This document shows positions 1 to 64,000 of a stretch of DNA of 64,000 bases, piece by piece. Made by a program: the position numbers and the translations under genes. Origin of the DNA: Eubacteriales bacterium (GTDB taxonomy: Bacteria; Bacillota; Clostridia; Lachnospirales; Lachnospiraceae); contig JAUNHC010000005.1 in assembly GCA_030524175.1 (NCBI GenBank), forward strand, positions 1 to 64,000, read 5' to 3'. The notes under the pieces are model-generated. The model searched no databases and was not told where the DNA came from. It was given only the letters and a program-made list of their open reading frames with translations. How positions within the stretch are numbered: position 1 is the stretch's first letter; the number at the start of each line of letters is the position of its first letter.

Positions 1-3000
1 GCCCAAACCTCCATCTCTCCGAAACGCTGTCCGCCGAACTGTGCTTTACCGCCCAGAGGCTGCTGCGTTACCAGGGAGTATGGTCCTGTGGAACGTGCGT
101 GGATCTTATCGTCTACCAGATGATGCAGTTTGAGGTAATGCATGTGGCCGATGGTAACAGGACTGTCGAAATAATCTCCGGTACGTCCGTCACGAAGGCG
201 CACTTTTCCGTCTCTGGAAATAGGCACACCTTTCCACAGTGCTCTGTGATCCTTATTCTCGTCCAGATACTGCATAACATCAGGTGCTAAAATATCATTG
301 TATTTCTCACGGAATTCTTCAAAGTCTTCCATGTTTACATAATCGTTGGCCAAATCCAGTGTATCCTGGATATCATCCTCGTTGGCACCGTCAAATACCG
401 GTGTGGCGATATTGAACCCAAGTGCTCTGGCAGCAAGGCTTAAGTGGATCTCCAGGACCTGACCGATGTTCATACGTGACGGCACACCCAGAGGGTTCAG
501 CACGATGTCCAGCGGACGTCCGTTAGGAAGGAAAGGCATATCCTCAACCGGGAGCACACGGGAAACAACACCCTTGTTTCCATGACGTCCGGCCATTTTA
601 TCACCAACGGAAATCTTTCTCTTCTGTGCTATATAAATGCGGACAGACTGGTTAACGCCTGGGGACAGCTCATCGCCGTTCTCTCTTGTAAACACCTTAG
701 CGTCCACAACAATACCATATTCGCCGTGAGGTACCTTCAGGGATGTATCACGCACCTCCCGTGCTTTCTCACCGAAGATGGCACGCAGGAGTCTCTCCTC
801 TGCCGTAAGCTCGGTTTCTCCCTTAGGAGTTACCTTACCCACAAGGATATCACCGGCACGTACTTCCGCACCGATACGGATAATACCCCGCTCGTCCAGA
901 TCTTTCAGGGCGTCATCGCCTACGCCGGGAACGTCTCTTGTGATCTCTTCCGGTCCCAGCTTGGTATCACGGGCTTCTGCCTCGTATTCTTCAATATGGA
1001 CAGATGTATACACATCATCCTGTACTAATTTTTCACTTAAAAGAACAGCATCCTCGTAGTTGTAGCCTTCCCAGGTCATGAATCCGATCAACGGGTTCTT
1101 TCCAAGGGCCAGCTCACCATTGGAAGTGGATGGACCGTCTGCGATCACATCACCGGCCTCTACGTGCTCACCCTGGAACACGATAGGTCTCTGGTTGTAG
1201 CAGTTGCTCTGGTTGCTTCGCAGGAACTTGGTCAGATGGTAATCATCCCTTGTGCCGTCATCATTCTTAATGCTGATATCTGTAGAAGTGGAACGGAGAA
1301 CCGTACCGGACTTCTTCGCAACAATACAAACACCGGAGTCAACAGCAGTCTTCGTCTCCATACCGGTACCTACAACAGGCGCTTCTGTAGTGAGAAGCGG
1401 CACTGCCTGACGCTGCATGTTGGAACCCATGAGTGCACGGTTCGCATCGTCATTCTGCAGGAACGGGATCAGGGCTGTAGCCACAGAGAACACCATCTTA
1501 GGAGACACGTCCATATAATCGAACATGTTTCTCTCATATTCCTGAGTCTCCTCACGGAAACGGCCGGATACATTCTTATGGACAAAATGCCCGTCTGCAT
1601 CCAAAGGCTCATTGGCCTGTGCCACATGGTAATTATCTTCCTCGTCCGCAGTCATATAAATAACTTCGTCAGTGACGCGGGGATTGGAACGGTCAGTTTT
1701 ATCAATCTTACGGTAAGGTGCCTCAACAAAACCATACTGGTTGATCCTTGCATAGGATGCAAGGGAGTTGATCAGACCGATGTTAGGACCTTCAGGAGTC
1801 TCGATCGGACACATTCTTCCGTAATGGGAATAATGTACGTCTCGTACCTCGAATCCGGCTCTGTCTCGTGACAGACCGCCAGGTCCCAGGGCTGACAGAC
1901 GTCTCTTATGAGTCAGCTCACCCAACGGGTTGTTCTGATCCATGAACTGTGAAAGCTGGGAAGACCCGAAGAACTCTTTTACCGCTGCTGTCACAGGTTT
2001 GATGTTGATCAGTGACTGCGGAGAAATGTTCTCTGTATCCTGGGTGGTCATTCTCTCACGTACCACACGCTCTAATCTTGAAAGACCGATGCGGTACTGG
2101 TTCTGGAGCAGCTCACCTACTGCACGGATACGGCGGTTTCCTAAATGGTCAATATCATCATCGTTTCCAATACCGTATTCCAGGTGCATGTTATAATTAA
2201 TGGACGCAAAAATATCATCCTTTGTAATGTGTTTCGGAATCAGATCGTGGATATCTCTGCGGATAGCAGCTTTCCTGTCTTCCAGAGTGTCATTTTCTTC
2301 CAGAATTTTTTCCAGCACAGGGTAATATACTAACTCTGTAACTCCTAATGCCTTGGGATTCTCGATTTCAGGCAGGAAATGACGGATATCTACCATCATG
2401 CTTGAGAGGACTTTGATCTTACGGTCCTCTTCGCCCATAAGCCATACATAAGGAACAGCGCTGTTCTGAATGTCGTTGGCAAGCTCTCTTGTCACAACAG
2501 AACCTTCCTCAGCCAGGATCTCTCCTGTGGAAGCATCAACAACATCCTCAGCCAGCTTATGGCCTACGATCCTTTTATTAAAATGAAGCTTTTTATTAAA
2601 TTTATAACGTCCGACTTTTGCAAGGTCATATCTTCTGGGGTCGAAGAACATGGCCGTGATCAGGCTCTCTGCGCTCTCAACAGCCAGAGGCTCACCCGGA
2701 CGGATTTTCTTATATAATTCCAGAAGACCTTCCTGGTAATTGGTGGAAGTGTCCTTGGTAAAGCTGGCGAGGATCTTCGGTTCTTCACCGAATAACTCTA
2801 CAATTTCCGCATTTGTGCCTACACCCAGGGCGCGGATCAGCACGGTAATGGGAACTTTTCTTGTCCTGTCTACTCTTACATAGAATACATCGTTGGAATC
2901 AGTCTCGTATTCCAGCCATGCACCTCTGTTGGGGATCACGGTACTGGAAAATAACCTTTTACCAACTTTGTCATGGGCAATGGCATAATAGATTCCAGGG

Positions 3001-3434
3001 GAACGTACTAACTGGCTGACAATTACACGCTCTGCACCATTGATAACAAAGGTACCTGTAACCGTCATTAGCGGTAAATCTCCCATGAAAATCTCGTGTT
3101 CGTTGATTTCTTCTGTTTCTTTGTTAATCAGTCGCACTCGAACCTTCAAAGGTGCGGCGTAAGTTACGTCACGTTCTTTACACTGCTCGATCGTATATTT
3201 TGCGTCCTTTTCGTCGAATGTAAAGTCGATGAATTCCAGACTGAGCTTTCCGCCGTAATCCGCGATCGGAGAAATATCATCAAAGACTTCCTTCAATCCT
3301 TCGTCGAGAAACCACTGATAGGAATCTTTCTGGACTTCGATCAGGTTCGGCATCTCCAGGACTTCTTTTTGTCTCTGGTAGCTCATGCGCATGCTTTTTC
3401 CAGTTTTTACAGAACGAATTCTGTTTTTTTCCAT
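1..3434 (-). CDS. rpoB: DNA-directed RNA polymerase subunit beta (3' end cut by window)
   Basis: This is the beta subunit of RNA polymerase, part of the catalytic core and the rifampicin target. Translating the minus strand from the ATG at 3434 gives [20 protein letters not shown] and an open frame of about 1,140 residues that runs off the window edge. The rifampicin region is wild type in the usual positions: [20 protein letters not shown] is followed by [10 protein letters not shown], keeping D516, H526 and S531 (E. coli numbering). The ATG follows an AGGGGTG Shine-Dalgarno. It has its own consensus promoter (3534-3562) downstream of a terminator, so it need not depend on rplJL transcription. 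The plus-strand open frames across it are shadows. Confidence 0.98.
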
Positions 3435-3533
3435 TGACGTTTCACCCCTGTTTTTTCTTTATATTTATTACAACATGATCCAGCCTGTCTTTTTGGACAA
3501 GTAGGCATATCTTGCCATAATATAGCATTCTTC

Positions 3534-3562
3534 ACTATAGCACAACAAAAAAAGTATGTCAA
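3534..3562 (-). promoter_or_regulatory. sigma-A promoter of rpoB
   Basis: Read on the minus strand, TTGACA (3557-3562), a 17-base spacer and TATAGT (3534-3539). Transcription would start near 3527, leaving a leader of about 93 bases before rpoB. Confidence 0.8.
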
Positions 3563-3605
3563 CTATTTTTGCCGGGAAATTTTTGGATTTTCAGGTATAA
3601 AAGAA

Positions 3606-3640
3606 ATGATAAACGGCAGAGCTGTTTTAACTCTGCCGTT
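3606..3640 (-). terminator. terminator after the beta-helix gene
   Basis: A perfect 10-bp inverted repeat (AACGGCAGAG at 3612-3621, CTCTGCCGTT at 3631-3640) lies 6 bases past the stop of the beta-helix gene. On the minus strand a T-rich tract follows, so it should stop transcription before the rpoB promoter. Confidence 0.75.
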
Positions 3641-3646
3641 ACTGTT

Positions 3647-5872
3647 TTATTTAACTTTCTGTTCAGCCACAAGACGATTCTTATATTTATCTTCCACCGA
3701 AAGCACAAGCACTGTTCCCTTTTTCTGGTTCTTTATGGGAACTGTGTATTGCCCCTTACTGTTAATCTTTGCGTTGCCGATTTTCTTATTGTTGTTCTTC
3801 AGCGCTACTGTAATGGTTTTGCCTCCCACTACTTTTCCTGTAAGCTTTTTAACCTTGGTATTCACATTGTTTGACTGAATTCCTTTCAGGGACTGGGCCT
3901 TTCCTGTACAGCCCTTCATGTACATGGCATAAGCTGCCTTATTGCCCTGGAGTACATTGGCTTTCTGAGCCTTAATATCTGCATGGTATGCATAAATGCC
4001 ATTATGTTGATTGTTCTGTACTTTATTCTCTGACAGATTGGTAAGTGTTGAACGGTATACTGCAATACCGCTTCCTTGATTGCCTTTGCTGGTATTCCCG
4101 TTAAGAGTGGTCTTGTTGCTTTCAGAATCTACCTGGATTCCATCTTCATAACAGCCGGACACCATATTTCCCATGACGATATTGTCTGTACTTGGGGATT
4201 TGTAAGGATTACTTCCATTATATACATACACTCCCACGCTTCGGGCTTTTTCCACAGTGTTGTCCTTGACCACATTATAGCTGCTGGCTCCAAGGTAAAT
4301 ACCAAAATTAACAAACTTCTTAGGATTCTGAAGGCTTACTTTATTTCCTGTCACCTCACAGTTTTGTGCAAGGCAAAGCCTGATTCCGTTCCCGGGGCCT
4401 GTCACTGTATTACCTTTGACTGTAACCCCCTTCACAATATAAACGGCTGAAGGAATTCCCTTGTCAGAATCAGTTACCTTTTCTCCTATCACCTGGATTC
4501 CATAACTCCGCCAAAGGGATGCCCCTATTTTGACAGGTGCTGCCATGGTAATGGTATTATCTGAAATTGTAAGATTCTGAGCCTGCTGGTTATTGGTCCC
4601 GTCTGCCTGCTGGTCTTCCATTATATGTGTGTTATGGCTGTAAATGGAACGCACATAAACGCCGCCCCCCACATTTTCCATTGTATTGCCGGACACTACA
4701 GAATCCTGATAATTCAGACACCACACAGCTCTTTTCTTTATATTACGGAAGGTATTGTTTGTTATAGTTATATTTTTGTATGGGCGGTCAAACATCATAC
4801 TGTGGCTTCCCACACCGGCAAATACGTTCTCAAAAGTATTTCCGTCTATGAAAATATCTTCACACACTGAGCCGTCAAAGGGTGCATAGCCAGGGAATAT
4901 GTAGTCTCTGCAGGCATCGATCTGTATGCACTCCTGTCCGCCCCCTTCATAAGGCTCCCAGTACCCCCTGAAAGTACAGCCTGTAACTCTTGCGCCTTTA
5001 ACGCCGCCGAATTCCAGAAAGTGAGATTTCAGGTTGTTGAGAAAAGTGGCGTCCTTTACTACTACATTGGATGCATGACCCATTCGGAATCCTACGAAAC
5101 CGCTCGGCCCTTCCTTATCCTCACAGGATTCATAATTCATATCCCAGGTTCCGCCTTCTATAGTAATATTCCGGTAGCCGTCATATCCTCCTTCTGACTC
5201 AACTGAATTTCCAAATCTGACCACCACGTGCTTTGTAGGTGATGTTTTCGTGATCACTGCCCCAACTGCATACAGATGGATATTACTGTAAAGGCAGATG
5301 GTTCCTGTGACCTGATAATTTCCGGGAGGGATGATAACCTTATAAGGATTTTCATCGGTTGCCCTGAAACGGATCTCTGACAAAAGACTGTTTAAAACCC
5401 CGGTAATATCAGACCCCTCTTCCACCTGTAAGGTAACCTCTGTACCAGGTGCCGGAGTATCGGTCCCCGGTTCTTCTCCTTCAGAAAACAGTTCCGTCCC
5501 GCCGTCACCGAAATCTTCTGTGAAAGAATCATCAGAGAAAGCCACCTCTCCCCCAGCGGCCCCGTCTCCGAAAACCAAATTTTCATCAGGTGCCTCAAAA
5601 ATCTCGGACTGAACGCCTCCTGTAAAATCTTCGGACAGTTCCGGCATCCCGCCGTCAGCCTGATCCATTTTCATATCGAAGACTTCTTCAGAAATCTCTA
5701 CTTCTGACTCTGCAAGAAGCTGGAGCTCCATATCTCTGTCTTCCTCTGCAATCTCCTTTTCCGCACCGGAAACAGCCGGAGCCGCCTGCACATTCACTGC
5801 CGGTTCCGGACACAAGCAAAGCCCGGCCACAAGTGCCAGACTCATTATCCCTGATATAACCCTACTCTTCAT
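3647..5872 (-). CDS. secreted parallel beta-helix repeat protein
   Basis: A 741-residue exported protein. Residues 1-31 form a signal peptide (MKSRVISGIMSLALVAGLCL, ending VQAAP). A low-complexity acidic stretch of about 120 residues follows, then a long right-handed parallel beta-helix from about residue 150 to 660. The helix shows repeated PbH1-type turns such as NITIEGGTW, NVVVKDATF and DNTFENVFAG, the fold of pectate lyases, NosD and many surface polysaccharide-binding proteins. The last 70 residues (TGKVVGGKTITVALKN) resemble a small Ig-like or adhesin beta-sandwich. No LPXTG signal is visible. No catalytic residues can be assigned, so adhesin and polysaccharide lyase/hydrolase are both open. 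It sits between rplL and rpoB with its own promoter and terminator, an unusual place for a surface protein. Confidence 0.8.
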   Translation of the reverse strand: MKSRVISGIMSLALVAGLCLCPEPAVNVQAAPAVSGAEKEIAEEDRDMELQLLAESEVEISEEVFDMKMDQADGGMPELSEDFTGGVQSEIFEAPDENLVFGDGAAGGEVAFSDDSFTEDFGDGGTELFSEGEEPGTDTPAPGTEVTLQVEEGSDITGVLNSLLSEIRFRATDENPYKVIIPPGNYQVTGTICLYSNIHLYAVGAVITKTSPTKHVVVRFGNSVESEGGYDGYRNITIEGGTWDMNYESCEDKEGPSGFVGFRMGHASNVVVKDATFLNNLKSHFLEFGGVKGARVTGCTFRGYWEPYEGGGQECIQIDACRDYIFPGYAPFDGSVCEDIFIDGNTFENVFAGVGSHSMMFDRPYKNITITNNTFRNIKKRAVWCLNYQDSVVSGNTMENVGGGVYVRSIYSHNTHIMEDQQADGTNNQQAQNLTISDNTITMAAPVKIGASLWRSYGIQVIGEKVTDSDKGIPSAVYIVKGVTVKGNTVTGPGNGIRLCLAQNCEVTGNKVSLQNPKKFVNFGIYLGASSYNVVKDNTVEKARSVGVYVYNGSNPYKSPSTDNIVMGNMVSGCYEDGIQVDSESNKTTLNGNTSKGNQGSGIAVYRSTLTNLSENKVQNNQHNGIYAYHADIKAQKANVLQGNKAAYAMYMKGCTGKAQSLKGIQSNNVNTKVKKLTGKVVGGKTITVALKNNNKKIGNAKINSKGQYTVPIKNQKKGTVLVLSVEDKYKNRLVAEQKVK

Positions 5873-5930
5873 ATTTGTACCCCAATTTACTCATTTTATA
5901 TTCACCTTAAACAAAGTGGGCTTCTCCACC

Positions 5931-5956
5931 TTAACTCCTCAAATTCCTGAGTTAAT
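5931..5956. repeat. 7-bp inverted repeat in the beta-helix gene leader
   Basis: TTAACTC and GAGTTAA are separated by about 11 bases, between the likely transcription start (about 5970) and the ATG at 5872. It could be a leader hairpin or an operator; nothing decides between these. Confidence 0.4.
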
Positions 5957-5976
5957 CCCTCATGATCATAGTTTTG

Positions 5977-6005
5977 ATTATACAATAGAAACCGGAAAAT
6001 GTCTA
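5977..6005 (-). promoter_or_regulatory. promoter of the beta-helix gene
   Basis: On the minus strand: TAGACA (6000-6005), 17-base spacer, TATAAT (5977-5982). The predicted leader is about 98 nt. Confidence 0.7.
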
Positions 6006-6045
6006 TTGTTAGTATGAATTCTCAGGGACTTCTCCTCTAAATCCC

Positions 6046-6104
6046 GTTACTGTTCACTCCGTGACCAGTAACACGCTTCGCGATGTACAGAAATTATGCA
6101 TACT
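6046..6104. repeat. dispersed hairpin repeat, copy 1
   Basis: Begins with the inverted repeat GTTACTG...CAGTAAC (6046-6072) and continues ACGCTTCGCGATGTACAG to 6104. Positions 6047-6104 match 54388-54445 over 58 bases with one mismatch. It lies between the rplL terminator and the beta-helix promoter, in the 359-base gap 5873-6231. That gap otherwise holds only the promoter, a small inverted repeat and the terminator. Confidence 0.8.
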
Positions 6105-6172
6105 TTGATCGTACATAAGATATATCCATCAGGACGGACACACTCTAGTTCCCTGTAAAGTGCAGTCAGGAC

Positions 6173-6217
6173 AAAAAAATCCCCATAAATGCCTGATTTC
6201 CAAGCATTTATGGGGAT
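6173..6217 (-). terminator. intrinsic terminator of rplJL
   Basis: A perfect stem (ATCCCCATAAATGC at 6179-6192 with its complement at 6204-6217) is followed on the minus strand by seven T. It lies 14 bases past the rplL stop codon. Confidence 0.92.
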
Positions 6218-6231
6218 ATATCCCGGTTAAA

Positions 6232-6606
6232 TTATTTAAGGTTAACCTTAGCGCCTTCGCCTTCAAGTTTAGCTTTGATATCCTCAGCTTCTGCTTTGGA
6301 TGCGCCCTCTTTAACAACCTTCGGAGCACCGTCAACCATTTCTTTAGCTTCTTTTAAGCCTAAGCCGGTGATCTCACGAACAACTTTGATAACTTTAACT
6401 TTGTTCGGGCCAACCTCTGCCAGCTCTACGTCAAATTCGTCTTTCTCTTCTGCTGCTTCTGCTGCGCCGCCTGCTGCTGCTACAACAACACCTGCTGCTG
6501 CGGATACACCGAACTCTTCTTCGCAAGCTTTTACTAAATCATTTAACTCTAATACGGATAATTCTTTGATTGCCGCAATAAATTCTTCTGTTGTTAATTT
6601 TGCCAT
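6232..6606 (-). CDS. rplL: 50S ribosomal protein L7/L12
   Basis: The stalk protein that recruits translation GTPases to the ribosome, binding as dimers to L10. At 124 residues it has the normal length. It shows the N-terminal dimerisation helices ([20 protein letters not shown]), an Ala/Gly/Glu-rich hinge around residues 36-55, and the conserved C-terminal domain ([20 protein letters not shown]). It follows rplJ by 63 bases and is closed by a strong terminator. The next gene on the strand is a beta-helix protein rather than rpoB. Confidence 0.98.
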
Positions 6607-6669
6607 TTTAATTTCCCTCCATTATTTTTAATTTTCATTTTTCTGTTCCCTTGTCAGGGTCAAAATACA

Positions 6670-7203
6670 TTATTCAGCTGCTGCTTCCTGTGCAGGTTTA
6701 GCTGCGATTGCTGCTTCTGCGCCGCCAGCTTCTGCAATCTGGTTAAGCACACGAGCCAAGTTGGTGATCGGAGACTGGATGCTTCCAAGCAATTTTCCGA
6801 GAAGTTCTTCTCTGGACGGGATGCTTGCAAGAGCCTGAATACCTGCCTGATCATTGTAGTTGCCCTCAACGACACCTGCGATCAACTCTAATTTCGGATT
6901 CTTCTTTGCGAAGTTTGCAAGGATTCTTGCAGGAGCAGTTGCGTCTGTATCAGAGATAGCCAGAGCGTTTGTTCCGTGTAAGTGCTCGCAAAGACTTTCA
7001 CATGCAGTTCCCTTAAATGCAAAGTTCATCATTGTGTTTTTATAAACCTTATAACGAATACCTGCATCTCTTAATTCCTTACGCAGAGTCGTATCCTGCT
7101 CAACTGTAAGACCGCTGTAATTAACAAGAACAACAGCTTCTGCGTCTTTCACACTGTTAGCAATCTCTTCTACGATTGGTTGTTTCAGTTCTACTTTTGC
7201 CAT
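6670..7203 (-). CDS. rplJ: 50S ribosomal protein L10
   Basis: The L10 base of the ribosomal stalk, 177 residues from the ATG at 7203. That start gives the family N-terminus MAKVELKQPIVEEIANSVKD and lies downstream of AAGGAGGTG. Longer in-frame starts upstream would run back into the leader and are not used. The C-terminal helix for L12 binding is present, ending in an Ala-rich tail (AAIAAKPAQEAAAE). It is cotranscribed with rplL from the promoter at 7415-7443 through the L10 leader, so L10 and L12 probably repress their own synthesis. Confidence 0.97.
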   Translation of the reverse strand: MAKVELKQPIVEEIANSVKDAEAVVLVNYSGLTVEQDTTLRKELRDAGIRYKVYKNTMMNFAFKGTACESLCEHLHGTNALAISDTDATAPARILANFAKKNPKLELIAGVVEGNYNDQAGIQALASIPSREELLGKLLGSIQSPITNLARVLNQIAEAGGAEAAIAAKPAQEAAAE

Positions 7204-7290
7204 GAAATGGTACACCTCCTTATAGATTTTGATATACCGCCGTCGCAATGAGTAATATGACCAATATGACTCTCCCCGGAAGGAAATCAT

Positions 7291-7324
7291 AAAAAAGGCC
7301 CTACTGCATGACAGTAAGGCCCTC
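7291..7324 (-). terminator. leader terminator/attenuator upstream of rplJ
   Basis: GGCCTTACTG and CAGTAGGGCC form a stem around a TCATG loop, followed on the minus strand by six T (7291-7296). It lies at the end of the L10 leader, about 88 bases before rplJ, so readthrough would decide rplJL expression. Confidence 0.85.
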
Positions 7325-7409
7325 TGTAATCTTCTCTCAGAATACGTAGTCCTCGGTAGGCGTTTTCATCCTTATGCCTTACGGCACCTACTGTCTTCGG
7401 CAGCGTTCT
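7325..7409 (-). ncRNA. L10 ribosomal protein leader (autoregulatory)
   Basis: The minus-strand leader contains GACAGTAGGTGCCGTAAGGC and GCCTACCGAGG, typical of the Firmicutes L10 leader that binds the L10-L12 complex. It ends in the attenuator at 7291-7324. Recognition is by sequence pattern and position; a covariance-model search against the Rfam L10 leader would confirm it. Confidence 0.85.
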
Positions 7410-7414
7410 TGGAT

Positions 7415-7443
7415 ACTTTAACATTTTTTTGAAAATGTGTCAA
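7415..7443 (-). promoter_or_regulatory. promoter of rplJL
   Basis: On the minus strand: TTGACA (7438-7443), 17-base spacer, TAAAGT (7415-7420). It starts just past the upp stop codon, so rplJL is transcribed separately from any rplKA operon. Confidence 0.75.
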
Positions 7444-7458
7444 GTTATTTTTTATAAT

Positions 7459-8088
7459 TTATTTGGTGCCGAAAATCCGGTCCCCTGCATCACCCAGGCC
7501 GGGGCAGATGTACGCGTTGGCGTTCAGGCAGCGGTCCAGATGTCCGCAGTAGATTTGAATGTCGGGATGTGTCTCATGGAGTTTCTTAAGACCTTCCGGT
7601 GCAGCTATGATACACATAAATTTAATGTTCTTTCCGCCTTTTTGTTTTATGAAGTCTACAGCGGCTACAGCGGAACCGCCTGTGGCCAGCATAGGGTCTA
7701 CCACAACGGCGATACGCTCGTCAATGGATTCCGGGAGTTTACAGTAATATTCGTGGGGTTCATGGGTTTCCGGGTCACGGTAAAGGCCTACATGGCCGAC
7801 TTTTGCGGAAGGCACTAAAGTGAGGATGCTGTTCACCATTCCAAGGCCTGCCCTCAGTACGGGGATAACTGCCAGCTTCTTACCGGAAACCATTGGGGTC
7901 ATGCAGGTTTCCAGGGGAGTGGTCACTTCCACATCCTCCAGGGGAAGGTCACGCAGGGCCTCATATCCCATAAGAATCCCGATTTCCTCAACAAGTTTGC
8001 GGAATTCATTTGTGCCTGTCTTTTCGTCTCTCAGCATAGAGATTTTGTGCTGAATCAACGGGTGATCCATAATGTAAACCTGGTCCAT
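7459..8088 (-). CDS. upp: uracil phosphoribosyltransferase
   Basis: Salvages uracil to UMP using PRPP in the cytosol. The 209 residues match the family length. The PRPP-binding loop [13 protein letters not shown] is at about residues 128-140, and the uracil-binding C-terminus [17 protein letters not shown] is intact. An AGAGGAT Shine-Dalgarno precedes the ATG. It is a single gene directly upstream of the rplJL promoter, with no obvious terminator between them. Upstream lies a 485-base divergent region with a dispersed repeat copy. Confidence 0.97.
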
Positions 8089-8124
8089 AATTTTTTATCC
8101 TCTCTTATCTGTAGTTTCTTGGAT

Positions 8125-8184
8125 GTTACTGTTCACTCTGTGACCAGTAACCCTTGAGTTTCTGAAAGCGCATCCGCGCTTTTA
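8125..8184. repeat. dispersed hairpin repeat, copy 2 (short), plus adjacent hairpin
   Basis: GTTACTG...CAGTAAC at 8125-8151 repeats the inverted-repeat head of the copies at 6046 and 54388 with one internal change. The rest of that element is absent. A second perfect small hairpin follows (AAAGCGC ATCC GCGCTTT, about 8166-8183). It lies upstream of upp. Confidence 0.65.
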
Positions 8185-8243
8185 TAATACTTCTTTCATT
8201 ATAATACATATACAGGATTTCCAAAAGGGGAAAAAACAGTAAC

Positions 8244-8272
8244 TTTACTTTTGTTTTTTGATATGCTATGAT
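8244..8272 (+). promoter_or_regulatory. promoter of a short transcription unit
   Basis: TTTACT (8244-8249), 17-base spacer, TATGAT (8267-8272). It drives toward the terminator at 8393-8421. Confidence 0.6.
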
Positions 8273-8278
8273 TACTGG

Positions 8279-8421
8279 GTATGGCTGACAGTATAATGCC
8301 TGGCAGCCGTGAAAGGAAACACAGACGAAGGGCATAACAACATGAACTTACAGGAAATTCTAAAGACCCTAACTGAATATGATATTTTGTGGCAGGCTGT
8401 CAGAAGACAGCCTGTTTTTTT
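8279..8421 (+). ncRNA. candidate small RNA or short leader transcript
   Basis: A unit of about 143 nt bounded by the promoter at 8244-8272 and a perfect terminator at 8393-8421. It contains small complementary stretches (GTG AAAGGAAA CAC) and an ATG at 8342 that opens MNLQEILKTLTEYDILWQAV. That frame reads through the terminator stem, so the peptide is doubtful. I do not recognise a riboswitch class. It could also be an attenuated leader for the YitT gene at 8574. Confidence 0.45.
8393..8421 (+). terminator. intrinsic terminator
   Basis: CAGGCTGTC, loop AGAA, GACAGCCTG, then seven T (8415-8421). Confidence 0.92.
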
Positions 8422-8482
8422 GTGCCGCTTTAGCAAACTATTACGGCAATGCAGAATCTGCCGTACCGATCAAAAAAGTGGG

Positions 8483-8520
8483 GCGTGCAGCTTGTGGGAA
8501 TGAATTTTCAAACACGCTCT
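8483..8520. repeat. second dispersed hairpin family, copy A
   Basis: GGCGTG (8482-8487) pairs with CACGC (8513-8517). The right arm AATTTTCAAACACGCTCT (8503-8520) matches 12981-12998 at 17 of 18 positions. It lies just upstream of the YitT gene. Confidence 0.55.
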
Positions 8521-8573
8521 GGGAAACATCTGACTGATCCTATGATCAAATCCAAAAGAAAGAAGGAATCACA

Positions 8574-9452
8574 ATGAGCCAAAAACCTGCATACAGTAAA
8601 TTTATTAAGGATTTCCTGGCTATACTCATAGGAAATACCATCTATTCTCTGGGAATCGTAGCATTTCTGCTGCCCAATCAAATCATTACCGGCGGAACCA
8701 CCGGACTTGCATTGAGTGTACAGCATTACTTCGGACTTCCCATCTCTGCATTTGCCCTCCTATTCAATGCTGCCATGTTCATATTGGGAGCAGCAGTACT
8801 GGGCAAGGCATTTGCACTGACTACCTTGGTCAGTTCCTTTTACTATCCTTTTATCCTGGACGTTCTCCAGCGGATTCCTGCCCTCGCCTCTGTGACCCAG
8901 GATAAAATGCTGGCTGCCGTATGTGCCGGATTATTGATCGGAATCGGCATAGGAATCGTCATCCGGGCAGGCGCTTCCACAGGCGGTATGGATATCCCCC
9001 CGCTGATACTGAAAAGATTCATGGGTATTCCCGTTTCAGTCTCTCTGTATGTCTTTGACATCCTCATCCTTATGATACAGATGACCTTCTCTGATATAGA
9101 AGAAAGTCTGTACGGTGTACTTCTTGTTCTTATATATACCTTTGTACTGGACAAAGTGCTCACTCTTGGCATGGCTCAGACTCAGGTGAAAATTGTCAGC
9201 AAAAAATATGAAGAAATCAACACTGCCATAAACAGAGAGCTGGACCGGGGTTCCACCCTTATCCAGGCGGAAACAGGGTATTTAAGGCGGGAGTGTCCTA
9301 TTGTGCTCAGCGTCATCACCAACCGTGAGCTTATCCGTCTCAATAAAATGGTCATGGATATCGACCCCACAGCCTTCATGATCATCAGCAAAGTAAACGA
9401 GGTGAAAGGAAAAGGCTTTACCCTCCCTAAAGTTCCCAAGGCAGCGAAATAA
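8574..9452 (+). CDS. YitT family membrane protein (DUF161/DUF2179)
   Basis: A 292-residue integral membrane protein. The first 200 residues hold about five hydrophobic segments of the YitT (DUF161) type, including FLAILIGNTIYSLGIVAFLL and the glycine-rich GIGIGIVIRAGASTGGMDIP. The last 80 residues (VKIVSKKYEEINTAINRELD onward) form the cytosolic DUF2179 domain, related to ligand-binding ACT/GlnB-like folds. Members are common in Firmicutes; transport function is suspected but not established. It starts at an ATG after AAGGAA. It is monocistronic, convergent with the DUF6472 gene 17 bases away. Confidence 0.9.
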   Translation: MSQKPAYSKFIKDFLAILIGNTIYSLGIVAFLLPNQIITGGTTGLALSVQHYFGLPISAFALLFNAAMFILGAAVLGKAFALTTLVSSFYYPFILDVLQRIPALASVTQDKMLAAVCAGLLIGIGIGIVIRAGASTGGMDIPPLILKRFMGIPVSVSLYVFDILILMIQMTFSDIEESLYGVLLVLIYTFVLDKVLTLGMAQTQVKIVSKKYEEINTAINRELDRGSTLIQAETGYLRRECPIVLSVITNRELIRLNKMVMDIDPTAFMIISKVNEVKGKGFTLPKVPKAAK

Positions 9453-9469
9453 TATATTTCAGTTGCCGC

Positions 9470-9652
9470 TTACATCTGTTTTCGAACTATGCGGTATTCA
9501 TCTCCCATCTGAAAATAGGGACATGCCGGAAAATTACCTGAAATGAACCTGGCCATCTCATCCTCATCCAGGTTCATTTCACAGGTATAGCATTCATAGT
9601 CCTCATCATATACATAATTCCCGCATAATTCACAATTGGTTTTACCCTTCAT
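9470..9652 (-). CDS. small zinc-ribbon-like protein, DUF6472 type
   Basis: A 60-residue protein with two CxxC pairs (CELC and CYTC) and a later single Cys (ACPYF), a likely zinc-binding fold: NCELCGNYVYDEDYECYTC. It resembles the small DUF6472 family of Lachnospiraceae; function unknown. Its ATG lies inside the last codons of yaaA (11-base overlap), so the two are translationally coupled. Confidence 0.75.
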   Translation of the reverse strand: MKGKTNCELCGNYVYDEDYECYTCEMNLDEDEMARFISGNFPACPYFQMGDEYRIVRKQM

Positions 9653-10421
9653 TTACTGCATCCTCCTTAAGATATGTATAAACCGTGTCCGTTGAATATT
9701 CAGGCCGGTAAGCAAATCCCAGCCCTTGAAATGCTTTCAGTCCCTCCGGCCGGGTGACTCCTTCTGCCGCAAGATATCTTACCATCTCACCTCTGGCCAT
9801 CTTGGCAAGTGTACCCTTCTGCATGATCTTCCCTTCTTTCAATTCCCCGAAAACGCAGGTGATAAACAACATCCCCGGGTTCAGCCACGACTCGATACAT
9901 TTGGAATACTCTTTGCTTGCCAGATTGAGGATCCAGTCACTGCCGCACTCGATTTCCTTGTATATCTCTTCTCCCCAGAAATCATAGAGATTTTTATATG
10001 CCCGGGAGCTTCTCTGAGGAAATACGGAAATCTTTGCCTGCATCTCCAGCCGGTAAGGCACAACTCCGTCTAAAGGCTTGGCCACTCCATAGAATCCTGA
10101 CAGAATCCGCAGATGCTCCTGAACAAACTCCCATTGGCCGGACTCAAAGACATTAGGGGCCATATACTGATACTGGATACCCTCATAGGACAACAAGGCC
10201 GGAGTAGGATTTCTCCTTAGATCCATATGGGCGAAGCGTTCATAATTAAGCCTTGCTATCTTATCATTACAGGCCCACAGCTTTTTTGCTTCTTCATAGG
10301 TAAGCCCTTTGATATGATCCATTAATCTTTCTGTCTTATCCATAAAGACAGGAAATCCCTGATATTCCATAATATCGGTTTCCGTATTCATTTTTTTGGC
10401 AGGGGAAATGATAATTTTCAT
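9642..10421 (-). CDS. yaaA: peroxide stress protein YaaA (DUF328)
   Basis: A 259-residue member of the UPF0246/YaaA family, almost the same length as E. coli YaaA (258). The family start MKIIISPAKKMN and motifs such as LYDFWGEEI and NLASKEYSK are present. E. coli YaaA lowers intracellular free iron during peroxide stress and binds DNA with a helix-hairpin-helix-like fold; the role here is by homology. It starts 18 bases after marR with its own AGGAG, so marR-yaaA-DUF6472 is one operon. Confidence 0.93.
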   Translation of the reverse strand: MKIIISPAKKMNTETDIMEYQGFPVFMDKTERLMDHIKGLTYEEAKKLWACNDKIARLNYERFAHMDLRRNPTPALLSYEGIQYQYMAPNVFESGQWEFVQEHLRILSGFYGVAKPLDGVVPYRLEMQAKISVFPQRSSRAYKNLYDFWGEEIYKEIECGSDWILNLASKEYSKCIESWLNPGMLFITCVFGELKEGKIMQKGTLAKMARGEMVRYLAAEGVTRPEGLKAFQGLGFAYRPEYSTDTVYTYLKEDAVNEG

Positions 10422-10438
10422 TGGTTTACTCCTGTTTT

Positions 10439-10885
10439 CTATTTCAGCTTGGGAAGAAGTTCTCCCAGGACCTCCACAGCCCCGTTCAGCTTCTGAAGCT
10501 CTTCTTCTGTAAGCCGTTCCTCCAGCATCTGTATAAAAGCTTTGTTTTTCAGATAATATTCATCCAGATATTTTATGGCATCGGGCGTCAGCCGGATCCA
10601 TATTGACCTGCGGTCTTCTTTATTATATACACGTTCCACAAACCCATGAACACAAAGCTTGTCTATCAGTTTCGTCACCTGCTGCTTGGGAACCTTCAGT
10701 TGTGCAGCCAGCTCTGACATGGTAACAACACCGCACATTTTCAGCGTTTCCAGGCAATAATATGTTTCCAGGCTCATCTCCCTGTTAAGAGATTCTCTAA
10801 AAGGCCTGACGAGCCTGGAATTCCAATTGGGCATCGCCAGCAGCAAATTTTGTACAAACCTTTCTGAAATCTTTTGTGCTTTCAT
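10439..10885 (-). CDS. MarR family transcriptional regulator
   Basis: A 148-residue winged-helix repressor-type protein. The helix-turn-helix is at about residues 52-80 (VVTMSELAAQLKVPKQQVTK) and the wing carries the family motif NKEDRRSIWIRLT. I chose the ATG at 10885 because GGAGAAGAG lies just upstream; an in-frame ATG at 10906 would consume that site. It is first in an operon with yaaA and divergent from the FUSC membrane protein at 11091. By context it may control both. The 205-base divergent region is AT-rich, with no clear palindrome that I could fix. Confidence 0.9.
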   Translation of the reverse strand: MKAQKISERFVQNLLLAMPNWNSRLVRPFRESLNREMSLETYYCLETLKMCGVVTMSELAAQLKVPKQQVTKLIDKLCVHGFVERVYNKEDRRSIWIRLTPDAIKYLDEYYLKNKAFIQMLEERLTEEELQKLNGAVEVLGELLPKLK

Positions 10886-11090
10886 CTCTCTTCTCCACAT
10901 TGACAAATTTTTAAAATAGTGCTATTGTTTTCAATTAGTAAATAATCTATGACTATCATTTTTATATGATTTTATCATTATACAAGTAAAGCCGTACTTT
11001 ATCAATACTTATTCATGTGAGGATCAGGGTGACTGTATCCTTTTACCCCCGGCCTCATCATACAATAAAACAAAGGAGATGCATAGATTT

Positions 11091-12836
11091 ATGAACAGCC
11101 GAAAATGGCATATACCCGAAGTAATTAAAAAGAATTTCCGTTTCAGCACCCTAAGCTTTATTTTCATTATTTTATATGTAAATATCTTTCAGACTGTATT
11201 AGGCGGTGAAAATTCTATTGTGGGCGTTATTTTTACCATTATGATGTCCGCATCCATGGTCCGCGACCTCACCGCCACACCTTTGCGGCATCTGGCAGCC
11301 CAGTCTCTGGTGCTGGTATGGATGGCTGTTGCCGCATACTGGGTGACGGTGCTCCCTGCACCTCTGTCCCTTTTTGTCAATTTTACCACATTACTGTTGA
11401 TTTTGTATGCATTTACATACGAATATTCCAGCCACAAATATTTTCCATATATACTCTCCTATCTGTTCCTCATATTTATATCGCCTGTAAATGCGCAGCA
11501 GCTTCCCAGACGAATACTCGCCATGTTGGTAGGTGCAGCTTCCATTATATTGTATCAATGGTTTATGGGACGGAAACGGGTACAGGAAACCGCCAGAGAT
11601 GTACTGACTGAAATGATCGATGATATCTGCCGGTTTATTTCTTACCGTCTAGGCAGGGAAGATAAAAGCCCTGACTTATCAGACATACGCCATAAGCTCT
11701 GCCGTCTGGGCCAGTCTGTATATGACCGCAGGAAAAAAGTCCTATGTATATCAGATGCCGGCTTCTCTATGGTAGCGGCAGGCAGAGGGCTGGAACATCT
11801 GCTGATTCTTATACATGAAATGCCGGAGATAAAAAGTCAGCAGGAAAAAAACTATCTTTTAGAAATATGGGAACAGTTGAAAATATATCGTTCCTTCCTG
11901 CAGCAGGAGATAACCGAATTACCCTCATTCAGCAATTTTCCCTTGTCTCATGAAAGCAACGGAAAAAATACCAGATTATTCTATAATACTTTGTTTTACA
12001 TCCACGACAGGCTTACTCATATGACAGACCCCCAAAGAAAAAACAGATACCGGGAAACTGCACTGTCCTTTAAGCTCCGTCTTCAGGCAGCTATAGACTG
12101 GAGTCCTGTTCGGGCAATCTATGCCTTACGGACAGCCCTGCTTCTGTCCTGCGCCACTTTGGCCGTACAGTCCCTGGGTCTGCCCCATGGAAAATGGCTG
12201 CTGTTTACACTGGCTTCTGTATCTCTTCCCTATGCCGACGATGTTCCGGTAAAAATGAAGAAACGTATTCTTGCCACTATAACAGGCGGCATAATCTCTG
12301 TTATCATTTATTCTCTGGTTCCTTCCGCTGCCGGACGGACTGCTGCCATGATGCTCTCCGGATATGTTTCTTTCTATTTCAGTGACTATACGGAAACCTT
12401 TGCCTGCTCCACTGTGGGCGCACTGGGAGGCGCAGTATTTATGGATGCCTTCGGTTTCCGGGCAGTGGGCAGTGTGCTCCTCATAAGACTTGGTTATATC
12501 CTGATCGGCGCCGTAGCTGCCTATATTGCAAACTGCCTGATCCTGCCTTACAACCGCTCCAAGGCTACCCGTCAGCTCTGGAAAAAATACACCTCAGCCG
12601 CTGAACTTCTCACCAAAATATGCAGCGGAGATCATATAGACCTTCAGTTATATTATAATCTTGTAATACAGGCTTATATGCTGGAGGAAAAACTGACTCA
12701 AAATGCCCGCCTTGAAGAATGGAAGGATTTTCCCGCTTTATTGGCACAGTACCAGGACATGCTCCGCCATGCCCACAGAAAAATGATCAATGGCAGGGCA
12801 GATGCTCCTCTGTTTGAATCAGGCCACCTGGCCTGA
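11091..12836 (+). CDS. FUSC family membrane protein (aromatic acid exporter-like)
   Basis: A 581-residue protein with two hydrophobic blocks (about residues 20-155 and 355-490), each followed by a soluble helical region. This is the duplicated layout of FUSC/YccS/AaeB-type exporters. The second block starts RAIYALRTALLLSCATLAVQ, matching the conserved family entry helix. The ATG at 11091 is preferred: the AAAGGAG site abuts an upstream ATG at 11079 too closely, whereas 12 bases separate it from 11091. It is divergent from marR, a common pairing for exporters of aromatic or toxic acids. The substrate is unknown. Confidence 0.85.
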   Translation: MNSRKWHIPEVIKKNFRFSTLSFIFIILYVNIFQTVLGGENSIVGVIFTIMMSASMVRDLTATPLRHLAAQSLVLVWMAVAAYWVTVLPAPLSLFVNFTTLLLILYAFTYEYSSHKYFPYILSYLFLIFISPVNAQQLPRRILAMLVGAASIILYQWFMGRKRVQETARDVLTEMIDDICRFISYRLGREDKSPDLSDIRHKLCRLGQSVYDRRKKVLCISDAGFSMVAAGRGLEHLLILIHEMPEIKSQQEKNYLLEIWEQLKIYRSFLQQEITELPSFSNFPLSHESNGKNTRLFYNTLFYIHDRLTHMTDPQRKNRYRETALSFKLRLQAAIDWSPVRAIYALRTALLLSCATLAVQSLGLPHGKWLLFTLASVSLPYADDVPVKMKKRILATITGGIISVIIYSLVPSAAGRTAAMMLSGYVSFYFSDYTETFACSTVGALGGAVFMDAFGFRAVGSVLLIRLGYILIGAVAAYIANCLILPYNRSKATRQLWKKYTSAAELLTKICSGDHIDLQLYYNLVIQAYMLEEKLTQNARLEEWKDFPALLAQYQDMLRHAHRKMINGRADAPLFESGHLA

Positions 12837-12904
12837 TCATCCATAAAGCATTTATTACATGTGCGTAATATTAAAATAAATTTCTTGTAACACAAAATTT
12901 TCTA

Positions 12905-12934
12905 TTGTGTATTAAATATGTTATTTGGTATAAT
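12905..12934 (+). promoter_or_regulatory. probable promoter of the sulfotransferase gene
   Basis: TTGTGT (12905-12910), 18-base spacer, TATAAT (12929-12934). It would give a leader of about 260 nt containing the hairpin at 12955-12998 and a possible second hairpin (GCCTGT...ACAGGC, about 13023-13046). Otherwise I see nothing in the gap 12837-13203. Confidence 0.5.
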
Positions 12935-12954
12935 AAAGAATAATTACGGACCCG

Positions 12955-12998
12955 GAGCGTGTTTAAGGTTTGCCGAAAGCAATTTTCAAAGACGCTCT
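12955..12998. repeat. second dispersed hairpin family, copy B
   Basis: GAGCGT (12955-12960) pairs with ACGCTC (12992-12997). The right arm matches 8503-8520. It lies in the leader region of the sulfotransferase gene. Confidence 0.6.
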
Positions 12999-13203
12999 AA
13001 GGGCAAGTAATTATCCGTTATTGCCTGTTTGTGCCCTAAGACAGGCATGCTTTATGAACCATTCTGCATAAACTTCCACAGAAAATTCACTGCATTTCTT
13101 CCCAGATTCCAATTTCTTCCCACCGGAATGTATGCAGGTGAATATTTTTTTCTGATTTGTAGAATGAATAATGCATATGCACAAAGAAAGGAAAGGAACT
13201 CAA

Positions 13204-14784
13204 ATGGACAAGAAAAAACGCACAGGTCTCATTGTGGCGCTGGTGATCATCTGCGTGGCTGCAGTTGCTGTATTTATAAAAGGGACATCCATGTACCGCA
13301 ACACACACCAGAAGCTCAATGACATTCTGGCCTATACCACTCCCCAGACTCCGGCTGCGGATCAGCCGTCTTCAAAGGAACTGACACTCATTATCAATAA
13401 CGAAGCCGTCACCCTCAATCTGACAAAGGCTAATGAGACTTATAACTGCCCAACCTTAAACACTGAATTTGACACTGTGATCACAACCACCGATACAAGT
13501 CATGAAGTCTCTGTCAATGATCAGGCTATGAAAGACGGAGCTTTGAATCTCAAGCTTGACTCTATCAATTCAGATACAAAAATCACTGTCGACGTGGACG
13601 GAACTTCATTCTATCTGCGCACATTGCCGGAAGACTTTCCTGCCGTCACACCCCAAGGTGAGAGTTCCCGGGATGGTTACTACTACACAACCATGGGAAA
13701 CTATGTGGTAAAATTCGACAGCAAGGGACAAGTAGTTTTCTTCCGTAAAGCAAACGCTAAAAATGCAGGACCGTTCCGCCGTAATGAAATTGACGGAGAG
13801 GTTATATATTCTTATCTGGAAGGCAGATCTTCCTCCACGTATGTTCCGCTCTCCGAAATCGGATACCGCCAGACAGCATTGATTCTTCTGGATGAGCAGT
13901 ATCAGAAGATTGATGAAGTGCCATATATGGCAAACACAGAGAAGGTTCCTGCCAACTATCCTCTTGAAAATCACGACTATCTGATTTTAGGGAAAAACCA
14001 TTACATTCTCACCACCTATGCAGGCAGGAAGGTGAATAACATACCTCCAACTGTGGAAGGCTATGAATACGGTGCAAATGTTGTTGCCTGTATTTTCCAG
14101 GAAGTAAAGGACGGCGAATGTATCTTTGAATGGGATTCCACTGACCATCCGGAATTGTATGCTGCCAGCCGTGAAGCCGGGGACTACACTAACGATTCCA
14201 GAATATGGGCTGACTATGTCCACTTTAATGCAGTTGCAGTGGACCCTAAGGACAACAATTTCATCTGTTCCTACCGGAACCTTGACAGCATTGTGAAAAT
14301 CGACAGGGAAACAGGAGAGATCATCTGGGTTCTCGGCGGTGATCTTGATGATTTCGGTCTTACTGAGGATCAGCAGTTCCATCGCCAGCACAATGTAACT
14401 GTCACAGATGACGGTTCCATTCTTCTCTTTGACAATGGATGCCTGACTAATGTTCTCGGTTATCCTGAAATGTCCAGCAAAGAGAAAGCAGAAGGTGAAG
14501 CCAGCCAGGTTTCCAGAGGACTTAAGCTGACGCTGGACGAAGAGAATATGGAAGTTACGGCAATGAAGGAATACAAGGTAGAGAACTTCTATGCTGCAAC
14601 CATGGGTTCTGCCCAGATTCTTGATGACAGTACCGATACAGTCCTGCTGGGCTGGGGCGGCAAATCAAGAACCGGCATGCCCTTGTTCCAGGAAGTAAAC
14701 TGTCAGGATAAGGTTGTAAATTTCGAGCTTCTGTGCAATGATACAGATGTCAACTGCTACCGTGTCACCTATTACGACAAATAA
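13204..14784 (+). CDS. aryl-sulfate sulfotransferase (ASST-type)
   Basis: Moves sulfate from a phenyl sulfate donor to another phenol without PAPS. The ATG at 13204 follows AAAGGAA and gives 526 residues. An N-terminal membrane anchor (TGLIVALVIICVAAVAVFIK) places the domain outside the cell. A small beta domain comes next, then the six-bladed propeller. Conserved features are HFNAVAVDPKDNNFICSYR, IDRETGEIIWVLGG and HRQHNVTVTDDGSILLFDNG, whose QHN histidine corresponds to the catalytic His of E. coli ASST. No DsbA/DsbB-like partner is nearby. A terminator separates it from apbE. The natural substrate in this organism is unknown. Confidence 0.9.
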   Translation: MDKKKRTGLIVALVIICVAAVAVFIKGTSMYRNTHQKLNDILAYTTPQTPAADQPSSKELTLIINNEAVTLNLTKANETYNCPTLNTEFDTVITTTDTSHEVSVNDQAMKDGALNLKLDSINSDTKITVDVDGTSFYLRTLPEDFPAVTPQGESSRDGYYYTTMGNYVVKFDSKGQVVFFRKANAKNAGPFRRNEIDGEVIYSYLEGRSSSTYVPLSEIGYRQTALILLDEQYQKIDEVPYMANTEKVPANYPLENHDYLILGKNHYILTTYAGRKVNNIPPTVEGYEYGANVVACIFQEVKDGECIFEWDSTDHPELYAASREAGDYTNDSRIWADYVHFNAVAVDPKDNNFICSYRNLDSIVKIDRETGEIIWVLGGDLDDFGLTEDQQFHRQHNVTVTDDGSILLFDNGCLTNVLGYPEMSSKEKAEGEASQVSRGLKLTLDEENMEVTAMKEYKVENFYAATMGSAQILDDSTDTVLLGWGGKSRTGMPLFQEVNCQDKVVNFELLCNDTDVNCYRVTYYDK

Positions 14785-14803
14785 ATACGGAAATTTTATT
14801 CCA

Positions 14804-14836
14804 GGCTGCTGCAAAAGGCATTTGCAGCAGCCTTTT
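14804..14836 (+). terminator. terminator between sulfotransferase and apbE
   Basis: A perfect 12-bp stem (GGCTGCTGCAAA, loop AGGCA, TTTGCAGCAGCC) followed by TTTT. It ends only two bases before the apbE Shine-Dalgarno, so it may also act as an attenuator or affect apbE translation. Confidence 0.8.
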
Positions 14837-14848
14837 CAGGAGAAAAAT

Positions 14849-15943
14849 ATGATATCAAACTTCCATAAACCATACCGTCCAAAGCTTAAAGGAAAATATT
14901 TCTTTCCCGTGCTTTTCATATTTTGTTTAGTCCCTGTCTTTTTAGGGGGATGCGGCCGGGTAAAGACAGATAACCCGGTAAAGGCAACAAGCTTTAAACT
15001 GAATACTGTTGTACAGGTAACACTTTATGATGCACCGGACCCCTCACTGGCAGACAAGAGTCTTAAACTCTGCGATAACTATGAGGCCGTCTTCAGCCGT
15101 ACCTCAAAGGACAGCGAATTATATAAACTTAATCACCGGGAGCTTCCCCTTGTCCAAGGAACCTCTGACACATACCAGGTATCCGAGCCTCTGGCAGAGC
15201 TGCTTTCCCTTGGTCTTAAATATACAGAAGAATCAGATGGCGCTTTTGATATAGCTATCGCACCTCTGACCTCCTTATGGGATTTTACCTCTGAAAATCC
15301 CCAGGTACCGGACACCGGCGAAATAAACAAGGCTGTATCCGCCAGCAGCAGCAAGGGCGTAAGTATTGACGGCAGAAATGTGACCCTGGAGTCCCCGGAT
15401 ACCCAGTTTGATCTGGGAGCCATCGCAAAAGGTTACATTGCGGACAGGATGAAAGATTTTCTCGTATCAGAGGGCGTGAAAAGCGCCGCTATCAACCTGG
15501 GAGGCAATGTACTATGTATCGGGGAAAAATCCCAGGGAGTTCCCTTTAAAATCGGGGTACAGAAACCCTTTGCAGACCGCAATGAAACCATCGCCGTTAT
15601 GGACATCACAGATAAAACTGTTGTATCCTCCGGGATCTATGAGCGGTATTTTGAAAAAGACGGCACACTTTACCATCATCTGCTCAATCCTAACACTGGT
15701 TTTCCTTATGACAATGACCTGATCAGTGTCACCATTATCACTGATAACTCTGTTGACGGCGATGCCCTCAGTACCACCTGCTTTGCCTTGGGCTATGAAA
15801 AAGGCCTGGCCTATGCCCAGTCTCAGGACAACGTTGAGGCCATTTTCATCACCAAGGATTACCAAGTACATTATACAGAAAATTTCCGGGACAACATTAA
15901 CATTACCCTTACAGAAAATGATCCTGACTCAATACATTCCTAA
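14849..15943 (+). CDS. apbE: FAD:protein FMN transferase (ApbE), lipoprotein
   Basis: Attaches FMN covalently to Thr in extracytosolic flavoproteins such as RnfG, RnfD and NqrC. The ATG at 14849 has AGGAG six bases upstream; a longer frame beginning inside the previous gene is not used. A signal sequence ends in the lipobox LGGC, so it is membrane-anchored outside the cell. ApbE motifs include DLGAIAKGYIADRM (FAD/Mg site), INLGGNVLCIG and HHLLNPNTGFPYDND; 364 residues is normal. It is convergent with the Rnf-like cluster, whose RnfG and RnfD proteins are the obvious substrates. Confidence 0.95.
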   Translation: MISNFHKPYRPKLKGKYFFPVLFIFCLVPVFLGGCGRVKTDNPVKATSFKLNTVVQVTLYDAPDPSLADKSLKLCDNYEAVFSRTSKDSELYKLNHRELPLVQGTSDTYQVSEPLAELLSLGLKYTEESDGAFDIAIAPLTSLWDFTSENPQVPDTGEINKAVSASSSKGVSIDGRNVTLESPDTQFDLGAIAKGYIADRMKDFLVSEGVKSAAINLGGNVLCIGEKSQGVPFKIGVQKPFADRNETIAVMDITDKTVVSSGIYERYFEKDGTLYHHLLNPNTGFPYDNDLISVTIITDNSVDGDALSTTCFALGYEKGLAYAQSQDNVEAIFITKDYQVHYTENFRDNINITLTENDPDSIHS

Positions 15944-16702
15944 TATCATATAGATAATACCCATGGCGGTCATCTCCGCCGGGATTCCGGACAGGACCTT
16001 TCTTCTCAGAGTTCCTTCCTGCTGCTTTTTTACGGAAAAGAAAAATACAAGTGCAACAGCAGCAGAGACTGCCGCACCCAGTCCCTCCCCGAAAAGCGGG
16101 ATATCGAAAGGTCTTATATATACAACAGCCGGAATCACTGCAAGCCAGGAAATATACCCGTCACAGGCACAGGATCTGCCCAGTATAAGGCAGCTTACAG
16201 CCAATACAGTCCCTGCAGTAATGAAAGCAAACATAGCCTTCTGGAAACTTCCTGAAGCAAGTCCAATATCTGCAGCCGGATACAAAAATACTGTGCCCGA
16301 AGCCATAAATTCTCTGAACGCCCCTGCCGCGATCCATATGGCCCACACAACAGAGCATTCCCACATCAGCTCATTCATCTCACTCCTTTCCTTACTGCAG
16401 TAAATCTCTTCCCCTGCCAATATGCCCATGAAAGCGGTCATTGCAGTAAGGGCAAGGGATTTTTCCGTCCCAAGGGCATAAAAGGAAAGGTCAAAAGCCG
16501 CTTCTGTAAGGCTTCCCACTGCAATCCACAAACAAATCCGCACACTCCACCGGGGCAAAAAATCATCCAGAAAATTTCTGAGGAACATAGCCAGAACAGA
16601 AGCAAACACCAGAAGAATCCCTGCGGTAAACCCTTCCTGCATATTTCCGGAAAACAGAAATAATCCAAGGGCAAATGCCCCTGCCGGAAATGCTGCGGTC
16701 AT
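15929..16702 (-). CDS. RnfE/NqrD-like membrane protein, divergent
   Basis: A 257-residue polytopic protein with six to seven hydrophobic segments. It is last in a C-D-G-X cluster, where RnfE normally sits. The segment WIAAGAFREFMASG matches the RnfE/NqrD signature GAIREILGNG. The protein is longer than usual RnfE or RnfA (about 200) and has an extra C-terminal hydrophobic hairpin ending in a basic tail (VKKQQEGTLRRK). Neither a separate RnfA nor an RnfB follows. I prefer the ATG at 16702, behind GGGGGA; a GTG at 16717 overlapping the rnfG stop is possible. Its 3' end overlaps that of apbE by 15 bases. The assignment rests on position plus one motif. Confidence 0.6.
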   Translation of the reverse strand: MTAAFPAGAFALGLFLFSGNMQEGFTAGILLVFASVLAMFLRNFLDDFLPRWSVRICLWIAVGSLTEAAFDLSFYALGTEKSLALTAMTAFMGILAGEEIYCSKERSEMNELMWECSVVWAIWIAAGAFREFMASGTVFLYPAADIGLASGSFQKAMFAFITAGTVLAVSCLILGRSCACDGYISWLAVIPAVVYIRPFDIPLFGEGLGAAVSAAVALVFFFSVKKQQEGTLRRKVLSGIPAEMTAMGIIYMILGMY

Positions 16703-16716
16703 TTTCTTATCCCCCA

Positions 16717-17721
16717 CTATTTTCCAGCCTCCTGTAAAAATTCATACGCCAGGTTGATTCCCCGTGCCACTGCACTTGACGAAACCGTTGCCCCGGAGAT
16801 GCCGTCTACCTCCGAAGTCCCTTTTATAATACTTCCTGCTGCAGTGCTCTCCCCGTCTGCAGGAAGACCGGCTGCATCCCGCAGACACTGTTCTGCCAGA
16901 TTGAGAAATCCGCCTATGGAAATGCTCACACCGGAAACAGCATCTGTCTTTCCCTGTTCGTCCATATCAAAAATCTTAAGGGACTGGCTCTCCGTCAATG
17001 CTTGCCCCAAGGCTTCTGCCTGCTCCTTCCAGGTAAGTCCTTCTTCTGTCATCACATATTCCCCGGACTCTGAAAGAAGAGCTTTTGACTGTCCCTTATC
17101 ATCAACAGAATCCCAGCTCACCTGTGCGATTTTACCATCCCGGACAGTAAGAGAAACAATATCCGTAAAACCGCTGTCATCCGGTTCTCCCTTTGCCTCA
17201 TAGGTACCGTCCGAAAGCTCTGCTCCCTCCAGTTCGTCCGGCCCTCCGGAGTTCCCGGCAAAGGAAGTGCCGGACTCATCCCCGCTCTCCTTTTCTTTCC
17301 CAGCCGTACCGCTGCCTCCACCCAGGCTTACCGGGGCTTTCATACCTTCAAACTGGCTTAAAAATTCTGTTTCTGTTATCCTTGCCCCTAAACCTTCTGT
17401 TTCAGCCTGTTCCAAAACAGCAACACTGTCCAGAGTTTTTTTGTCTTTTTGAAAATTCACAGACATGGTAATGTCACCGCCGTAGCCCTTTGTCTTTACG
17501 ACAGTCTCATATCCGCCCTTTTTCAGACGTATTGCCTTCTCAATACCTTCTGCTCCGGACACATCCATCTCCTCCCCCTCAGCTTTCTGTCCCTCCCCAG
17601 AGGAACTGCCGCCCTGGCGCCCTCCGGTAATGGCCTTAGTGCCAAGGATCACCCCAAAAGCCAGAAGAGTGACAACCACAAGTCCAAGTATTCCCCGCAT
17701 ATTTTTGTTATCCACTTTCAT
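16717..17721 (-). CDS. RnfG-like flavoprotein with an inserted second FMN-binding domain
   Basis: A membrane-anchored flavoprotein of 334 residues; RnfG is usually about 200. After one transmembrane helix (about 10-30) the RnfG domain starts (YETVVKTKGYGGDI, EQAETEGLGARI, FLSQFEG). It is interrupted by a Gly/Ser-rich linker and a second FMN_bind-like domain (DGTYEAKGEPDDSGFTDIVS). The RnfG domain resumes only at the end with the flavinylation motif SGATVSS. The inner domain carries a degenerate site, SGVSIS, lacking the Thr. ApbE next door should load FMN on the C-terminal Thr. It sits 56 bases after rnfD and immediately before the RnfE-like gene. Confidence 0.85.
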   Translation of the reverse strand: MKVDNKNMRGILGLVVVTLLAFGVILGTKAITGGRQGGSSSGEGQKAEGEEMDVSGAEGIEKAIRLKKGGYETVVKTKGYGGDITMSVNFQKDKKTLDSVAVLEQAETEGLGARITETEFLSQFEGMKAPVSLGGGSGTAGKEKESGDESGTSFAGNSGGPDELEGAELSDGTYEAKGEPDDSGFTDIVSLTVRDGKIAQVSWDSVDDKGQSKALLSESGEYVMTEEGLTWKEQAEALGQALTESQSLKIFDMDEQGKTDAVSGVSISIGGFLNLAEQCLRDAAGLPADGESTAAGSIIKGTSEVDGISGATVSSSAVARGINLAYEFLQEAGK

Positions 17722-17777
17722 CCCTCCGAATATTTATTTTTTCCGCAAACCGCCGTTATTTTTATACTCCGTCCGGG

Positions 17778-18734
17778 TTAATCCTTCACACCGTATACGT
17801 GCCTGTGATAGAAAAGCGACAATACTCCTGTGAGACAGTTGGCTGTCAGGATTCCGAAGCACACACCCTCAGGATAGGAACTGTAAAGGCGGAACCACGC
17901 TGTCAGCGCCCCGGCAGTCAATGCATACAGGATTTTTCCGCTCCGGGAAACAAACATGTAATCTGTGAGCATAAAGCAGGCTCCCAGGATCAAGCCGCCG
18001 CTCAGCACATTCTGCAGTATATCTCCTGTATACATTCCCCCGGGTGCAAATATGAAAGTCAGTAATGTTACCGTGCCTGTATAAATAAGCGCTGCCCACA
18101 TATTGACCACACCTTTATAACAGAGATATCCAAACCCTGCTAAAAGAAAAAGCTTGCTTGTCTCCCCAAGACTCCCCGGAACAGCGCCCACGAACATCTG
18201 CCAGTAAGTATAGGGACTCTCGCCGCCGCTCTTTATTGTGCCCAGAACTGTGGCCGAAGTGACAGAATCTGCCCCGGATGTCAGGGGAAGCACATACTGC
18301 ATCACTTTTGCCGGCCACACAGTCATCACGAACAGCCGCCCCAGCAATGCAGGATTCACAAAATTATTGCCGATTCCTCCTAAAAGCTGTTTACCCACAA
18401 GTATGGTAAAGATACCGGCTGCGATCAGTACCTCATAAGGTACTGTCACCGGGAGGTTCATGGCAAGAAGAAGGCCTGTCACTGCTGCGCTGAAATCTCC
18501 CACAGTCACCTGGGCTTTTGTTGCCTTCTGCCAGATGTATTCCGTGAGTACACAAGTGACAACGGAAACTCCGGCCAGATCAAGTGCCCGTATGCCGAAA
18601 AAATACACTGCTCCAAGAAGGGCTGGCAATAACGCAATGCACACATCCTTCATTATACCTCCGGTGGTTCTCTCCGCTCTGAGATATGGTCCCGGGGGAA
18701 AGACTTGTTTCTCTTTATGCACCATCTCTGTCAT
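17778..18734 (-). CDS. RnfD-like membrane flavoprotein
   Basis: A 318-residue membrane subunit of an Rnf/Nqr-type complex with about nine hydrophobic segments. The covalent FMN site appears as SVTSATVLG, equivalent to the RnfD S(T)ATPL motif. GNNFVNPALLGRLF is another family-conserved loop. The ATG at 18734 overlaps the rnfC stop as ATGA, showing translational coupling. An earlier in-frame start inside rnfC is a shadow. In the usual complex this subunit carries electrons across the membrane together with RnfG. Confidence 0.9.
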   Translation of the reverse strand: MTEMVHKEKQVFPPGPYLRAERTTGGIMKDVCIALLPALLGAVYFFGIRALDLAGVSVVTCVLTEYIWQKATKAQVTVGDFSAAVTGLLLAMNLPVTVPYEVLIAAGIFTILVGKQLLGGIGNNFVNPALLGRLFVMTVWPAKVMQYVLPLTSGADSVTSATVLGTIKSGGESPYTYWQMFVGAVPGSLGETSKLFLLAGFGYLCYKGVVNMWAALIYTGTVTLLTFIFAPGGMYTGDILQNVLSGGLILGACFMLTDYMFVSRSGKILYALTAGALTAWFRLYSSYPEGVCFGILTANCLTGVLSLFYHRHVYGVKD

Positions 18735-19852
18735 TGGCTCACATCCCTTCTCTGCCTGATCGTATTTCTGGCTTCTATGACATGATACGCAAGTTCTCTC
18801 CTTGCCGGACACACATAGGAACAACAGCCGCATGCAATACATTCTGATGCATACAGTTCCTCACACAGCTTCCATTCCTCCTTAAGAAATGCCGTTTCGA
18901 TATTAACAGGAGCCAGACCTGCAGGACAGCAGCGGATACAGGCACCGCACCTGATGCACGGCTGCACTTCCCATCCTTTGCCCGGAATCACAACTATCCC
19001 TGCTGTGGTAAGGGTAACCTCACCTATTTCACCGCCATCCCAGTTCACTGCCACACATTTCCCTGTCATAGGGCCGCCCAGGATCACCATATTCTCCTCC
19101 GCCGTAACGCCTTCACAGTGAAGCAGCAGATCTCTCAGGGAAGTGCCCACAGACGTAAGATAATTCCCGGGGGATTTTACCGCTCCTGTGACTGTGACCA
19201 CCCGGCTTTCCGGCTTTTTCTTTCCCAGCACAGCATCGGCTGCGGCTTTGGCGGTAGCCACATTGCTCACGATCACTCCCACATCGGCCGGAAAACAGCC
19301 TTTAGGAACTTCTTTTCCAAGGACAGCCTGTATAAGCTGACGCTCTCCCCCCTGAGGATATCTTGTGGGAAGCAATAACACCTCCACATCGGATATTCCC
19401 CCGGTAAACTCCCGGAGCCTTTCTGCTGCCTTTTTCTTATTGTCCTCTATACAGATGATCGCTTTTCCCGCCCCCGCTGCTCTCTTTAATATTAAAACGC
19501 CGTTGATCACCGCCGGCGCACATTCCAGCATCAAACGGTAATCACAGGTGAGAAACGGCTCACATTCGGCACCGTTGATCAGGATCACATCAATATCCTT
19601 ATCCGTACTGTACTTCAGATATGTGGGGAACCCGGCACCTCCCATACCTGTCAGTCCCTTTTCTTTCAGGATTTCCAGAATCTCCTGCCGCTTATGATCC
19701 CCAGGTCCTGTCACCTGCTGTTCATAATCCATGGGCGGTCCCGGTTCTTTCATATTGAAGCGTTGGATGGGCTTGTCATAGGTCTGCATTTTATCCCTTC
19801 CGTCAGTGGGGTGGATCCCGCCCGGAAAGGTATTTTTCTTTCTCCCAAACAT
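18731..19852 (-). CDS. RnfC-like NADH-binding iron-sulfur subunit, compact
   Basis: The cytosolic NADH-dehydrogenase-type subunit of Rnf complexes. The start motif FPGGIHP, the nucleotide loop LTGMGGAGFPTYLK, and two ferredoxin clusters (CIRCGACIRCCP and CIACGCCSYVCP) are all present. At 373 residues it is shorter than typical RnfC (about 430-440). The missing part is the biotin/lipoyl-like barrel between FPGGIHP and the NADH loop; only a short linker remains. The first Fe-S motif has an unusual arrangement of extra Cys. It is first in the Rnf-like operon, downstream of a terminator. Confidence 0.88.
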   Translation of the reverse strand: MFGRKKNTFPGGIHPTDGRDKMQTYDKPIQRFNMKEPGPPMDYEQQVTGPGDHKRQEILEILKEKGLTGMGGAGFPTYLKYSTDKDIDVILINGAECEPFLTCDYRLMLECAPAVINGVLILKRAAGAGKAIICIEDNKKKAAERLREFTGGISDVEVLLLPTRYPQGGERQLIQAVLGKEVPKGCFPADVGVIVSNVATAKAAADAVLGKKKPESRVVTVTGAVKSPGNYLTSVGTSLRDLLLHCEGVTAEENMVILGGPMTGKCVAVNWDGGEIGEVTLTTAGIVVIPGKGWEVQPCIRCGACIRCCPAGLAPVNIETAFLKEEWKLCEELYASECIACGCCSYVCPARRELAYHVIEARNTIRQRRDVSQ

Positions 19853-19873
19853 ACCAGCAGTTTCATCCTTTCT

Positions 19874-19922
19874 TAAAAACAGACACCGGACAATCCTTAT
19901 TCAGGATTTATCCGGTGTCTGT
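19874..19922 (-). terminator. terminator upstream of the Rnf-like operon
   Basis: ACAGACACCGGA (19879-19890) pairs with TCCGGTGTCTGT (19911-19922), with an inner AATCC/GGATT stem and five T following on the minus strand. It ends the GNAT-SagB unit. Confidence 0.88.
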
Positions 19923-19973
19923 TCTTGTATTCCTTGCTAGTATGCGTTTTTTTTCCAATAATATGAATTTGTC

Positions 19974-20768
19974 TCAAGCTTTTGTTTTTTTCTTCCCCAC
20001 CGGGGCTGCATAGACTGAAAATTCATAGTTCTTCTCCCCCGACGGGCCGGGTTCGAAGCCCAGAAGCTCATCTAGAAGTTCCTGGTTATACGAACCTATG
20101 GCACAGGTTCCGCACCCCGCTGCCTCACAGGCCAGATACAGGTTCTCGCACACATGCCCTGCATCCAGCAGCATATATTTATGGGCGTGGAGTCCGTACC
20201 TCCACTCTGTCCTGTAGGGAACAGCGCTCCAGACAAAAGTTACCGGAGCCGTTCCTGCAAAAGTTTGTCCGTTTAAAGCTGCGGTCAGCTCTACCCCGTA
20301 GTCTTCTCTCTCCTCCCAGACCTCCAGCTCATGCCCCTGGGGAAGATAATGATAAATTCCGGGAGTTACGGATTCCACATTCCTGATAAACAAATATGTC
20401 TCAAAAGGATGGCGTGATCCTGCCGAAGGAACATTGCGGAAGGTCACCTGTCTGGATTTACCTGCAAACCCCCGTATCCCCTGGGAGGCCCACAGAAGAA
20501 AGGACAATTCCTTCAAGGAAACAGCTTCTTCCCCATAAGCACGGCAGCTCTTCCTGTCCTGAAAAATCTGAAACAGATTTTTGTCCTGCACCACATCTTC
20601 AAAATCCAGGGGCAAGACAATCCGTGCTGTTCCCTTGGCCTCTTTTACAGGCATCGGGAAAGGCAGCTTCTGCTGCTGGTCTGTAGGTTCGGCATTCACG
20701 TCAGCCAGGGTATGCCCCTTCATCATTTCTCTCTGGTTCAGTACTTTATATTTCGTTGTATCATTCAT
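19974..20768 (-). CDS. SagB/ThcOx-type FMN dehydrogenase (nitroreductase fold)
   Basis: A 264-residue FMN-dependent oxidoreductase of the nitroreductase superfamily, SagB subgroup. Visible features: RKSCRAYGEEAVSLKELSFL, LWASQGIRGF, the FMN-binding SAGSRHPFETYLF, and CEAAGCGTCAIGSYNQ. SagB proteins oxidise azolines in thiazole/oxazole-modified peptides, but no cyclodehydratase or precursor gene is nearby, so the substrate is open. The ATG at 20768 follows GGAGGG; an upstream ATG at 20786 would use up that site. It directly follows the GNAT gene. Confidence 0.88.
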   Translation of the reverse strand: MNDTTKYKVLNQREMMKGHTLADVNAEPTDQQQKLPFPMPVKEAKGTARIVLPLDFEDVVQDKNLFQIFQDRKSCRAYGEEAVSLKELSFLLWASQGIRGFAGKSRQVTFRNVPSAGSRHPFETYLFIRNVESVTPGIYHYLPQGHELEVWEEREDYGVELTAALNGQTFAGTAPVTFVWSAVPYRTEWRYGLHAHKYMLLDAGHVCENLYLACEAAGCGTCAIGSYNQELLDELLGFEPGPSGEKNYEFSVYAAPVGKKKTKA

Positions 20769-20782
20769 ACAACACCCTCCTG

Positions 20783-21331
20783 TCACTCTGATAACAAAAC
20801 AGGCCTGATCATGTCAAGTCCCTCTTCTCCAAGAATATCCTTCAGCAAATCTACATATTCCTGAAAGTCCAGACTTCCGTCCGGTGTCAGCAATTCGAAA
20901 TCCGTATGATAAACATTGGCGAAAATCCCTGTCTCCTTCAGCCCGTTGCGGAGATAAAACTCTTTTCTCCTTTTTCTGTCCCGGGCATTGTCAGCCTTCG
21001 GATCCTGCTTTTCAATCTCAAAAATATATTTCTTACCGGCAAATCTTTCCTGAAGCATACGTACAGCTCTGCTCCCGTATCCGCCGCTTCTCTTGTCAGG
21101 TGCAACAGCGAAATAATCCAAAAGAGCCGCCTTCCCGGAAAGCATATTCATGGCAAGACCCACAAACTCACCGTCCTCAGTTATGCCCAGAAGCTCCATC
21201 TTCCCCTGACCGGCCAATTCCTCCATCATCTTAAGAGGTTTCTTTTCCTCTGCCGGAAAAGCCTCTTCATACAGTGCATAAACCTGATCTTTATATTTCT
21301 TACCATCTGTTAATATGTCCAAAAATTCCAT
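20783..21331 (-). CDS. GNAT family N-acetyltransferase
   Basis: A 182-residue acetyl-CoA-dependent acyltransferase-like protein. The GNAT core is visible as LLDYFAVAPDKRSGGYGSRA (beta-4 and the pyrophosphate-binding loop, R/Q-x-x-G-x-G/A-like) followed by FEIEKQDPKADNARDRKRRK. The N-terminal half (LYEEAFPAEEKKP) also fits the family. The substrate is unknown. It is first gene of a two-gene unit with the SagB-type dehydrogenase. Confidence 0.85.
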   Translation of the reverse strand: MEFLDILTDGKKYKDQVYALYEEAFPAEEKKPLKMMEELAGQGKMELLGITEDGEFVGLAMNMLSGKAALLDYFAVAPDKRSGGYGSRAVRMLQERFAGKKYIFEIEKQDPKADNARDRKRRKEFYLRNGLKETGIFANVYHTDFELLTPDGSLDFQEYVDLLKDILGEEGLDMIRPVLLSE

Positions 21332-21383
21332 TTTAATCTCTCACCTTCTTTATTATAGTCAACTGTATTGCCTGCTATAGCCT

Positions 21384-21407
21384 GTTCCGGCCTTTAGAGG
21401 GCCGGAA
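21384..21407. repeat. perfect 9-bp hairpin in the GNAT-tspO divergent gap
   Basis: GTTCCGGCC, 6-base loop, GGCCGGAAC. It lacks a T tract, so it is not a clear terminator. It could be an operator or a leader element. Confidence 0.5.
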
Positions 21408-21521
21408 CCCTGCATCTGCCGTTTATGACTGTCCGGAACCGCCTGCTCTTAAAATAATCTCACAGTATATCCTGAAATCCCACAACATAGTAATAGAATA
21501 AGAATCAAACGGAGTACCGTT

Positions 21522-21992
21522 ATGAAAATAAAATGGAAACCCCTTATTATCAGTGTATTATCTGCTCTGGCTGTGGGCGGACTGTCAGGCCTGGCAGTGG
21601 GACAGGATTTTGTCCGTTATAAAGTGCTGGAACTTCCTGCCGGTTCACCCCCAGGCTGGGTATTCCCTGTTGTGTGGAACATCCTTTATATTCTGATGGG
21701 TATTTCAGCCTATCTTGTGTGGAGCAGCAAAAGCCGCCTCAAAGAACCTGCTGTTTTTTTATACGTGGTCCAGCTCATTGTAAACTTTCTATGGGCGCCT
21801 TTGTTTTTCGGTGCAGGCTGGTATCTTTTTGCCCTGCTGTGGCTTCTCTTCCTGCTGTACCTGGCTGCGGCAATGGTGTATGATTTTTACCAGATATCCC
21901 CTCTCGCCGCCTATTTGCAGATCCCGTATCTTCTGTGGCTTCTCTTTGCCGCCTATCTGAACCTGGGCGTATGGATGCTGAACAAAGTATGA
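21522..21992 (+). CDS. tspO: TspO/MBR family membrane protein
   Basis: A five-helix membrane protein of 156 residues, homologous to bacterial TspO and the mitochondrial benzodiazepine receptor, which bind porphyrins. Conserved family motifs are PPGWVFPVVWNILYILMGIS and NFLWAPLFFG, plus the W-rich last helices (PYLLWLLFAAYLNLGVWMLN). Start at ATG after a weak purine-rich stretch (CGGAGT). Monocistronic, followed by a GC-rich hairpin. Confidence 0.96.
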   Translation: MKIKWKPLIISVLSALAVGGLSGLAVGQDFVRYKVLELPAGSPPGWVFPVVWNILYILMGISAYLVWSSKSRLKEPAVFLYVVQLIVNFLWAPLFFGAGWYLFALLWLLFLLYLAAAMVYDFYQISPLAAYLQIPYLLWLLFAAYLNLGVWMLNKV

Positions 21993-22000
21993 CCAAGTAA

Positions 22001-22061
22001 CCGCCGCAAAGCCTGTATTGCCGTTCCTGAAAGAAAAACGGTACACACTGCTCCGCGGCGG
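22001..22061 (+). terminator. hairpin after tspO
   Basis: CCGCCGC (22001-22007) pairs with GCGGCGG (22055-22061), with an inner CCGTT/AACGG stem. The following tract is only weakly T-rich. It sits between convergent genes. Confidence 0.5.
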
Positions 22062-22090
22062 TCTCTTATACTTATGCGCCTGCCATTCCC

Positions 22091-22342
22091 TCAGGCAGAG
22101 AGCATGTCAGGCCAGGACAGGATCTCATGAGCGATCACGTTCTGATAATCTCCCTCCACATCCTGACTGCGCCCTGCCTCAAAAACATTGGTCTCAGCAC
22201 CCCAGACTCTGTCCTCATACTCCCATACATGAAACCTGAGGCCGCGGAACATGAAATCTATGCTTCCGCACCCATCCTCTTCTGTATATTCGTAGGTAAT
22301 TTTCTTCTTTTTTAAAGCCTCCTGTACACGTTCTAAACGCAT
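22091..22342 (-). CDS. conserved hypothetical protein, 83 residues
   Basis: I do not recognise a named family. The ATG at 22342 follows GGGAGGTG at good spacing; a longer frame from 22387 would cover this site. The protein starts MRLERVQEALKKKKITYEYT and continues with an acidic, aromatic-rich region (DFMFRGLRFHVWEYEDRVWG), suggesting a small alpha/beta cytosolic fold. It has no signal peptide or membrane helix. It has its own promoter and is monocistronic. Confidence 0.75.
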   Translation of the reverse strand: MRLERVQEALKKKKITYEYTEEDGCGSIDFMFRGLRFHVWEYEDRVWGAETNVFEAGRSQDVEGDYQNVIAHEILSWPDMLSA

Positions 22343-22427
22343 TGTACACCTCCCGTCTGAAAACAGACTCTCAAACTGCCCCCTCACCCGCCTCTCGCCG
22401 TTGGCTCAGACGGACCTAAGTATTTTT

Positions 22428-22457
22428 ATTATACCAGATTACCGTGGTAAATGGCAA
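22428..22457 (-). promoter_or_regulatory. promoter of the 83-residue protein gene
   Basis: On the minus strand: TTGCCA (22452-22457), 18-base spacer, TATAAT (22428-22433). An imperfect inverted repeat (ACCAGATTACCGTGGT) fills the spacer. Confidence 0.65.
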
Positions 22458-22491
22458 GAATTTGATAATCTCCCTCTTAATAGACTAGGGA

Positions 22492-23574
22492 TCACTTGGC
22501 TCCAATAACACAATAGTTACCATGTGCCGTCCGGCATTTAGAACAATGTACGCATTTTGAAGGTGCCCTGTCCCCTTCCCTCCATCGTTTTACAAGCCCC
22601 GGCTCTGCCAGCAAGGGCCTGCAGAGGCCGAATGCCTGTATTTCAGATTCTTCCAGCATGGTTTCCATCTCCCGGGGATCCCGGACTCCGCCTGTAAGTA
22701 TCAGCGGGATTTTTAAGCTTTTCCCCATATCTTTGGCAAATTCATAGAAATATCCACACTTTCTGATTTCTTTCCCCTCAATCACCTGACCGCATAAACG
22801 TTCTGCTTTTCCGTGAATATTTCCGGATACCTCAATGGCGTCTATTCCCCATTTCTCATATTCCTGACACATAGCTTTCACTTCCTCAAAGGAGCTTCCT
22901 CCTTCCAGAAAATCTGCACAGGTGATTTTCACCCACACCGGAAATCCCTTTCCGACTTGTGCCCGGACAGCATCATAGATTTCCTTTACAATACGCATGC
23001 GGTTTTCCAGGCTGCCCCCGTACTGGTCAGTACGGTGATTATAATACGGACTCAGAAACTGATTGAGCAGATAATGATGGGCAAGATGAATCTGGACTCC
23101 GTCAAAACCGGCCGCCTTCACCCGCAGCGCTGCCTGTGCATATGCATCCTCCAGACGCCTGATATCATCTGCGGATGCCGGAGTTCCCACCACGCCTTCC
23201 GGGCTTGGAATCACATCCGGCGCATAGATCATCCTGCTGTCTGCCCGGAAAGTTGTCTTGGTCCCGCCATAAGCCAGCTGCATGATGATCCGGGAACCCT
23301 TTTCATGCACCATATCCACAAGTGTACGGTATTCCTCCACAAAAGAATCCTCATAAATCCCCATCATCCTTGGATTAGGCTGTTCCTCCTTAAGCACCCT
23401 TGTGTACCCTGTACTGATAAGTCCTATTCCGCTGTCCGCAAGTTCTTCATAAACCTTGCACAAAGCCTCTGTAAGATGCCCGTCCTCGTCAGCCTTCCTC
23501 TCCCAGGTCGCAGAACGCATGATCCTGTTGCCAAGAGAAATCCCCCCCACTGTACAATCCTCAAATAACTTCAT
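22492..23574 (-). CDS. NADH:flavin oxidoreductase, old yellow enzyme type
   Basis: A 360-residue FMN-containing TIM-barrel ene-reductase of the OYE family. Visible: GNRIMRSATWERKADEDG at the FMN-binding start, FDGVQIHLAHHYLLNQFLSP with the substrate-binding His pair, and YGGSLENRMRI. LTGGVRDP and GLCRPLLAEP form the phosphate site. The C-terminus has extra cysteines (CVHCSKCRTAHGNYC) but lacks the large iron-sulfur and pyridine nucleotide domains of 2,4-dienoyl-CoA reductase. The ATG at 23574 follows AGGAGGT. Monocistronic. Confidence 0.92.
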   Translation of the reverse strand: MKLFEDCTVGGISLGNRIMRSATWERKADEDGHLTEALCKVYEELADSGIGLISTGYTRVLKEEQPNPRMMGIYEDSFVEEYRTLVDMVHEKGSRIIMQLAYGGTKTTFRADSRMIYAPDVIPSPEGVVGTPASADDIRRLEDAYAQAALRVKAAGFDGVQIHLAHHYLLNQFLSPYYNHRTDQYGGSLENRMRIVKEIYDAVRAQVGKGFPVWVKITCADFLEGGSSFEEVKAMCQEYEKWGIDAIEVSGNIHGKAERLCGQVIEGKEIRKCGYFYEFAKDMGKSLKIPLILTGGVRDPREMETMLEESEIQAFGLCRPLLAEPGLVKRWREGDRAPSKCVHCSKCRTAHGNYCVIGAK

Positions 23575-23651
23575 CGAATCTACCTCCTGTTCCGCATCCA
23601 CTGCGGCAATATTCCGGCATGGCGGCAGCCATTACCCCTGTTTACAGTCAA

Positions 23652-23683
23652 AGAAACCTGCTTGCGCACAGCGCAGACAGGTT
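23652..23683 (-). terminator. terminator of the ABC exporter operon
   Basis: AACCTG (23655-23660) and CAGGTT (23678-23683) flank an inner TGCGC/GCGCA stem. On the minus strand a short TTTCTTT tract follows. Confidence 0.75.
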
Positions 23684-23712
23684 CTTGTCTTTACGTTCTA
23701 TTATACACTGTT

Positions 23713-24423
23713 TTAGAAATCAGGGACATCTTTTTTCTCCACATCCATAAAATATAGGGTGATACTGACAACCGCAAGGATCATCAGCAATACGGGAAGC
23801 CATCCCTGGCTGCGAAGGGAAACCTCACCCACAGCCCCCTGCATGATAACAATAAGCAGGATAGAAAATACCACAGATGCGCTTTTAGACTTTCTCACCA
23901 GCCCTCCCCATACAGCCAGCAGACTGATTGTCACTGTCTCAACAGAAGAGATGATCTGGCTAAGCCAGAATGAGCCGTCCGTGAGACTGTAATTCAGCAG
24001 AAAATCAGGCGTAAGGAAGTTTCCGCACAACTTCAATACCACAAAGATCACTGCCCTGGTAAAGATCAGATTAACCAGCATAAACATCCACACAGCAGCT
24101 ATCTTAGAAAAAATGAGCTTTTTTCTGCTGACAGGATAAGTAAACATCAGATTCATACTTTTATTCTGATACGGCTCAATGATAAAACTATTGTACATGG
24201 ACGCCGAATAGATTATGTAAACCAAATCCACACATGCCGTCACAAGCATCACCAGCCGTCCAACCATATCAGGCTCCACTGTCCCTGTGTCAGCATCAAC
24301 TGCAATCCCCAGAAAAGTAAAGGAGAAGAAAAAGAGCAGAAACAAGGCCAGGATAATTCCTGTTTTCATCACATACTTCAAGGTATTATTTTTTTCATAC
24401 TCCAGCTTAATTAATTTCCACAT
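23713..24423 (-). CDS. ABC exporter permease (ABC-2/BcrB-like)
   Basis: A 236-residue membrane protein with six hydrophobic segments, the layout of ABC-2 permeases in BcrAB/LanEG-type exporters. The cytosolic entry MWKLIKLEYEKNNTLKYVMK and MFTYPVSRKKLIFSKI fit this class. The ATG at 24423 follows AAGGAGGAG; the longer frame from 24447 overlaps the ATPase gene and is not used. It pairs with the ATPase upstream and is last in the operon. Confidence 0.88.
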   Translation of the reverse strand: MWKLIKLEYEKNNTLKYVMKTGIILALFLLFFFSFTFLGIAVDADTGTVEPDMVGRLVMLVTACVDLVYIIYSASMYNSFIIEPYQNKSMNLMFTYPVSRKKLIFSKIAAVWMFMLVNLIFTRAVIFVVLKLCGNFLTPDFLLNYSLTDGSFWLSQIISSVETVTISLLAVWGGLVRKSKSASVVFSILLIVIMQGAVGEVSLRSQGWLPVLLMILAVVSITLYFMDVEKKDVPDF

Positions 24424-24436
24424 ATAGATCTCCTCC

Positions 24437-25360
24437 TTATCGTTCACCTGTACCTGTCATTTTCAGGAAATAGTCTTCCAATGATTCAGTATTCTGGACA
24501 ATATAATCAAGAGGAACGCCGCCTTCTGTAAGAGTCCTGGTCAGCTCCGCTACTGTGGAAGCATCTTCATATACACGGATTTTCTCACCGTCAAATATCT
24601 TAAAGTTCTCTGTATGCAGCTTCTCAGTAAGGAGATAGGCTGCCTTTTTCACTTCTGATGTGCCTATTTCTATATAATTCAGATTCTGCTTTTTAATATC
24701 CGCCATGGAAATCTCCTGTATCATTTTTCCATGATCAATAAAACCAATGGTATCAGCAATAGGCTCCACCTCGGACAAAATATGGCTGGACATAAGAACT
24801 GTCATACCATATTCCCGGCTGAGCATTTTCAGGAGATCTCTCACCTGTTTGATCCCTGCCGGGTCAAGGCCGTTGGCCGGCTCATCCAGTATGAGAAGCT
24901 CCGGTTTGGTCAGGATTGCCCTTGCAAGACCCAGACGCTGCTTCATACCAAGGGAATATTTTTTAACCATCTGGGCTGCCGCTGACCCAAGCCCCAGAAG
25001 CTCCAGCGCATTCTTTACCGCATCCGGGCTGTAATACCCCATATACTCACAATGGAGTTCCAGATTTTTCTTACCGCTTAAACGGTCATAAAAAACCGGA
25101 AACTCTATGATACTTGCCATTCTTTTAAAAACATCGCAGGAATCCGGCCGCAGCGGCTCCCCAAACAGTTCAACAGTTCCAAAGTCCGGCTTCCACAGAT
25201 TTGTAAGGAGCTTCATGGTAGTTGTTTTTCCTGCACCGTTAGGGCCGAGAAAGCCGTAAATTTCCCCCTTCTTTACATGAAGGTTCAGCCCTGACACCAA
25301 TTCTTTGCCTTTGATGGTTTTTGTAAGGTCGTTAGTCTGTATAGTAAGATCCAATTTCAT
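24437..25360 (-). CDS. ABC exporter ATP-binding protein (BcrA-like)
   Basis: A 307-residue nucleotide-binding subunit. Walker A is GPNGAGKTTTMK (about residues 38-49), the signature is YSLGMKQRLGLA, Walker B is LLILDEPANGLDP and the switch His is in SSHILSE. The C-terminal 90-residue extension (VKKAAYLLTEKLHTENFK) is typical of the drug-exporter/BcrA subgroup. By homology it exports peptide antibiotics or similar toxins, or protects against them. It lies between the small membrane protein and the permease. Confidence 0.92.
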   Translation of the reverse strand: MKLDLTIQTNDLTKTIKGKELVSGLNLHVKKGEIYGFLGPNGAGKTTTMKLLTNLWKPDFGTVELFGEPLRPDSCDVFKRMASIIEFPVFYDRLSGKKNLELHCEYMGYYSPDAVKNALELLGLGSAAAQMVKKYSLGMKQRLGLARAILTKPELLILDEPANGLDPAGIKQVRDLLKMLSREYGMTVLMSSHILSEVEPIADTIGFIDHGKMIQEISMADIKKQNLNYIEIGTSEVKKAAYLLTEKLHTENFKIFDGEKIRVYEDASTVAELTRTLTEGGVPLDYIVQNTESLEDYFLKMTGTGER

Positions 25361-25395
25361 TCCTCCCTGGGATTCTTTTTATTTTCCTGCTGTTT

Positions 25396-25596
25396 TCACT
25401 TCTGCCTGAACAGTGACCCCTTGAACTTTTTCACTTTAAGATATGTTTTTTCCGGCAAAGCTCCCAGCAATTCAAAGACAATGGAAAATCCCAAAAGACC
25501 TCCCATGATCAGCTCAGGAATGTCAATAAATTGTTTTACGGTCAGCGTAAGAGCGAAAGTCAGCAATCCAATACTTAATTCTTTTCTCATAATCAT
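25396..25596 (-). CDS. small membrane protein of the ABC exporter operon
   Basis: A 66-residue protein from the ATG at 25596, behind AAGGAG; the longer frame from 25662 is unlikely. It has two hydrophobic segments (ELSIGLLTFALTLTVKQFID and ELIMGGLLGFSIVFELLGAL) and a basic tail (LKVKKFKGSLFRQK). No family recognised. Position directly before the ATPase suggests an accessory subunit or leader membrane protein of the exporter. Confidence 0.7.
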   Translation of the reverse strand: MIMRKELSIGLLTFALTLTVKQFIDIPELIMGGLLGFSIVFELLGALPEKTYLKVKKFKGSLFRQK

Positions 25597-25648
25597 TTTC
25601 TCCTTATCTTCTCTGTCTCCGGGCCGTACCCGATCAATGCACCAGCCC

Positions 25649-25691
25649 TCTGAGACTTTCACTATAAATGATTATAACATCTCAGACTTTC
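25649..25691 (-). promoter_or_regulatory. ABC operon promoter with paired direct repeats
   Basis: A TATAAT box on the minus strand (25671-25676) has no good -35 partner. It lies between two direct repeats, TCTGAGACTTTC (25649-25660) and TCTCAGACTTTC (25680-25691), 31 bases apart (three helical turns). A weak -35 plus paired sites suggests control by the adjacent OmpR-type response regulator. Confidence 0.5.
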
Positions 25692-25783
25692 GAAACTCTT
25701 GCCTAATTCTTACAAATTTCTTTCGCAGCTTACTTCCCTGCTGCCCGAAGGTATTCCTCTGCCCCCGGTATCCCCTCAGTACC

Positions 25784-26722
25784 TTAATACTTCATCAGCG
25801 GCATACAGACCGTAAAAACGGTAAATTCTCCCGGAACACTTTGTACTTCAACCCTTCCGCCCATCTTATCCGCCAGGCTCTTCACAATGGTAAGCCCCAG
25901 TCCGTTCCCCTGCATCTCCCGGTTGCGGGAGTCTTCCATTGTATAGAGCCTTTCAAAAATGTGCTCCTGGTACCCCCTGGCAATTCCCTTTCCGTGGTCT
26001 GTGATTTTGATCACCCCATAATCTTCCTCACTGTCCAGGGAAATCCCCAGGTATTTTCCATCACTGCCGTAACGCAGAGCGTTAGAGATCAGATTAAATA
26101 ATATCCGGTCCAAGGCGCAGCCGTTTCCGTAAGTATACAGTTTATCTTCAGGAATATTGATTTCCACCTGAAACTCTTTTTCCTGGAGGATCTGGTAAAA
26201 GTCAAGAATATTTCTCCGGCAGGCTTCATTAAGTTCCACCTTCTCCATCTGAAGAGGCGCATCGCCTGCCTCCAGTTTTGCCAGTGAAAAAAACTGGTTC
26301 ATCATGTCCATAACCTGTGCAGCCTTTAATCTCACCTTGGCGATAAGAGGGCTGGCGTTCTCTTCCATTTCCATGATTTCCAGATATCCCATGATCACGG
26401 TCAAGGGAGTCTTCATATCGTGGGAAATATTTGACAGCATTTTCCGAAACCCGGTTTCTGTCCGGATAAACTCTGCTTTCCGCCGCTGTCTGTCCTCCAG
26501 TACAGCATTAATGCTGCTGATCAGTTCTTTCATTTCCCTGGTGTCAGTAAAGGACATTACCTTTTCCTCTGTATTCTCTGCAAGGATATGCTGTAATTTC
26601 CTACTGATATCTCGCAGATTTCCGGTGATCTTCCTTTTGTACGACCAGGCTTTCAGCCATCCTGCTGCTGCCAAAACAATAAATACAACCAGCAGTACCC
26701 AGAACAATACCTTCTCATTCAT
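25784..26722 (-). CDS. sensor histidine kinase (exporter-linked)
   Basis: A 312-residue kinase with one N-terminal membrane helix (VLFWVLLVVFIVLAAAGWLK) and no extracytosolic sensor domain. The phospho-acceptor region is SNISHDMKTPLTVIMGY. The ATPase boxes are NLISNALRYG (N), ITDHGKGIA (G1) and GNGLGLTIVKSLADKMGG (G2). The minimal sensor resembles kinases that sense through a partner exporter. Its ATG overlaps the response-regulator stop as ATGA. Confidence 0.92.
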   Translation of the reverse strand: MNEKVLFWVLLVVFIVLAAAGWLKAWSYKRKITGNLRDISRKLQHILAENTEEKVMSFTDTREMKELISSINAVLEDRQRRKAEFIRTETGFRKMLSNISHDMKTPLTVIMGYLEIMEMEENASPLIAKVRLKAAQVMDMMNQFFSLAKLEAGDAPLQMEKVELNEACRRNILDFYQILQEKEFQVEINIPEDKLYTYGNGCALDRILFNLISNALRYGSDGKYLGISLDSEEDYGVIKITDHGKGIARGYQEHIFERLYTMEDSRNREMQGNGLGLTIVKSLADKMGGRVEVQSVPGEFTVFTVCMPLMKY

Positions 26723-27414
26723 ATGATCTCTCCCAATTTATACCCGATCCCCCAGACTGTGACCACATATCTTGGGCTTCTGGGATTGTCCTCAATTTTA
26801 TTCCTCAGCCTGCTGATATGTACATTCACCGCATTTTCATCACCACAGTAAGCATCCTGCCATACATTGGCATAAATCTGTTCTTTTGTATAAACCTTCT
26901 TAGGATTCTGGGCCAGCAGCTTAAGGATTTCGAATTCCTTTGCCGTCAGTTCCAGATTTATACCGTCTCTGCAGACAGAATAATCATCGAGATTCAGGGT
27001 CAGTTCTCCAATGGTGACCGTACCTTTCCCCTTGTCCTCTTCTCTGGCTGCATAAAGGGTGCTGCGCCGTATATTAGCCTTAATACGGGCGGAAAGCTCC
27101 GTGACAGAGAACGGCTTTGTGATATAATCATCAGCCCCCAGGCCTAACCCCAGTGATTTGTCAGAATCACTGTCCTTCGCCGAAACTATCAGGATAGGAA
27201 CTGTACTTTTTTCCCGGATTTTTCCCATGACCTCCATACCGCTCAGCTTTGGTATCATCAGATCAAGAAGAACAAGATCAAAGCTCTCTTCTTGAAATTT
27301 CTGCAGCGCCTCCAGCCCGTCATACGCAGGAGTTATCACAAAATTCTCAGCCGTGAGATATCCCTCAAGCATAGCACTGATTTCCTTATCGTCTTCAACT
27401 AATAATAACCGCAT
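26719..27414 (-). CDS. OmpR/PhoB family response regulator
   Basis: A 231-residue regulator. The receiver domain has the acidic pair VEDD, the phospho-acceptor Asp in VLLDLMIPKLSG, the Thr/Ser position IVSA and Lys in ITKPF. The C-terminal winged helix includes LTAKEFEILKLLAQNPKKVY and RLRNKIEDNPRSPRYVVTVW. The ATG at 27414 follows AGGGAGGA; the frame from 27435 is longer but lacks a site. Likely target: the ABC exporter promoter 1 kb downstream. Confidence 0.94.
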   Translation of the reverse strand: MRLLLVEDDKEISAMLEGYLTAENFVITPAYDGLEALQKFQEESFDLVLLDLMIPKLSGMEVMGKIREKSTVPILIVSAKDSDSDKSLGLGLGADDYITKPFSVTELSARIKANIRRSTLYAAREEDKGKGTVTIGELTLNLDDYSVCRDGINLELTAKEFEILKLLAQNPKKVYTKEQIYANVWQDAYCGDENAVNVHISRLRNKIEDNPRSPRYVVTVWGIGYKLGEII

Positions 27415-27566
27415 GTGGTTCCTCCCTGATTCCAATGTAAAAATCCGGGACCGTAATATCTATGTCCCTGCTTTGGATCAACATATTTTCTTCAAAACAT
27501 TGTATCATGTTTATAGGAGAAAACCAATCGTTACTGTACGCAAGGCCATACACTTAAAAAGGCAAA

Positions 27567-27616
27567 AAGGCAATGTAAACTTCAGGCTCAGTGCTGCCCG
27601 AGGTTTACATTGCCTT
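27567..27616 (-). terminator. terminator of the surface-polymer operon
   Basis: A 14-bp stem (AAGGCAATGTAAAC at 27567-27580 with its complement at 27603-27616) is followed by T tracts on both strands. It lies 48 bases past the phosphatase stop. Confidence 0.92.
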
Positions 27617-27663
27617 ATTTTTCCGTTTCATCAACCAGGCTTTCTTATATGTGCCCTTTCCCT

Positions 27664-29535
27664 TTATTTTGTCATTCTGCAGGAATCAATTTTCTTTCCT
27701 TCCTCCAGATCATAAGTGGATATCACCAAAGATTTCTCTGTGACAGACACGGAAGTCATAACCGGAATCTCTTTATCAAGGAAAAAAGCATCATAGTCAA
27801 TTTCTTCTTTGTTTTTTTCATAATATTTGTTTCCTGTAGAAGATCCTCCTGTCAGGTACAGAACCTCTCCGGTATTCTTTTTTCCCCCTGTTGTGCCTGT
27901 GGGTTCAAGGCCCTTCATATAACAGGTTCTTGTGTAGCTGTGGTCATGGCCTGCCAGAACCAGATCCACACCATATTGGGAAAATACAGGTGCAAGCTGT
28001 TTCCTGAGTCTTATGACAGACTCATCATATGCGTGAGAGCCTGCGCTGAACAAGGAGTAATGCATAGTCACCACTACCCAGTCTGCCGGATGGTCCTGAA
28101 TTTCTTTCCGGAGGAATTCTGCCTGGTCCTCCGGCCCGTCATTAAATAGATCAAGGGCCACAAACAGTACATTCTTGTACATAAAGCTGTATTCCATTCC
28201 TCCCTGTCCGTCCCTGCGGAATTGTTTTTCATAAAGATTATTCTGTACCTCGTGATTACCCACATTCACAGCCACAGGCAGATGCTTGAGAATCTCCGGT
28301 CTGCGGAATTCAAGAAATTCAAGTCTTGCATCATCCTCATCAGAGCTGTCCGTCTGATCACCCGCCGTGATAAGAAATGCAGCGTCAGGAACCAGTGTAC
28401 TGCTTTTCTCCAGTGCTTTTTCCCACATTACACCGTCCGCAGTCCTCTCATCCGCCCCGATCTGAGGATCACCGGAGAAAAGGAATGTGAAATCGTCTCC
28501 TTCTTCTGCTCCATCAAAGGTATAACGCTCGGATATATCCTGAGAACCAAGTCTTCTGATCCTGTATACATATTCCTTGCCTGCACTCAGAGGTTTTAAT
28601 TCTGCAGTATAGCAGTATGCCCCCTTTGCTTCACCTTTCTGCCTGCCCATAAGAGATACTGCATACGTTTCTGTTTCAGTGTTTTCATGTCTCAGTGCAT
28701 ACTGAAGCTCAAACGCCCCCTTCTCTTCTGTATACCAGTTGACCCTGACGCTCTTCTCACTTTCTCCCACTTCGAGGATCAATCCGGAAGTATCTATTTC
28801 TTCTTCCCCCTGAACCTGGCTCTGCCCGGTCAACGAAGTGAAATCAAAGAATATGTCAGAGCCGGAGGCATAGTTCTGATGCACCTCCACAGCTACAGTA
28901 TTTTTACCTCTCTTCAGTACAGAAGTATCTTTTATGATAAATTTCTCAGACCTTGGGCTGGAAACAGGTTCCTTTGCACCATAAGCCGTAAGCCGCTCAT
29001 ATCCTCCGTCCGGGTTATTCCCGGCCCACACCAATTCCCCGTTTATATAGATCAATGCAGCGTCATCGAATTCCACTTCTCCTGACAATGTACCGATGCT
29101 GTCGGGATTGGCTATGATAAGTTCTGTGCGGAACAGATAAACAGGGCTGGAGGTATCATCGGCTTCATACTGGACGAGAAGATTATTGGGGGCGTTGCCT
29201 TTTCCCATTTCCTTCCGTTCCCCGTTTTTTGCCCCGAAAGAACCGGACGCTTCCTTCCATCCGGACGCATCAAATTTATTTTCTGTCCATTTTGTACTGT
29301 CACCTGATCCTGCAAATTCCTCCTGCTCTTCGTCCAGGTATTTCCACACTGTCTTTCCCGATGAGATCAATGTGACTTTTCCGCTGTCATTAAGCGCAGG
29401 AAGATCTGTCTTTCCGTTTCGGCCATAACTTCCCTGATCCACGGATGCCATATAGAATACAAGAATAAGCAGAAGAACACCGCCGATCACAGAAGCAATT
29501 CTGAGTAAAATATTTTTGCTGAAATTTCTTCCCAT
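27664..29535 (-). CDS. purple acid phosphatase-like metallophosphoesterase, membrane-anchored
   Basis: A 623-residue exported enzyme. An N-terminal hydrophobic anchor (IASVIGGVLLLILVFYMASV) is followed by a jelly-roll-like domain (about 50-230) and an Fn3-like domain (about 245-340). A calcineurin-type phosphoesterase domain completes it. Metal motifs: SGDPQIG, TAGDQTDSSDED, VNVGNHE, MHYSLFS and AGHDHSYTRTC, the set of purple acid phosphatases. The first metal motif reads D-x-Q rather than D-x-H/G. Last gene of the polymer operon, 11 bases after the GT2 gene. It may remove phosphate from, or release, the surface product. Confidence 0.88.
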   Translation of the reverse strand: MGRNFSKNILLRIASVIGGVLLLILVFYMASVDQGSYGRNGKTDLPALNDSGKVTLISSGKTVWKYLDEEQEEFAGSGDSTKWTENKFDASGWKEASGSFGAKNGERKEMGKGNAPNNLLVQYEADDTSSPVYLFRTELIIANPDSIGTLSGEVEFDDAALIYINGELVWAGNNPDGGYERLTAYGAKEPVSSPRSEKFIIKDTSVLKRGKNTVAVEVHQNYASGSDIFFDFTSLTGQSQVQGEEEIDTSGLILEVGESEKSVRVNWYTEEKGAFELQYALRHENTETETYAVSLMGRQKGEAKGAYCYTAELKPLSAGKEYVYRIRRLGSQDISERYTFDGAEEGDDFTFLFSGDPQIGADERTADGVMWEKALEKSSTLVPDAAFLITAGDQTDSSDEDDARLEFLEFRRPEILKHLPVAVNVGNHEVQNNLYEKQFRRDGQGGMEYSFMYKNVLFVALDLFNDGPEDQAEFLRKEIQDHPADWVVVTMHYSLFSAGSHAYDESVIRLRKQLAPVFSQYGVDLVLAGHDHSYTRTCYMKGLEPTGTTGGKKNTGEVLYLTGGSSTGNKYYEKNKEEIDYDAFFLDKEIPVMTSVSVTEKSLVISTYDLEEGKKIDSCRMTK

Positions 29536-29546
29536 ACCTCACCTCT

Positions 29547-30950
29547 CTATTCCCTGTTGTGCTGGTAACGTTCCTTTTCTCCCCAGACATCCTTGTTCTT
29601 CTTATAACCCAGCAACGCATTTACACGTACGATCATCAGTATAAAACGCAGTCCCACCAGTTCGAATCCGCTCAGCAGAATTGCTTTTATCCCGTCCCTG
29701 AAGGTAATATGAAGCTGCTGGGTATGGATCCTGCTGAAAAATGCCACCAATGTGAGCGTACACCCAAATAGCGCATAAACCCCAAAGAAAAGTATCATAA
29801 AAGACATATTGATCAAATTAGCCCAGTAGGACAGGATAATTGTAAACAGACCGAAGATTTCAATATAAGGGGACAACAGCTCATAAATCCAGAAATACAG
29901 GAACGAAACCGTCCCCATGATCCCGTACTCTTTTCTGCCCACCGCCGCCTTATATTTCGTCAGGCTTTCATATAACCCTATATGCCATCTCCGGCGCTGC
30001 CTTGCAAGATCCGGAAGATTGCCGGGTGCCTGGCTCCAGCACACAGCCGCAGGCGCATACCTGATCCTGTAGTCAATATGGTTCAGCCTGCAGAAAGCAT
30101 GGAGCTTCACCACCAGTTCCATATCCTCACCCATTGTGGTGTTGTCATATCCCCCGGCAAGCACTACCATATTTTTCTGGAACAGACCGAATGCTCCCGA
30201 TATGATCAGATTCCCGTTAAAGCTGTCCATGAAAATTCTGGAAGCAAGAAAGGAACGGTCATATTCCAGCACTTGCAGCGCCACAATAAGCTTCTTGGGA
30301 AGACTGTAATCCTGCACCTTGCCGTCAACCAGTTTTATACCGTTTGATATACGCACCTGACCGCCGCAGGCAACCGTCCGGTTATCCTCCAGCACAGGTT
30401 TGGCAATCTCATACAAAGAGTCTCTCTGAAGCATGGAATCTGCATCCATACATATAAAATAAGGGTAACGGCAAATATTAATTCCCATATTTAAAGTATC
30501 GGCCTTACCCCCGTTTTCCTTCATCACAAGAGTAAGCTGGATACCGCCATGCCTTGCTTCATAGACAGCCAGTTCCTTCTTGCATGGGATCTGCTTTCTC
30601 ACAGGCCTGTCAATCTTATACATGTGAAAATAGTCAATGACACGTTTGGCAGTCTCATCCTCCGATCCGTCATCCACTATGACGATCTCATACAGCTTAT
30701 AGTCCTGCTTCAGCAGTGTACACACGGTATCCACGACGGTAACCTGTTCATTGTGGGCCGGCACGATGATGCTGATAGGGATGTAAAATTCCTGATGAAG
30801 GCTGTTCTTAAGCTTCTCATTGCGCCGCTCCGTATAAAGGCGGTTAGATCCCCACAAAACAGACAGAAAGAGAAAACTGCTGTACCCGATGAGGTAAACA
30901 ACAAAGAATACATCAACACCAAACAGGAATATCTTAATTGCATCCATCAT
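29547..30950 (-). CDS. processive family 2 glycosyltransferase (membrane)
   Basis: A 467-residue synthase of the cellulose/hyaluronan/poly-GlcNAc type. It has an N-terminal membrane segment (about 10-33), the GT2 catalytic domain, and four C-terminal helices. Catalytic residues are all visible: VDDGSEDET (about 92-100), DAD (169-171), GED (274-276) and QRRRW (318-322), the processivity motif. It should polymerise a nucleotide sugar on the cytosolic side and export the chain. Its start overlaps the HEAT-protein gene by 17 bases, so the two are coupled. The sugar is not determinable from sequence. Confidence 0.92.
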   Translation of the reverse strand: MMDAIKIFLFGVDVFFVVYLIGYSSFLFLSVLWGSNRLYTERRNEKLKNSLHQEFYIPISIIVPAHNEQVTVVDTVCTLLKQDYKLYEIVIVDDGSEDETAKRVIDYFHMYKIDRPVRKQIPCKKELAVYEARHGGIQLTLVMKENGGKADTLNMGINICRYPYFICMDADSMLQRDSLYEIAKPVLEDNRTVACGGQVRISNGIKLVDGKVQDYSLPKKLIVALQVLEYDRSFLASRIFMDSFNGNLIISGAFGLFQKNMVVLAGGYDNTTMGEDMELVVKLHAFCRLNHIDYRIRYAPAAVCWSQAPGNLPDLARQRRRWHIGLYESLTKYKAAVGRKEYGIMGTVSFLYFWIYELLSPYIEIFGLFTIILSYWANLINMSFMILFFGVYALFGCTLTLVAFFSRIHTQQLHITFRDGIKAILLSGFELVGLRFILMIVRVNALLGYKKNKDVWGEKERYQHNRE

Positions 30951-32040
30951 TCCGGCATTCCTCCTTCCTCCGTTCCTGCTTGTACCGGATCATTTCCATG
31001 GCGTATTTGTCACTGCGCAGCAGCTCATCCATAACAAACTCATCCCCGGCAGTTTTAAGAAGAGAATCCGATGCGTTGCTGCGGACATACCAGGAGGTGC
31101 TGTGCATTGCCTCGTCCAATGCATGGACTGTATCCTGTGACGGATAATTTTCCAAAGCCGATGCCGCCAGAGCCGGAAACTCCCAGTCATCCACTTTCCA
31201 ATCCCTCACCAATTTCTGCAGGTACTGCGCAGCAGGTTCATACTTGTGTCTCCGCAGATACCTGATCACTGCAAATTTCACCTCCCGGTCTGTCTCCGGA
31301 AAAACCAGGAGCTTCAGAAGCCGTTCCCCAAAACTGTCAACAGAAAGTCTCATAAAATTTATAAATGCCGTCTGGTAATAAGGGGTGAATTTATCCCATT
31401 CCCGGAACAGGCATTCTGCAAGTTCTTCCTTATTTCCTGCGAAACCTGCAAGCCCGTCTGTGACCAGCTTTTGGCTGTGGTCTATGCCATGGCGCTGCAT
31501 TATTTTATATGCCTTGACTGTAAGCTCCGGGCTTCCTGCCTTATAAAGTGCTTTAAGAGCATTTTCCCTGCAGTAAATGGAGTGCTCGCAGATAAGCTGA
31601 AGCATATATCTTACAATTGCGTCTTCTTCTGAATTTCCGCAGAGCTTATTCTGCCACACAACATATGCATAATAAGCCTCCTCCATAACACTCTTTTTCA
31701 GATACCTGCTCCCTATATGTATAAAAACAGGACGCACACTGCCAAACCATGTTTCTGTCTCTTTGCCTTCAGAACAAATCATATCTATTGTCTCCTGAAA
31801 TGCCTCCAGGCCTGAGACATGGGAGAGCCGTCTTGTCAGCCCTTTTATCTGCTTATCAGTCATACTCTCCTCTTCTGTGAGTTTGTCCAGATAAGCCCTC
31901 CACATTTTCGTCCTGAAAGGATTCCTGATGTCGCTTATCCTTCTGCGGCCTGTATAAGCCAGATTAAACAGAAGCAGGCAGGCACATAGTGCCAGATAAA
32001 CATAAATAAGCCTGTCAACGCGAATTATCAATTGCACCAC
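30934..32040 (-). CDS. membrane-anchored HEAT-repeat protein
   Basis: A 368-residue protein with an N-terminal membrane helix (LIYVYLALCACLLLFNLAYT) followed by helical HEAT-like repeats, for example FAVIRYLRRHKYEPAAQYLQ, PALAASALENYPSQDTVHAL and STSWYVRSNASDSLLKTAGD. Such scaffolds often sit beside GT2 synthases and may bind the synthase. The start is uncertain: GTG at 32040 within GAGGTG, or a TTG 9 bases further in. It lies 6 bases after the hydrolase-like gene and overlaps the GT2 gene. Confidence 0.78.
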   Translation of the reverse strand: MVQLIIRVDRLIYVYLALCACLLLFNLAYTGRRRISDIRNPFRTKMWRAYLDKLTEEESMTDKQIKGLTRRLSHVSGLEAFQETIDMICSEGKETETWFGSVRPVFIHIGSRYLKKSVMEEAYYAYVVWQNKLCGNSEEDAIVRYMLQLICEHSIYCRENALKALYKAGSPELTVKAYKIMQRHGIDHSQKLVTDGLAGFAGNKEELAECLFREWDKFTPYYQTAFINFMRLSVDSFGERLLKLLVFPETDREVKFAVIRYLRRHKYEPAAQYLQKLVRDWKVDDWEFPALAASALENYPSQDTVHALDEAMHSTSWYVRSNASDSLLKTAGDEFVMDELLRSDKYAMEMIRYKQERRKEECRNDGCN

Positions 32041-32046
32041 CTCTTT

Positions 32047-34236
32047 TTAGTTCAGCAGATTTTTTTCGGCAAGTTTCTTCTCCATCCATATCTCCTGCAA
32101 GTCATAATATCCCTGTTTCAAACGCTCATGGCTGGTGGGATTGTTCCCCCAACCTTCCAGTGCTATTTCTCCCATCTCAATCCTGTCTGCCGTATTGCCA
32201 AGCTTTCCCACTCCTGCATACATCCTGTCGATTTTCAGCCGTTCAATACCATAGTGTTCATAATAATCATCGTGGATCACCATTTCTGATGGATTATAAA
32301 AATTCAAAAGCAGCCATGGCAGCCTGATTTCGATCTCATCTCCCTGGATGATAAAGTCTGCAAGAGAATTAAAGTCAGGACTTTCCGGATTTCCGTTTCC
32401 GTACGTAAGATTTCCTGTATTAAAGGTTTCCCCTATATCCCAGCCCGTATTTTCCACCTCATCATGAGGGTCGTTAGGCACCTGCATCATCATACGGATT
32501 TCCACAAAATGATCTGTATCCTTATCAGGCTCATTGAGATATGCATCCTGGAGATAAGCGCGGTGGGAGTACATTGCCCGTAATGCCTCATATCTCTCCT
32601 GTACCAGGATCCTGCTGTTTTCCCTGCCGTCTATGATAATAAGGAAATCCGATGCCCTGGCAAATTCCCCCTCCTTTTCTTCCCAGGTGGTACTCCCTGT
32701 CTTCGGTGTAGTGTCAACAGGAATATACAATACATCATTCTCCGGGTCATAGGAATCTTTATGGACTCTGAAATATACGTATTTCTCATCGTACTTGGAC
32801 CAAAGAGACATCCCCCTGTCCTCCATGATCTTGTCTTTCTCTGTCCATTCAGATACGTCACCGTCCACATAGCACACGCTTTCCGTCTCTCCGGGATCAA
32901 AGGAAAGAATGCCGAAATACTGCTCATTTGTCTGGTAATCACTCCAGAAAGCTGTTTTTGTCAGATCCGTATATGCCATAGTATTCCATGTTCTTTTAAA
33001 CCATTCATCCTGCCAGGTAAAAGCTACGGAGCCGGCACAGCCGGCGGACATGATATCCTTATAACAGCTTACCAGGGCTTCTCCCTGCTCCTTCTCTGAC
33101 ATCCCTCCCTGTGCACGCCCAAGGCCTCTTTCGTCCTGGGCCCGTCCCCTTGATGAGGGAACTCCGTATTCCGCGATCACTACAGGCATGGTATGATGAT
33201 CATTGATTAATTTCAGATATGCCCTATAGGAATTATAAATACCATTCTCGTCCACATAACTCTCCTTGTCCTTGACTTTCTTACCCAGACTGTCAAGAAA
33301 GCCAAGATAATCCGGATAGTAAGGGTAAATATGGTAAGAAGCGAACTGCCCGGACAGAAATTTATCTGTTGTCCTGATATGCTCTACATCAACCTTGGCA
33401 AATTTACGGAAATAGTATTCCACAAGCTCATCCCAGTCCAGCGGGTCTGTGGTCGGCCAGTTGCTGAAGGCCACCAGCCTCTGCTGCTTGTATCTGACTG
33501 TCTCATACTCAATGATCCGGTCCCCCACCATGGCAAGCATGGCCTCAAAGGGAGATGCCTCCTCTGTGGTATACATATATTTGCCCTGATAAGAATTTCT
33601 TGTATTCTCCATATGGTTAGTAAATGCAACTGTGGTGTCTTCCCATTCCACACCGAGAATATAACCAAGGCACCAGGAAGACACATCCTTGTTGTAAGTT
33701 CCCTTTCCCAGATCCACACCAAGGGAAAACGTCTTATTACCGTGAAGGATATCCACCAGTGTTCTGGAATCCTCCACCATAGTATCTGCAAATTCACTGT
33801 CATAAGCATCCCTGTGGGAATTCTGTACATAGTCATTTACCCATAGCCCATGAAGGAAATACAATGGGTCTTCATTGTCATGATTGTACTCCCATATGGC
33901 ATTATAGAAGGTATCGTTCTGGATTGTATAGATCCGGATACAGTTTGCCCCCATTTCCTGAATTTGTCTGAACCATCTGAGATATGTCTCCTTGTCAATG
34001 GCATAGTCTGTGGCAAAATGCCCGGGGATCCCCACCCCCATATTTACCCCTCTGATTTCGAAAGGCTTTAGCCCCTGCCCTGTATCAACAAGGATATCTT
34101 TACCTTTCACTGCTGTGAAGGATTGTACCGGCTTATCAAACTGCAGGTCAATAAACAGCCCGAACCTTCCGGAAAGTCCCCACCAGCATATAAACAGTGT
34201 AATAATGACCCCGCAGAAAATCAGAAACTTTTTCAT
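32047..34236 (-). CDS. membrane-anchored TIM-barrel glycoside hydrolase-like protein
   Basis: A 729-residue protein with an N-terminal anchor (FLIFCGVIITLFICWWG). Residues about 55-400 look like a GH2/GH5-superfamily barrel: FEIRGVNMGVGIPG, GANCIRIYTIQND, CLGYILGVEWE and PVVIAEYGVPSSRG. E356 in AEYG is the likely nucleophile, and E197 or E199 a possible acid. The C-terminal 300 residues form beta-rich domains (YVDGDVSEWTEKDKIMEDRG) like DOMON/carbohydrate-binding folds. No EC number can be given. It is embedded among CotH, HEAT and GT2 genes, so a role in trimming or transferring the polymer is inferred. Confidence 0.72.
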   Translation of the reverse strand: MKKFLIFCGVIITLFICWWGLSGRFGLFIDLQFDKPVQSFTAVKGKDILVDTGQGLKPFEIRGVNMGVGIPGHFATDYAIDKETYLRWFRQIQEMGANCIRIYTIQNDTFYNAIWEYNHDNEDPLYFLHGLWVNDYVQNSHRDAYDSEFADTMVEDSRTLVDILHGNKTFSLGVDLGKGTYNKDVSSWCLGYILGVEWEDTTVAFTNHMENTRNSYQGKYMYTTEEASPFEAMLAMVGDRIIEYETVRYKQQRLVAFSNWPTTDPLDWDELVEYYFRKFAKVDVEHIRTTDKFLSGQFASYHIYPYYPDYLGFLDSLGKKVKDKESYVDENGIYNSYRAYLKLINDHHTMPVVIAEYGVPSSRGRAQDERGLGRAQGGMSEKEQGEALVSCYKDIMSAGCAGSVAFTWQDEWFKRTWNTMAYTDLTKTAFWSDYQTNEQYFGILSFDPGETESVCYVDGDVSEWTEKDKIMEDRGMSLWSKYDEKYVYFRVHKDSYDPENDVLYIPVDTTPKTGSTTWEEKEGEFARASDFLIIIDGRENSRILVQERYEALRAMYSHRAYLQDAYLNEPDKDTDHFVEIRMMMQVPNDPHDEVENTGWDIGETFNTGNLTYGNGNPESPDFNSLADFIIQGDEIEIRLPWLLLNFYNPSEMVIHDDYYEHYGIERLKIDRMYAGVGKLGNTADRIEMGEIALEGWGNNPTSHERLKQGYYDLQEIWMEKKLAEKNLLN

Positions 34237-34263
34237 AGGCCTGCTCCTTCCTGTTGATCAATT

Positions 34264-35814
34264 CTAATGGTTGAATTTTTTGACGGCAGACTCGTGACCA
34301 TACTGCTTAAGCACTTCAATATGTTCATCCAGCCAGTTCAGCCTGTCTAGGAGAGTACTTTCCATCTGCTCCACTGCTGCCTCATAGCTCCGGGGATTCC
34401 TTTCATTCGGGTTCAGCTTCTTGTTCCACTGCAGGTTTTCCGGGTTAAAGGTATATCCCCACACTGCAAAGTTTCGTTCCACCGCACTCCCAAGATAAGC
34501 ATCTGTTTCCTTTATGTATTCCTTAAGATACTCATCACTTAAAATCCCTTTCCGCAGACTCCTGTATTCCTTGATGATCTGGTCTATAAAACTTTCTTCC
34601 TTCAGCATCATCCAGAACCAGGGAGACTGGATACAGAAAAAGCCGCTGATCTTATAATCGTCAAGCTCTGTGTTAACAGCCGCATTATCCAAAGAATTGT
34701 TAAAATCCCACACACATGGCTTAAACCTTCCGTTTATATCTTTATAGAAAAAGGTAGAACGGTTTCCCACATCATACTGCATGAACACTTCCATTATTAT
34801 AAAGTACCTCACAAATTCAGACACATCTGTTTTGACAGGATATCCATACCTGAGAGAATCATAATCAAAAGAATACAAGGCCTTTTCGAAGGCGCTCACA
34901 TCACGCTCTATATAATCCTTAAGCTCCGGCGTCAGGTTTAATTCTCCCGGATATACGATATCAAAGTACGCCCTTTCCCTGAGTATTGAGGCATATTTCG
35001 TAAAATTGTGCAATGCACTGGGAGGCTGGGAGTCATCATTATCCAGTTCAATAATATACCCTGTGACATTTCTGGTTTTATTGGGCTTCTCAATATCAAT
35101 CCTGCCTTTTCCCCTGCTCACAGTTTCCATACAGAGATAGAGGCCTTTATACTCTCCATTCAGCACCACCTCACAAAACCTTACATCCGGCGCATATTCC
35201 ATCAGTTCCCCGGAAAGATTCATAGCAAGATAATTGCGCATGAGGGTTTTATCCAGATATGGGCCGTTAAGCACCCATTCATGATGTTTTTCCATTCCCA
35301 TTACCGGAACATTCCGGTAATCCCCTGAATCATCTATCGTCTTTATGGAATAAGATTTTTTATCGAACCACCTGGAGGAATTTCCACGAACCCTTATTTT
35401 GATCAATGAGGAAAGTTCTTCTTCGTCCGTAATCTGATTATATCTGTCCTGATGATCGATCACTTTCATCTGGGCGTTGGTATAAGTGTCTCCGTCTGGT
35501 GCCAGCGTATATTCTGTGCCTTCTTCACTGTGATATGGCTCACCCGGTATTGTCTCCGGCGCATTGATCACCACAATTGGCAGTTGTGTTTTCAATTTTT
35601 CCACATCCACAGCATCCGGATCATAGGTGTACGCAGCTGCGTCAGTTTTACTGATGCAGCTTGTCCCGTCTGTAATCCCAAGCTCTGCTTCCCTTTTTCC
35701 TTCTATATGCTGGTGCACCCGGTACTGGGGCGTACTCCATTCCATCTGCGCCAGAACAGAGCCCAGGAAGGTCACCATGGCAATGACAGCTGCTGCGATT
35801 CTCTTTTTGCCCAT
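34264..35814 (-). CDS. CotH kinase family protein, secreted or membrane-anchored
   Basis: A 516-residue protein with an N-terminal signal or anchor (RIAAAVIAMVTFLGSVLAQ). The CotH domain covers about residues 135-400: IRVRGNSSRWFDKKSYSIK (nucleotide-binding strand and Lys), WVLNGPYLDKTLMRNYLA, GEYKGLYLCME, and PCVWDFNNSLDNA at about 367-377. Bacillus CotH phosphorylates spore-coat proteins. Here the metal-binding end of the active site reads WDFN where I would expect WDxD, so activity should not be assumed. It lies between DUF4956 and the hydrolase-like gene. Confidence 0.88.
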   Translation of the reverse strand: MGKKRIAAAVIAMVTFLGSVLAQMEWSTPQYRVHQHIEGKREAELGITDGTSCISKTDAAAYTYDPDAVDVEKLKTQLPIVVINAPETIPGEPYHSEEGTEYTLAPDGDTYTNAQMKVIDHQDRYNQITDEEELSSLIKIRVRGNSSRWFDKKSYSIKTIDDSGDYRNVPVMGMEKHHEWVLNGPYLDKTLMRNYLAMNLSGELMEYAPDVRFCEVVLNGEYKGLYLCMETVSRGKGRIDIEKPNKTRNVTGYIIELDNDDSQPPSALHNFTKYASILRERAYFDIVYPGELNLTPELKDYIERDVSAFEKALYSFDYDSLRYGYPVKTDVSEFVRYFIIMEVFMQYDVGNRSTFFYKDINGRFKPCVWDFNNSLDNAAVNTELDDYKISGFFCIQSPWFWMMLKEESFIDQIIKEYRSLRKGILSDEYLKEYIKETDAYLGSAVERNFAVWGYTFNPENLQWNKKLNPNERNPRSYEAAVEQMESTLLDRLNWLDEHIEVLKQYGHESAVKKFNH

Positions 35815-35834
35815 GATGCTCCTCCTCTCTTCAA

Positions 35835-36512
35835 TCAGCCGCTGATATCATCATCCTGGGATACAATGTTCACATACCGGATATGATCGATCTGATAGAG
35901 CTGATCCTCAATGCTGTCCACACCTTCGCTGGCTTTCATATATATTTTCCTGGGAATTTCGTAGATCAGCTCCACGGTATCCTCTGTTGTATTTTTCACC
36001 CTCAAGTCAGCCCTACGTTTAAAATATTCCGTAACCACCGACATGATCGTCATGTCTGTACTTCTTGCTCCCCGGATGATCAAGAGCATTCTGTTCTGAT
36101 TCTGTATCCGTCCCAGGATTAAAAGAATCACAAATACCATGGCACTTCCCGCTCCTGCTGTGGAATAATCTCCCACACCGCAGGCAAGTCCCACTACAAC
36201 TGCCCAGAATATGTAAATCGTGTCCCTGGAGTCCTTAATGGCTGTCCTGAAACGCACAATGGACAATGCACCTACCATACCAAGGGATAAAGCCACATTG
36301 TTTCCAATTGCTGTCATAACCAGTGTAGTGAGCACTGTCAGCACCACAAGGCTTACATTAAACCTGCTGCTGTACACTGTACCTGAATGTGCCAGGAAAT
36401 ACGACAGATAAATGACGAACCCCAATGCCGTAGCCACGATCAGCTGTGTGAGGATTCCTGTCATATTCAAAGATTCAACCTGTCGTATCAAATTTGATAA
36501 ATATCCACTCAT
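35835..36512 (-). CDS. DUF4956 family membrane protein
   Basis: A 225-residue protein with four hydrophobic segments (about residues 18-160) and a cytosolic C-terminal domain (LLIIRGARSTDMTIMSVVTE). The family motif MVGALSIVRFRTAIKDSRDT is clear. DUF4956 proteins are regular neighbours of VTC-domain polymerases and CotH kinases; no biochemical function is established. It lies 14 bases after the VTC gene, so the two are probably cotranslated partners. A membrane channel or anchor for VTC is an inference. Confidence 0.9.
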   Translation of the reverse strand: MSGYLSNLIRQVESLNMTGILTQLIVATALGFVIYLSYFLAHSGTVYSSRFNVSLVVLTVLTTLVMTAIGNNVALSLGMVGALSIVRFRTAIKDSRDTIYIFWAVVVGLACGVGDYSTAGAGSAMVFVILLILGRIQNQNRMLLIIRGARSTDMTIMSVVTEYFKRRADLRVKNTTEDTVELIYEIPRKIYMKASEGVDSIEDQLYQIDHIRYVNIVSQDDDISG

Positions 36513-36526
36513 ATCATTATCCCTCC

Positions 36527-37234
36527 TTAAACTCTATGTAGATTACCGCGGCTGACAGCCCTGCCCATGCAGTATTTGCTCACAGCCATTTCACTTTTCC
36601 CTGCTGTGCTCAACAGATTTTTCACATAGGAGAGCAGGAAACCATTGTATTTCACTTCCAGGACTGTTTTCCACGGTTCCTGGACAGGGTAAAGCAGCAG
36701 CTCAGGGCTAAACACTTCCCTGCAGCTTTCTGTAGCATTTATCTGGCTGTCAAAGGTGATACGGATAGAATTTTCCGGCAGTATAAATGCCCGTCTCCTG
36801 TATTCTATGATGGCCTTCGGCTGGTAAGTATGCATGTTAAGAATCCCATAAATTTCCCAGGCAAAAGGCTCCTTATACTCTGTCAGGGGACTGTAATCAC
36901 CTTCTGCAAGCTTCTGACCGTGCTCTCTGCTTATTTTCATGGACCGTTTTAACTGATAAGAGCCTTGCTTCTGCTTGATTTCAATCAATGCGAAATCATC
37001 TTCCGGGTTATATATCCGCAGCCTTATTTTTCTCCGCAGTTCTGTGCCCGCCATTTTCTCTTCGTAATCCCTGTTATTCAAAGTATCAAAATACAAAGAA
37101 CGGACCATATAACCATTTTCACCATTGTGCGGGTCTTCGTGTATTAACTTTTCCAGCCTGGACCCAAGCCTCAGCCCCTCTTGCGAGGATATCAGATACT
37201 TCTTTTCCTGGCGGAGCACATTCCGAATCTCCAT
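36527..37234 (-). CDS. VTC domain polyphosphate polymerase-like protein
   Basis: A 235-residue tunnel-fold (TTM) protein of the VTC family. The family's charged tunnel residues are visible: RQEKKYLIS, RSLYFDT (45-51), ELRRKIRLRIY (65-75), ALIEIKQKQ (82-90), RRRAFILPENSIRITFD, and LEVKYNGF. In yeast Vtc4 this domain makes polyphosphate from ATP. No SPX domain is present. The ATG at 37234 follows GGGAGG. It lies 41 bases after the sensor kinase gene and next to DUF4956. Either a polyphosphate product or phosphate transfer onto a surface polymer is possible. Confidence 0.9.
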   Translation of the reverse strand: MEIRNVLRQEKKYLISSQEGLRLGSRLEKLIHEDPHNGENGYMVRSLYFDTLNNRDYEEKMAGTELRRKIRLRIYNPEDDFALIEIKQKQGSYQLKRSMKISREHGQKLAEGDYSPLTEYKEPFAWEIYGILNMHTYQPKAIIEYRRRAFILPENSIRITFDSQINATESCREVFSPELLLYPVQEPWKTVLEVKYNGFLLSYVKNLLSTAGKSEMAVSKYCMGRAVSRGNLHRV

Positions 37235-37275
37235 CCTGTCATCCCTCCCAACCTTATGTAAACACAGCGGTAAAC

Positions 37276-38577
37276 CTATTCCCGGGGAATAAGAAGGAGG
37301 ACGGAACTCTTATACATATTCTCCTCCTGCTCAAACCTCACACCTCCATTGTATCGCTCTGCCACCGCTTTTACAGAAGTGAGGCCCACCCCCGGTTTTA
37401 TACTTCTCTGGTAATCTGCAGAATTATCCAATGTGATCACAATTTTATCTTCTGTGGAAGAGCACCTTGCATTGATAAACTTTTTGCCTGTTTTCTGCCT
37501 TTCTATACTTTGGGCCGCATTCTCAAAAAGATTTCCGAAAACAATACATAATTCAATATCAAGAATACCTACATTCTGGGGAAGCACAATTTTCACATCG
37601 ATTTCTGCCCCTGCTCTGCGGGCACGGGACAGATAATACCTTACAATCGTATCAACAGCATAGTTTTGGCATATTGACGGTTCGTTGTCATCAGGCAGGC
37701 TTTCCAGATATTCCTGAAGATATGCTTTCAGGCCCTCCATATCATTCCCTTCTGCATATCCTGTCAATACAGCCAGATGGTGGCGCATATCATGGCGGGC
37801 AGCCCGCACCTGTTCTATATTTCCCGTAAGCTGCCTGTAGTTTACAGCCTGCAGCCTGATCTGATGCTCCATATTGCGCATATCCGCTTCCAGCATTACC
37901 CTCTGGGAGGAATCCAAAACTGCCCGGAAAGTAATAAAATATGTAAGAAAACCGGTAAGCAGAACAAGGATATAAATAAAGAAGAATCCATCATTATTCA
38001 CATTGTCAATAAAGAATGACACATAAAATACATTTATGACCAAAAACAAAAATGGTGTAATACACAACATCCAGAAACTTCTGTCTTCCAGCTTATCCAC
38101 CGCCGGCTGAATCCCTGTTTTAAAAAAACGGTACAGCAGCGGAGATGTGACCAGAAGCATACCCAGTATGATGCAGCTATAAGGAACTGCCGCTATAACA
38201 TATTCATCCTCAGGATATATTTTCACGTTAATATATTTAGCCGTCACATTTATGATATTTGAGTATGCCTGGACTACCATAAAAATGTAGAGCAGCTTAG
38301 GCAGGGAAATATTAAAACTCAGGACATACTGCACCAGGTAAATAATATAAAACAGAATGATCACAATTGAATCCAGCCATTGCATATGGGGCAGGAAATG
38401 ATCTCTCAGCGAATAATAAGCAGCCACACACAATGTGGTGGCGGCAATCATTGTGATGATCGTCCGTTTCTGCACCTTCAGCTTAGGAAAAAACGGAACA
38501 CAGCACAAAAGATAACAGGGCAAATTAATAAGAAAGCAAAAAACAAATATCCTCAAACCATCTCCCATAAACCTCAC
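37276..38577 (-). CDS. AgrC-like GHKL sensor histidine kinase
   Basis: A 433-residue kinase with about six membrane helices in the first 220 residues, then a GHKL kinase core. The phospho-acceptor motif is AARHDMRHHLAVLTGY. The ATP-binding N box is NLFENAAQSI and the G box is PGVGLTSVKAVAERYNGG. This is the class that pairs with LytTR regulators, often for peptide quorum sensing. No AgrB/AgrD-like genes are in the window, so the signal is unknown. It lies 9 bases after its regulator and 41 bases before the VTC gene. Confidence 0.92.
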   Translation of the reverse strand: MRFMGDGLRIFVFCFLINLPCYLLCCVPFFPKLKVQKRTIITMIAATTLCVAAYYSLRDHFLPHMQWLDSIVIILFYIIYLVQYVLSFNISLPKLLYIFMVVQAYSNIINVTAKYINVKIYPEDEYVIAAVPYSCIILGMLLVTSPLLYRFFKTGIQPAVDKLEDRSFWMLCITPFLFLVINVFYVSFFIDNVNNDGFFFIYILVLLTGFLTYFITFRAVLDSSQRVMLEADMRNMEHQIRLQAVNYRQLTGNIEQVRAARHDMRHHLAVLTGYAEGNDMEGLKAYLQEYLESLPDDNEPSICQNYAVDTIVRYYLSRARRAGAEIDVKIVLPQNVGILDIELCIVFGNLFENAAQSIERQKTGKKFINARCSSTEDKIVITLDNSADYQRSIKPGVGLTSVKAVAERYNGGVRFEQEENMYKSSVLLLIPRE

Positions 38578-38586
38578 ACCCTCATC

Positions 38587-39309
38587 TCAAAAATCCTGAC
38601 GGGATTTTTCAAAATAGTAGTTTTCAAATTTAAGCTTCATAGCTGCCCGCTCTTCCCGGCGTACAGGTACAGAAGAACCATCTGCCAAAATAAAGTTATA
38701 CCCTGAAATAGACGATACATAATCAAGATTCACAAGAAAACTACGGTGACACCGCAGAAACCGTAAATCTTTAAGCTTCTCTTCCAGGTCCCCCAGGCGC
38801 AGATAACTTTTAAGCACTCCGTCCTCAGTGTGGATCAGGCAATACCTGTTCTGGAATTCCACGTAAATAATCTTTGAAAACAGAATTTTTCTGATTTCTC
38901 TGTCCACACTTAACTCTATGTATCTTTCAGCTTTTCCTGTATATCTTAAGCATCGGTTGAGAGCAATCTCCACATTTTGGTATATGAGAGGCTTGAGCAG
39001 ATAATGAACTGCCCCAAGCTGAAATCCTTCCGCCATAAAATCCGGACTTACAGTGGTAAATACAACTGCAGCGTTCCTGTCTTTTTTGAGAATTTTATCC
39101 GCTAATTCCACCCCGTTTATTCCCTGCATGTAAATATCCAGAAAATTAATAGGACATGTTTTCCCCTTTTCTATGAAATCCAACAACTGTTCTCCGCTTC
39201 CGAAGGTCACAACCCTGTAGAACAGCTGATATTTTTTCACAGCCTTATAAACATATTCTGCCAGTATTTTTCTTTCTTTTTCATCGTCATCACATATAGA
39301 AATATACAT
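38587..39309 (-). CDS. LytTR family response regulator
   Basis: A 240-residue regulator. The receiver domain begins MYISICDDDEKERK with the phospho-acceptor Asp in NFLDIYMQGINGVE and Lys in YLLKPL. The C-terminal LytTR DNA-binding domain includes FLRCHRSFLVNLDYVSSISG. The ATG at 39309 follows GAGGAG; a longer frame from 39381 runs back across the promoter and is rejected. First gene of the polymer operon, so it probably controls the genes behind it. Targets of LytTR proteins are usually paired 9-bp repeats; I did not find a convincing pair upstream. Confidence 0.92.
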   Translation of the reverse strand: MYISICDDDEKERKILAEYVYKAVKKYQLFYRVVTFGSGEQLLDFIEKGKTCPINFLDIYMQGINGVELADKILKKDRNAAVVFTTVSPDFMAEGFQLGAVHYLLKPLIYQNVEIALNRCLRYTGKAERYIELSVDREIRKILFSKIIYVEFQNRYCLIHTEDGVLKSYLRLGDLEEKLKDLRFLRCHRSFLVNLDYVSSISGYNFILADGSSVPVRREERAAMKLKFENYYFEKSRQDF

Positions 39310-39352
39310 TTTGTTCTCCTCTGTTAAATTTTTACATATGTCATCCCTCTCA

Positions 39353-39381
39353 TCAATATATATGCAGTAAATTGCTGTCAA
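39353..39381 (-). promoter_or_regulatory. possible promoter of the polymer operon
   Basis: On the minus strand TTGACA (39376-39381) is followed by an AT-rich stretch. TATTGA lies at 17 bases and a better TATATT at 15 bases. Spacing is therefore uncertain. Confidence 0.45.
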
Positions 39382-39454
39382 ATTGTTGAAAAACGCATAG
39401 GTTGATTCCCTTTTATAATACTATACTTATTGTATCCACATGAAAATCAAGGCA

Positions 39455-39499
39455 GAAAAAGAACCGCAACACCAGAAAAAGATTTCCCTGTGTTACGGT
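39455..39499 (-). terminator. terminator after the C39-like peptidase gene
   Basis: ACCGCAACAC (39463-39472) pairs with GTGTTACGGT (39490-39499) with one mismatch. On the minus strand TTCTTTTTC follows. Confidence 0.7.
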
Positions 39500-39521
39500 C
39501 TCTGAATTAAAGCTCTTTTAT

Positions 39522-40538
39522 TTAGTTATTGGAATAACTCCAGATTCCTTTAATCTGCGACAGTAAGGTATCAACATCCCAATGTCTGCTGCTGTTATTC
39601 TTACTGTTGGGATCATTCACTATAATGTAGCCGTCAGAATCAATGCCGGTAAGTACGATAAAATGGCCTGAATATGTAAAATCTCCGGGAGTCATGGAAC
39701 ATATCAGCGGCTGCCCGGCATACAGAGAATCAAAAATATAATCCGCAGAGATATATCCGCTTTCTGCTCTCAGGCCAAGGTTTTCGGCACCGGTGGTCAT
39801 CAGCTCCCATGACGTCCCCGTCTCAGGGACATAGTAGCCGGACTGGGCTGAAAACAACGCTACTTCATAAGGATTCCATTGTGTATTGCCGGTCAGCCCG
39901 CACACCACCATGGAGATACAGGTCGGGCCGCATCCGTCTACTGCCAGGAAATCATCCCCGTAAATTTTATATCCCCAGCGCTCATCCCATTGTATAAATA
40001 AAGGAATGGTACCTGCCTGCACTTCCCCTGATACGTCCATAGAATATTCTCTATCTTTATTCAAAGGATAGTTATCAACAAAATCAGACGCCTCCGGGTA
40101 CTTGCTCTTAAAATCCAGCAGACTTTGCGGAATCTCAATATTATCACCTTCCCTATATGTGACCAAACCGGCAGGGACAGCACTGTTGCTGTGATACAGA
40201 TAACCCACCACAGCACTGCAGGTAACTGCAAATAAGGGAAACAGGACAGATGCATTCAATCTGTATTCCTGCCGAATCTGAAGTGCCGGTACAGTCTCTG
40301 ATTCCGGAACATCCGCACTCCTGCCGGAAACACGCCGGGAATGGCTGCGCCTCTTACGCTTCAGATGCCTTGATATCAAACGGCAAAAGCATAAAAACGC
40401 AGCAAATAAAAGACAGACAGGTATGATCCCGTCTTCTGTGATCATATTAGAATATCCAAGAAATAATATAATACATAATAAAAGTATAAGGCAAATCCCT
40501 GCTAATAAGCAGCTTCTCAATATCTTTCGTATTTTCAT
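39522..40538 (-). CDS. C39-like peptidase domain membrane protein
   Basis: A 338-residue protein. Two N-terminal membrane helices (about 10-55), a basic cytosolic loop and a third helix (VLFPLFAVTCSAVVGYLYHS) precede an extracytosolic peptidase C39-like domain. The Cys is in DGCGPTCISMV, the His in YSGHFIVLTGIDSDGY and the Asp/Asn in VNDPNSKN. Unlike C39 domains of bacteriocin exporters, no ABC transporter is attached. Substrate unknown. It is a separate transcription unit directly upstream of the polymer operon. Confidence 0.85.
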   Translation of the reverse strand: MKIRKILRSCLLAGICLILLLCIILFLGYSNMITEDGIIPVCLLFAAFLCFCRLISRHLKRKRRSHSRRVSGRSADVPESETVPALQIRQEYRLNASVLFPLFAVTCSAVVGYLYHSNSAVPAGLVTYREGDNIEIPQSLLDFKSKYPEASDFVDNYPLNKDREYSMDVSGEVQAGTIPLFIQWDERWGYKIYGDDFLAVDGCGPTCISMVVCGLTGNTQWNPYEVALFSAQSGYYVPETGTSWELMTTGAENLGLRAESGYISADYIFDSLYAGQPLICSMTPGDFTYSGHFIVLTGIDSDGYIIVNDPNSKNNSSRHWDVDTLLSQIKGIWSYSNN

Positions 40539-40712
40539 ATGTCACATGACCTTTCACGGAACACAAGATGATCATAGCTGATATCATATTATCATACCAT
40601 TGTGAAAGGGATGTATTCATGACATTCTACAAAACGGTCTTAAAATGCGGCGAGAGAGCACATTATTAAAATGGCTCTCTCACCTTTGCCTGCCCCCCAA
40701 CGGACAGGCCTG

Positions 40713-40967
40713 TCATACATGCTGATGCAAATACTTCTCCCGGGTAGCAAGTCCGCCTCTGATATGGCGTTCGGATTTATTGCGGTCCAGAATCTTACGC
40801 GCCTCCTTTGCCAGTCCGGGATTGATCTGCTTTAGTCTTTCGGTCACATCCTTGTGAATGGTGGATTTCGATATCCCGAATTTCTTCGCTGCCTGCCTTA
40901 CAGTTGCCTTTTCGTCAATGATATAGTTGGCTATTTCAACCGCGCGCTCTTCTATGTATTCTTTCAA
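40713..40967 (-). CDS. spoIIID: sporulation transcriptional regulator SpoIIID
   Basis: An 84-residue mother-cell DNA-binding protein acting with sigma-E and sigma-K. The near-invariant sequence YIEERAVEIANYIIDEKATV is followed by the helix-turn-helix VRQAAKKFGISKSTIHKDVT and the conserved tail RHIRGGLATREKY. The start is a TTG at 40967 behind GGGGAGAA. It marks the organism as a spore former. A hairpin (GAGAGAGC...GCTCTCTC, about 40651-40682) lies downstream with a weak T tract. Confidence 0.97.
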   Translation of the reverse strand: MKEYIEERAVEIANYIIDEKATVRQAAKKFGISKSTIHKDVTERLKQINPGLAKEARKILDRNKSERHIRGGLATREKYLHQHV

Positions 40968-41063
40968 GGATATTCTCCCCTACTCGTTTTTTACATCTTA
41001 TTACACAACGGTAAAAATTATGCATAGCACTTTCGAAAGACTCTTGAGCGCTGAGGATTTAGT

Positions 41064-42821
41064 TTAAAGATATTTCTTATCTACAGAATCATTAATCTTT
41101 TTGATCAATTCCGGTGCTACTTTATATTTTCTGTCGTAGGTGAGAAGTCCGTTCACTTCCTGCTCTACATCGCATAACTGCGTATAGCAGAATCCGAATA
41201 TGGCCCGGGAATCCCTGATATCCCCAAGGATCCGTCCATAAGTTTCAAGGAACTCTTCCTCATTCTCAATTGTGGTGTAGCCCCAGCCTTTGCCTTCATC
41301 CTTTTTGTACGCCAATCCGCCGAATTCTGTGAGAAGAATGGGTTCTCCCTCATAAGCAAATCCGTCAGCATAAATCTGACGCCCCGCAGGCTGTGATTTC
41401 AGGAGATTTTCTTTGTCTGAAAGACTCCTGCGGAATGTTTTATGTATTTCCGCCTGTTCCTTTTCTCCGTGAGCATAATTGTGTATAGAACAAATATCAG
41501 TCTTTGTCAGTTCCCATCCATCATTGGAGACTACTAGGCGGGTACCATCCATTGACTTAACGTTATAGTAAAGTGCAAGGGAATGGGCCTGCTGCATCTT
41601 GTCAAAACGGATATTAGGCACTCCCCAGCTTTCATTGAGCACCACCCAAGCCACAATACAGGGATGATTATAGTCTCTCTGTACAGCCTCACTCCATTCA
41701 CTCATTGTCCTCTGTGAAGCTTCCAGGGAATAGGATGCACATGCGCTGATCTCTGACCATACCAGAAAGCCCAGCTTGTCTGCATAGTAAAGAAATACAG
41801 GGTCCTCTGCCTTCTGATGCTTCCGGCAGCCGTTAAAGCCCATGGCCTTGGCCATTTCAATATCACGGATATAGTCCTTCTCATCAGGAGCTGTCATAAG
41901 CCCTCCCGGCCAGTATCCCTGATCCAGGATTAGTTTCTGGTAATACGGACGGTTATTCAGATAAATCATGCCCTGTTTTTTCTCAATCTTACGCATTCCG
42001 AAATAAGACTGAACCTGATCGACAACATTGTCTTCCAAAACAAGAGAAGCTTTTACTTCAAATAAATTAGGGGATTCCGGTGTCCAGCACCAGCCGCCGT
42101 CGTGATTCATAGTGCGGAAAATATGTCTGTCAAACAAACATACCTCCATACGCCCGTAAGCTTCCGGCAGCTCCATTCCCCCGCTGAAAACCTTGTTTTC
42201 CTTAAAATATATGTCAAATTCTGCCCTCACCGGGCTGCTTTTCTCAGGAAATCCTGCAGCATTAAATTCAATTTCCACCTTCCCCTTGTCAATATCCGGG
42301 GTAAAATGCAGATAAGAAAGGTGCAGAGGTGAAACCGGCTCAATAAATACACTTTGCCATATTCCTGTACTCCGGGTGTACCAGATAGACTCCGGCTCCT
42401 CCTTCCAATACTGTTTCCCTCTTGGGATCGTCTCATCGGTACAAGGATCCCAAACCTCAACCTTAATCTCTTCCTTTTCCCAATTCAGGCACTCTGTGAT
42501 ATCCATGGAAAAGGATGTGTTTCCGCCCTGGTGCCGTCCTGCAAGGTTTCCGTTAACACTTACTGTACAGGCATAATCCACTGCCCCGAAATGGATTTGT
42601 ATGCGTTTCCCTCTCCACTCTGAAGGGACAGAAAATTCACGCCTGTATGTGACAGAATCGCACATTCTGTTCTCACCGATTCCGCTCAGCTCACTCTGAA
42701 ATACAAAAGGAACCTCTATCGTTGTTTCCTCTTCCCCTGAAAAGCTGAACTTCCACGGCCCATTTAGTGACTTCCACTCCTGCCTTTTAAATTCAGGTCT
42801 TGGATATTCGCTGCGGTACAT
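41064..42821 (-). CDS. glycoside hydrolase family 2 protein
   Basis: A 585-residue cytosolic enzyme with the GH2 layout: sugar-binding jelly roll (LNGPWKFSFSGEEE), immunoglobulin-like domain, then the TIM barrel. The acid/base is in WVVLNESWGVPN and the nucleophile in ILLTEFGGLAY. There is no signal peptide, so it acts on imported oligosaccharides. Exact specificity cannot be read from sequence. The ATG at 42821 follows GAAGGAGAA and overlaps the GH43 gene end. Last gene of the sugar operon. Confidence 0.92.
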   Translation of the reverse strand: MYRSEYPRPEFKRQEWKSLNGPWKFSFSGEEETTIEVPFVFQSELSGIGENRMCDSVTYRREFSVPSEWRGKRIQIHFGAVDYACTVSVNGNLAGRHQGGNTSFSMDITECLNWEKEEIKVEVWDPCTDETIPRGKQYWKEEPESIWYTRSTGIWQSVFIEPVSPLHLSYLHFTPDIDKGKVEIEFNAAGFPEKSSPVRAEFDIYFKENKVFSGGMELPEAYGRMEVCLFDRHIFRTMNHDGGWCWTPESPNLFEVKASLVLEDNVVDQVQSYFGMRKIEKKQGMIYLNNRPYYQKLILDQGYWPGGLMTAPDEKDYIRDIEMAKAMGFNGCRKHQKAEDPVFLYYADKLGFLVWSEISACASYSLEASQRTMSEWSEAVQRDYNHPCIVAWVVLNESWGVPNIRFDKMQQAHSLALYYNVKSMDGTRLVVSNDGWELTKTDICSIHNYAHGEKEQAEIHKTFRRSLSDKENLLKSQPAGRQIYADGFAYEGEPILLTEFGGLAYKKDEGKGWGYTTIENEEEFLETYGRILGDIRDSRAIFGFCYTQLCDVEQEVNGLLTYDRKYKVAPELIKKINDSVDKKYL

Positions 42822-42822
42822 A

Positions 42823-43812
42823 CTAGTATTCTCCTTCTCTAACAATTTTCAGATTCTCTTTCTCACAGACCTCATAGATCACAGGATATTCGAATCCGTG
42901 AAGAGTATCATTCCCATGGGAAATGAGGCGAAGCTTTCCCTCCAGATCGTAAAACAGTGAGGAATGTCCCGTGTTTTCATCGAGAAGAAGCTCCTTCTCA
43001 TGTTTCCAAGGGCCTTTCACCGTGCCGGAAAGGCTCTGGCATACGGCCACAACGTACCCGCCGCTGCCTGTGCCTTTATACCCTTTCACAGAATAGCTGG
43101 ACCAGAGCATCATAAGTCTTCCGTCTTCCATTCTGTGAAAGAACGGCGCATCTGTAAGATATCCCTTCTTCTCCACTCTCGGATCCTCCATATGGCGGAT
43201 CCAGGGAATATGGTCTTTTTCCGTATCCACGATCACAATTGGTTCCGCCTCTATGGAAGCTGACAAATCTTCCTCCAGAGGAAGAGCTTTAATGGTACCG
43301 AAATACATCTCTGTCCACTCATGGCAGAAGGCGATCCAGGGCTTTCCATCCTCCAGATAAAAGGTACCGTCAAGACATTCATGACCTTTTAAAGTCACAT
43401 GCCCCTGACTATGAGGCTTATAAGGCCCTTCCGGCAGATCCGCCTTAAGTATGGCTGTGCCCCTGTCCTCACCGATGCCTCCTTTAAATGTGGCAAACAT
43501 ATAATAAGAGCCCTTGTATTCATAAACCTCCGGTGCCCAATAATGCTTCACTCCGAAAAACCCCTTTTGCGGCTGAAATGCTACAAAAGGCCCCTCAAAA
43601 TTCTTAAGGTCGCGGCTCACATATACCTCAAAATAAGGGTCAACATCTGCAGCGCCGTCACATATTTCAACAGTGGTACCAAAAAGGAAATACAAGCCCC
43701 TGTTCTTGTCCGTGAAAATAAACGGATCCCGCATATGGATATCTCCAAGCTTATGTAAACCAGGCGTCCTCACCCCTGCTTTCAGCCCAAGACTTTTACT
43801 TAATTCCAACAT
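42823..43812 (-). CDS. glycoside hydrolase family 43-like protein
   Basis: A 329-residue cytosolic five-bladed propeller enzyme. Likely catalytic motifs are IHMRDPFIFTD (general base Asp), HYWAPEVYEYKGSYYMFATF and LDGTFYLEDGKPWIAFCHEW (general acid Glu region). GH43 members act on arabinan or xylan fragments; specificity is not assignable. The start overlaps the last codons of the permease gene by 17 bases. It is followed directly by GH2, which suggests sequential breakdown of one imported glycan. Confidence 0.88.
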   Translation of the reverse strand: MLELSKSLGLKAGVRTPGLHKLGDIHMRDPFIFTDKNRGLYFLFGTTVEICDGAADVDPYFEVYVSRDLKNFEGPFVAFQPQKGFFGVKHYWAPEVYEYKGSYYMFATFKGGIGEDRGTAILKADLPEGPYKPHSQGHVTLKGHECLDGTFYLEDGKPWIAFCHEWTEMYFGTIKALPLEEDLSASIEAEPIVIVDTEKDHIPWIRHMEDPRVEKKGYLTDAPFFHRMEDGRLMMLWSSYSVKGYKGTGSGGYVVAVCQSLSGTVKGPWKHEKELLLDENTGHSSLFYDLEGKLRLISHGNDTLHGFEYPVIYEVCEKENLKIVREGEY

Positions 43813-44626
43813 TCGTTACTCCTTTTACAATATATTTATTCACCATAAGGAACAGCACCAGCGCCGGAAATACTGCAAACACTGTGGCAGCCATCATAAC
43901 TCCGGGATTAACAAAGTTTGCTCCCATTACAAGAGAACCAATCCCTACTGTTAGTGTCTTCATGTCATTATTCTGGATCACGATAGAAGGCCAGAGATAA
44001 TCATTATAAATATTTAAGAATGTGATAAATCCCAAGGTCATAACAACAGGCTTAATAGAAGGGAAAATCACCTTACGCAAAACCGTAAACAGAGACGCCC
44101 CATCTATGATAGCCGCCTCTTCAAGGGCCACCGGGAAGTCCTTTAAAAAGTTATAAATGAGAAATACCCCCATGGCATTGGATGTATACGGCAGCATCAA
44201 CGGAAGGAAACCATTGAGAAGCCCCAGATTTTTAAACATATAAAATGAGGGGAATAAGGTAACAATTCCCGGGATTGTCATAACCCAGATGATCATGGTG
44301 ATAATTTTCCCCGCAAAAGGTACATGAAGCCTGGAAAGTGCATAGGCGGCAAGAACATCCACAACCAGCACGCTTAGAGTTCCGATTACTGTCACAACAG
44401 CCGTGTTCAGCATCCAGCGGAAAACCGGAGCTGTCGCCACGTCACCTAAAAGCTGTACATAATTGTCCAGTGTCCAGATTTTCGGAAGGAGCGTGGCTGA
44501 GGCAATGGATTCAGACATACCCTTGAAGCTTGTGAACACCATGAATACCAGAGGAATCAGGCAGAAATAAGCAATTATAGCTGCGATGGCAACCAGCAAT
44601 ACATTTATTTTCTTAGAATGTCTCAT
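43796..44626 (-). CDS. carbohydrate ABC transporter permease (MalG type)
   Basis: A 276-residue permease with six membrane helices and the coupling loop EEAAIIDGASLFTVLRKVIF (EAA motif). It has the MalG-type C-terminus. It partners the MalF-type permease upstream, overlapping it by 4 bases, and the binding protein before that. No ATPase gene is in the operon; Gram-positive CUT1 systems usually share one MsmX-type ATPase. Confidence 0.95.
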   Translation of the reverse strand: MRHSKKINVLLVAIAAIIAYFCLIPLVFMVFTSFKGMSESIASATLLPKIWTLDNYVQLLGDVATAPVFRWMLNTAVVTVIGTLSVLVVDVLAAYALSRLHVPFAGKIITMIIWVMTIPGIVTLFPSFYMFKNLGLLNGFLPLMLPYTSNAMGVFLIYNFLKDFPVALEEAAIIDGASLFTVLRKVIFPSIKPVVMTLGFITFLNIYNDYLWPSIVIQNNDMKTLTVGIGSLVMGANFVNPGVMMAATVFAVFPALVLFLMVNKYIVKGVTNVGIK

Positions 44627-45531
44627 ACCTGCTTATCTCCTTTCAATTCCTTCTTTTCTCTTGTGAGAAAATTCTGTGCAAGGGCAAAAAACATTACCAC
44701 AACACCCATGACCAAAGCCATGGCAGTGGCCATTCCCAAGTTATTCCCGTCAAATATGGTCTGCTGGATGATCATGATCAATGACTTGGTGCTCTGGGTC
44801 GGCCCGCCCTTGGTGATAAGCTGAGGCTGCCCATATACATTAAAGGATGCGATGATGGTGGTCAGGGCCACAAAGGCAAATACACTTTTAATACTTGGAA
44901 ATACAATGGATTTAAACTGATTCCAATAATTGGCCCCGTCAATTGATGATGCCTCATAAAGTGCCGTGTCAATTCCATTGAGTGCATTGATGAAGAGCAT
45001 CATATTGAATCCTATGGTCCACCAGATAGTAGTGATCACAAGGACGATCCATGCAAAGGGCTGGGCCTCCAGCCAGGGAACAGGCTGGCTTATGATATTC
45101 ATCCGTACCAGTGTGTTATTGATAAAACCGCCGTTTCCGCTGAAAAGCCACACGAAAATTGCAGATACGGAGGTAACGGATACTGCATAAGACAAAAAGA
45201 AAATCGTTCTGAAAAGCCCCTGGACCTTCTTGGGAAGGTTGTCCACAAGCAATGCCAGAAGAAGGCTTACCAGCACAAGAAGAGGTACACTTATGAGCAC
45301 AAAGATAACTGTGTTTTTAAGTCCTAATAAAAATGCCTCCGAGTACATGGATTCACTGTTAAACAGATCCAGGAAATTATGAAGCCCTGTGAACCCCATA
45401 TTCCCCCTTGTAAGAGAAAGCTTATGGAGGCTCATATAAATTCCATATGCAAAAGGCGCCAGCCAGAAAAGCCCGAAGCAAACTAAAAATGGTGCAAGGA
45501 ACATCGTTGATTTAAATTTACTGATTTTCAT
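44623..45531 (-). CDS. carbohydrate ABC transporter permease (MalF type)
   Basis: A 302-residue permease with six membrane helices. The EAA loop reads YEASSIDGANYWNQFKSIVF. It forms the import channel with the MalG-type partner. It lies downstream of the binding protein after an intercistronic hairpin at 45550-45612, which may lower its expression relative to the binding protein. Confidence 0.95.
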   Translation of the reverse strand: MKISKFKSTMFLAPFLVCFGLFWLAPFAYGIYMSLHKLSLTRGNMGFTGLHNFLDLFNSESMYSEAFLLGLKNTVIFVLISVPLLVLVSLLLALLVDNLPKKVQGLFRTIFFLSYAVSVTSVSAIFVWLFSGNGGFINNTLVRMNIISQPVPWLEAQPFAWIVLVITTIWWTIGFNMMLFINALNGIDTALYEASSIDGANYWNQFKSIVFPSIKSVFAFVALTTIIASFNVYGQPQLITKGGPTQSTKSLIMIIQQTIFDGNNLGMATAMALVMGVVVMFFALAQNFLTREKKELKGDKQV

Positions 45532-45549
45532 ATTCTATCCTCTTCTCTT

Positions 45550-45612
45550 AGGGGAGGAGCCGTTACTATTTACGGGGCCATCCATAGCAGCGAGGAACAT
45601 TACCCCTCCCCT
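45550..45612. repeat. intercistronic hairpin between binding protein and permease genes
   Basis: AGGGGAGG (45550-45557) pairs with CCTCCCCT (45605-45612). No T run follows on the minus strand, so it is more likely an mRNA-stabilising or repeat hairpin than a terminator. The inner part begins GTTACTATTTAC, reminiscent of the dispersed repeat head. Confidence 0.6.
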
Positions 45613-45623
45613 TCATCAATCTA

Positions 45624-46892
45624 TCAGAATCCTTCGGAAACCTGCAGTGCAGTTTTTGTTGCCTTTTCAAGCTCACTCATCAACTGTTCTTTTGTCAGGT
45701 CTTCTGTGGAAACCACTGTATTAAAGATATTTTCATTCAAATATTTAAGCTGCTCTCCTACATTATAAACCTGAGGTGCGATCTTACAGTTATCAAACTG
45801 TTCATAATTGGCACATGCCAGCGGATATTTATCTGCTTCTTTCTGGATTGCTTCTTTTGTTGCAATGTGAGTGGGTGCCTGTCCTGCATCTGCCCAGTGG
45901 ATCAGATTCTCAGGTGTATACAGATATTTCATAAATTCAGAAATACCATCCAGGACTTCTTCATCCTCTACATTTGACGGCACAGCAATTGTATGGGCAT
46001 TGCCGTATACAGAGCTTTCCTTTCCAAGAACAGGAACAGGAGCTACCCCAAGATCATCGCCGTATTTCTCCTTTGCAGCCTGGTAGAACCAAGGTCCTGT
46101 CAGCGCGATGGCTGTCTGTGTTCCTCCCACACTTTCCTCATCCTGTACAAAAGTTTTGAATTCTCCGTCAAGTCCAAGCTTAGATGGGCTGACCTTATCT
46201 GTAAAGATCATGTCATGGTAAGTCATAAGAACGTCTGCAAATTCATCTGTGTCAAACTTCAGAGCCTCACCGTCCTGAAGATCAATCCCGTTCTGGTTTG
46301 CCAGAGTCATATAGTAATATTCTACCAAACCTAATCCCGGAACACCCATGGCGTATAAATTGGGATCCTTTGCCTGCAGTTCTTCATTCAGCTTTTTAAT
46401 GTCTTCATAAGTTTTAGGCGGCTCCGGACAAAGCTGTTTGTTGTAGAACATTACTAAAGGATGAATATCAAGGGAAAAGGCATATAAGCCATCATTAACC
46501 TGTACGATATCCTGTGCAGATTCAAGAAAATCTTCCAATTTAATGCCGGAGTTTTCATACAAGGATGATACATCCTGGATCATTCCGTCATCTGCAAAAG
46601 TTTTCAGACGGTCTCCATGGATCACCACCAGATCATACTCTCCTGACTTAAATTTCAGATAATGGTCCTTCTCCTGGGATTCCACGATCTCATATTTATC
46701 CTGGGAGGCGTTAAAACCATCCGTGATTTCACGCATATAACCCCCGTCTCCTCCTGTAAAACCATTGAGAAAACGGATCTGTACCTTATCATCCGCACGT
46801 ACCTCTGTGACTCCTGCTCCCATACCGCACACCACTATCGATGCTGCTGCCACTGCAGCGGTCATTGCTTTAAATACTTTTCTCAGTTCCAT
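45624..46892 (-). CDS. extracellular sugar-binding protein of ABC transporter
   Basis: A 422-residue family 1 solute-binding protein. The export signal MELRKVFKAMTAAVAAASIV ends in VRADD. A Cys lies in the signal (VVCGM) but the lipobox is not canonical, so lipid anchoring is uncertain. Binding-domain features include EKDHYLKFKSGEYDLVVIHG, ALTGPWFYQAAKEKYGDD and a C-terminal helical lobe. It feeds the MalF/MalG-type permeases and is first gene of the sugar operon, under a promoter with cre-like and inverted-repeat sites. Confidence 0.93.
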   Translation of the reverse strand: MELRKVFKAMTAAVAAASIVVCGMGAGVTEVRADDKVQIRFLNGFTGGDGGYMREITDGFNASQDKYEIVESQEKDHYLKFKSGEYDLVVIHGDRLKTFADDGMIQDVSSLYENSGIKLEDFLESAQDIVQVNDGLYAFSLDIHPLVMFYNKQLCPEPPKTYEDIKKLNEELQAKDPNLYAMGVPGLGLVEYYYMTLANQNGIDLQDGEALKFDTDEFADVLMTYHDMIFTDKVSPSKLGLDGEFKTFVQDEESVGGTQTAIALTGPWFYQAAKEKYGDDLGVAPVPVLGKESSVYGNAHTIAVPSNVEDEEVLDGISEFMKYLYTPENLIHWADAGQAPTHIATKEAIQKEADKYPLACANYEQFDNCKIAPQVYNVGEQLKYLNENIFNTVVSTEDLTKEQLMSELEKATKTALQVSEGF

Positions 46893-46963
46893 GATAATCC
46901 TCCTTAATTAATTATATAATTTTTGTAATAATGTTTTTTGAATATCTTTCCCGGGATATTTAA

Positions 46964-46980
46964 TTACATTTTTTATGTAA
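46964..46980. promoter_or_regulatory. operator 1 (TTACAT-N5-ATGTAA)
   Basis: A perfect inverted repeat just downstream of the predicted start of the binding-protein transcript. It shares the TGTAA half-site with the operators at 47070 and 47103. Confidence 0.6.
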
Positions 46981-47002
46981 CTATTGTTTCTTACACTTAC
47001 AA

Positions 47003-47030
47003 AGTATAAACGTTTTCCTAGTAATGTCAA
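47003..47030 (-). promoter_or_regulatory. promoter of the sugar operon with cre-like site
   Basis: On the minus strand TTGACA (47025-47030), 16-base spacer, TATACT (47003-47008). The spacer holds TATAAACGTTTTCC (47005-47018), 12 of 14 bases of a CcpA cre consensus, so catabolite repression is likely. Confidence 0.7.
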
Positions 47031-47069
47031 TAGGAATTTCATGCATTTCTACCGTTTATCCTCATATTT

Positions 47070-47115
47070 GTTACATTTTTACTGTAACTATCATCCCTTT
47101 TTGTTACATTTTTAC
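47070..47115. promoter_or_regulatory. operators 2 and 3 of the ArsR-like regulator
   Basis: GTTACA-TTTTTAC-TGTAAC (47070-47088) is a perfect 6-bp inverted repeat. GTTACATTTTTAC is repeated at 47103-47115 with a degenerate second half. They lie between the two divergent promoters. Confidence 0.6.
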
Positions 47116-47137
47116 AAGAGCATTTATTACATAATTC

Positions 47138-47166
47138 TTGAATGTTTTTCCTTTTTATGTTATGAT
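47138..47166 (+). promoter_or_regulatory. promoter of the ArsR-like regulator gene
   Basis: TTGAAT (47138-47143), 17-base spacer, TATGAT (47161-47166). A near-palindrome TTTGTT-GT-AACAAA (47167-47180) abuts the -10, consistent with autoregulation. The leader also contains GTGAAAG...CTTTCAC (47241-47284). Confidence 0.6.
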
Positions 47167-47311
47167 TTTGTTGTAACAAAGTATCTCATGTACTATTTTT
47201 TTCTATAAAAGGGACATGTCTGCTGCGCAGATATTATCAGCGTGAAAGTCCATTGCACCCTGCTTATGGGCACCGGAGCTTTCACAGTAAATACAATAAG
47301 GTGGAAATATT

Positions 47312-48241
47312 ATGAAAGAACATATAGAACTGGATTTTTCGGAAAAAGAACAAATTTCAAGAGTGGCGAAAGCCCTGTCTTCCAATGTACGCCTGGATAT
47401 TCTTGAGCACCTGAGAGAAAAGCCTCTGAATATCAGCGAGATTTCCGAAGCTGTAGGGATTCCAATTTCAAGCACAGCCCTTCATATTAAGGTCCTGGAG
47501 GATGCCGGTATCGTTATCACCCAGTCTATGCCCGGTCTGCGCGGTTCCCAGCGAGTATGCGGCCTCAAGGCCAACCGGGTTACCATGCTTCTTATGGATC
47601 AGAACGAGCGCTTTTCCACAGATAATGTATATATTGAACATATGCCTATCGGAAACTATTTTGACTGCCAGATCAAAGCGCCCTGCGGAATAGCCTCTGA
47701 GGAAAATTACTTATCCTCCGAAGACAGTGTATACGGTTTCTACAGCCCTGAGAAAAGCACTGCGCAAATCCTGTGGTTTACCCAAGGGTATCTGGAATAC
47801 CGCTTTCCCAATATTCAGCTGCAGAAACTGAAACGGATCAAATCCCTGGAATTTTCCTTTGAAATCTGTTCAGAAGCCCCCGGCTACAATAATTTCTGGA
47901 AATCCGACATATCCTTCTGGATAAACGGAACAGAGATTGGATTTTTCACGTCTCCCGGAGATTTCGGCGGCCGCCACGGCAAACTGTCGCCTGCCTGGTG
48001 GGATGATAATATGACACAGTTTGGATTGTTGAAGTCCCTGACCATTACCAACGAAGGCACCTTTATTGACGGCGCAGAACTCTGTCCTCTCCGGCTGAAT
48101 GATTACAATCTCCGGGAAAATCCGTATATCTCCCTGAAAATCGGAGTTAAAGAAGACGCCCATTATGTTGGAGGCCTGAACCTGTTCGGACAGAAATTCG
48201 GGGATTACCCACAGGATATATTGATGAAAATTACATACTGA
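47312..48241 (+). CDS. ArsR-like winged-helix regulator with large C-terminal domain
   Basis: A 309-residue regulator. Residues about 12-90 form an ArsR-type winged helix (KALSSNVRLDILEHLREKPL, then ISEISEAVGIPISSTALHIK). About 200 further residues (LEFSFEICSEAPGYNNFWKS, SPAWWDDNMTQFGLLKSLTI) look like a beta-sandwich rich in aromatic residues, plausibly a sugar-binding effector domain. No metal-binding CxC motif is seen, so it is not a metal sensor. It is divergent from the sugar operon and surrounded by TGTAAC-type inverted repeats. Confidence 0.82.
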   Translation: MKEHIELDFSEKEQISRVAKALSSNVRLDILEHLREKPLNISEISEAVGIPISSTALHIKVLEDAGIVITQSMPGLRGSQRVCGLKANRVTMLLMDQNERFSTDNVYIEHMPIGNYFDCQIKAPCGIASEENYLSSEDSVYGFYSPEKSTAQILWFTQGYLEYRFPNIQLQKLKRIKSLEFSFEICSEAPGYNNFWKSDISFWINGTEIGFFTSPGDFGGRHGKLSPAWWDDNMTQFGLLKSLTITNEGTFIDGAELCPLRLNDYNLRENPYISLKIGVKEDAHYVGGLNLFGQKFGDYPQDILMKITY

Positions 48242-48253
48242 TATATAGAAACA

Positions 48254-48297
48254 GGGCTGTCGGACCTATGATCATTCCATCATTAGTTCAACAGCCC
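48254..48297. terminator. hairpin between convergent genes
   Basis: GGGCTGT (48254-48260) pairs with ACAGCCC (48291-48297), with an inner ATGAT/ATCAT stem. T tracts are weak on both sides; it probably serves both convergent units. Confidence 0.55.
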
Positions 48298-48321
48298 CAT
48301 ATCAGCCACTTTTGTGCAGAA

Positions 48322-49725
48322 TTAACCTTCCCGTCTTATTGCCTCATCTGCTTTTAAATATCTCCTGGCTTTTCTCTCCCCCTCTTCCATGAGAAGACCA
48401 GCCTTTACCATGTCCTTCAGTACACGCTTTACCGTAGAATCCGCCAGACCTAAAATCATCCTGGATTCCTTATTTGTAATGCTCCCGTTCAGATCAATAA
48501 AGTCCAGTATTTTATCTATTCTATCAGCTTTTATCGGCTTTTTATTGGTTTTTCTATATAAATTTACGCGGAATGTATCACCAATCTCCATAAATTCCGG
48601 TTCCGGCAGCCCATACTCCTCTGCCCGCTTTATGATACGTCTGATCCCGGTTCCCCATTCCTCTATGATCTCCATTCTGCTGAAAACCTCTGCGATGGCA
48701 CGGTTGCGGATTTTGGACCTGCCGCTCATAGCTTCTTCTAATGTCAATCCGCCGTATAACATCCCCGGAGATGTAACCTCAACTCTATCATCATACACTG
48801 CCACCTGAACACAGGAATTGTCCATGTAATTCCTATGACAGACCGCATTGACAATCATTTCACGTATTGCTCCTGTAGGCAGTTCATATGATTCTTTCCT
48901 GACAATTCCTTCAATGGACGCCCCAAGGTTAATATGACGCAACACAAACTGATAGGCATTTTCAATCTGCTCATACAGCGGACCGCTGTATTCTTTTTTA
49001 TCAATAAAAATATCTCTGTCCACGCCTTTAAAGAGTGCACACTGTATCTTAGAAAATCTGAAGTATTCACTTGTCAACAAAACGAATGCGTTGGTAGCCA
49101 GAAGTTCTCCTTCCGTCATTTTCAATACTTTCCAATTAAGCAGCTGCTGAACAGAAACTTCTTTGATGGATTTTGCCGCTTCAGCTCCAACTGCCTCTGC
49201 CATATAGCGCCTGATATCCTGGCATAATTTAAGAACAGGTTCTTCATAGACCTGGTAACCTACACAAGTCAGCTCATCCCACGATAAATTAGCACCTTCC
49301 ATTTCCAGTTCTTTTATCTTCACAGTATCAGCCGGACGGGAAGTACCTGCTACTCTAATATAAGTTCCTGTTTCCTTGCCCTGGCTTTTAAAATAATACG
49401 GCCTGTTTGACCCGGGATAAATTTCAACGATCACAATACATTTATTTTCAATTGTCTGAAATGTTATATCAGGAACGATCTGCGGAGCAATACTATCTGA
49501 TACTGCATTGGCAATCTGATCCATAATACGGAAAACAGATTTCTCATCTACTCCCACAATTCTTCTTGTTTTATCATCTATTCCGATGATCAGCCTGCCG
49601 CCGCTGGAGTTGGCAAAGGCAATCACGGACTTTATGTACTTTTCGCTTATCATTGGAAGTTCAACCTTAAACTCAACATTCTTTGATTCACCTTTTATAA
49701 GTTCATGCAAAGTCATGGTTTTCAC
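48322..49725 (-). CDS. AlbA_2/Schlafen-type ATP-binding protein with C-terminal winged helix
   Basis: A 467-residue protein. The N-terminal AlbA_2 domain (about 8-130) shows ESKNVEFKVELP and FANSSGGRLIIGIDDKTRRI. A GHKL-like ATPase region follows with LPTGAIREMIVNAVCHRNYM, YDDRVEVTSPG and EEWGTGIRRIIKRAEEYGLP. The last 80 residues are a winged helix (LDFIDLNGSITNKESRMILG). These proteins are common in mobile or accessory regions and are often called transcriptional regulators; the target is unknown. Monocistronic, with no clear toxin partner. Confidence 0.85.
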   Translation of the reverse strand: MKTMTLHELIKGESKNVEFKVELPMISEKYIKSVIAFANSSGGRLIIGIDDKTRRIVGVDEKSVFRIMDQIANAVSDSIAPQIVPDITFQTIENKCIVIVEIYPGSNRPYYFKSQGKETGTYIRVAGTSRPADTVKIKELEMEGANLSWDELTCVGYQVYEEPVLKLCQDIRRYMAEAVGAEAAKSIKEVSVQQLLNWKVLKMTEGELLATNAFVLLTSEYFRFSKIQCALFKGVDRDIFIDKKEYSGPLYEQIENAYQFVLRHINLGASIEGIVRKESYELPTGAIREMIVNAVCHRNYMDNSCVQVAVYDDRVEVTSPGMLYGGLTLEEAMSGRSKIRNRAIAEVFSRMEIIEEWGTGIRRIIKRAEEYGLPEPEFMEIGDTFRVNLYRKTNKKPIKADRIDKILDFIDLNGSITNKESRMILGLADSTVKRVLKDMVKAGLLMEEGERKARRYLKADEAIRREG

Positions 49726-49791
49726 CTCTCTTTCTTCTGATAAAACCAGTATAGCATCTCTTTAACAAAAGTAAAATAGGCGAATTTTATG

Positions 49792-51132
49792 TTACTGCGG
49801 ACTGATAATATCACGCCTAAGCATTACCACGGAAATTACCGCAGCAAAAATTTCCGCCAAGGGAAATGTGATCCAAATTCCTGCGGCACCCATAAGCTTC
49901 GATAATACCCATCCTGCAGGAAGAATGATCAAAAACTGGCGGAACAGAGATATGATCAGCGAATCCCGCCCTTTTCCCACAGCTTCAAACACGCCTGCAC
50001 TCACGATTCCTACTGTAGAGAATATAAAGCTCAGGCCGATAATACGAAAGGCCAAAATTCCATATTCCATTAACTGGGCATCCGCATCGAAGGCCTTCAG
50101 GATCAAGCCCGGGAATCCCACTGCTCCTATAGTTCCAATTACCATGATCCCCGCCACGATCTGCATACTGTACAATACTGTCTGCCTGACTCTCTTCATA
50201 TCACCCGCCCCATAATTAAAACTGATAATAGGGCGCATCCCCTGTACAACACCGTTGGCAGGCATATTGATAAATGTCTGAAGCTTAAAGTACAGGCCAA
50301 ACACAGCCACATATACCTTATCAATCTGTGCCAGAATCCCGTTCAGCACTCCCACCATGATAGAGGGCATTGCAAGCATAAGACTTGAGGGAATGCCTAT
50401 GGAATATATCCTTTTTAATATTGCCCTGTCAGGTTTCATAAATCTTGGGTGTATGGTCACTCCAATATCCTTGCGCAGACATATGACAACATACATGACA
50501 AATGCTATGATCTGTCCGGTAACTGTTGCAATTGCAGCCCCTTTTACCCCCATTGCCGGAAAGCCCAGCCATCCGAATATAAAGATCGGATCCAGCACAA
50601 TATTTATTATACATCCGGCTGCCATAAGAAACATGGTCGTCTTCATTTTTCCAAGTCCCTGGAAAATCTTTTCCAGACACATCTGAAGCAGTTCCCCAAA
50701 AGAAATGCACAAAACTATGTATGTATAATCACAAGCCCACTTAAACGTGACAGGATCATCTGTAAACATAGCTAAAAACGGTTTCGTAACCACAAGCCCC
50801 AGCACAGCAAATATTATACAGTGCACCACAACTGCAGCGATTCCCAAAGAGGCTGTTTTATCCGCAGTCTCCCTGTCACCTGCCCCCAGACTCATGGAAA
50901 TCACCGAGCCGATCCCAACACCAACGCCGACTCCCGCAGACATTACAATGTTCTGAAGGGGAAAGGCAAGAGATACTGCCGTCAGCGCATCTGTCCCCAG
51001 CCTTGTCACCCAAATACTGTCTACAATATTATACAATGCCTGTATAAACATGGACAAAACCACCGGTATGGACATGGATACCAATAGCGGCAGGATTGGT
51101 TTCTGTGCCATAGGATTCATTTTCTGTTCCAT
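49792..51132 (-). CDS. MATE family efflux transporter
   Basis: A 446-residue sodium- or proton-coupled exporter with twelve membrane helices. Family features: LGTDALTAVSLAFPLQNIVM near helix 2, GVGVGIGSVISMSLGAGDRE in the helix 2-3 region, and INMPANGVVQGMRPIISFNY in the second half. The ATG at 51132 follows GGAGGT; a longer frame from 51183 crosses the leader terminator and is rejected. It is divergent from the XRE-deformylase operon. Confidence 0.93.
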   Translation of the reverse strand: MEQKMNPMAQKPILPLLVSMSIPVVLSMFIQALYNIVDSIWVTRLGTDALTAVSLAFPLQNIVMSAGVGVGVGIGSVISMSLGAGDRETADKTASLGIAAVVVHCIIFAVLGLVVTKPFLAMFTDDPVTFKWACDYTYIVLCISFGELLQMCLEKIFQGLGKMKTTMFLMAAGCIINIVLDPIFIFGWLGFPAMGVKGAAIATVTGQIIAFVMYVVICLRKDIGVTIHPRFMKPDRAILKRIYSIGIPSSLMLAMPSIMVGVLNGILAQIDKVYVAVFGLYFKLQTFINMPANGVVQGMRPIISFNYGAGDMKRVRQTVLYSMQIVAGIMVIGTIGAVGFPGLILKAFDADAQLMEYGILAFRIIGLSFIFSTVGIVSAGVFEAVGKGRDSLIISLFRQFLIILPAGWVLSKLMGAAGIWITFPLAEIFAAVISVVMLRRDIISPQ

Positions 51133-51165
51133 AAAATAATTACCTCCATAAAACATTGCCTCCGT

Positions 51166-51208
51166 AAAAAAAGAAGCCTCCACCGCCTGTTTTAATGCGG
51201 GAAGGCTT
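51166..51208 (-). terminator. leader terminator upstream of the MATE gene
   Basis: On the minus strand AAGCCTtcCCGC pairs with GGCGGtggAGGCTT-type sequence (arms 51203-51208/51174-51179 and 51197-51200/51183-51186), followed by seven T (51166-51172). It ends about 33 bases before the MATE start, so expression needs readthrough or a start between them. Confidence 0.75.
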
Positions 51209-51400
51209 GCATATCTATTTATTTCTCTTGTTTATCCTATAAATAAGCTTAAACGATTTTTATTTTTTTGGCAATAGATTTTTGAGAAGTTCCTAAAATT
51301 TTCAAAATCCATTACGATTCAACGCCTATGGCCGCCCACAGTGACTGCATTCCTAAGCAAGCATCTGATAAAATGTCTGATAAAATGCCCCTTCTTCTTT

Positions 51401-51418
51401 GTCATGTTAACTTGACAT
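51401..51418. promoter_or_regulatory. operator A of the XRE regulator
   Basis: GTCATGTTAACTTGACAT overlaps the -35 box of the XRE promoter. Its core matches operator B at 51448-51462. Confidence 0.6.
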
Positions 51419-51440
51419 CCCAGATAAAAATAAGTATAAT
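51412..51440 (+). promoter_or_regulatory. consensus promoter of the XRE-deformylase operon
   Basis: A perfect sigma-A promoter: TTGACA (51412-51417), 17-base spacer, TATAAT (51435-51440). Confidence 0.88.
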
Positions 51441-51447
51441 CGAAGTA

Positions 51448-51462
51448 ATGTTAACATGACAT
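51448..51462. promoter_or_regulatory. operator B of the XRE regulator
   Basis: ATGTTAACATGACAT, containing the 10-bp palindrome ATGTTAACAT, at the transcription start. It shares TGTTAAC(T/A)TGACAT with operator A. Confidence 0.6.
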
Positions 51463-51485
51463 ATCTCAATGAAAGGAATTGACTT

Positions 51486-51746
51486 ATGAAAAACAGAATC
51501 AGAGAACTGCGTGAAATGAAAGGAATAACCCAGGAACAGCTAGGGGAGCTTGTAGGCACCTCACGCCAGGCAATAAATGCCATTGAAACAGAAAAATTTG
51601 AACCTTCAATATGGTTAGCCTATGACATATCTAAAATATTTGGCTGTTCCATAGAACAAGTATTTTTATTTGAGAAAAGTACAAAGAAAACAAGAGCGGA
51701 CAGCAGCAGGAGGAATAATAATGGCGTTAAGACAGCTTCGGTATGA
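51486..51746 (+). CDS. XRE family transcriptional regulator
   Basis: An 86-residue DNA-binding protein made of one helix-turn-helix (IRELREMKGITQEQLGELVG, then TSRQAINAIETEKFEPSIWL), like short YgzD/YozG-type regulators. A basic tail follows (KKTRADSSRRNNN). It starts behind GAAAGGAA. Two matching palindromic sites flank its promoter, so it probably represses itself. It overlaps the deformylase gene by 26 bases. Confidence 0.92.
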   Translation: MKNRIRELREMKGITQEQLGELVGTSRQAINAIETEKFEPSIWLAYDISKIFGCSIEQVFLFEKSTKKTRADSSRRNNNGVKTASV

Positions 51747-52176
51747 AGACGATATTCTGTTAAGAAGAAAATGCAAAGAAGTTCCTGTTGTTGACGACAG
51801 AATACGTGAATTATTAGATGATATGATGGATACACTCTCAGCATGGGAAAACGGTGCAGCCTTAGCCGCAAACCAGATCGGCATTCTAAAGCGGCTGGTG
51901 GTAGTAGACTATGGCGACTATAAATATAAACTTGTAAACCCTAAAATAATAGGTCAAAGCGGCGTACAAGAATGTATTGAAGGATGCTTAAGCTTCCCCA
52001 ACCGCTTCGGAAAAACAATAAGACCCCAATCAGTCACAATACAAGCCCTGAACGAATATGGGGAAGAAATTATATTAACTGGCGAAGGAGAAATGGCAAA
52101 ATGCTTCTGCCATGAAATTGAACATTTGGATGGACATACTTTTCTTGACAAAGTCATTGAATTTATAGAGCTGTAG
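51721..52176 (+). CDS. def: peptide deformylase
   Basis: Removes the N-terminal formyl group from new proteins; a metal-dependent enzyme of 151 residues. Motif 2 (IEGCLSFPN) and motif 3 (CHEIEHLDG) are intact. Motif 1 reads GAALAANQ, where canonical deformylases have GxGLAAxQ. The ATG at 51721 follows AGGAGG; a longer frame from 51670 is a shadow of the XRE gene end. It is cotranscribed with the XRE regulator and is not next to fmt or priA, so it may be a second, regulated deformylase. Confidence 0.9.
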   Translation: MALRQLRYEDDILLRRKCKEVPVVDDRIRELLDDMMDTLSAWENGAALAANQIGILKRLVVVDYGDYKYKLVNPKIIGQSGVQECIEGCLSFPNRFGKTIRPQSVTIQALNEYGEEIILTGEGEMAKCFCHEIEHLDGHTFLDKVIEFIEL

Positions 52177-52335
52177 ACAAAATACTGACACGTTCATATG
52201 CGGCACTGTTAGGCTGAACATGAATGTGTCAGTACACTGGGCTGTGGATAATCAACTTACATGATTGGTAATGTCTTCGTTAGCAGACATGCCTGTTTTA
52301 TAAACATTTGCGCTTCGGACAACAGGGCGCAGCAT

Positions 52336-54222
52336 TTATTTTTTATTTCTCCCACAGCATTTTTTATATTTTTTTCCTGAGCCGCAGGGACAGGGATCAT
52401 TGGGATAGATCTTTTTCTTCACATCCACAGGAAAATCAACGATATTTTCCTTCTGATGATTAAAGGGAATGAATCCGCTCTCAGGTTTTCCCTTTTCTGA
52501 CGCCGGTTCCACAGGCAGATTGCCGCGGTCAGCTCTTTTTCTCGTATGTTCACGTACCTGTGAAAGATACTTTCTCATCTGCCGGGTATGAACCGGAAGT
52601 TCCAATATGCAATCTTCCTCCATCTGCTCAACCACATCATCAACGGAAAGTCCGGCCCGGAACATTCTCTGAATTTGTTTGCATAAATATTCCGCATCCT
52701 CATGTTCCAGATCCAATTCATAATAGGCAAATTCACATAAATCTTCCATATAATAATCAAAAGGAAGATAATCTTCTCTTCCCAGTAGCTCTATTTCTTT
52801 CTTTGTGGGCATATAAAAAGGTTTGTCCTTTTGCTCCTTTTTCAGCTCCTCAAGGCGCTGTTTATCAGAATGAAACTTATGGACAAGCTGAACTCCGTCA
52901 TAAATAAAATTCTTTTTATTATCAGGGATCAGTTCGCAAAAGGAATACATTGTCATTTCTTCTACATGTTTGCCTGTGTATTTCGTATAAATCTCCAGCG
53001 CGCGGCTCATTGGACAGACACCGTACAAATCTGCAGCGCCATTAAGATAGGTAAAAAGTTCAAGGGCCTTCTTCCTGGCCTTTCTCCACTCACTGTCCCT
53101 GATTTCATGATACATTTGCGTTACTTCCTTAGGTACCACAAACTGTGCCATTCCCCTCAGACCACCGTATCCCCCTAACACCAGGTCGATGACTCTGTCT
53201 ATGTCTTCCTCCGAAACATCCACCACAGATTCAGACAGGGACGCTTTCTCTATAATATCTAATTCTTTGTCATCAAGGAAAGTAAAATATCTGCTCATCA
53301 CATCTTTATCCAGTACATTCTGGATAAGAAATTCTATAAGTCTTTCTTTATTGTATTTAGAATAACCCTTAATATGGTGGAGCTTGGCGATATTCACCAG
53401 TATCTCCTTGGTATAATCACTGTAGATAACCTGCAGTGATGTACCGTTAAGGCTCTCTTCCCGGTATTTTAATTTAAGATCATGAAGTCTTTTTTGATAT
53501 TCTTCCAACAGGTTATTGATTTCTGCAATATCTTCCTCTGAAATATCATCAGAATCATCGTAATCCAGTTGTTTTATCCCCTGAATCCGCTTTAAACCCT
53601 GTGCCTTTTTTCCTAAGTCTTCATAAATTTCCGCCTGACATACAGGTTTACTTTTCTTATTGGTGAGTTTCAGGCACTGAAGGCGGGAATTAACCTCATC
53701 CAGATCATATTTCCGGGTAAAATGATTTTCTGTCCACTCCTTTAAATTCTCGTATTCCGGGTCAGACGGATTTTCCAAAGTCTGAAGGAGCTGATAGTAT
53801 CCATAAATTCCTCCGCAGTCCTCATAAGGAGTATCACCCTTAAATTTCAACACGGAAGGATAAGCAAATTCATAATCTTCTATTATTTTTTCTATAACTA
53901 CAGAGTGTGTCCAGTCATCACCGAAATCATAAGTATATGTAAAGCGTTTCTCCTCATCCAGAAATGCCTCCAGCATGATTTCAGACGCCTCATACACGTC
54001 AAAGTCCCCAAATTCCCAGTCTTCTTCATAGGGATCAGCCTCTTCCAGACGAACAGCAATATCGTTAAATTCAAAAGAAAACAAATGGTATCCGCACCAT
54101 CCCATAACCTCATTGAGGACAATGCTGAGCTGGGAAAAGCTAAGCTCCGCAGGCACAATAAACCGTCTCCAGATAGGAGGATGGGAGTTCTTGATCGTTA
54201 TTTTCATCTGATATGCTTTCAT
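52336..54222 (-). CDS. PRiA4_ORF3-SAP-SEC-C domain protein
   Basis: A 628-residue cytosolic protein. Residues 1-180 are a PRiA4_ORF3 domain ([58 protein letters not shown]). A charged middle region has a SAP/Rho-N-like motif ([16 protein letters not shown], about 285-300) and helical segments. The C-terminus is a zinc-binding SEC-C motif ([18 protein letters not shown]). The family was first seen on a plasmid; function is unknown. Monocistronic; the 321-base gap upstream holds the largest dispersed repeat copy. Confidence 0.85.
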
Positions 54223-54387
54223 ATTAATCTCCTAATAATTTAAAAATACTGTGAATTTACGATACATATCCACAGAGTTGGATAACTGTCACACTTCCGG
54301 AAACTACTGCTTCTTGTAATATTAATATAACACTATATTTCATACCCCACAATCAAAAGAAAGCAATTCCCTTAAATATTATTCAGC

Positions 54388-54525
54388 TTACTGTTCACTC
54401 CGTGACCAGCAACACGCTTCGCGATGTACAGAAATTATGCATACTGCATAATTTCGCACGTTGTATGTCTCGGGATTTTCATGCATATATGCATGAAAAC
54501 ACCTCGCGGGATATTACCAGTGAAA
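54388..54525. repeat. dispersed hairpin repeat, copy 3 (longest)
   Basis: Positions 54388-54445 match 6047-6104 at 57 of 58 bases. It goes on with a perfect 11-bp hairpin (GAAATTATGCA TAC TGCATAATTTC, about 54430-54454), then the 24-base perfect palindrome at 54477-54500 centred on GCATATATGC. CACCTCGCGGG follows. The ends are loosely inverted (CTGTTCACT at the left, CCAGTGAAAAG at the right). No protein is encoded. It looks like a MITE- or REP-type element. Confidence 0.75.
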
Positions 54526-54543
54526 AGAAACTTATTCAGTACT

Positions 54544-56004
54544 CTAGCTGCCGCTGTTCTGTATAAAGTTATTAAGCTGTCTCTGTTTCTCATTGATAAC
54601 CTTATCAATTCCCGCAGTGCGCAAATCCTGCCAAAATACAGGCAGTATCTTTTCCAGATCAAATTCTCCTTTCAAAAAACCTTCCAGATAAGCCTCAGCC
54701 ACCTCCTTGCACCTGTCCCGTTCCAGCTTGACATCTGAAGCATCAAAATAAAATCCAAAAGCAACTGATTTAGCCGCCTCTTCATTATACCTGGCTACTT
54801 CCTCACCCAGTCCTGTGGAATCTCCCTGCCAGACATATGCCAGATACTGATTAGGGAGCTGCCAGTTACGGTTAAAATTATACCTTGTATTCGCAGCCGT
54901 CACACCTTTCGGATAGGTAATTGTACCATCACCGTTCTTCACGTAATGTTCCCCTTCGATCCCCCAGCAGATTAAATTAGCTATTTCTGAATCTGTGTAA
55001 AGAAGGCTCAGGACTCTCATTGCCGCCTCAGGATTTTCACACTGTGAATTGATGCCCACCAGCGCCATGCTTAAGTCATCACTGCTGAGCAGCGGTTCTG
55101 TCAGTCTCACTGCTGCCAGTTCCTGACCGGTTATATTACTCTCCTGTACATCAATTCCCGGCTTATACCGTACAAAATAGGAAAAAATCTGACCCGCTCT
55201 CATCATTTCCTGAAGCTGCATCTTCGTTCTGGGCTGATAGTAGAAGCCTGCCTGGGACAAATAACCTTTCTGGGCCCACTCCCTGAATTTTTCGGCCTCC
55301 CGGATAAACTCCTGGCTTTGATAATAATTACTTACAAGATTGCTTGTTTCCGGGGACAACAGCACCCCGACGCTGTCAAAAAGCGGATCCATCCTGGTCA
55401 TAAACAACGGCGCAACACCGGTAATCCCAGGCTCTTCGCCGCAGACAGCAGCCAGGACAGTTTCAAAATCCTCCACACTGTGTATGTCCTCCCAGGAAAT
55501 ATTATACTTTTCCAACAGATCCTTTCTCATACACACACCATAAGACTGTGCCCATTCATGAAGTCTTGGAACACCATATTGAATTTCATCCAGGCGTCCG
55601 GCTGCCAGCGCTTCCTCATCCAGCAATTCCAATATATCGCCCCCATATTCCTTCAGCAGATCATCCATGGGAAGAATCATGCCTTTCCTGGCTTCCTCCA
55701 GTATAGAACGCACATTGACCAGATCCACCTGCCCATCCTTGATTTTCATGAGATATCTGTCAGTCTGGGAATCACTTTCACTGATAGGCAGCATCCGGAA
55801 TCCGGCATGCGCCCTTTCCCGGGTCAGTTTATTGATTTCCGCTTCCACCACCGGCAAATCCTGCATCTGCTCCTCATTGACAATAAACGCCATTGTTATA
55901 ACAGGATAATCTTCTTTATCGGTTCCCGCTCCGCACAAAAGCATACCCAGAATCAACATACCCGCTGCTGCCCAGGCGCCCCAACTTAGTCTACGCTTCC
56001 TCAT
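54544..56004 (-). CDS. extracellular solute-binding protein with DUF3502, orphan
   Basis: A 486-residue exported binding protein of the LplA type. The signal WGAWAAAGMLILGMLLCGAG has a lipobox-like LLCG. The C-terminal DUF3502 region is clear (NRNWQLPNQYLAYVWQGDST, GFYFDASDVKLE, AGIDKVINEKQRQLNNF). The ATG at 56004 follows AGGAGGGCGG and overlaps the regulator gene. LplA-type proteins normally travel with LplB/YtcP permeases, but none are in the window. It is third in a unit with a YesMN two-component system, so it may import with distant permeases or present ligand to the kinase. Confidence 0.9.
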   Translation of the reverse strand: MRKRRLSWGAWAAAGMLILGMLLCGAGTDKEDYPVITMAFIVNEEQMQDLPVVEAEINKLTRERAHAGFRMLPISESDSQTDRYLMKIKDGQVDLVNVRSILEEARKGMILPMDDLLKEYGGDILELLDEEALAAGRLDEIQYGVPRLHEWAQSYGVCMRKDLLEKYNISWEDIHSVEDFETVLAAVCGEEPGITGVAPLFMTRMDPLFDSVGVLLSPETSNLVSNYYQSQEFIREAEKFREWAQKGYLSQAGFYYQPRTKMQLQEMMRAGQIFSYFVRYKPGIDVQESNITGQELAAVRLTEPLLSSDDLSMALVGINSQCENPEAAMRVLSLLYTDSEIANLICWGIEGEHYVKNGDGTITYPKGVTAANTRYNFNRNWQLPNQYLAYVWQGDSTGLGEEVARYNEEAAKSVAFGFYFDASDVKLERDRCKEVAEAYLEGFLKGEFDLEKILPVFWQDLRTAGIDKVINEKQRQLNNFIQNSGS

Positions 56005-57565
56005 TTCCGCCCTCCTTTTCTTCAGAACCACCATATAATCTCCGGAAATCCGTGGGTGACATGTGAGTCCTTTTCTTAAAATATGTGGAAAAATATGTGT
56101 AGTGGCGGTATCCTATGATCTGTGAAATAGTATTAGCCGGAATATCTGTACTCACCAGCAGACTTTTAGCCTTTTTTAATCTCATTTCATCAATATACTG
56201 CTGCAGAGTCAGCCCTTTTTCCTTTTTCATGATCCTGGACAGATAATCATGATGCATACCTACATATGCGGCCACCGCCTTACAGGAAAGCTCTCCGTCC
56301 AGATGCTTTTCTATATATTCCATAGCAGACGTCACAGGTGATACTTCATAACGTTCCTGCTGCTCCCTTCTGAATTCCTCCAGTGCATATTTCAGCCAGT
56401 CCAGACATTCCTCCAGCCCGGTCAAAGCCTTGGCCTTTTTCTCCAGATATTCCTCTTTATGAAATATATCCGCAAAATCCTGAAAATTCTGATAGAAAAT
56501 CTGTCCGGCATCCTCGCAGAACCTCTTCATGATCCCCTCCTGCATATTGTCAGCATGAAGCATGTCCTGGAGATGATGTTTCATATAATCGTAAACAGTA
56601 TCATACTTTTTTCTGCGCAGGAGAACAGATATCAACTCTCCGTCCATTTCCATATATACCAGCTTTTTTCCCAAAAGAACCTCTGCAGGGAATACACCTT
56701 TTTTATGGACAGCATTATTTCTCTGTGCAGTCAAAATAATGTCTTTCTCCTCCAAAAGCCCCTCCACTCTTACCTTTCTCCCGAAATAACAGCACAAGGA
56801 AAGCTCAGCATACTGTCCCACGCCCTCCACGATCTCCTCAAGAAGCGAACTGTCAAATTCTTCTGCGAATATGATCAGGAACAACATAGTTTCCCCGCTT
56901 TTTACGATCACATAGTTCTTATTCTGTGCACGAAGAAATTCTTCAGCAATATTCTGCACCGAAAATAACGCCGGGTTCCACTGTGCCTCTCTGTTCTGAG
57001 CGTTGTCCCTTCCCTGCCTCTCAATACAAAGCAAGGTCAAAATATACTCCTGGCTGCTTTTTATACAGAGTCTTTCAAAGCTGTTTTTCCCAGTAAGTTC
57101 AAGATGAGCATTCAGTACCCCTGATAGTATATTCTGAAAAAATTCTTCCCGCATAAGCCTGAGCATCTGCACATTCTCTTTATATCCCCCATCCAGCTTC
57201 TGAACTGCCTTCTGCAAGGCCTGGTTTAAATCTATGTCTGAAGCTGGTTTTAGAATATACTGCATGACTCCCAGGCTGACAGCATGCTGGGCATAGGAAA
57301 AATCGGCATGGCTGGTAAGGATAAGATTGACCAGGTTCCTGCCTCCCGCCTTGACCCATTCCAGCAGTTCCAGTCCGCTGCCGCCGGGCATTTCTATATC
57401 ACATATCAAAATATGTATTTCGTTATTTTCCAGCAGGTTTTGGGCCTCCTGTATATTGTAGGCGGTATATATGACACCGATATTAAATTTCTCCTTGTCA
57501 ATGGCAGCTTTAATCCCCTCAACCGCTACAATCTCATCATCCACAACCAGAATATTCCATCTCAT
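55991..57565 (-). CDS. YesN-type response regulator with AraC output domain
   Basis: A 524-residue regulator. The receiver domain starts WNILVVDDEIVAVEGI, with the phospho-acceptor Asp in LICDIEMPGGSGLEL and Lys in ILKPAS. A long helical linker follows, then the AraC/XylS double helix-turn-helix at about 425-520 (SCKAVAAYVGMHHDYLSRIM, TISQIIGYRHYTYFSTYFKK). It pairs with the YesM-type kinase 25 bases upstream and overlaps the binding-protein gene. Probable targets are that gene and the divergent beta-glucosidase. Confidence 0.93.
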   Translation of the reverse strand: MRWNILVVDDEIVAVEGIKAAIDKEKFNIGVIYTAYNIQEAQNLLENNEIHILICDIEMPGGSGLELLEWVKAGGRNLVNLILTSHADFSYAQHAVSLGVMQYILKPASDIDLNQALQKAVQKLDGGYKENVQMLRLMREEFFQNILSGVLNAHLELTGKNSFERLCIKSSQEYILTLLCIERQGRDNAQNREAQWNPALFSVQNIAEEFLRAQNKNYVIVKSGETMLFLIIFAEEFDSSLLEEIVEGVGQYAELSLCCYFGRKVRVEGLLEEKDIILTAQRNNAVHKKGVFPAEVLLGKKLVYMEMDGELISVLLRRKKYDTVYDYMKHHLQDMLHADNMQEGIMKRFCEDAGQIFYQNFQDFADIFHKEEYLEKKAKALTGLEECLDWLKYALEEFRREQQERYEVSPVTSAMEYIEKHLDGELSCKAVAAYVGMHHDYLSRIMKKEKGLTLQQYIDEMRLKKAKSLLVSTDIPANTISQIIGYRHYTYFSTYFKKRTHMSPTDFRRLYGGSEEKEGGNEEA

Positions 57566-57590
57566 CTCTCACCCTCCTGTTCCTTGCCTT

Positions 57591-59306
57591 TCATTCTTCC
57601 CATGGCTGAAAAAACCGCACACACACCCGTGCGCCGCAAGGTTTGCGATTTTCAAACGTAAGCTCAACCTCATCCCCGTAAAGGAGATACAGACGCTGCC
57701 GGATATTATAGATACCAATATGCTTTCCCCTTTCATCCACCAGCTTCTCCCCTGCATTGAGGATCTTCAGCACCTCCGGTTCAAATCCGCTTCCGCTGTC
57801 CTGAACCCGTATATTTATATAGCTTCCCTTTTCCCCTTTCTCCTGGAAAGCCTGGATTTCAACAAGTACGATACCTTTATCTGCCTTTGTGTGTTTTACC
57901 GAGTTCTCAACAAATCCCTGTAAAAGCAGATTAGGGACTGTCACAGTCTCCATGCCCGGTTCCATCCACACCTTCATTTCAAATTCTGTCTGGTTAAAGG
58001 AACGTAACCTCTGCATTTCCAGGAAATTCCTGGTAAATTCCACCTCGTCCTTCAGCAGTACCTTACCGTCTCCATACAAAGTATAACGGAAATGCCGGGT
58101 GATACAGGCCGTAAATTCCTGTATCAATTTACTCTCACCCATTCTGGCGAAATTATAAATAGTATTCATTAAATTGATCAGAAAATGAGGATTCACCTGA
58201 AGGGCATAAAAGTCCAACTGAGCCTTTTGTCTCTGGATCTTCTCCTCATAAATATTTATTTTCAAATTGGTGATCTCCTCTGTCATGGAGTTAAATGTCT
58301 TGTTTACCAGTGCAAACTCATTTTTTACACCATGTTCCTCTAATCTCACATCAAGACTTCCCTGTTGAATGGACAGCATGGCATTGACAAGATTCTTAAG
58401 AGGAACAGCAATCTTCTTTCTGGTAAACCACAAAAATAACAGCCCTCCGATCCCTGCTCCCACAGCCAGCAGAAAAATCAATGCCCTCAAAGTGCCAAGC
58501 CCCTCCAGGATTTCACTGTCCTTTAAGAGAGCTGTCAGCTGGAAACCATTGTCGGATTTTTCACCAATGACTAAATACTGACGTTCTCTGCCGGTAAGGT
58601 AATAATTGTCACTGTCCGGGATAAACTCTATGGCTTCCTCCTCAAAAAAAGGATCTGCAGAAACAGGATCACCCTTCTGGTCTAAAAACAGGATATGCTC
58701 CAGTCCTGGTATCTCAATGGTGGATATATTTTTCAGCAAAGCCTGTGTGCTTACCCAGGCACCGATGATCAACTGTTCCGCTCTTGTATATTTTACAAAA
58801 TAATATTCATCCCCGATTTTTTCAGCTGTCCAGCCATAGGGCAGTTCTGCGCCCTCCACAGCCTCCTCCGCGGTCTCCACAATGCGCTTCCTCAGCCCCT
58901 CCTGCTGCTGCCAGTTTTCAGCCTTGTCCCCGGAAAACACATATTGTTTATCCAAGGGTGAATATGCAAAAAAAGTGTCTGCTGCAGGATAAAGCTGAAG
59001 ATTTCTGTAAAAATAATTATTCAGTTCATAGGAAGCCAGAAGCCTCTCGCTTTTGTCTTTTGAACCTGACATGGTTTTTAATTCGGAATTATATGTAGCC
59101 ACACTAAAAAGATATACTTCCACATCATCCAGCCCACGTTCAATCTGCTTCAGATACAGATAAATGGTATTCTTATTGGATTCATACACCTGATTCCGCA
59201 CCAAACTTATTGCATATGCATTTCCAAGACTCATACACACAAGCATGACAATCACAAAAAATCCTGTATAGAAAAATAACTGATAACGTATAGAATAACG
59301 CTTCAT
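57591..59306 (-). CDS. YesM-type sensor histidine kinase
   Basis: A 571-residue kinase of the HisK_N/YesM class. It has a membrane helix near the start (YQLFFYTGFFVIVMLVCMSL), an extracytosolic sensor of about 250 residues, a second helix (ALIFLLAVGAGIGGLLFLWF) and a HAMP domain. The phospho-acceptor is in ALQVNPHFLINLMNTIYNFA. ATP-binding boxes include VENSVKHTK and DSGSGFEPEV. The ATG at 59306 follows GGGAGAGG; the frame extending to 59714 runs through the divergent promoter and is rejected. Its -10 TATAAT is at 59332-59337 (minus). Confidence 0.92.
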   Translation of the reverse strand: MKRYSIRYQLFFYTGFFVIVMLVCMSLGNAYAISLVRNQVYESNKNTIYLYLKQIERGLDDVEVYLFSVATYNSELKTMSGSKDKSERLLASYELNNYFYRNLQLYPAADTFFAYSPLDKQYVFSGDKAENWQQQEGLRKRIVETAEEAVEGAELPYGWTAEKIGDEYYFVKYTRAEQLIIGAWVSTQALLKNISTIEIPGLEHILFLDQKGDPVSADPFFEEEAIEFIPDSDNYYLTGRERQYLVIGEKSDNGFQLTALLKDSEILEGLGTLRALIFLLAVGAGIGGLLFLWFTRKKIAVPLKNLVNAMLSIQQGSLDVRLEEHGVKNEFALVNKTFNSMTEEITNLKINIYEEKIQRQKAQLDFYALQVNPHFLINLMNTIYNFARMGESKLIQEFTACITRHFRYTLYGDGKVLLKDEVEFTRNFLEMQRLRSFNQTEFEMKVWMEPGMETVTVPNLLLQGFVENSVKHTKADKGIVLVEIQAFQEKGEKGSYINIRVQDSGSGFEPEVLKILNAGEKLVDERGKHIGIYNIRQRLYLLYGDEVELTFENRKPCGARVCVRFFQPWEE

Positions 59307-59499
59307 CCTCTCTCCCCCCTGTCCTATGTCTATTATAACCTGTATTTCATCATTATGCTTCAGGTTTTCCGATTTTTTATATTCCAGTTTTCCGACTACT
59401 TCGTCTTTTCGCTTCAAGGCTATGGACACAACAGATATCCTCATGTTATTCTCCCTGCGTAAACACATTACATACAAAATTTTTATAGGAGGGAATACA

Positions 59500-62175
59500 A
59501 TGAAAAAATCATCAAGCAAAATGATTTCCGTTCTTATGGGCATGAGCCTGCTGGCAGCTCCTTTATCAGGCGTTGCAACAGTGGCTGCAGCTCCTTCTGA
59601 TGCGGGAAAAGAATTGAGCCAGCAAATCGCAGCGGAGGGAATCGTTCTTCTGAAAAATGAAGACAAGACACTTCCTTTGGCTACAGACAAAACACTCTCT
59701 GTTTTCGGAACCACACAGCTTGACGCTTATTACGGCGGCGGCGGCTCCGGCAGCGTCACTACCTCAGACCTTGTGGACTTTTTGACCGCAATGAAGGATG
59801 AAGGTTTTAAACTTAATGAAGATCTGCTTAAAGCTTACCAGACATGGTGGGATGAAGGCGGTTCAGAACAGGATTACCGCCCCGTGGAAGGTACCGGAGA
59901 AGCCCTTGGCGAATATACGGTTTCTGCTGTGGCACATGCAGAAATGCCTTTGACCGATGAACTTGTGGCAGACGCAAAAAAAGTTTCTGACACTGCAGTT
60001 GTGGTTCTGGGACGTTCCGGAAGCGAAGGTCTTGACCTTGGCAAGAATGATATGGCATTATATCCCGCAGAAATAGAAATGCTGGATAAGGTTACTGCAC
60101 AATTCGACAATGTAGTGGTACTGCTGAATATCTGTAACGCCGTATCTCTTTCTGAGTTAGATAATTATGAACAGATTAAATCCGTAGCCATCATCTGGGC
60201 ACCGGGAGAATTTGGTATGACCTCCGTAGCCGGTGTACTGTCCGGTGCGGTTACTCCTTCCGGAAAACTTGCAGACACCTTTACTTATTCTGTAGATGAT
60301 CATCCGTCCACAGTTAATTTCGGAGACTTTGTAAAACCGCTGAATCCTGACAACCTGGCTGCCTGCGAATTAAAAGAGGTACAGGAAACAAACCGTGACG
60401 GAGTGGAAGAAACAGTTTTGAAATGGGAGCATGCAGATGACTGTACCTATGAAACCTGCCCCGGCGACCATTATTTCGTGGAATATGAGGAAGATATCTG
60501 GGTAGGATACCGTTACTTTGAGACACCTGAGTTCCAGAAGGAAAACGCTGTACAGTATGAATTCGGCTATGGCCTTTCCTACACAGATTTCTCCATTGAG
60601 ACTCTGAACTTCCAGGCAGATGACAACGCAGTCACCGCAGAAGTCAAAGTAACCAATACAGGAGACGAGTACTCCGGCAAAGAAGTTGTCCAGTTATACT
60701 TCGGCGCACCGGACGGCGAACTGGAAAAACCTGCAAAAGAGCTTGGTGCTTTTGCCAAGACAAAAGAATTAGCACCAGGAGAGAGCCAGACAATGACCCT
60801 GTCCATGGATACCGATGAAATGTCATCCTACAGCGAAGCCTTGGAAGCATACGTTATGGAAGACGGAGATTATAAGATTTACCTTGGAAATTCCGTAAGA
60901 AACGTAGAAGAAATCGGCACTTATACCCTGGCAGAGGATAAAGTGATCAAAAATGATGCTGTAACAGGAACAGAAATCAAAAACCTTTTCCCTGACCTTC
61001 AAGGTGATGATATGACCCTGATGACAAAGGCTGATTCTGCCGGAACATATCCAACTGCTCCTACAGTAGGCGAAAAGACTGAGCCAAGCAATGGCTGGAG
61101 TTCTACCGGCGCAAGTACAAGAGGCACCGGAAATACAGGCGGACGTTTCGTAGAATCCGGACTTCCTGAACTGGATGAAAACAATACACTTCCTATGGCA
61201 GAAGGTGAGGTTAAAGCAGAAATCCAGCTCCTTGACGTTTATAATGACCCGTCTCTCATGGAAGCATTTGTTGATCAGTTCACAGATGAAGAATTAGTCA
61301 TGATGCAGTTATACGGCGGATTCAAGACAATCGGCATTGAGCGTCTGGGCATTCCGGCAACTGTTTCACAGGACGGCCCTGCTTCTGTAAAATCCAGCGA
61401 CCGTGATAACAGCGGTACAGCATTCCCTGTTTCTACCATGCAGGCTTGTACCTGGAATACAGACCTCCACTATGAAAGAGGTGTTGTAAGCGCCCAGGAA
61501 GCAAAAGAACTTGGAACAAACAGCTGGTATGCACCTGCTGCCAACACCCACAGAAATCCTATGGGCGGCAGAAACTTTGAATACTATTCAGAAGACCCGC
61601 TTCTGGGCGGAGCAGCAATGGCTTACACAGCACGCGGCGCTCAGGAAAATGGTTTGACCTGTATGCTGAAGCATTTTGCAGGAAATGACCAGGAAACAAA
61701 CAGAAACGGTATTGAAACTTATATGTCAGAACGTGCTTACCGTGAAATTTACCTGAAACCGTTTGAATACGGCGTAAAAGCAGGCGCAAAAGGTATCATG
61801 TCAGCATTTAACCGCCTTAATACCACCTGGTGCGGTGCCAGCGCTCCGCTGTTAACCGACCTGCTTCGTAAAGAATGGGGCTTCGAAGGCTTCGTTGTAA
61901 CAGATATGTGGTGCAACGGCTACATGGTTGCTCCAGAAGCTGCTATGGCAGGAAATGACACCATGCTCCTGGGACACGGCACAGGAATGAACTCCGCAGA
62001 AGATTATTCCGCTGCTTTCGAAAGTGACCCGGAAGGAATCCGTACAGCTCTTAAAGAAGCTGCAAAAAATATCTGTGACTATGCCATGACTACTTATGCA
62101 TTCTCTGACGTATGCGGCTCCACAGACAACATCGGCCTCGACAAGCCGGCTGTATATCCTTTCAGCGTAAACTAA
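59500..62175 (+). CDS. secreted GH3 beta-glucosidase with swapped domain order
   Basis: An 891-residue exported enzyme. The signal peptide is ISVLMGMSLLAAPLSGVATV ending AAAP. Domains run in reversed order. First comes the alpha/beta sandwich that is normally second (IAAEGIVLLKNEDKTLPL to about residue 330). Next is an Fn3-like domain (VKVTNTGDEYSGKEVVQLYF). A linker precedes the TIM barrel (about 590-891) with SQDGPASVKSSDRDNSG, MLKHFAGNDQETNRNG and GFVVTDMW, where D802 is the likely nucleophile. Ruminococcus- and Butyrivibrio-type beta-glucosidases share this order. The ATG at 59500 follows AGGAGGG; the longer frame from 59326 is rejected. It is divergent from the YesMN-type unit. Confidence 0.93.
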   Translation: MKKSSSKMISVLMGMSLLAAPLSGVATVAAAPSDAGKELSQQIAAEGIVLLKNEDKTLPLATDKTLSVFGTTQLDAYYGGGGSGSVTTSDLVDFLTAMKDEGFKLNEDLLKAYQTWWDEGGSEQDYRPVEGTGEALGEYTVSAVAHAEMPLTDELVADAKKVSDTAVVVLGRSGSEGLDLGKNDMALYPAEIEMLDKVTAQFDNVVVLLNICNAVSLSELDNYEQIKSVAIIWAPGEFGMTSVAGVLSGAVTPSGKLADTFTYSVDDHPSTVNFGDFVKPLNPDNLAACELKEVQETNRDGVEETVLKWEHADDCTYETCPGDHYFVEYEEDIWVGYRYFETPEFQKENAVQYEFGYGLSYTDFSIETLNFQADDNAVTAEVKVTNTGDEYSGKEVVQLYFGAPDGELEKPAKELGAFAKTKELAPGESQTMTLSMDTDEMSSYSEALEAYVMEDGDYKIYLGNSVRNVEEIGTYTLAEDKVIKNDAVTGTEIKNLFPDLQGDDMTLMTKADSAGTYPTAPTVGEKTEPSNGWSSTGASTRGTGNTGGRFVESGLPELDENNTLPMAEGEVKAEIQLLDVYNDPSLMEAFVDQFTDEELVMMQLYGGFKTIGIERLGIPATVSQDGPASVKSSDRDNSGTAFPVSTMQACTWNTDLHYERGVVSAQEAKELGTNSWYAPAANTHRNPMGGRNFEYYSEDPLLGGAAMAYTARGAQENGLTCMLKHFAGNDQETNRNGIETYMSERAYREIYLKPFEYGVKAGAKGIMSAFNRLNTTWCGASAPLLTDLLRKEWGFEGFVVTDMWCNGYMVAPEAAMAGNDTMLLGHGTGMNSAEDYSAAFESDPEGIRTALKEAAKNICDYAMTTYAFSDVCGSTDNIGLDKPAVYPFSVN

Positions 62176-62237
62176 CAGATTAGCTGCAGATAATACACAT
62201 TGTCTGCCAAACAGTTGATCACAGCATATTAAAATCG

Positions 62238-62298
62238 TACAGGGCCATTTCATGTGTGATAAGTTTCAAACAACCATCACACTGAAAACGGCCCTGTA
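62238..62298. terminator. bidirectional terminator between GH3 and the GGDEF-EAL gene
   Basis: TACAGGGCC (62238-62246) pairs with GGCCCTGTA (62290-62298), with an inner GTGTGAT/ATCACAC stem. Short T tracts follow on both strands. Confidence 0.8.
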
Positions 62299-62346
62299 TC
62301 TGATTTTCCATTGGAAATCTGTCTGCTGTATCAGTTATCAGAACAG

Positions 62347-64000
62347 TCACACAGCATATTTCTTCTCATAATCCTCAGCAGGTATAGGTCTGCTGAACAA
62401 AAATCCCTGTACAGTTTTAACATTACATTTTTTCAAAATATCCAGTTGTTCCTCAGTCTCCACTCCCTCAGCAACCAGCTTCATCCCTAAAATACCGCAC
62501 ACATTTACAGTTGTTTCCACTAATATCCTGGCTTTTGGATTCGCTACGATATCACTTATCAAGCTTCTGTCAATTTTTAAAACATCAAATTCAGCTTTCG
62601 ATAAAAGCACTAAATTAGAACACTCTATACCAAAATCATCCAGGGCAACTTTAAATCCTGCCTTTTTAATTTCATGTATCCTGGTTATTAAAGTATCTAA
62701 ATCTGCTGAGTCATTGTTTTCAATGATCTCAATCTCTAAAAGCTCTTTTGTGATTTTATGTTTATTGCTGATATCCGTTATCTTCTTCACAAACTTCACA
62801 TCCATAAATGTATTCCGTGAAAAATTGCATGACACAGGCAGAACTTTCTTTCCCTGCATCTCCCATCTATGGAGTATTCTGCACACCTCTTCAAATACAT
62901 AATAATCAAGTTTGCTTATAAAATTAGACTCCTCTAATAATGAAATAAACTTATCCGGCGTATAAATAACACCGTCCTCATCCTCATATCGGATTAAGGC
63001 TTCTGAACCCACCGCCAGATCCTTTTCCACATCAATTTTAGCCTGCATATAGACTTTGAAATTACTGTTTGCCATTTTATCCATCAGCACATCAGGGTTT
63101 TGTAAGAAACGCAGCAGCTCGTTATTATGTCTGTAACGATTTGTAACAGGATGTTTTTGATAAAATTTCTTTTTGTCTTCGTACATAAGCTCATCGGCAG
63201 TTTTTATAATATTGGTAATATTACTGCAATTTTCATCCCATTTAGAACCCACAGCCGCCTGGCACTCACTGTTCCTGAAATTATTTTTCAATTTCCGGAC
63301 TTCGTCATTGAAGGCATCCTCGCTGATGTTTTCATATATAATTACAAATTCATCACCGCCTATACGGTAAAGCGCATCTGAAACAGAACTGTTTTTCATA
63401 ATTTCCGCACATGTTTTCAGTAACCTGTCACCTGCATCATGACCAAAACGGTCATTTGTTTCCTTCAGACCATTGACATCCAAGTAAACAACACCGATAG
63501 AATTATGTTTGTTTTTAATACTTGCAGTGTCCTGAATAAAACAATTTCTATTATAAAATGAAGTTAACTTATCTAAATGACTTAATTCAAACAGATTTTT
63601 CTCATCTTCATTTCTCTGCATGGCCAAAGCGATAAAATACTGCACTGTCTGCAGAAAAGGTATTGCCACATGGGACATATTCTGTTCATGGTTGTCTAAA
63701 CCTATACAGCCCCTCAGCTCCCCGTCTCTTTCCAATGGAATCCATATTAAATTTTTTATACTTTGCCGCTTCAGCAGGCTGTATCCAGAAGGCGATACCG
63801 TCTTTATATCTTCAATATCATCAATAATGACACATTCATGTCTCTCAAGAAGTTTAATCCACTCCTGGTAATCAACCAGGGGTACATCCTGCAGGTTGTC
63901 AATTTGTGGTATGATCCCCTCCTTACACCACTCTGCAATATTGGAAAAACGGTCATTTTTAAGAATAAGTACATAAGTACGTTCAGCAGAAAACAGGTTC
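62347..64000 (-). CDS. GAF-GGDEF-EAL c-di-GMP protein (5' end beyond window)
   Basis: The minus-strand frame stays open to the window edge, so the start is missing; at least 551 residues are present. The first visible part (WIPLERDGELRGCIGLDN) is a GAF sensor domain. The GGDEF domain has an intact active site (YRIGGDEFVIIYEN) and the preceding VVYLDVNGLKETNDRFGHDA, as in diguanylate cyclases. The EAL domain shows GSEALIRYED, EIIENNDS, LDDFGIECSNL, KIDRSLI and AEGVET, matching active phosphodiesterases. Both activities are possible. It is separated from GH3 by a terminator. Confidence 0.93.
   Translation of the reverse strand, partial: NLFSAERTYVLILKNDRFSNIAEWCKEGIIPQIDNLQDVPLVDYQEWIKLLERHECVIIDDIEDIKTVSPSGYSLLKRQSIKNLIWIPLERDGELRGCIGLDNHEQNMSHVAIPFLQTVQYFIALAMQRNEDEKNLFELSHLDKLTSFYNRNCFIQDTASIKNKHNSIGVVYLDVNGLKETNDRFGHDAGDRLLKTCAEIMKNSSVSDALYRIGGDEFVIIYENISEDAFNDEVRKLKNNFRNSECQAAVGSKWDENCSNITNIIKTADELMYEDKKKFYQKHPVTNRYRHNNELLRFLQNPDVLMDKMANSNFKVYMQAKIDVEKDLAVGSEALIRYEDEDGVIYTPDKFISLLEESNFISKLDYYVFEEVCRILHRWEMQGKKVLPVSCNFSRNTFMDVKFVKKITDISNKHKITKELLEIEIIENNDSADLDTLITRIHEIKKAGFKVALDDFGIECSNLVLLSKAEFDVLKIDRSLISDIVANPKARILVETTVNVCGILGMKLVAEGVETEEQLDILKKCNVKTVQGFLFSRPIPAEDYEKKYAV

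Follow-up and report, generated by a model that had tools for sequence, protein, structure and literature searches.

A set of six genes, in the order VTC–DUF4956–CotH–g6–HEAT–GT2, recurs as a unit in relatives of the gut bacterium studied here. Two modules can be told apart in it: g6–HEAT–GT2 as the synthase core, and a VTC–DUF4956–CotH trio. We tentatively interpret the unit as a synthase-dependent, PNAG-like exopolysaccharide system joined by a transferable cassette, which may export polyphosphate that CotH would use outside the cell as its phosphate source.

Within the window (the whole 64,000-nucleotide stretch that was analysed), these genes lie among nine co-directional open reading frames, all on the minus strand (27664..39309). 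From the response regulator to the phosphatase, the intergenic distances are 9, 41, 14, 20, 27, 6, −17 and 11 bases, in agreement with the first-pass annotation of nine minus-strand genes with small gaps or overlaps. The first two genes encode a LytTR response regulator (38587..39309; ATG at 39309 in a reading frame open to 39381; Pfam LytTR 74 bits, Response_reg 48 bits) and a GHKL sensor kinase (37276..38577; HATPase_c_5) with about six N-terminal membrane segments by hydropathy. They are followed by a VTC-type polyphosphate polymerase domain (36527..37234; VTC 136 bits) with no predicted membrane segment, a DUF4956 or MgtC-like membrane protein (35835..36512; DUF4956 51.6 bits) with at least three hydrophobic segments, and a CotH-type kinase (34264..35814; CotH 190.7 bits), which has an N-terminal signal or anchor and is predicted to lie outside the cell. 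The 729-aa product of g6 (32047..34236), an N-terminally anchored GH-A-like protein and possible glycosidase, was the only one of the nine proteins that gave no Pfam match. Downstream lie a HEAT-repeat protein (30934..32040; HEAT_2 42.7 bits), whose N-terminal membrane segment is followed by five Lys/Arg and whose repeats are predicted to be cytosolic, a processive, PgaC/IcaA-like GT2 glycan synthase (29547..30950; Glycos_transf_2 86 bits) and an exported purple-acid-phosphatase-like phosphoesterase (27664..29535; Metallophos 48.8 bits, Pur_ac_phosph_N 39.3 bits). The strong terminator noted earlier at the operon end was also recovered: a minus-strand hairpin at 27560..27615 folds at −29.5 kcal/mol (z −7.1) and is followed by TTTTT. 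The interval between the response regulator and the gene that precedes it holds a terminator-like hairpin of that gene with a T-rich tail (39452..39506, minus strand; −22.2 kcal/mol, z −5.4), which forms the upstream boundary. A pattern scan for terminators missed the 27560-27615 hairpin. With a generic consensus, no LytTR box pairs were found before the operon.

At least 576 genome stretches encode relatives of g6. Among the best-scoring 80 of these, which form our named set, 65 loci contained all six genes, while the remaining 15 run into contig ends or N. The gene order was identical in all 65 complete loci, with median gaps of 17, 25, 21, 15 and −4 bases. A first set of relatives gave the same picture (six genes in six of eight loci, the other two cut by contig ends). 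In the same best 80 of at least 576, the kinase/regulator pair of the window was matched in only two loci and its phosphatase in three, in two of which, both from Holdemania, it comes directly after GT2 as in the window. In L028 the phosphatase precedes VTC, and in L024 an unrelated alkaline phosphatase follows GT2. The LytTR pair and the exported phosphatase are local additions to the core, and because they are replaceable, the nine genes proposed as one unit in the first-pass annotation had to be given up in favour of the six from VTC to GT2. Of the seven effector genes that it had put forward for a conservation survey, six recur and the phosphatase does not. The core genes stay together in related genomes and are not scattered, and their catalytic residues are intact, which upholds the proposal of a conserved operon for a surface polymer, in which a processive GT2 is combined with a VTC/DUF4956/CotH part. 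As a sign of a phosphorylated product the phosphatase is weak, since most loci do not show it.

In the synthase core, the best NCBIfam match of the GT2 was PgaC_IcaA (133.6 bits, under the cut-off of 422.3), and PgaC/IcaA was also nearest in the three relatives that were scanned. Of nine tested positions in its acidic motifs and QxxRW, eight, with QxxRW among them, were invariant in 72 loci, the ninth being kept in 70. In one locus (L185), HEAT_2 is fused to a GT2. A profile of g6 matched a GH2 catalytic domain protein weakly (E 7e-4), and its putative catalytic glutamates were kept in 70 (E197) and 71 (E356) of the 72 loci. Among partial loci, one of them is lost in L022 and both in L026. The first nine sequences had hinted at a degenerate glycosidase, which was not borne out by the 72 complete loci.

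A gene for an EAL-type c-di-GMP enzyme follows GT2 in 48 of 58 loci and a DivIVA-like protein adjoins the core in 31 of 58. Against the PDB, the DivIVA-like set matched only unrelated coiled coils and the A11 lipoprotein family gave one weak match to GH97 (E 0.06). The sets of neighbouring ORFs comprised 26 of 29 short downstream (L080, L091 and L096 left out), 33 of 33 long downstream and 32 of 33 upstream ORFs (L088 left out). A sequence search found a polysaccharide deacetylase in seven of the 65 complete loci; Pfam identified deacetylases in L059, L073, L103, L104, L108, L168 and L177, and the one tested was nearest to PgaB (130 bits, below cut-off). The core resembles Pga/Ica PNAG systems in its processive GT2, in the PgaB-like deacetylase of some relatives and in the c-di-GMP enzymes beside most relatives' cores. 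It differs in that the GT2 and deacetylase score under the PgaC and PgaB cut-offs, in its HEAT partner, in the presence of VTC, DUF4956 and CotH, and in the lack of a deacetylase in the window operon. Seven of 19 class-level g6 loci are without the VTC–DUF4956–CotH cassette, and therefore the synthase does not need it. These 19 loci overlap the named set (L169 is L061, L176 is L093, and L076 is from the record of L022).

The cassette proteins likewise keep their functional residues. The VTC profile matched yeast Vtc4 (E 1e-10), and 15 of 18 tested basic or acidic positions of the catalytic tunnel were invariant in 72 loci; the others were R225 (71/72), E144 (54/72) and R146 (27/72). Although the catalytic domain is homologous to that of the eukaryotic VTC complex and its basic residues align, the window VTC has no fused SPX or membrane domain, and its partner in the membrane is a protein of its own, DUF4956. 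The latter reached 26.1 bits against Pfam MgtC, below cut-off, and had no match in the PDB; 10 of 11 tested positions of its motif were invariant in 72 loci. CotH matched B. subtilis CotH (5jd9, E 5e-24) and showed the active-site residues K152 (72/72), E230 (68/72), D348 (71/72) and D370 (72/72). VTC adjoins DUF4956 in 53 of 56 VTC loci, and CotH is absent by profile from 23 of the 56. Among the 33 loci with CotH, 32 lie outside Pel, mostly in another gene order, as judged by single PelF, PelG, DUF2194 and DUF4832 queries on stretches of 6.6 to 19.9 kb, which could have missed a Pel gene that lies farther away or is more divergent. CotH is present with neither Pel nor the GT2 core in 31 of the 56 loci, and two-component parts are the commonest families flanking these stand-alone trios (16 of 97 proteins scanned out of 113). 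For these two reasons, the target of the cassette may be something other than a glycan. Weak GT2 matches (33-56 bits) were seen in L150, L163 and L165, and the CotH calls in L131 and L152 have weak scores (39 and 23 bits). The genome also encodes both PPK1 and PPK2, which rules out VTC as sole source of polyphosphate.

Gram-positive Pel operons are described as having VTC, DUF4956 and CotH among their accessory genes (PMC7112168; PMC12345266), and a 2025 paper reports that it failed to find their arrangement outside the Pel locus (PMC12345266). The three lie side by side in the window as well, and the Pel operon of this genome (C104) carries them in a different order. Pel operons share these three families with the window and, like it, place an anchored hydrolase of TIM-barrel type, putative in the case of g6, next to the polysaccharide synthase (PMC7112168, PMC12345266). 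However, the Pel synthase is PelF with PelG, while that of the window is GT2 with HEAT, CotH precedes VTC in Pel but follows DUF4956 in the window, and the Pel hydrolase is of the DUF4832 type, unlike g6. Neither PelF nor PelG is among the nine window genes; both are found at C104. The first-pass annotation had called the system a candidate undescribed one. It is not wholly so: the six-gene set was listed in 2010 as part of Clostridium perfringens NELoc-2, with no function assigned in the accessible parts of the reports (PMC2879425; PMC5964661; PMC11677781), and the trio was known from Pel. The published NELoc-2 table gives the order, sizes and domain names met in the window (PMC2879425), a likeness of order and length rather than of compared sequences: VTC of 230-232 aa, membrane protein of 222-226, CotH of 497, a hypothetical protein of 685, HEAT of 377 and GT2 of 466. 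The VTC partner is annotated there as tubulin/FtsZ, so that equating it with DUF4956, and the hypothetical protein with g6, is our inference. In one study, 78% of the positive isolates also had a deacetylase. Unlike the window, NELoc-2 carries two copies each of VTC and its partner as well as a resolvase, and a sigma factor takes the place of the LytTR pair (PMC2879425, PMC5964661, PMC11677781).

In the exopolysaccharide reading that we favour, the GT2 and its cytosolic HEAT partner would polymerise and extrude a probably N-acetylated, PNAG-like glycan, which anchored g6 may trim or bind outside the cell. The LytTR pair would be the likely switch in the window, and in most relatives a c-di-GMP enzyme adjoins the core and may affect it. 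On the inner side of the membrane, VTC would turn ATP into polyphosphate; DUF4956 would pass it through, and exported CotH would draw on it to phosphorylate either the polymer or what attaches it to the surface. A phosphorylated or polyphosphate-coupled glycan, as put forward in the first-pass annotation, may be the product. A bolder version, which we consider doubtful, takes VTC–DUF4956 as a bacterial vectorial polyphosphate synthase–translocase, with DUF4956 replacing the eukaryotic VTC membrane domain and polyphosphate rather than ATP fed to external CotH. The trio would then be a transferable envelope-phosphorylation cassette joined to at least two unrelated synthases (Pel and the PgaC-like GT2/HEAT), so that Gram-positive gut bacteria would make phosphorylated biofilm glycans.

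The synthase may also be kept while the cassette is read otherwise, with CotH as an ATP-dependent kinase of an exported protein (g6 or an anchor) and VTC–DUF4956 as a phosphate- or ATP-sensing regulator. Against this, ATP is scarce outside the cell, and the tunnel residues kept in 72 loci are more than sensing needs; in its favour, stand-alone cassettes lie beside two-component genes and DUF4956 resembles MgtC. CotH has been described as a protein kinase (PMC7112168), and the study of the S. intermedius Pel operon (PMC12345266) names the DUF4956 homologue MgtC–ACT. Deletion of CotH or of this homologue lowered aggregation by over 50% in one medium, the Pel level rose without the homologue and fell without CotH, and no aggregation defect is reported there for the VTC deletion (PMC12345266). 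The aggregation losses without CotH or the homologue also fit the reading that we favour, whereas the VTC result speaks against it. On balance we regard this protein-kinase alternative as possible but rather unlikely.

Improbable, in our judgement, is that polyphosphate itself is the end product, exported by VTC–DUF4956 to form a polymer of the matrix or capsule next to the glycan, with CotH attaching or capping it on a surface protein. The kept VTC active site and the many VTC–DUF4956 loci without CotH would fit, as would the Cthe_2159 carbohydrate-binding proteins that make up 13 of the 77 flanking proteins scanned (of 85) in those loci. However, export is only predicted, CotH has the fold of a kinase and keeps its active-site residues, and PPK1 and PPK2, though cytosolic as far as known, already serve bulk polyphosphate. 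A loose cluster held by chance and recent transfer would explain the uneven distribution (present in 22 of 293 Clostridia genomes and in five of 36 same-genus relatives) and the horizontal transfer, yet it hardly accounts for the single order and short median gaps of the complete loci, nor for distances of the six genes that correlate at 0.60-0.90, a value uncontrolled for species relatedness; we deem it very improbable.

Because 32 of the 33 CotH-bearing VTC loci lie outside Pel and at least 65 operons join the trio to a second, unrelated synthase of the GT2 type, what seemed a Pel oddity becomes a general cassette. If CotH does use exported polyphosphate, this would show how a surface kinase can work despite the scarcity of ATP, and a function could be given to the bacterial VTC/DUF4956 pair. 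Given the abundance of g6 relatives and the many gut isolates or gut MAGs among the 80 named records, the polymer may also be a common biofilm material of the gut.

The nine open reading frames that the first-pass annotation had described at 27664..39309 are all on the minus strand, with intergenic distances of −17 to 41 bases, and a strong terminator (27560-27615) closes the operon, in agreement with that description. Eight of the nine proteins have a Pfam match, the exception being g6, a 729-aa anchored, possibly GH-A-like protein. Upstream of the operon, we found a terminator-like hairpin (39452-39506) and a gene (39522-40538) for a C39-like peptidase by Pfam with an N-terminal membrane part. 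Downstream (23713-27435), reading of the sequence alone gave an OmpR-type regulator, a sensor kinase and an ABC transporter.

The proposal of a nine-gene surface polymer system stood as far as a conserved operon for a surface polymer is concerned, but the recurring unit is six genes, VTC through GT2, and not nine. When searching this genome (5.95 Mb, 119 contigs) and 60 relatives, g6 was found in nine of 61 genomes, five of them among 36 same-genus relatives. Six of the relatives' eight loci contain the full six-gene core in one order, and two are interrupted by contig ends. Furthermore, g6 relatives are encoded in at least 576 of 591 candidate stretches (genome_contigs), and the neighbourhood survey suggested earlier showed all six core genes together in 65 of the 80 best-scoring of these. 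The order was confirmed by script in 64 of the 65, while in the remaining locus, L086, the DUF4956 frame is called from a start ahead of VTC, yet ends after it. All 15 incomplete loci are truncated by contig ends, except L053, where a run of 8,043 N intervenes. Along the 65 complete loci, the median gaps are 17, 25, 21, 15 and −4 bases. Seven of these loci carry a flag, either for gene order or for a gap above 300 bases, and five of the seven harbour insertions of 1.4 to 4.7 kb. With the six relatives' loci and the window, these give the 72 complete loci used below.

The unit consists of two separable modules, the VTC–DUF4956–CotH trio and the g6–HEAT–GT2 synthase core. In the class, g6 was found in 22 of 293 genomes drawn. 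Among 19 loci fetched from these (at least two being duplicate records among the 80), ten carry the trio ahead of g6 in unchanged order, and seven have g6, HEAT and GT2 variously arranged with the trio absent (L175, L177, L180, L181, L184, L185 and L186); L176 and L182 were left unclassified for trio presence. The cores in L177, L180, L185 and L186 have long g6 forms of about 1,000 aa, and tandem g6 copies flank GT2 in L177 and L180. VTC, in turn, was found in 48 of 299 phylum genomes, this one included. It adjoins DUF4956 in 53 of the 56 VTC loci of the other genomes; CotH lies between the two in one locus, and DUF4956 is absent from two, one at a contig start and one with a shortened VTC. 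CotH is near VTC in 33 of the 56, of which 31 have neither a GT2 core nor Pel, the exopolysaccharide operon type; one locus (L118) has a GT2 core and one (L134) is a Pel operon. In the 31, response regulators and kinases are the families most often encountered at the flanks, each accounting for 16 of 97 proteins. At VTC loci without CotH, Cthe_2159 carbohydrate-binding proteins make up 13 of the 77 neighbours scanned (alignment A10) and are possibly a second partner type for VTC–DUF4956. This genome itself has four VTC loci: the window operon, two trio sets without a recognised glycan synthase alongside (L005, G000:C26; L006, G000:C102) and a Pel operon (L007, G000:C104:2000-21999) with two DUF2194, PelF, PelG (two ORFs), two CotH, VTC, DUF4956 and DUF4832. 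A divergently oriented LytTR regulator and kinase in L007 are related to the pair in the window (95 and 23 bits). Since the trio occurs alone, in Pel operons and with the GT2 core, it is a cassette that is free-standing or joined to unrelated polysaccharide machines.

The six-gene set is listed as NELoc-2 of C. perfringens (PMC2879425) and again in PMC5964661 and PMC11677781, where the passages describing it assign no function. The 'tubulin' entries in the PMC2879425 listing should be DUF4956 by size and place. In the portions consulted, PMC4983038 gives two NELoc-2 genes at a lower level in vivo, PMC11426533 names the locus without more, and PMC7112168 describes Pel accessory genes. A search of open-licence literature by family and locus names returned no assigned function for the set. 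According to the relevant part of PMC12345266, its authors' own analyses failed to find the three-gene arrangement of CotH, VTC and DUF4956 outside Pel, whereas our survey groups these families there. In Pel operons, CotH precedes VTC, while in nearly all non-Pel trios it follows DUF4956, so there is no contradiction if the exact order was meant. Overall, the first-pass interpretation is partly supported, and the operon is best read as a variant of synthase-dependent exopolysaccharide systems with a transferable cassette.

In GT2, eight of nine tested positions, QxxRW among them, are invariant in the 72 complete loci. The top NCBIfam match in the window is PgaC/IcaA (133.6 bits, below the cut-off of 422.3), also the best match for three relatives. 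By Pfam, a polysaccharide deacetylase lies within or beside the operon in L059, L073, L103, L104, L108, L168 and L177; sequence search found one in seven of the 65 complete loci among the best 80. The one tested, from L168, is nearest to PgaB, under the cut-off. Because of these matches, and since a deacetylase is reported for 78% of NELoc-2-positive isolates in PMC11677781, the product is probably an N-acetylhexosamine polymer. HEAT goes with GT2 (gap −343 to 36 bases in the 65 loci; fused in L185). The two putative catalytic Glu of g6 are kept in 70 and 71 of the 72 loci, and two partial loci outside this set show losses; g6 would be a hydrolase, as in other exopolysaccharide operons.

VTC aligns to yeast Vtc4, with 15 of 18 tested positions constant over the 72 loci. 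In DUF4956, 10 of the 11 positions tested in a basic motif are likewise constant. The CotH active positions are conserved as well, with Lys and one Asp present in all 72 loci, the other Asp in 71 and Glu in 68. By hydropathy, VTC is predicted to be cytosolic, DUF4956 to be a membrane protein and CotH to lie outside the cell. The presence of PPK1 and PPK2 in the genome suggests that the polyphosphate role of VTC is a special one and not bulk synthesis. Polyphosphate might thus be synthesised and carried outward for use by CotH. In S. intermedius, deletion of CotH or DUF4956 lowered aggregation in sputum medium by more than 50% and altered the Pel level, but the pertinent text of PMC12345266 reports no such effect for VTC deletion, which counts against export for CotH. 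Stand-alone cassettes mean that the CotH target is not necessarily a glycan.

In a concatenated tree, the window groups with two Holdemania loci (support 0.999), which share its phosphatase, and next with Neglectibacter (1.0). The same-genus loci L023 and L024 are placed apart, and L025 and Blautia parvula L040 fall inside a wider 11-member clade with the window (0.98). The simplest reading of this tree would be that the operon moved between lineages.

Where the sequence extends 2.6 kb or more beyond GT2 (58 loci), an EAL gene follows in 48, a DivIVA-like gene in 31, both in 28, the phosphatase in two and none of these in five. Among 33 long downstream proteins, Pfam recognises EAL in 29 and SBP_bac_3 in 13; DivIVA occurs in 13 of 26 short downstream proteins, and GGDEF in 16 of the 32 proteins encoded upstream. 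Of the 42 loci for which both flanks are available, 37 have an upstream GGDEF gene or a downstream EAL gene. At the regulator place, NELoc-2 has a sigma factor (PMC2879425). The regulator is therefore exchanged among lineages: c-di-GMP enzymes mostly, a sigma factor in C. perfringens and the LytTR pair here. Pfam found no c-di-GMP receptor domain of known type in the window's six core proteins. The DivIVA-like coiled-coil protein (motif LKKGFFGYKKxSVYxYI; L035:14698-15201 and 25 others in alignment A7), encoded immediately 3′ of GT2, is a possible tether of the synthase to the pole or septum. Finally, a 300-aa lipoprotein-like family with the motifs DVEPYL and VMNYD and no Pfam family (alignment A11) is encoded upstream in L040:6200-7108, L030, L031, L037, L044, L049 and L056 and downstream in L023:16743-17627. 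Its one match in PDB, to GH97, is weak, and it looks like a putative barrel hydrolase.
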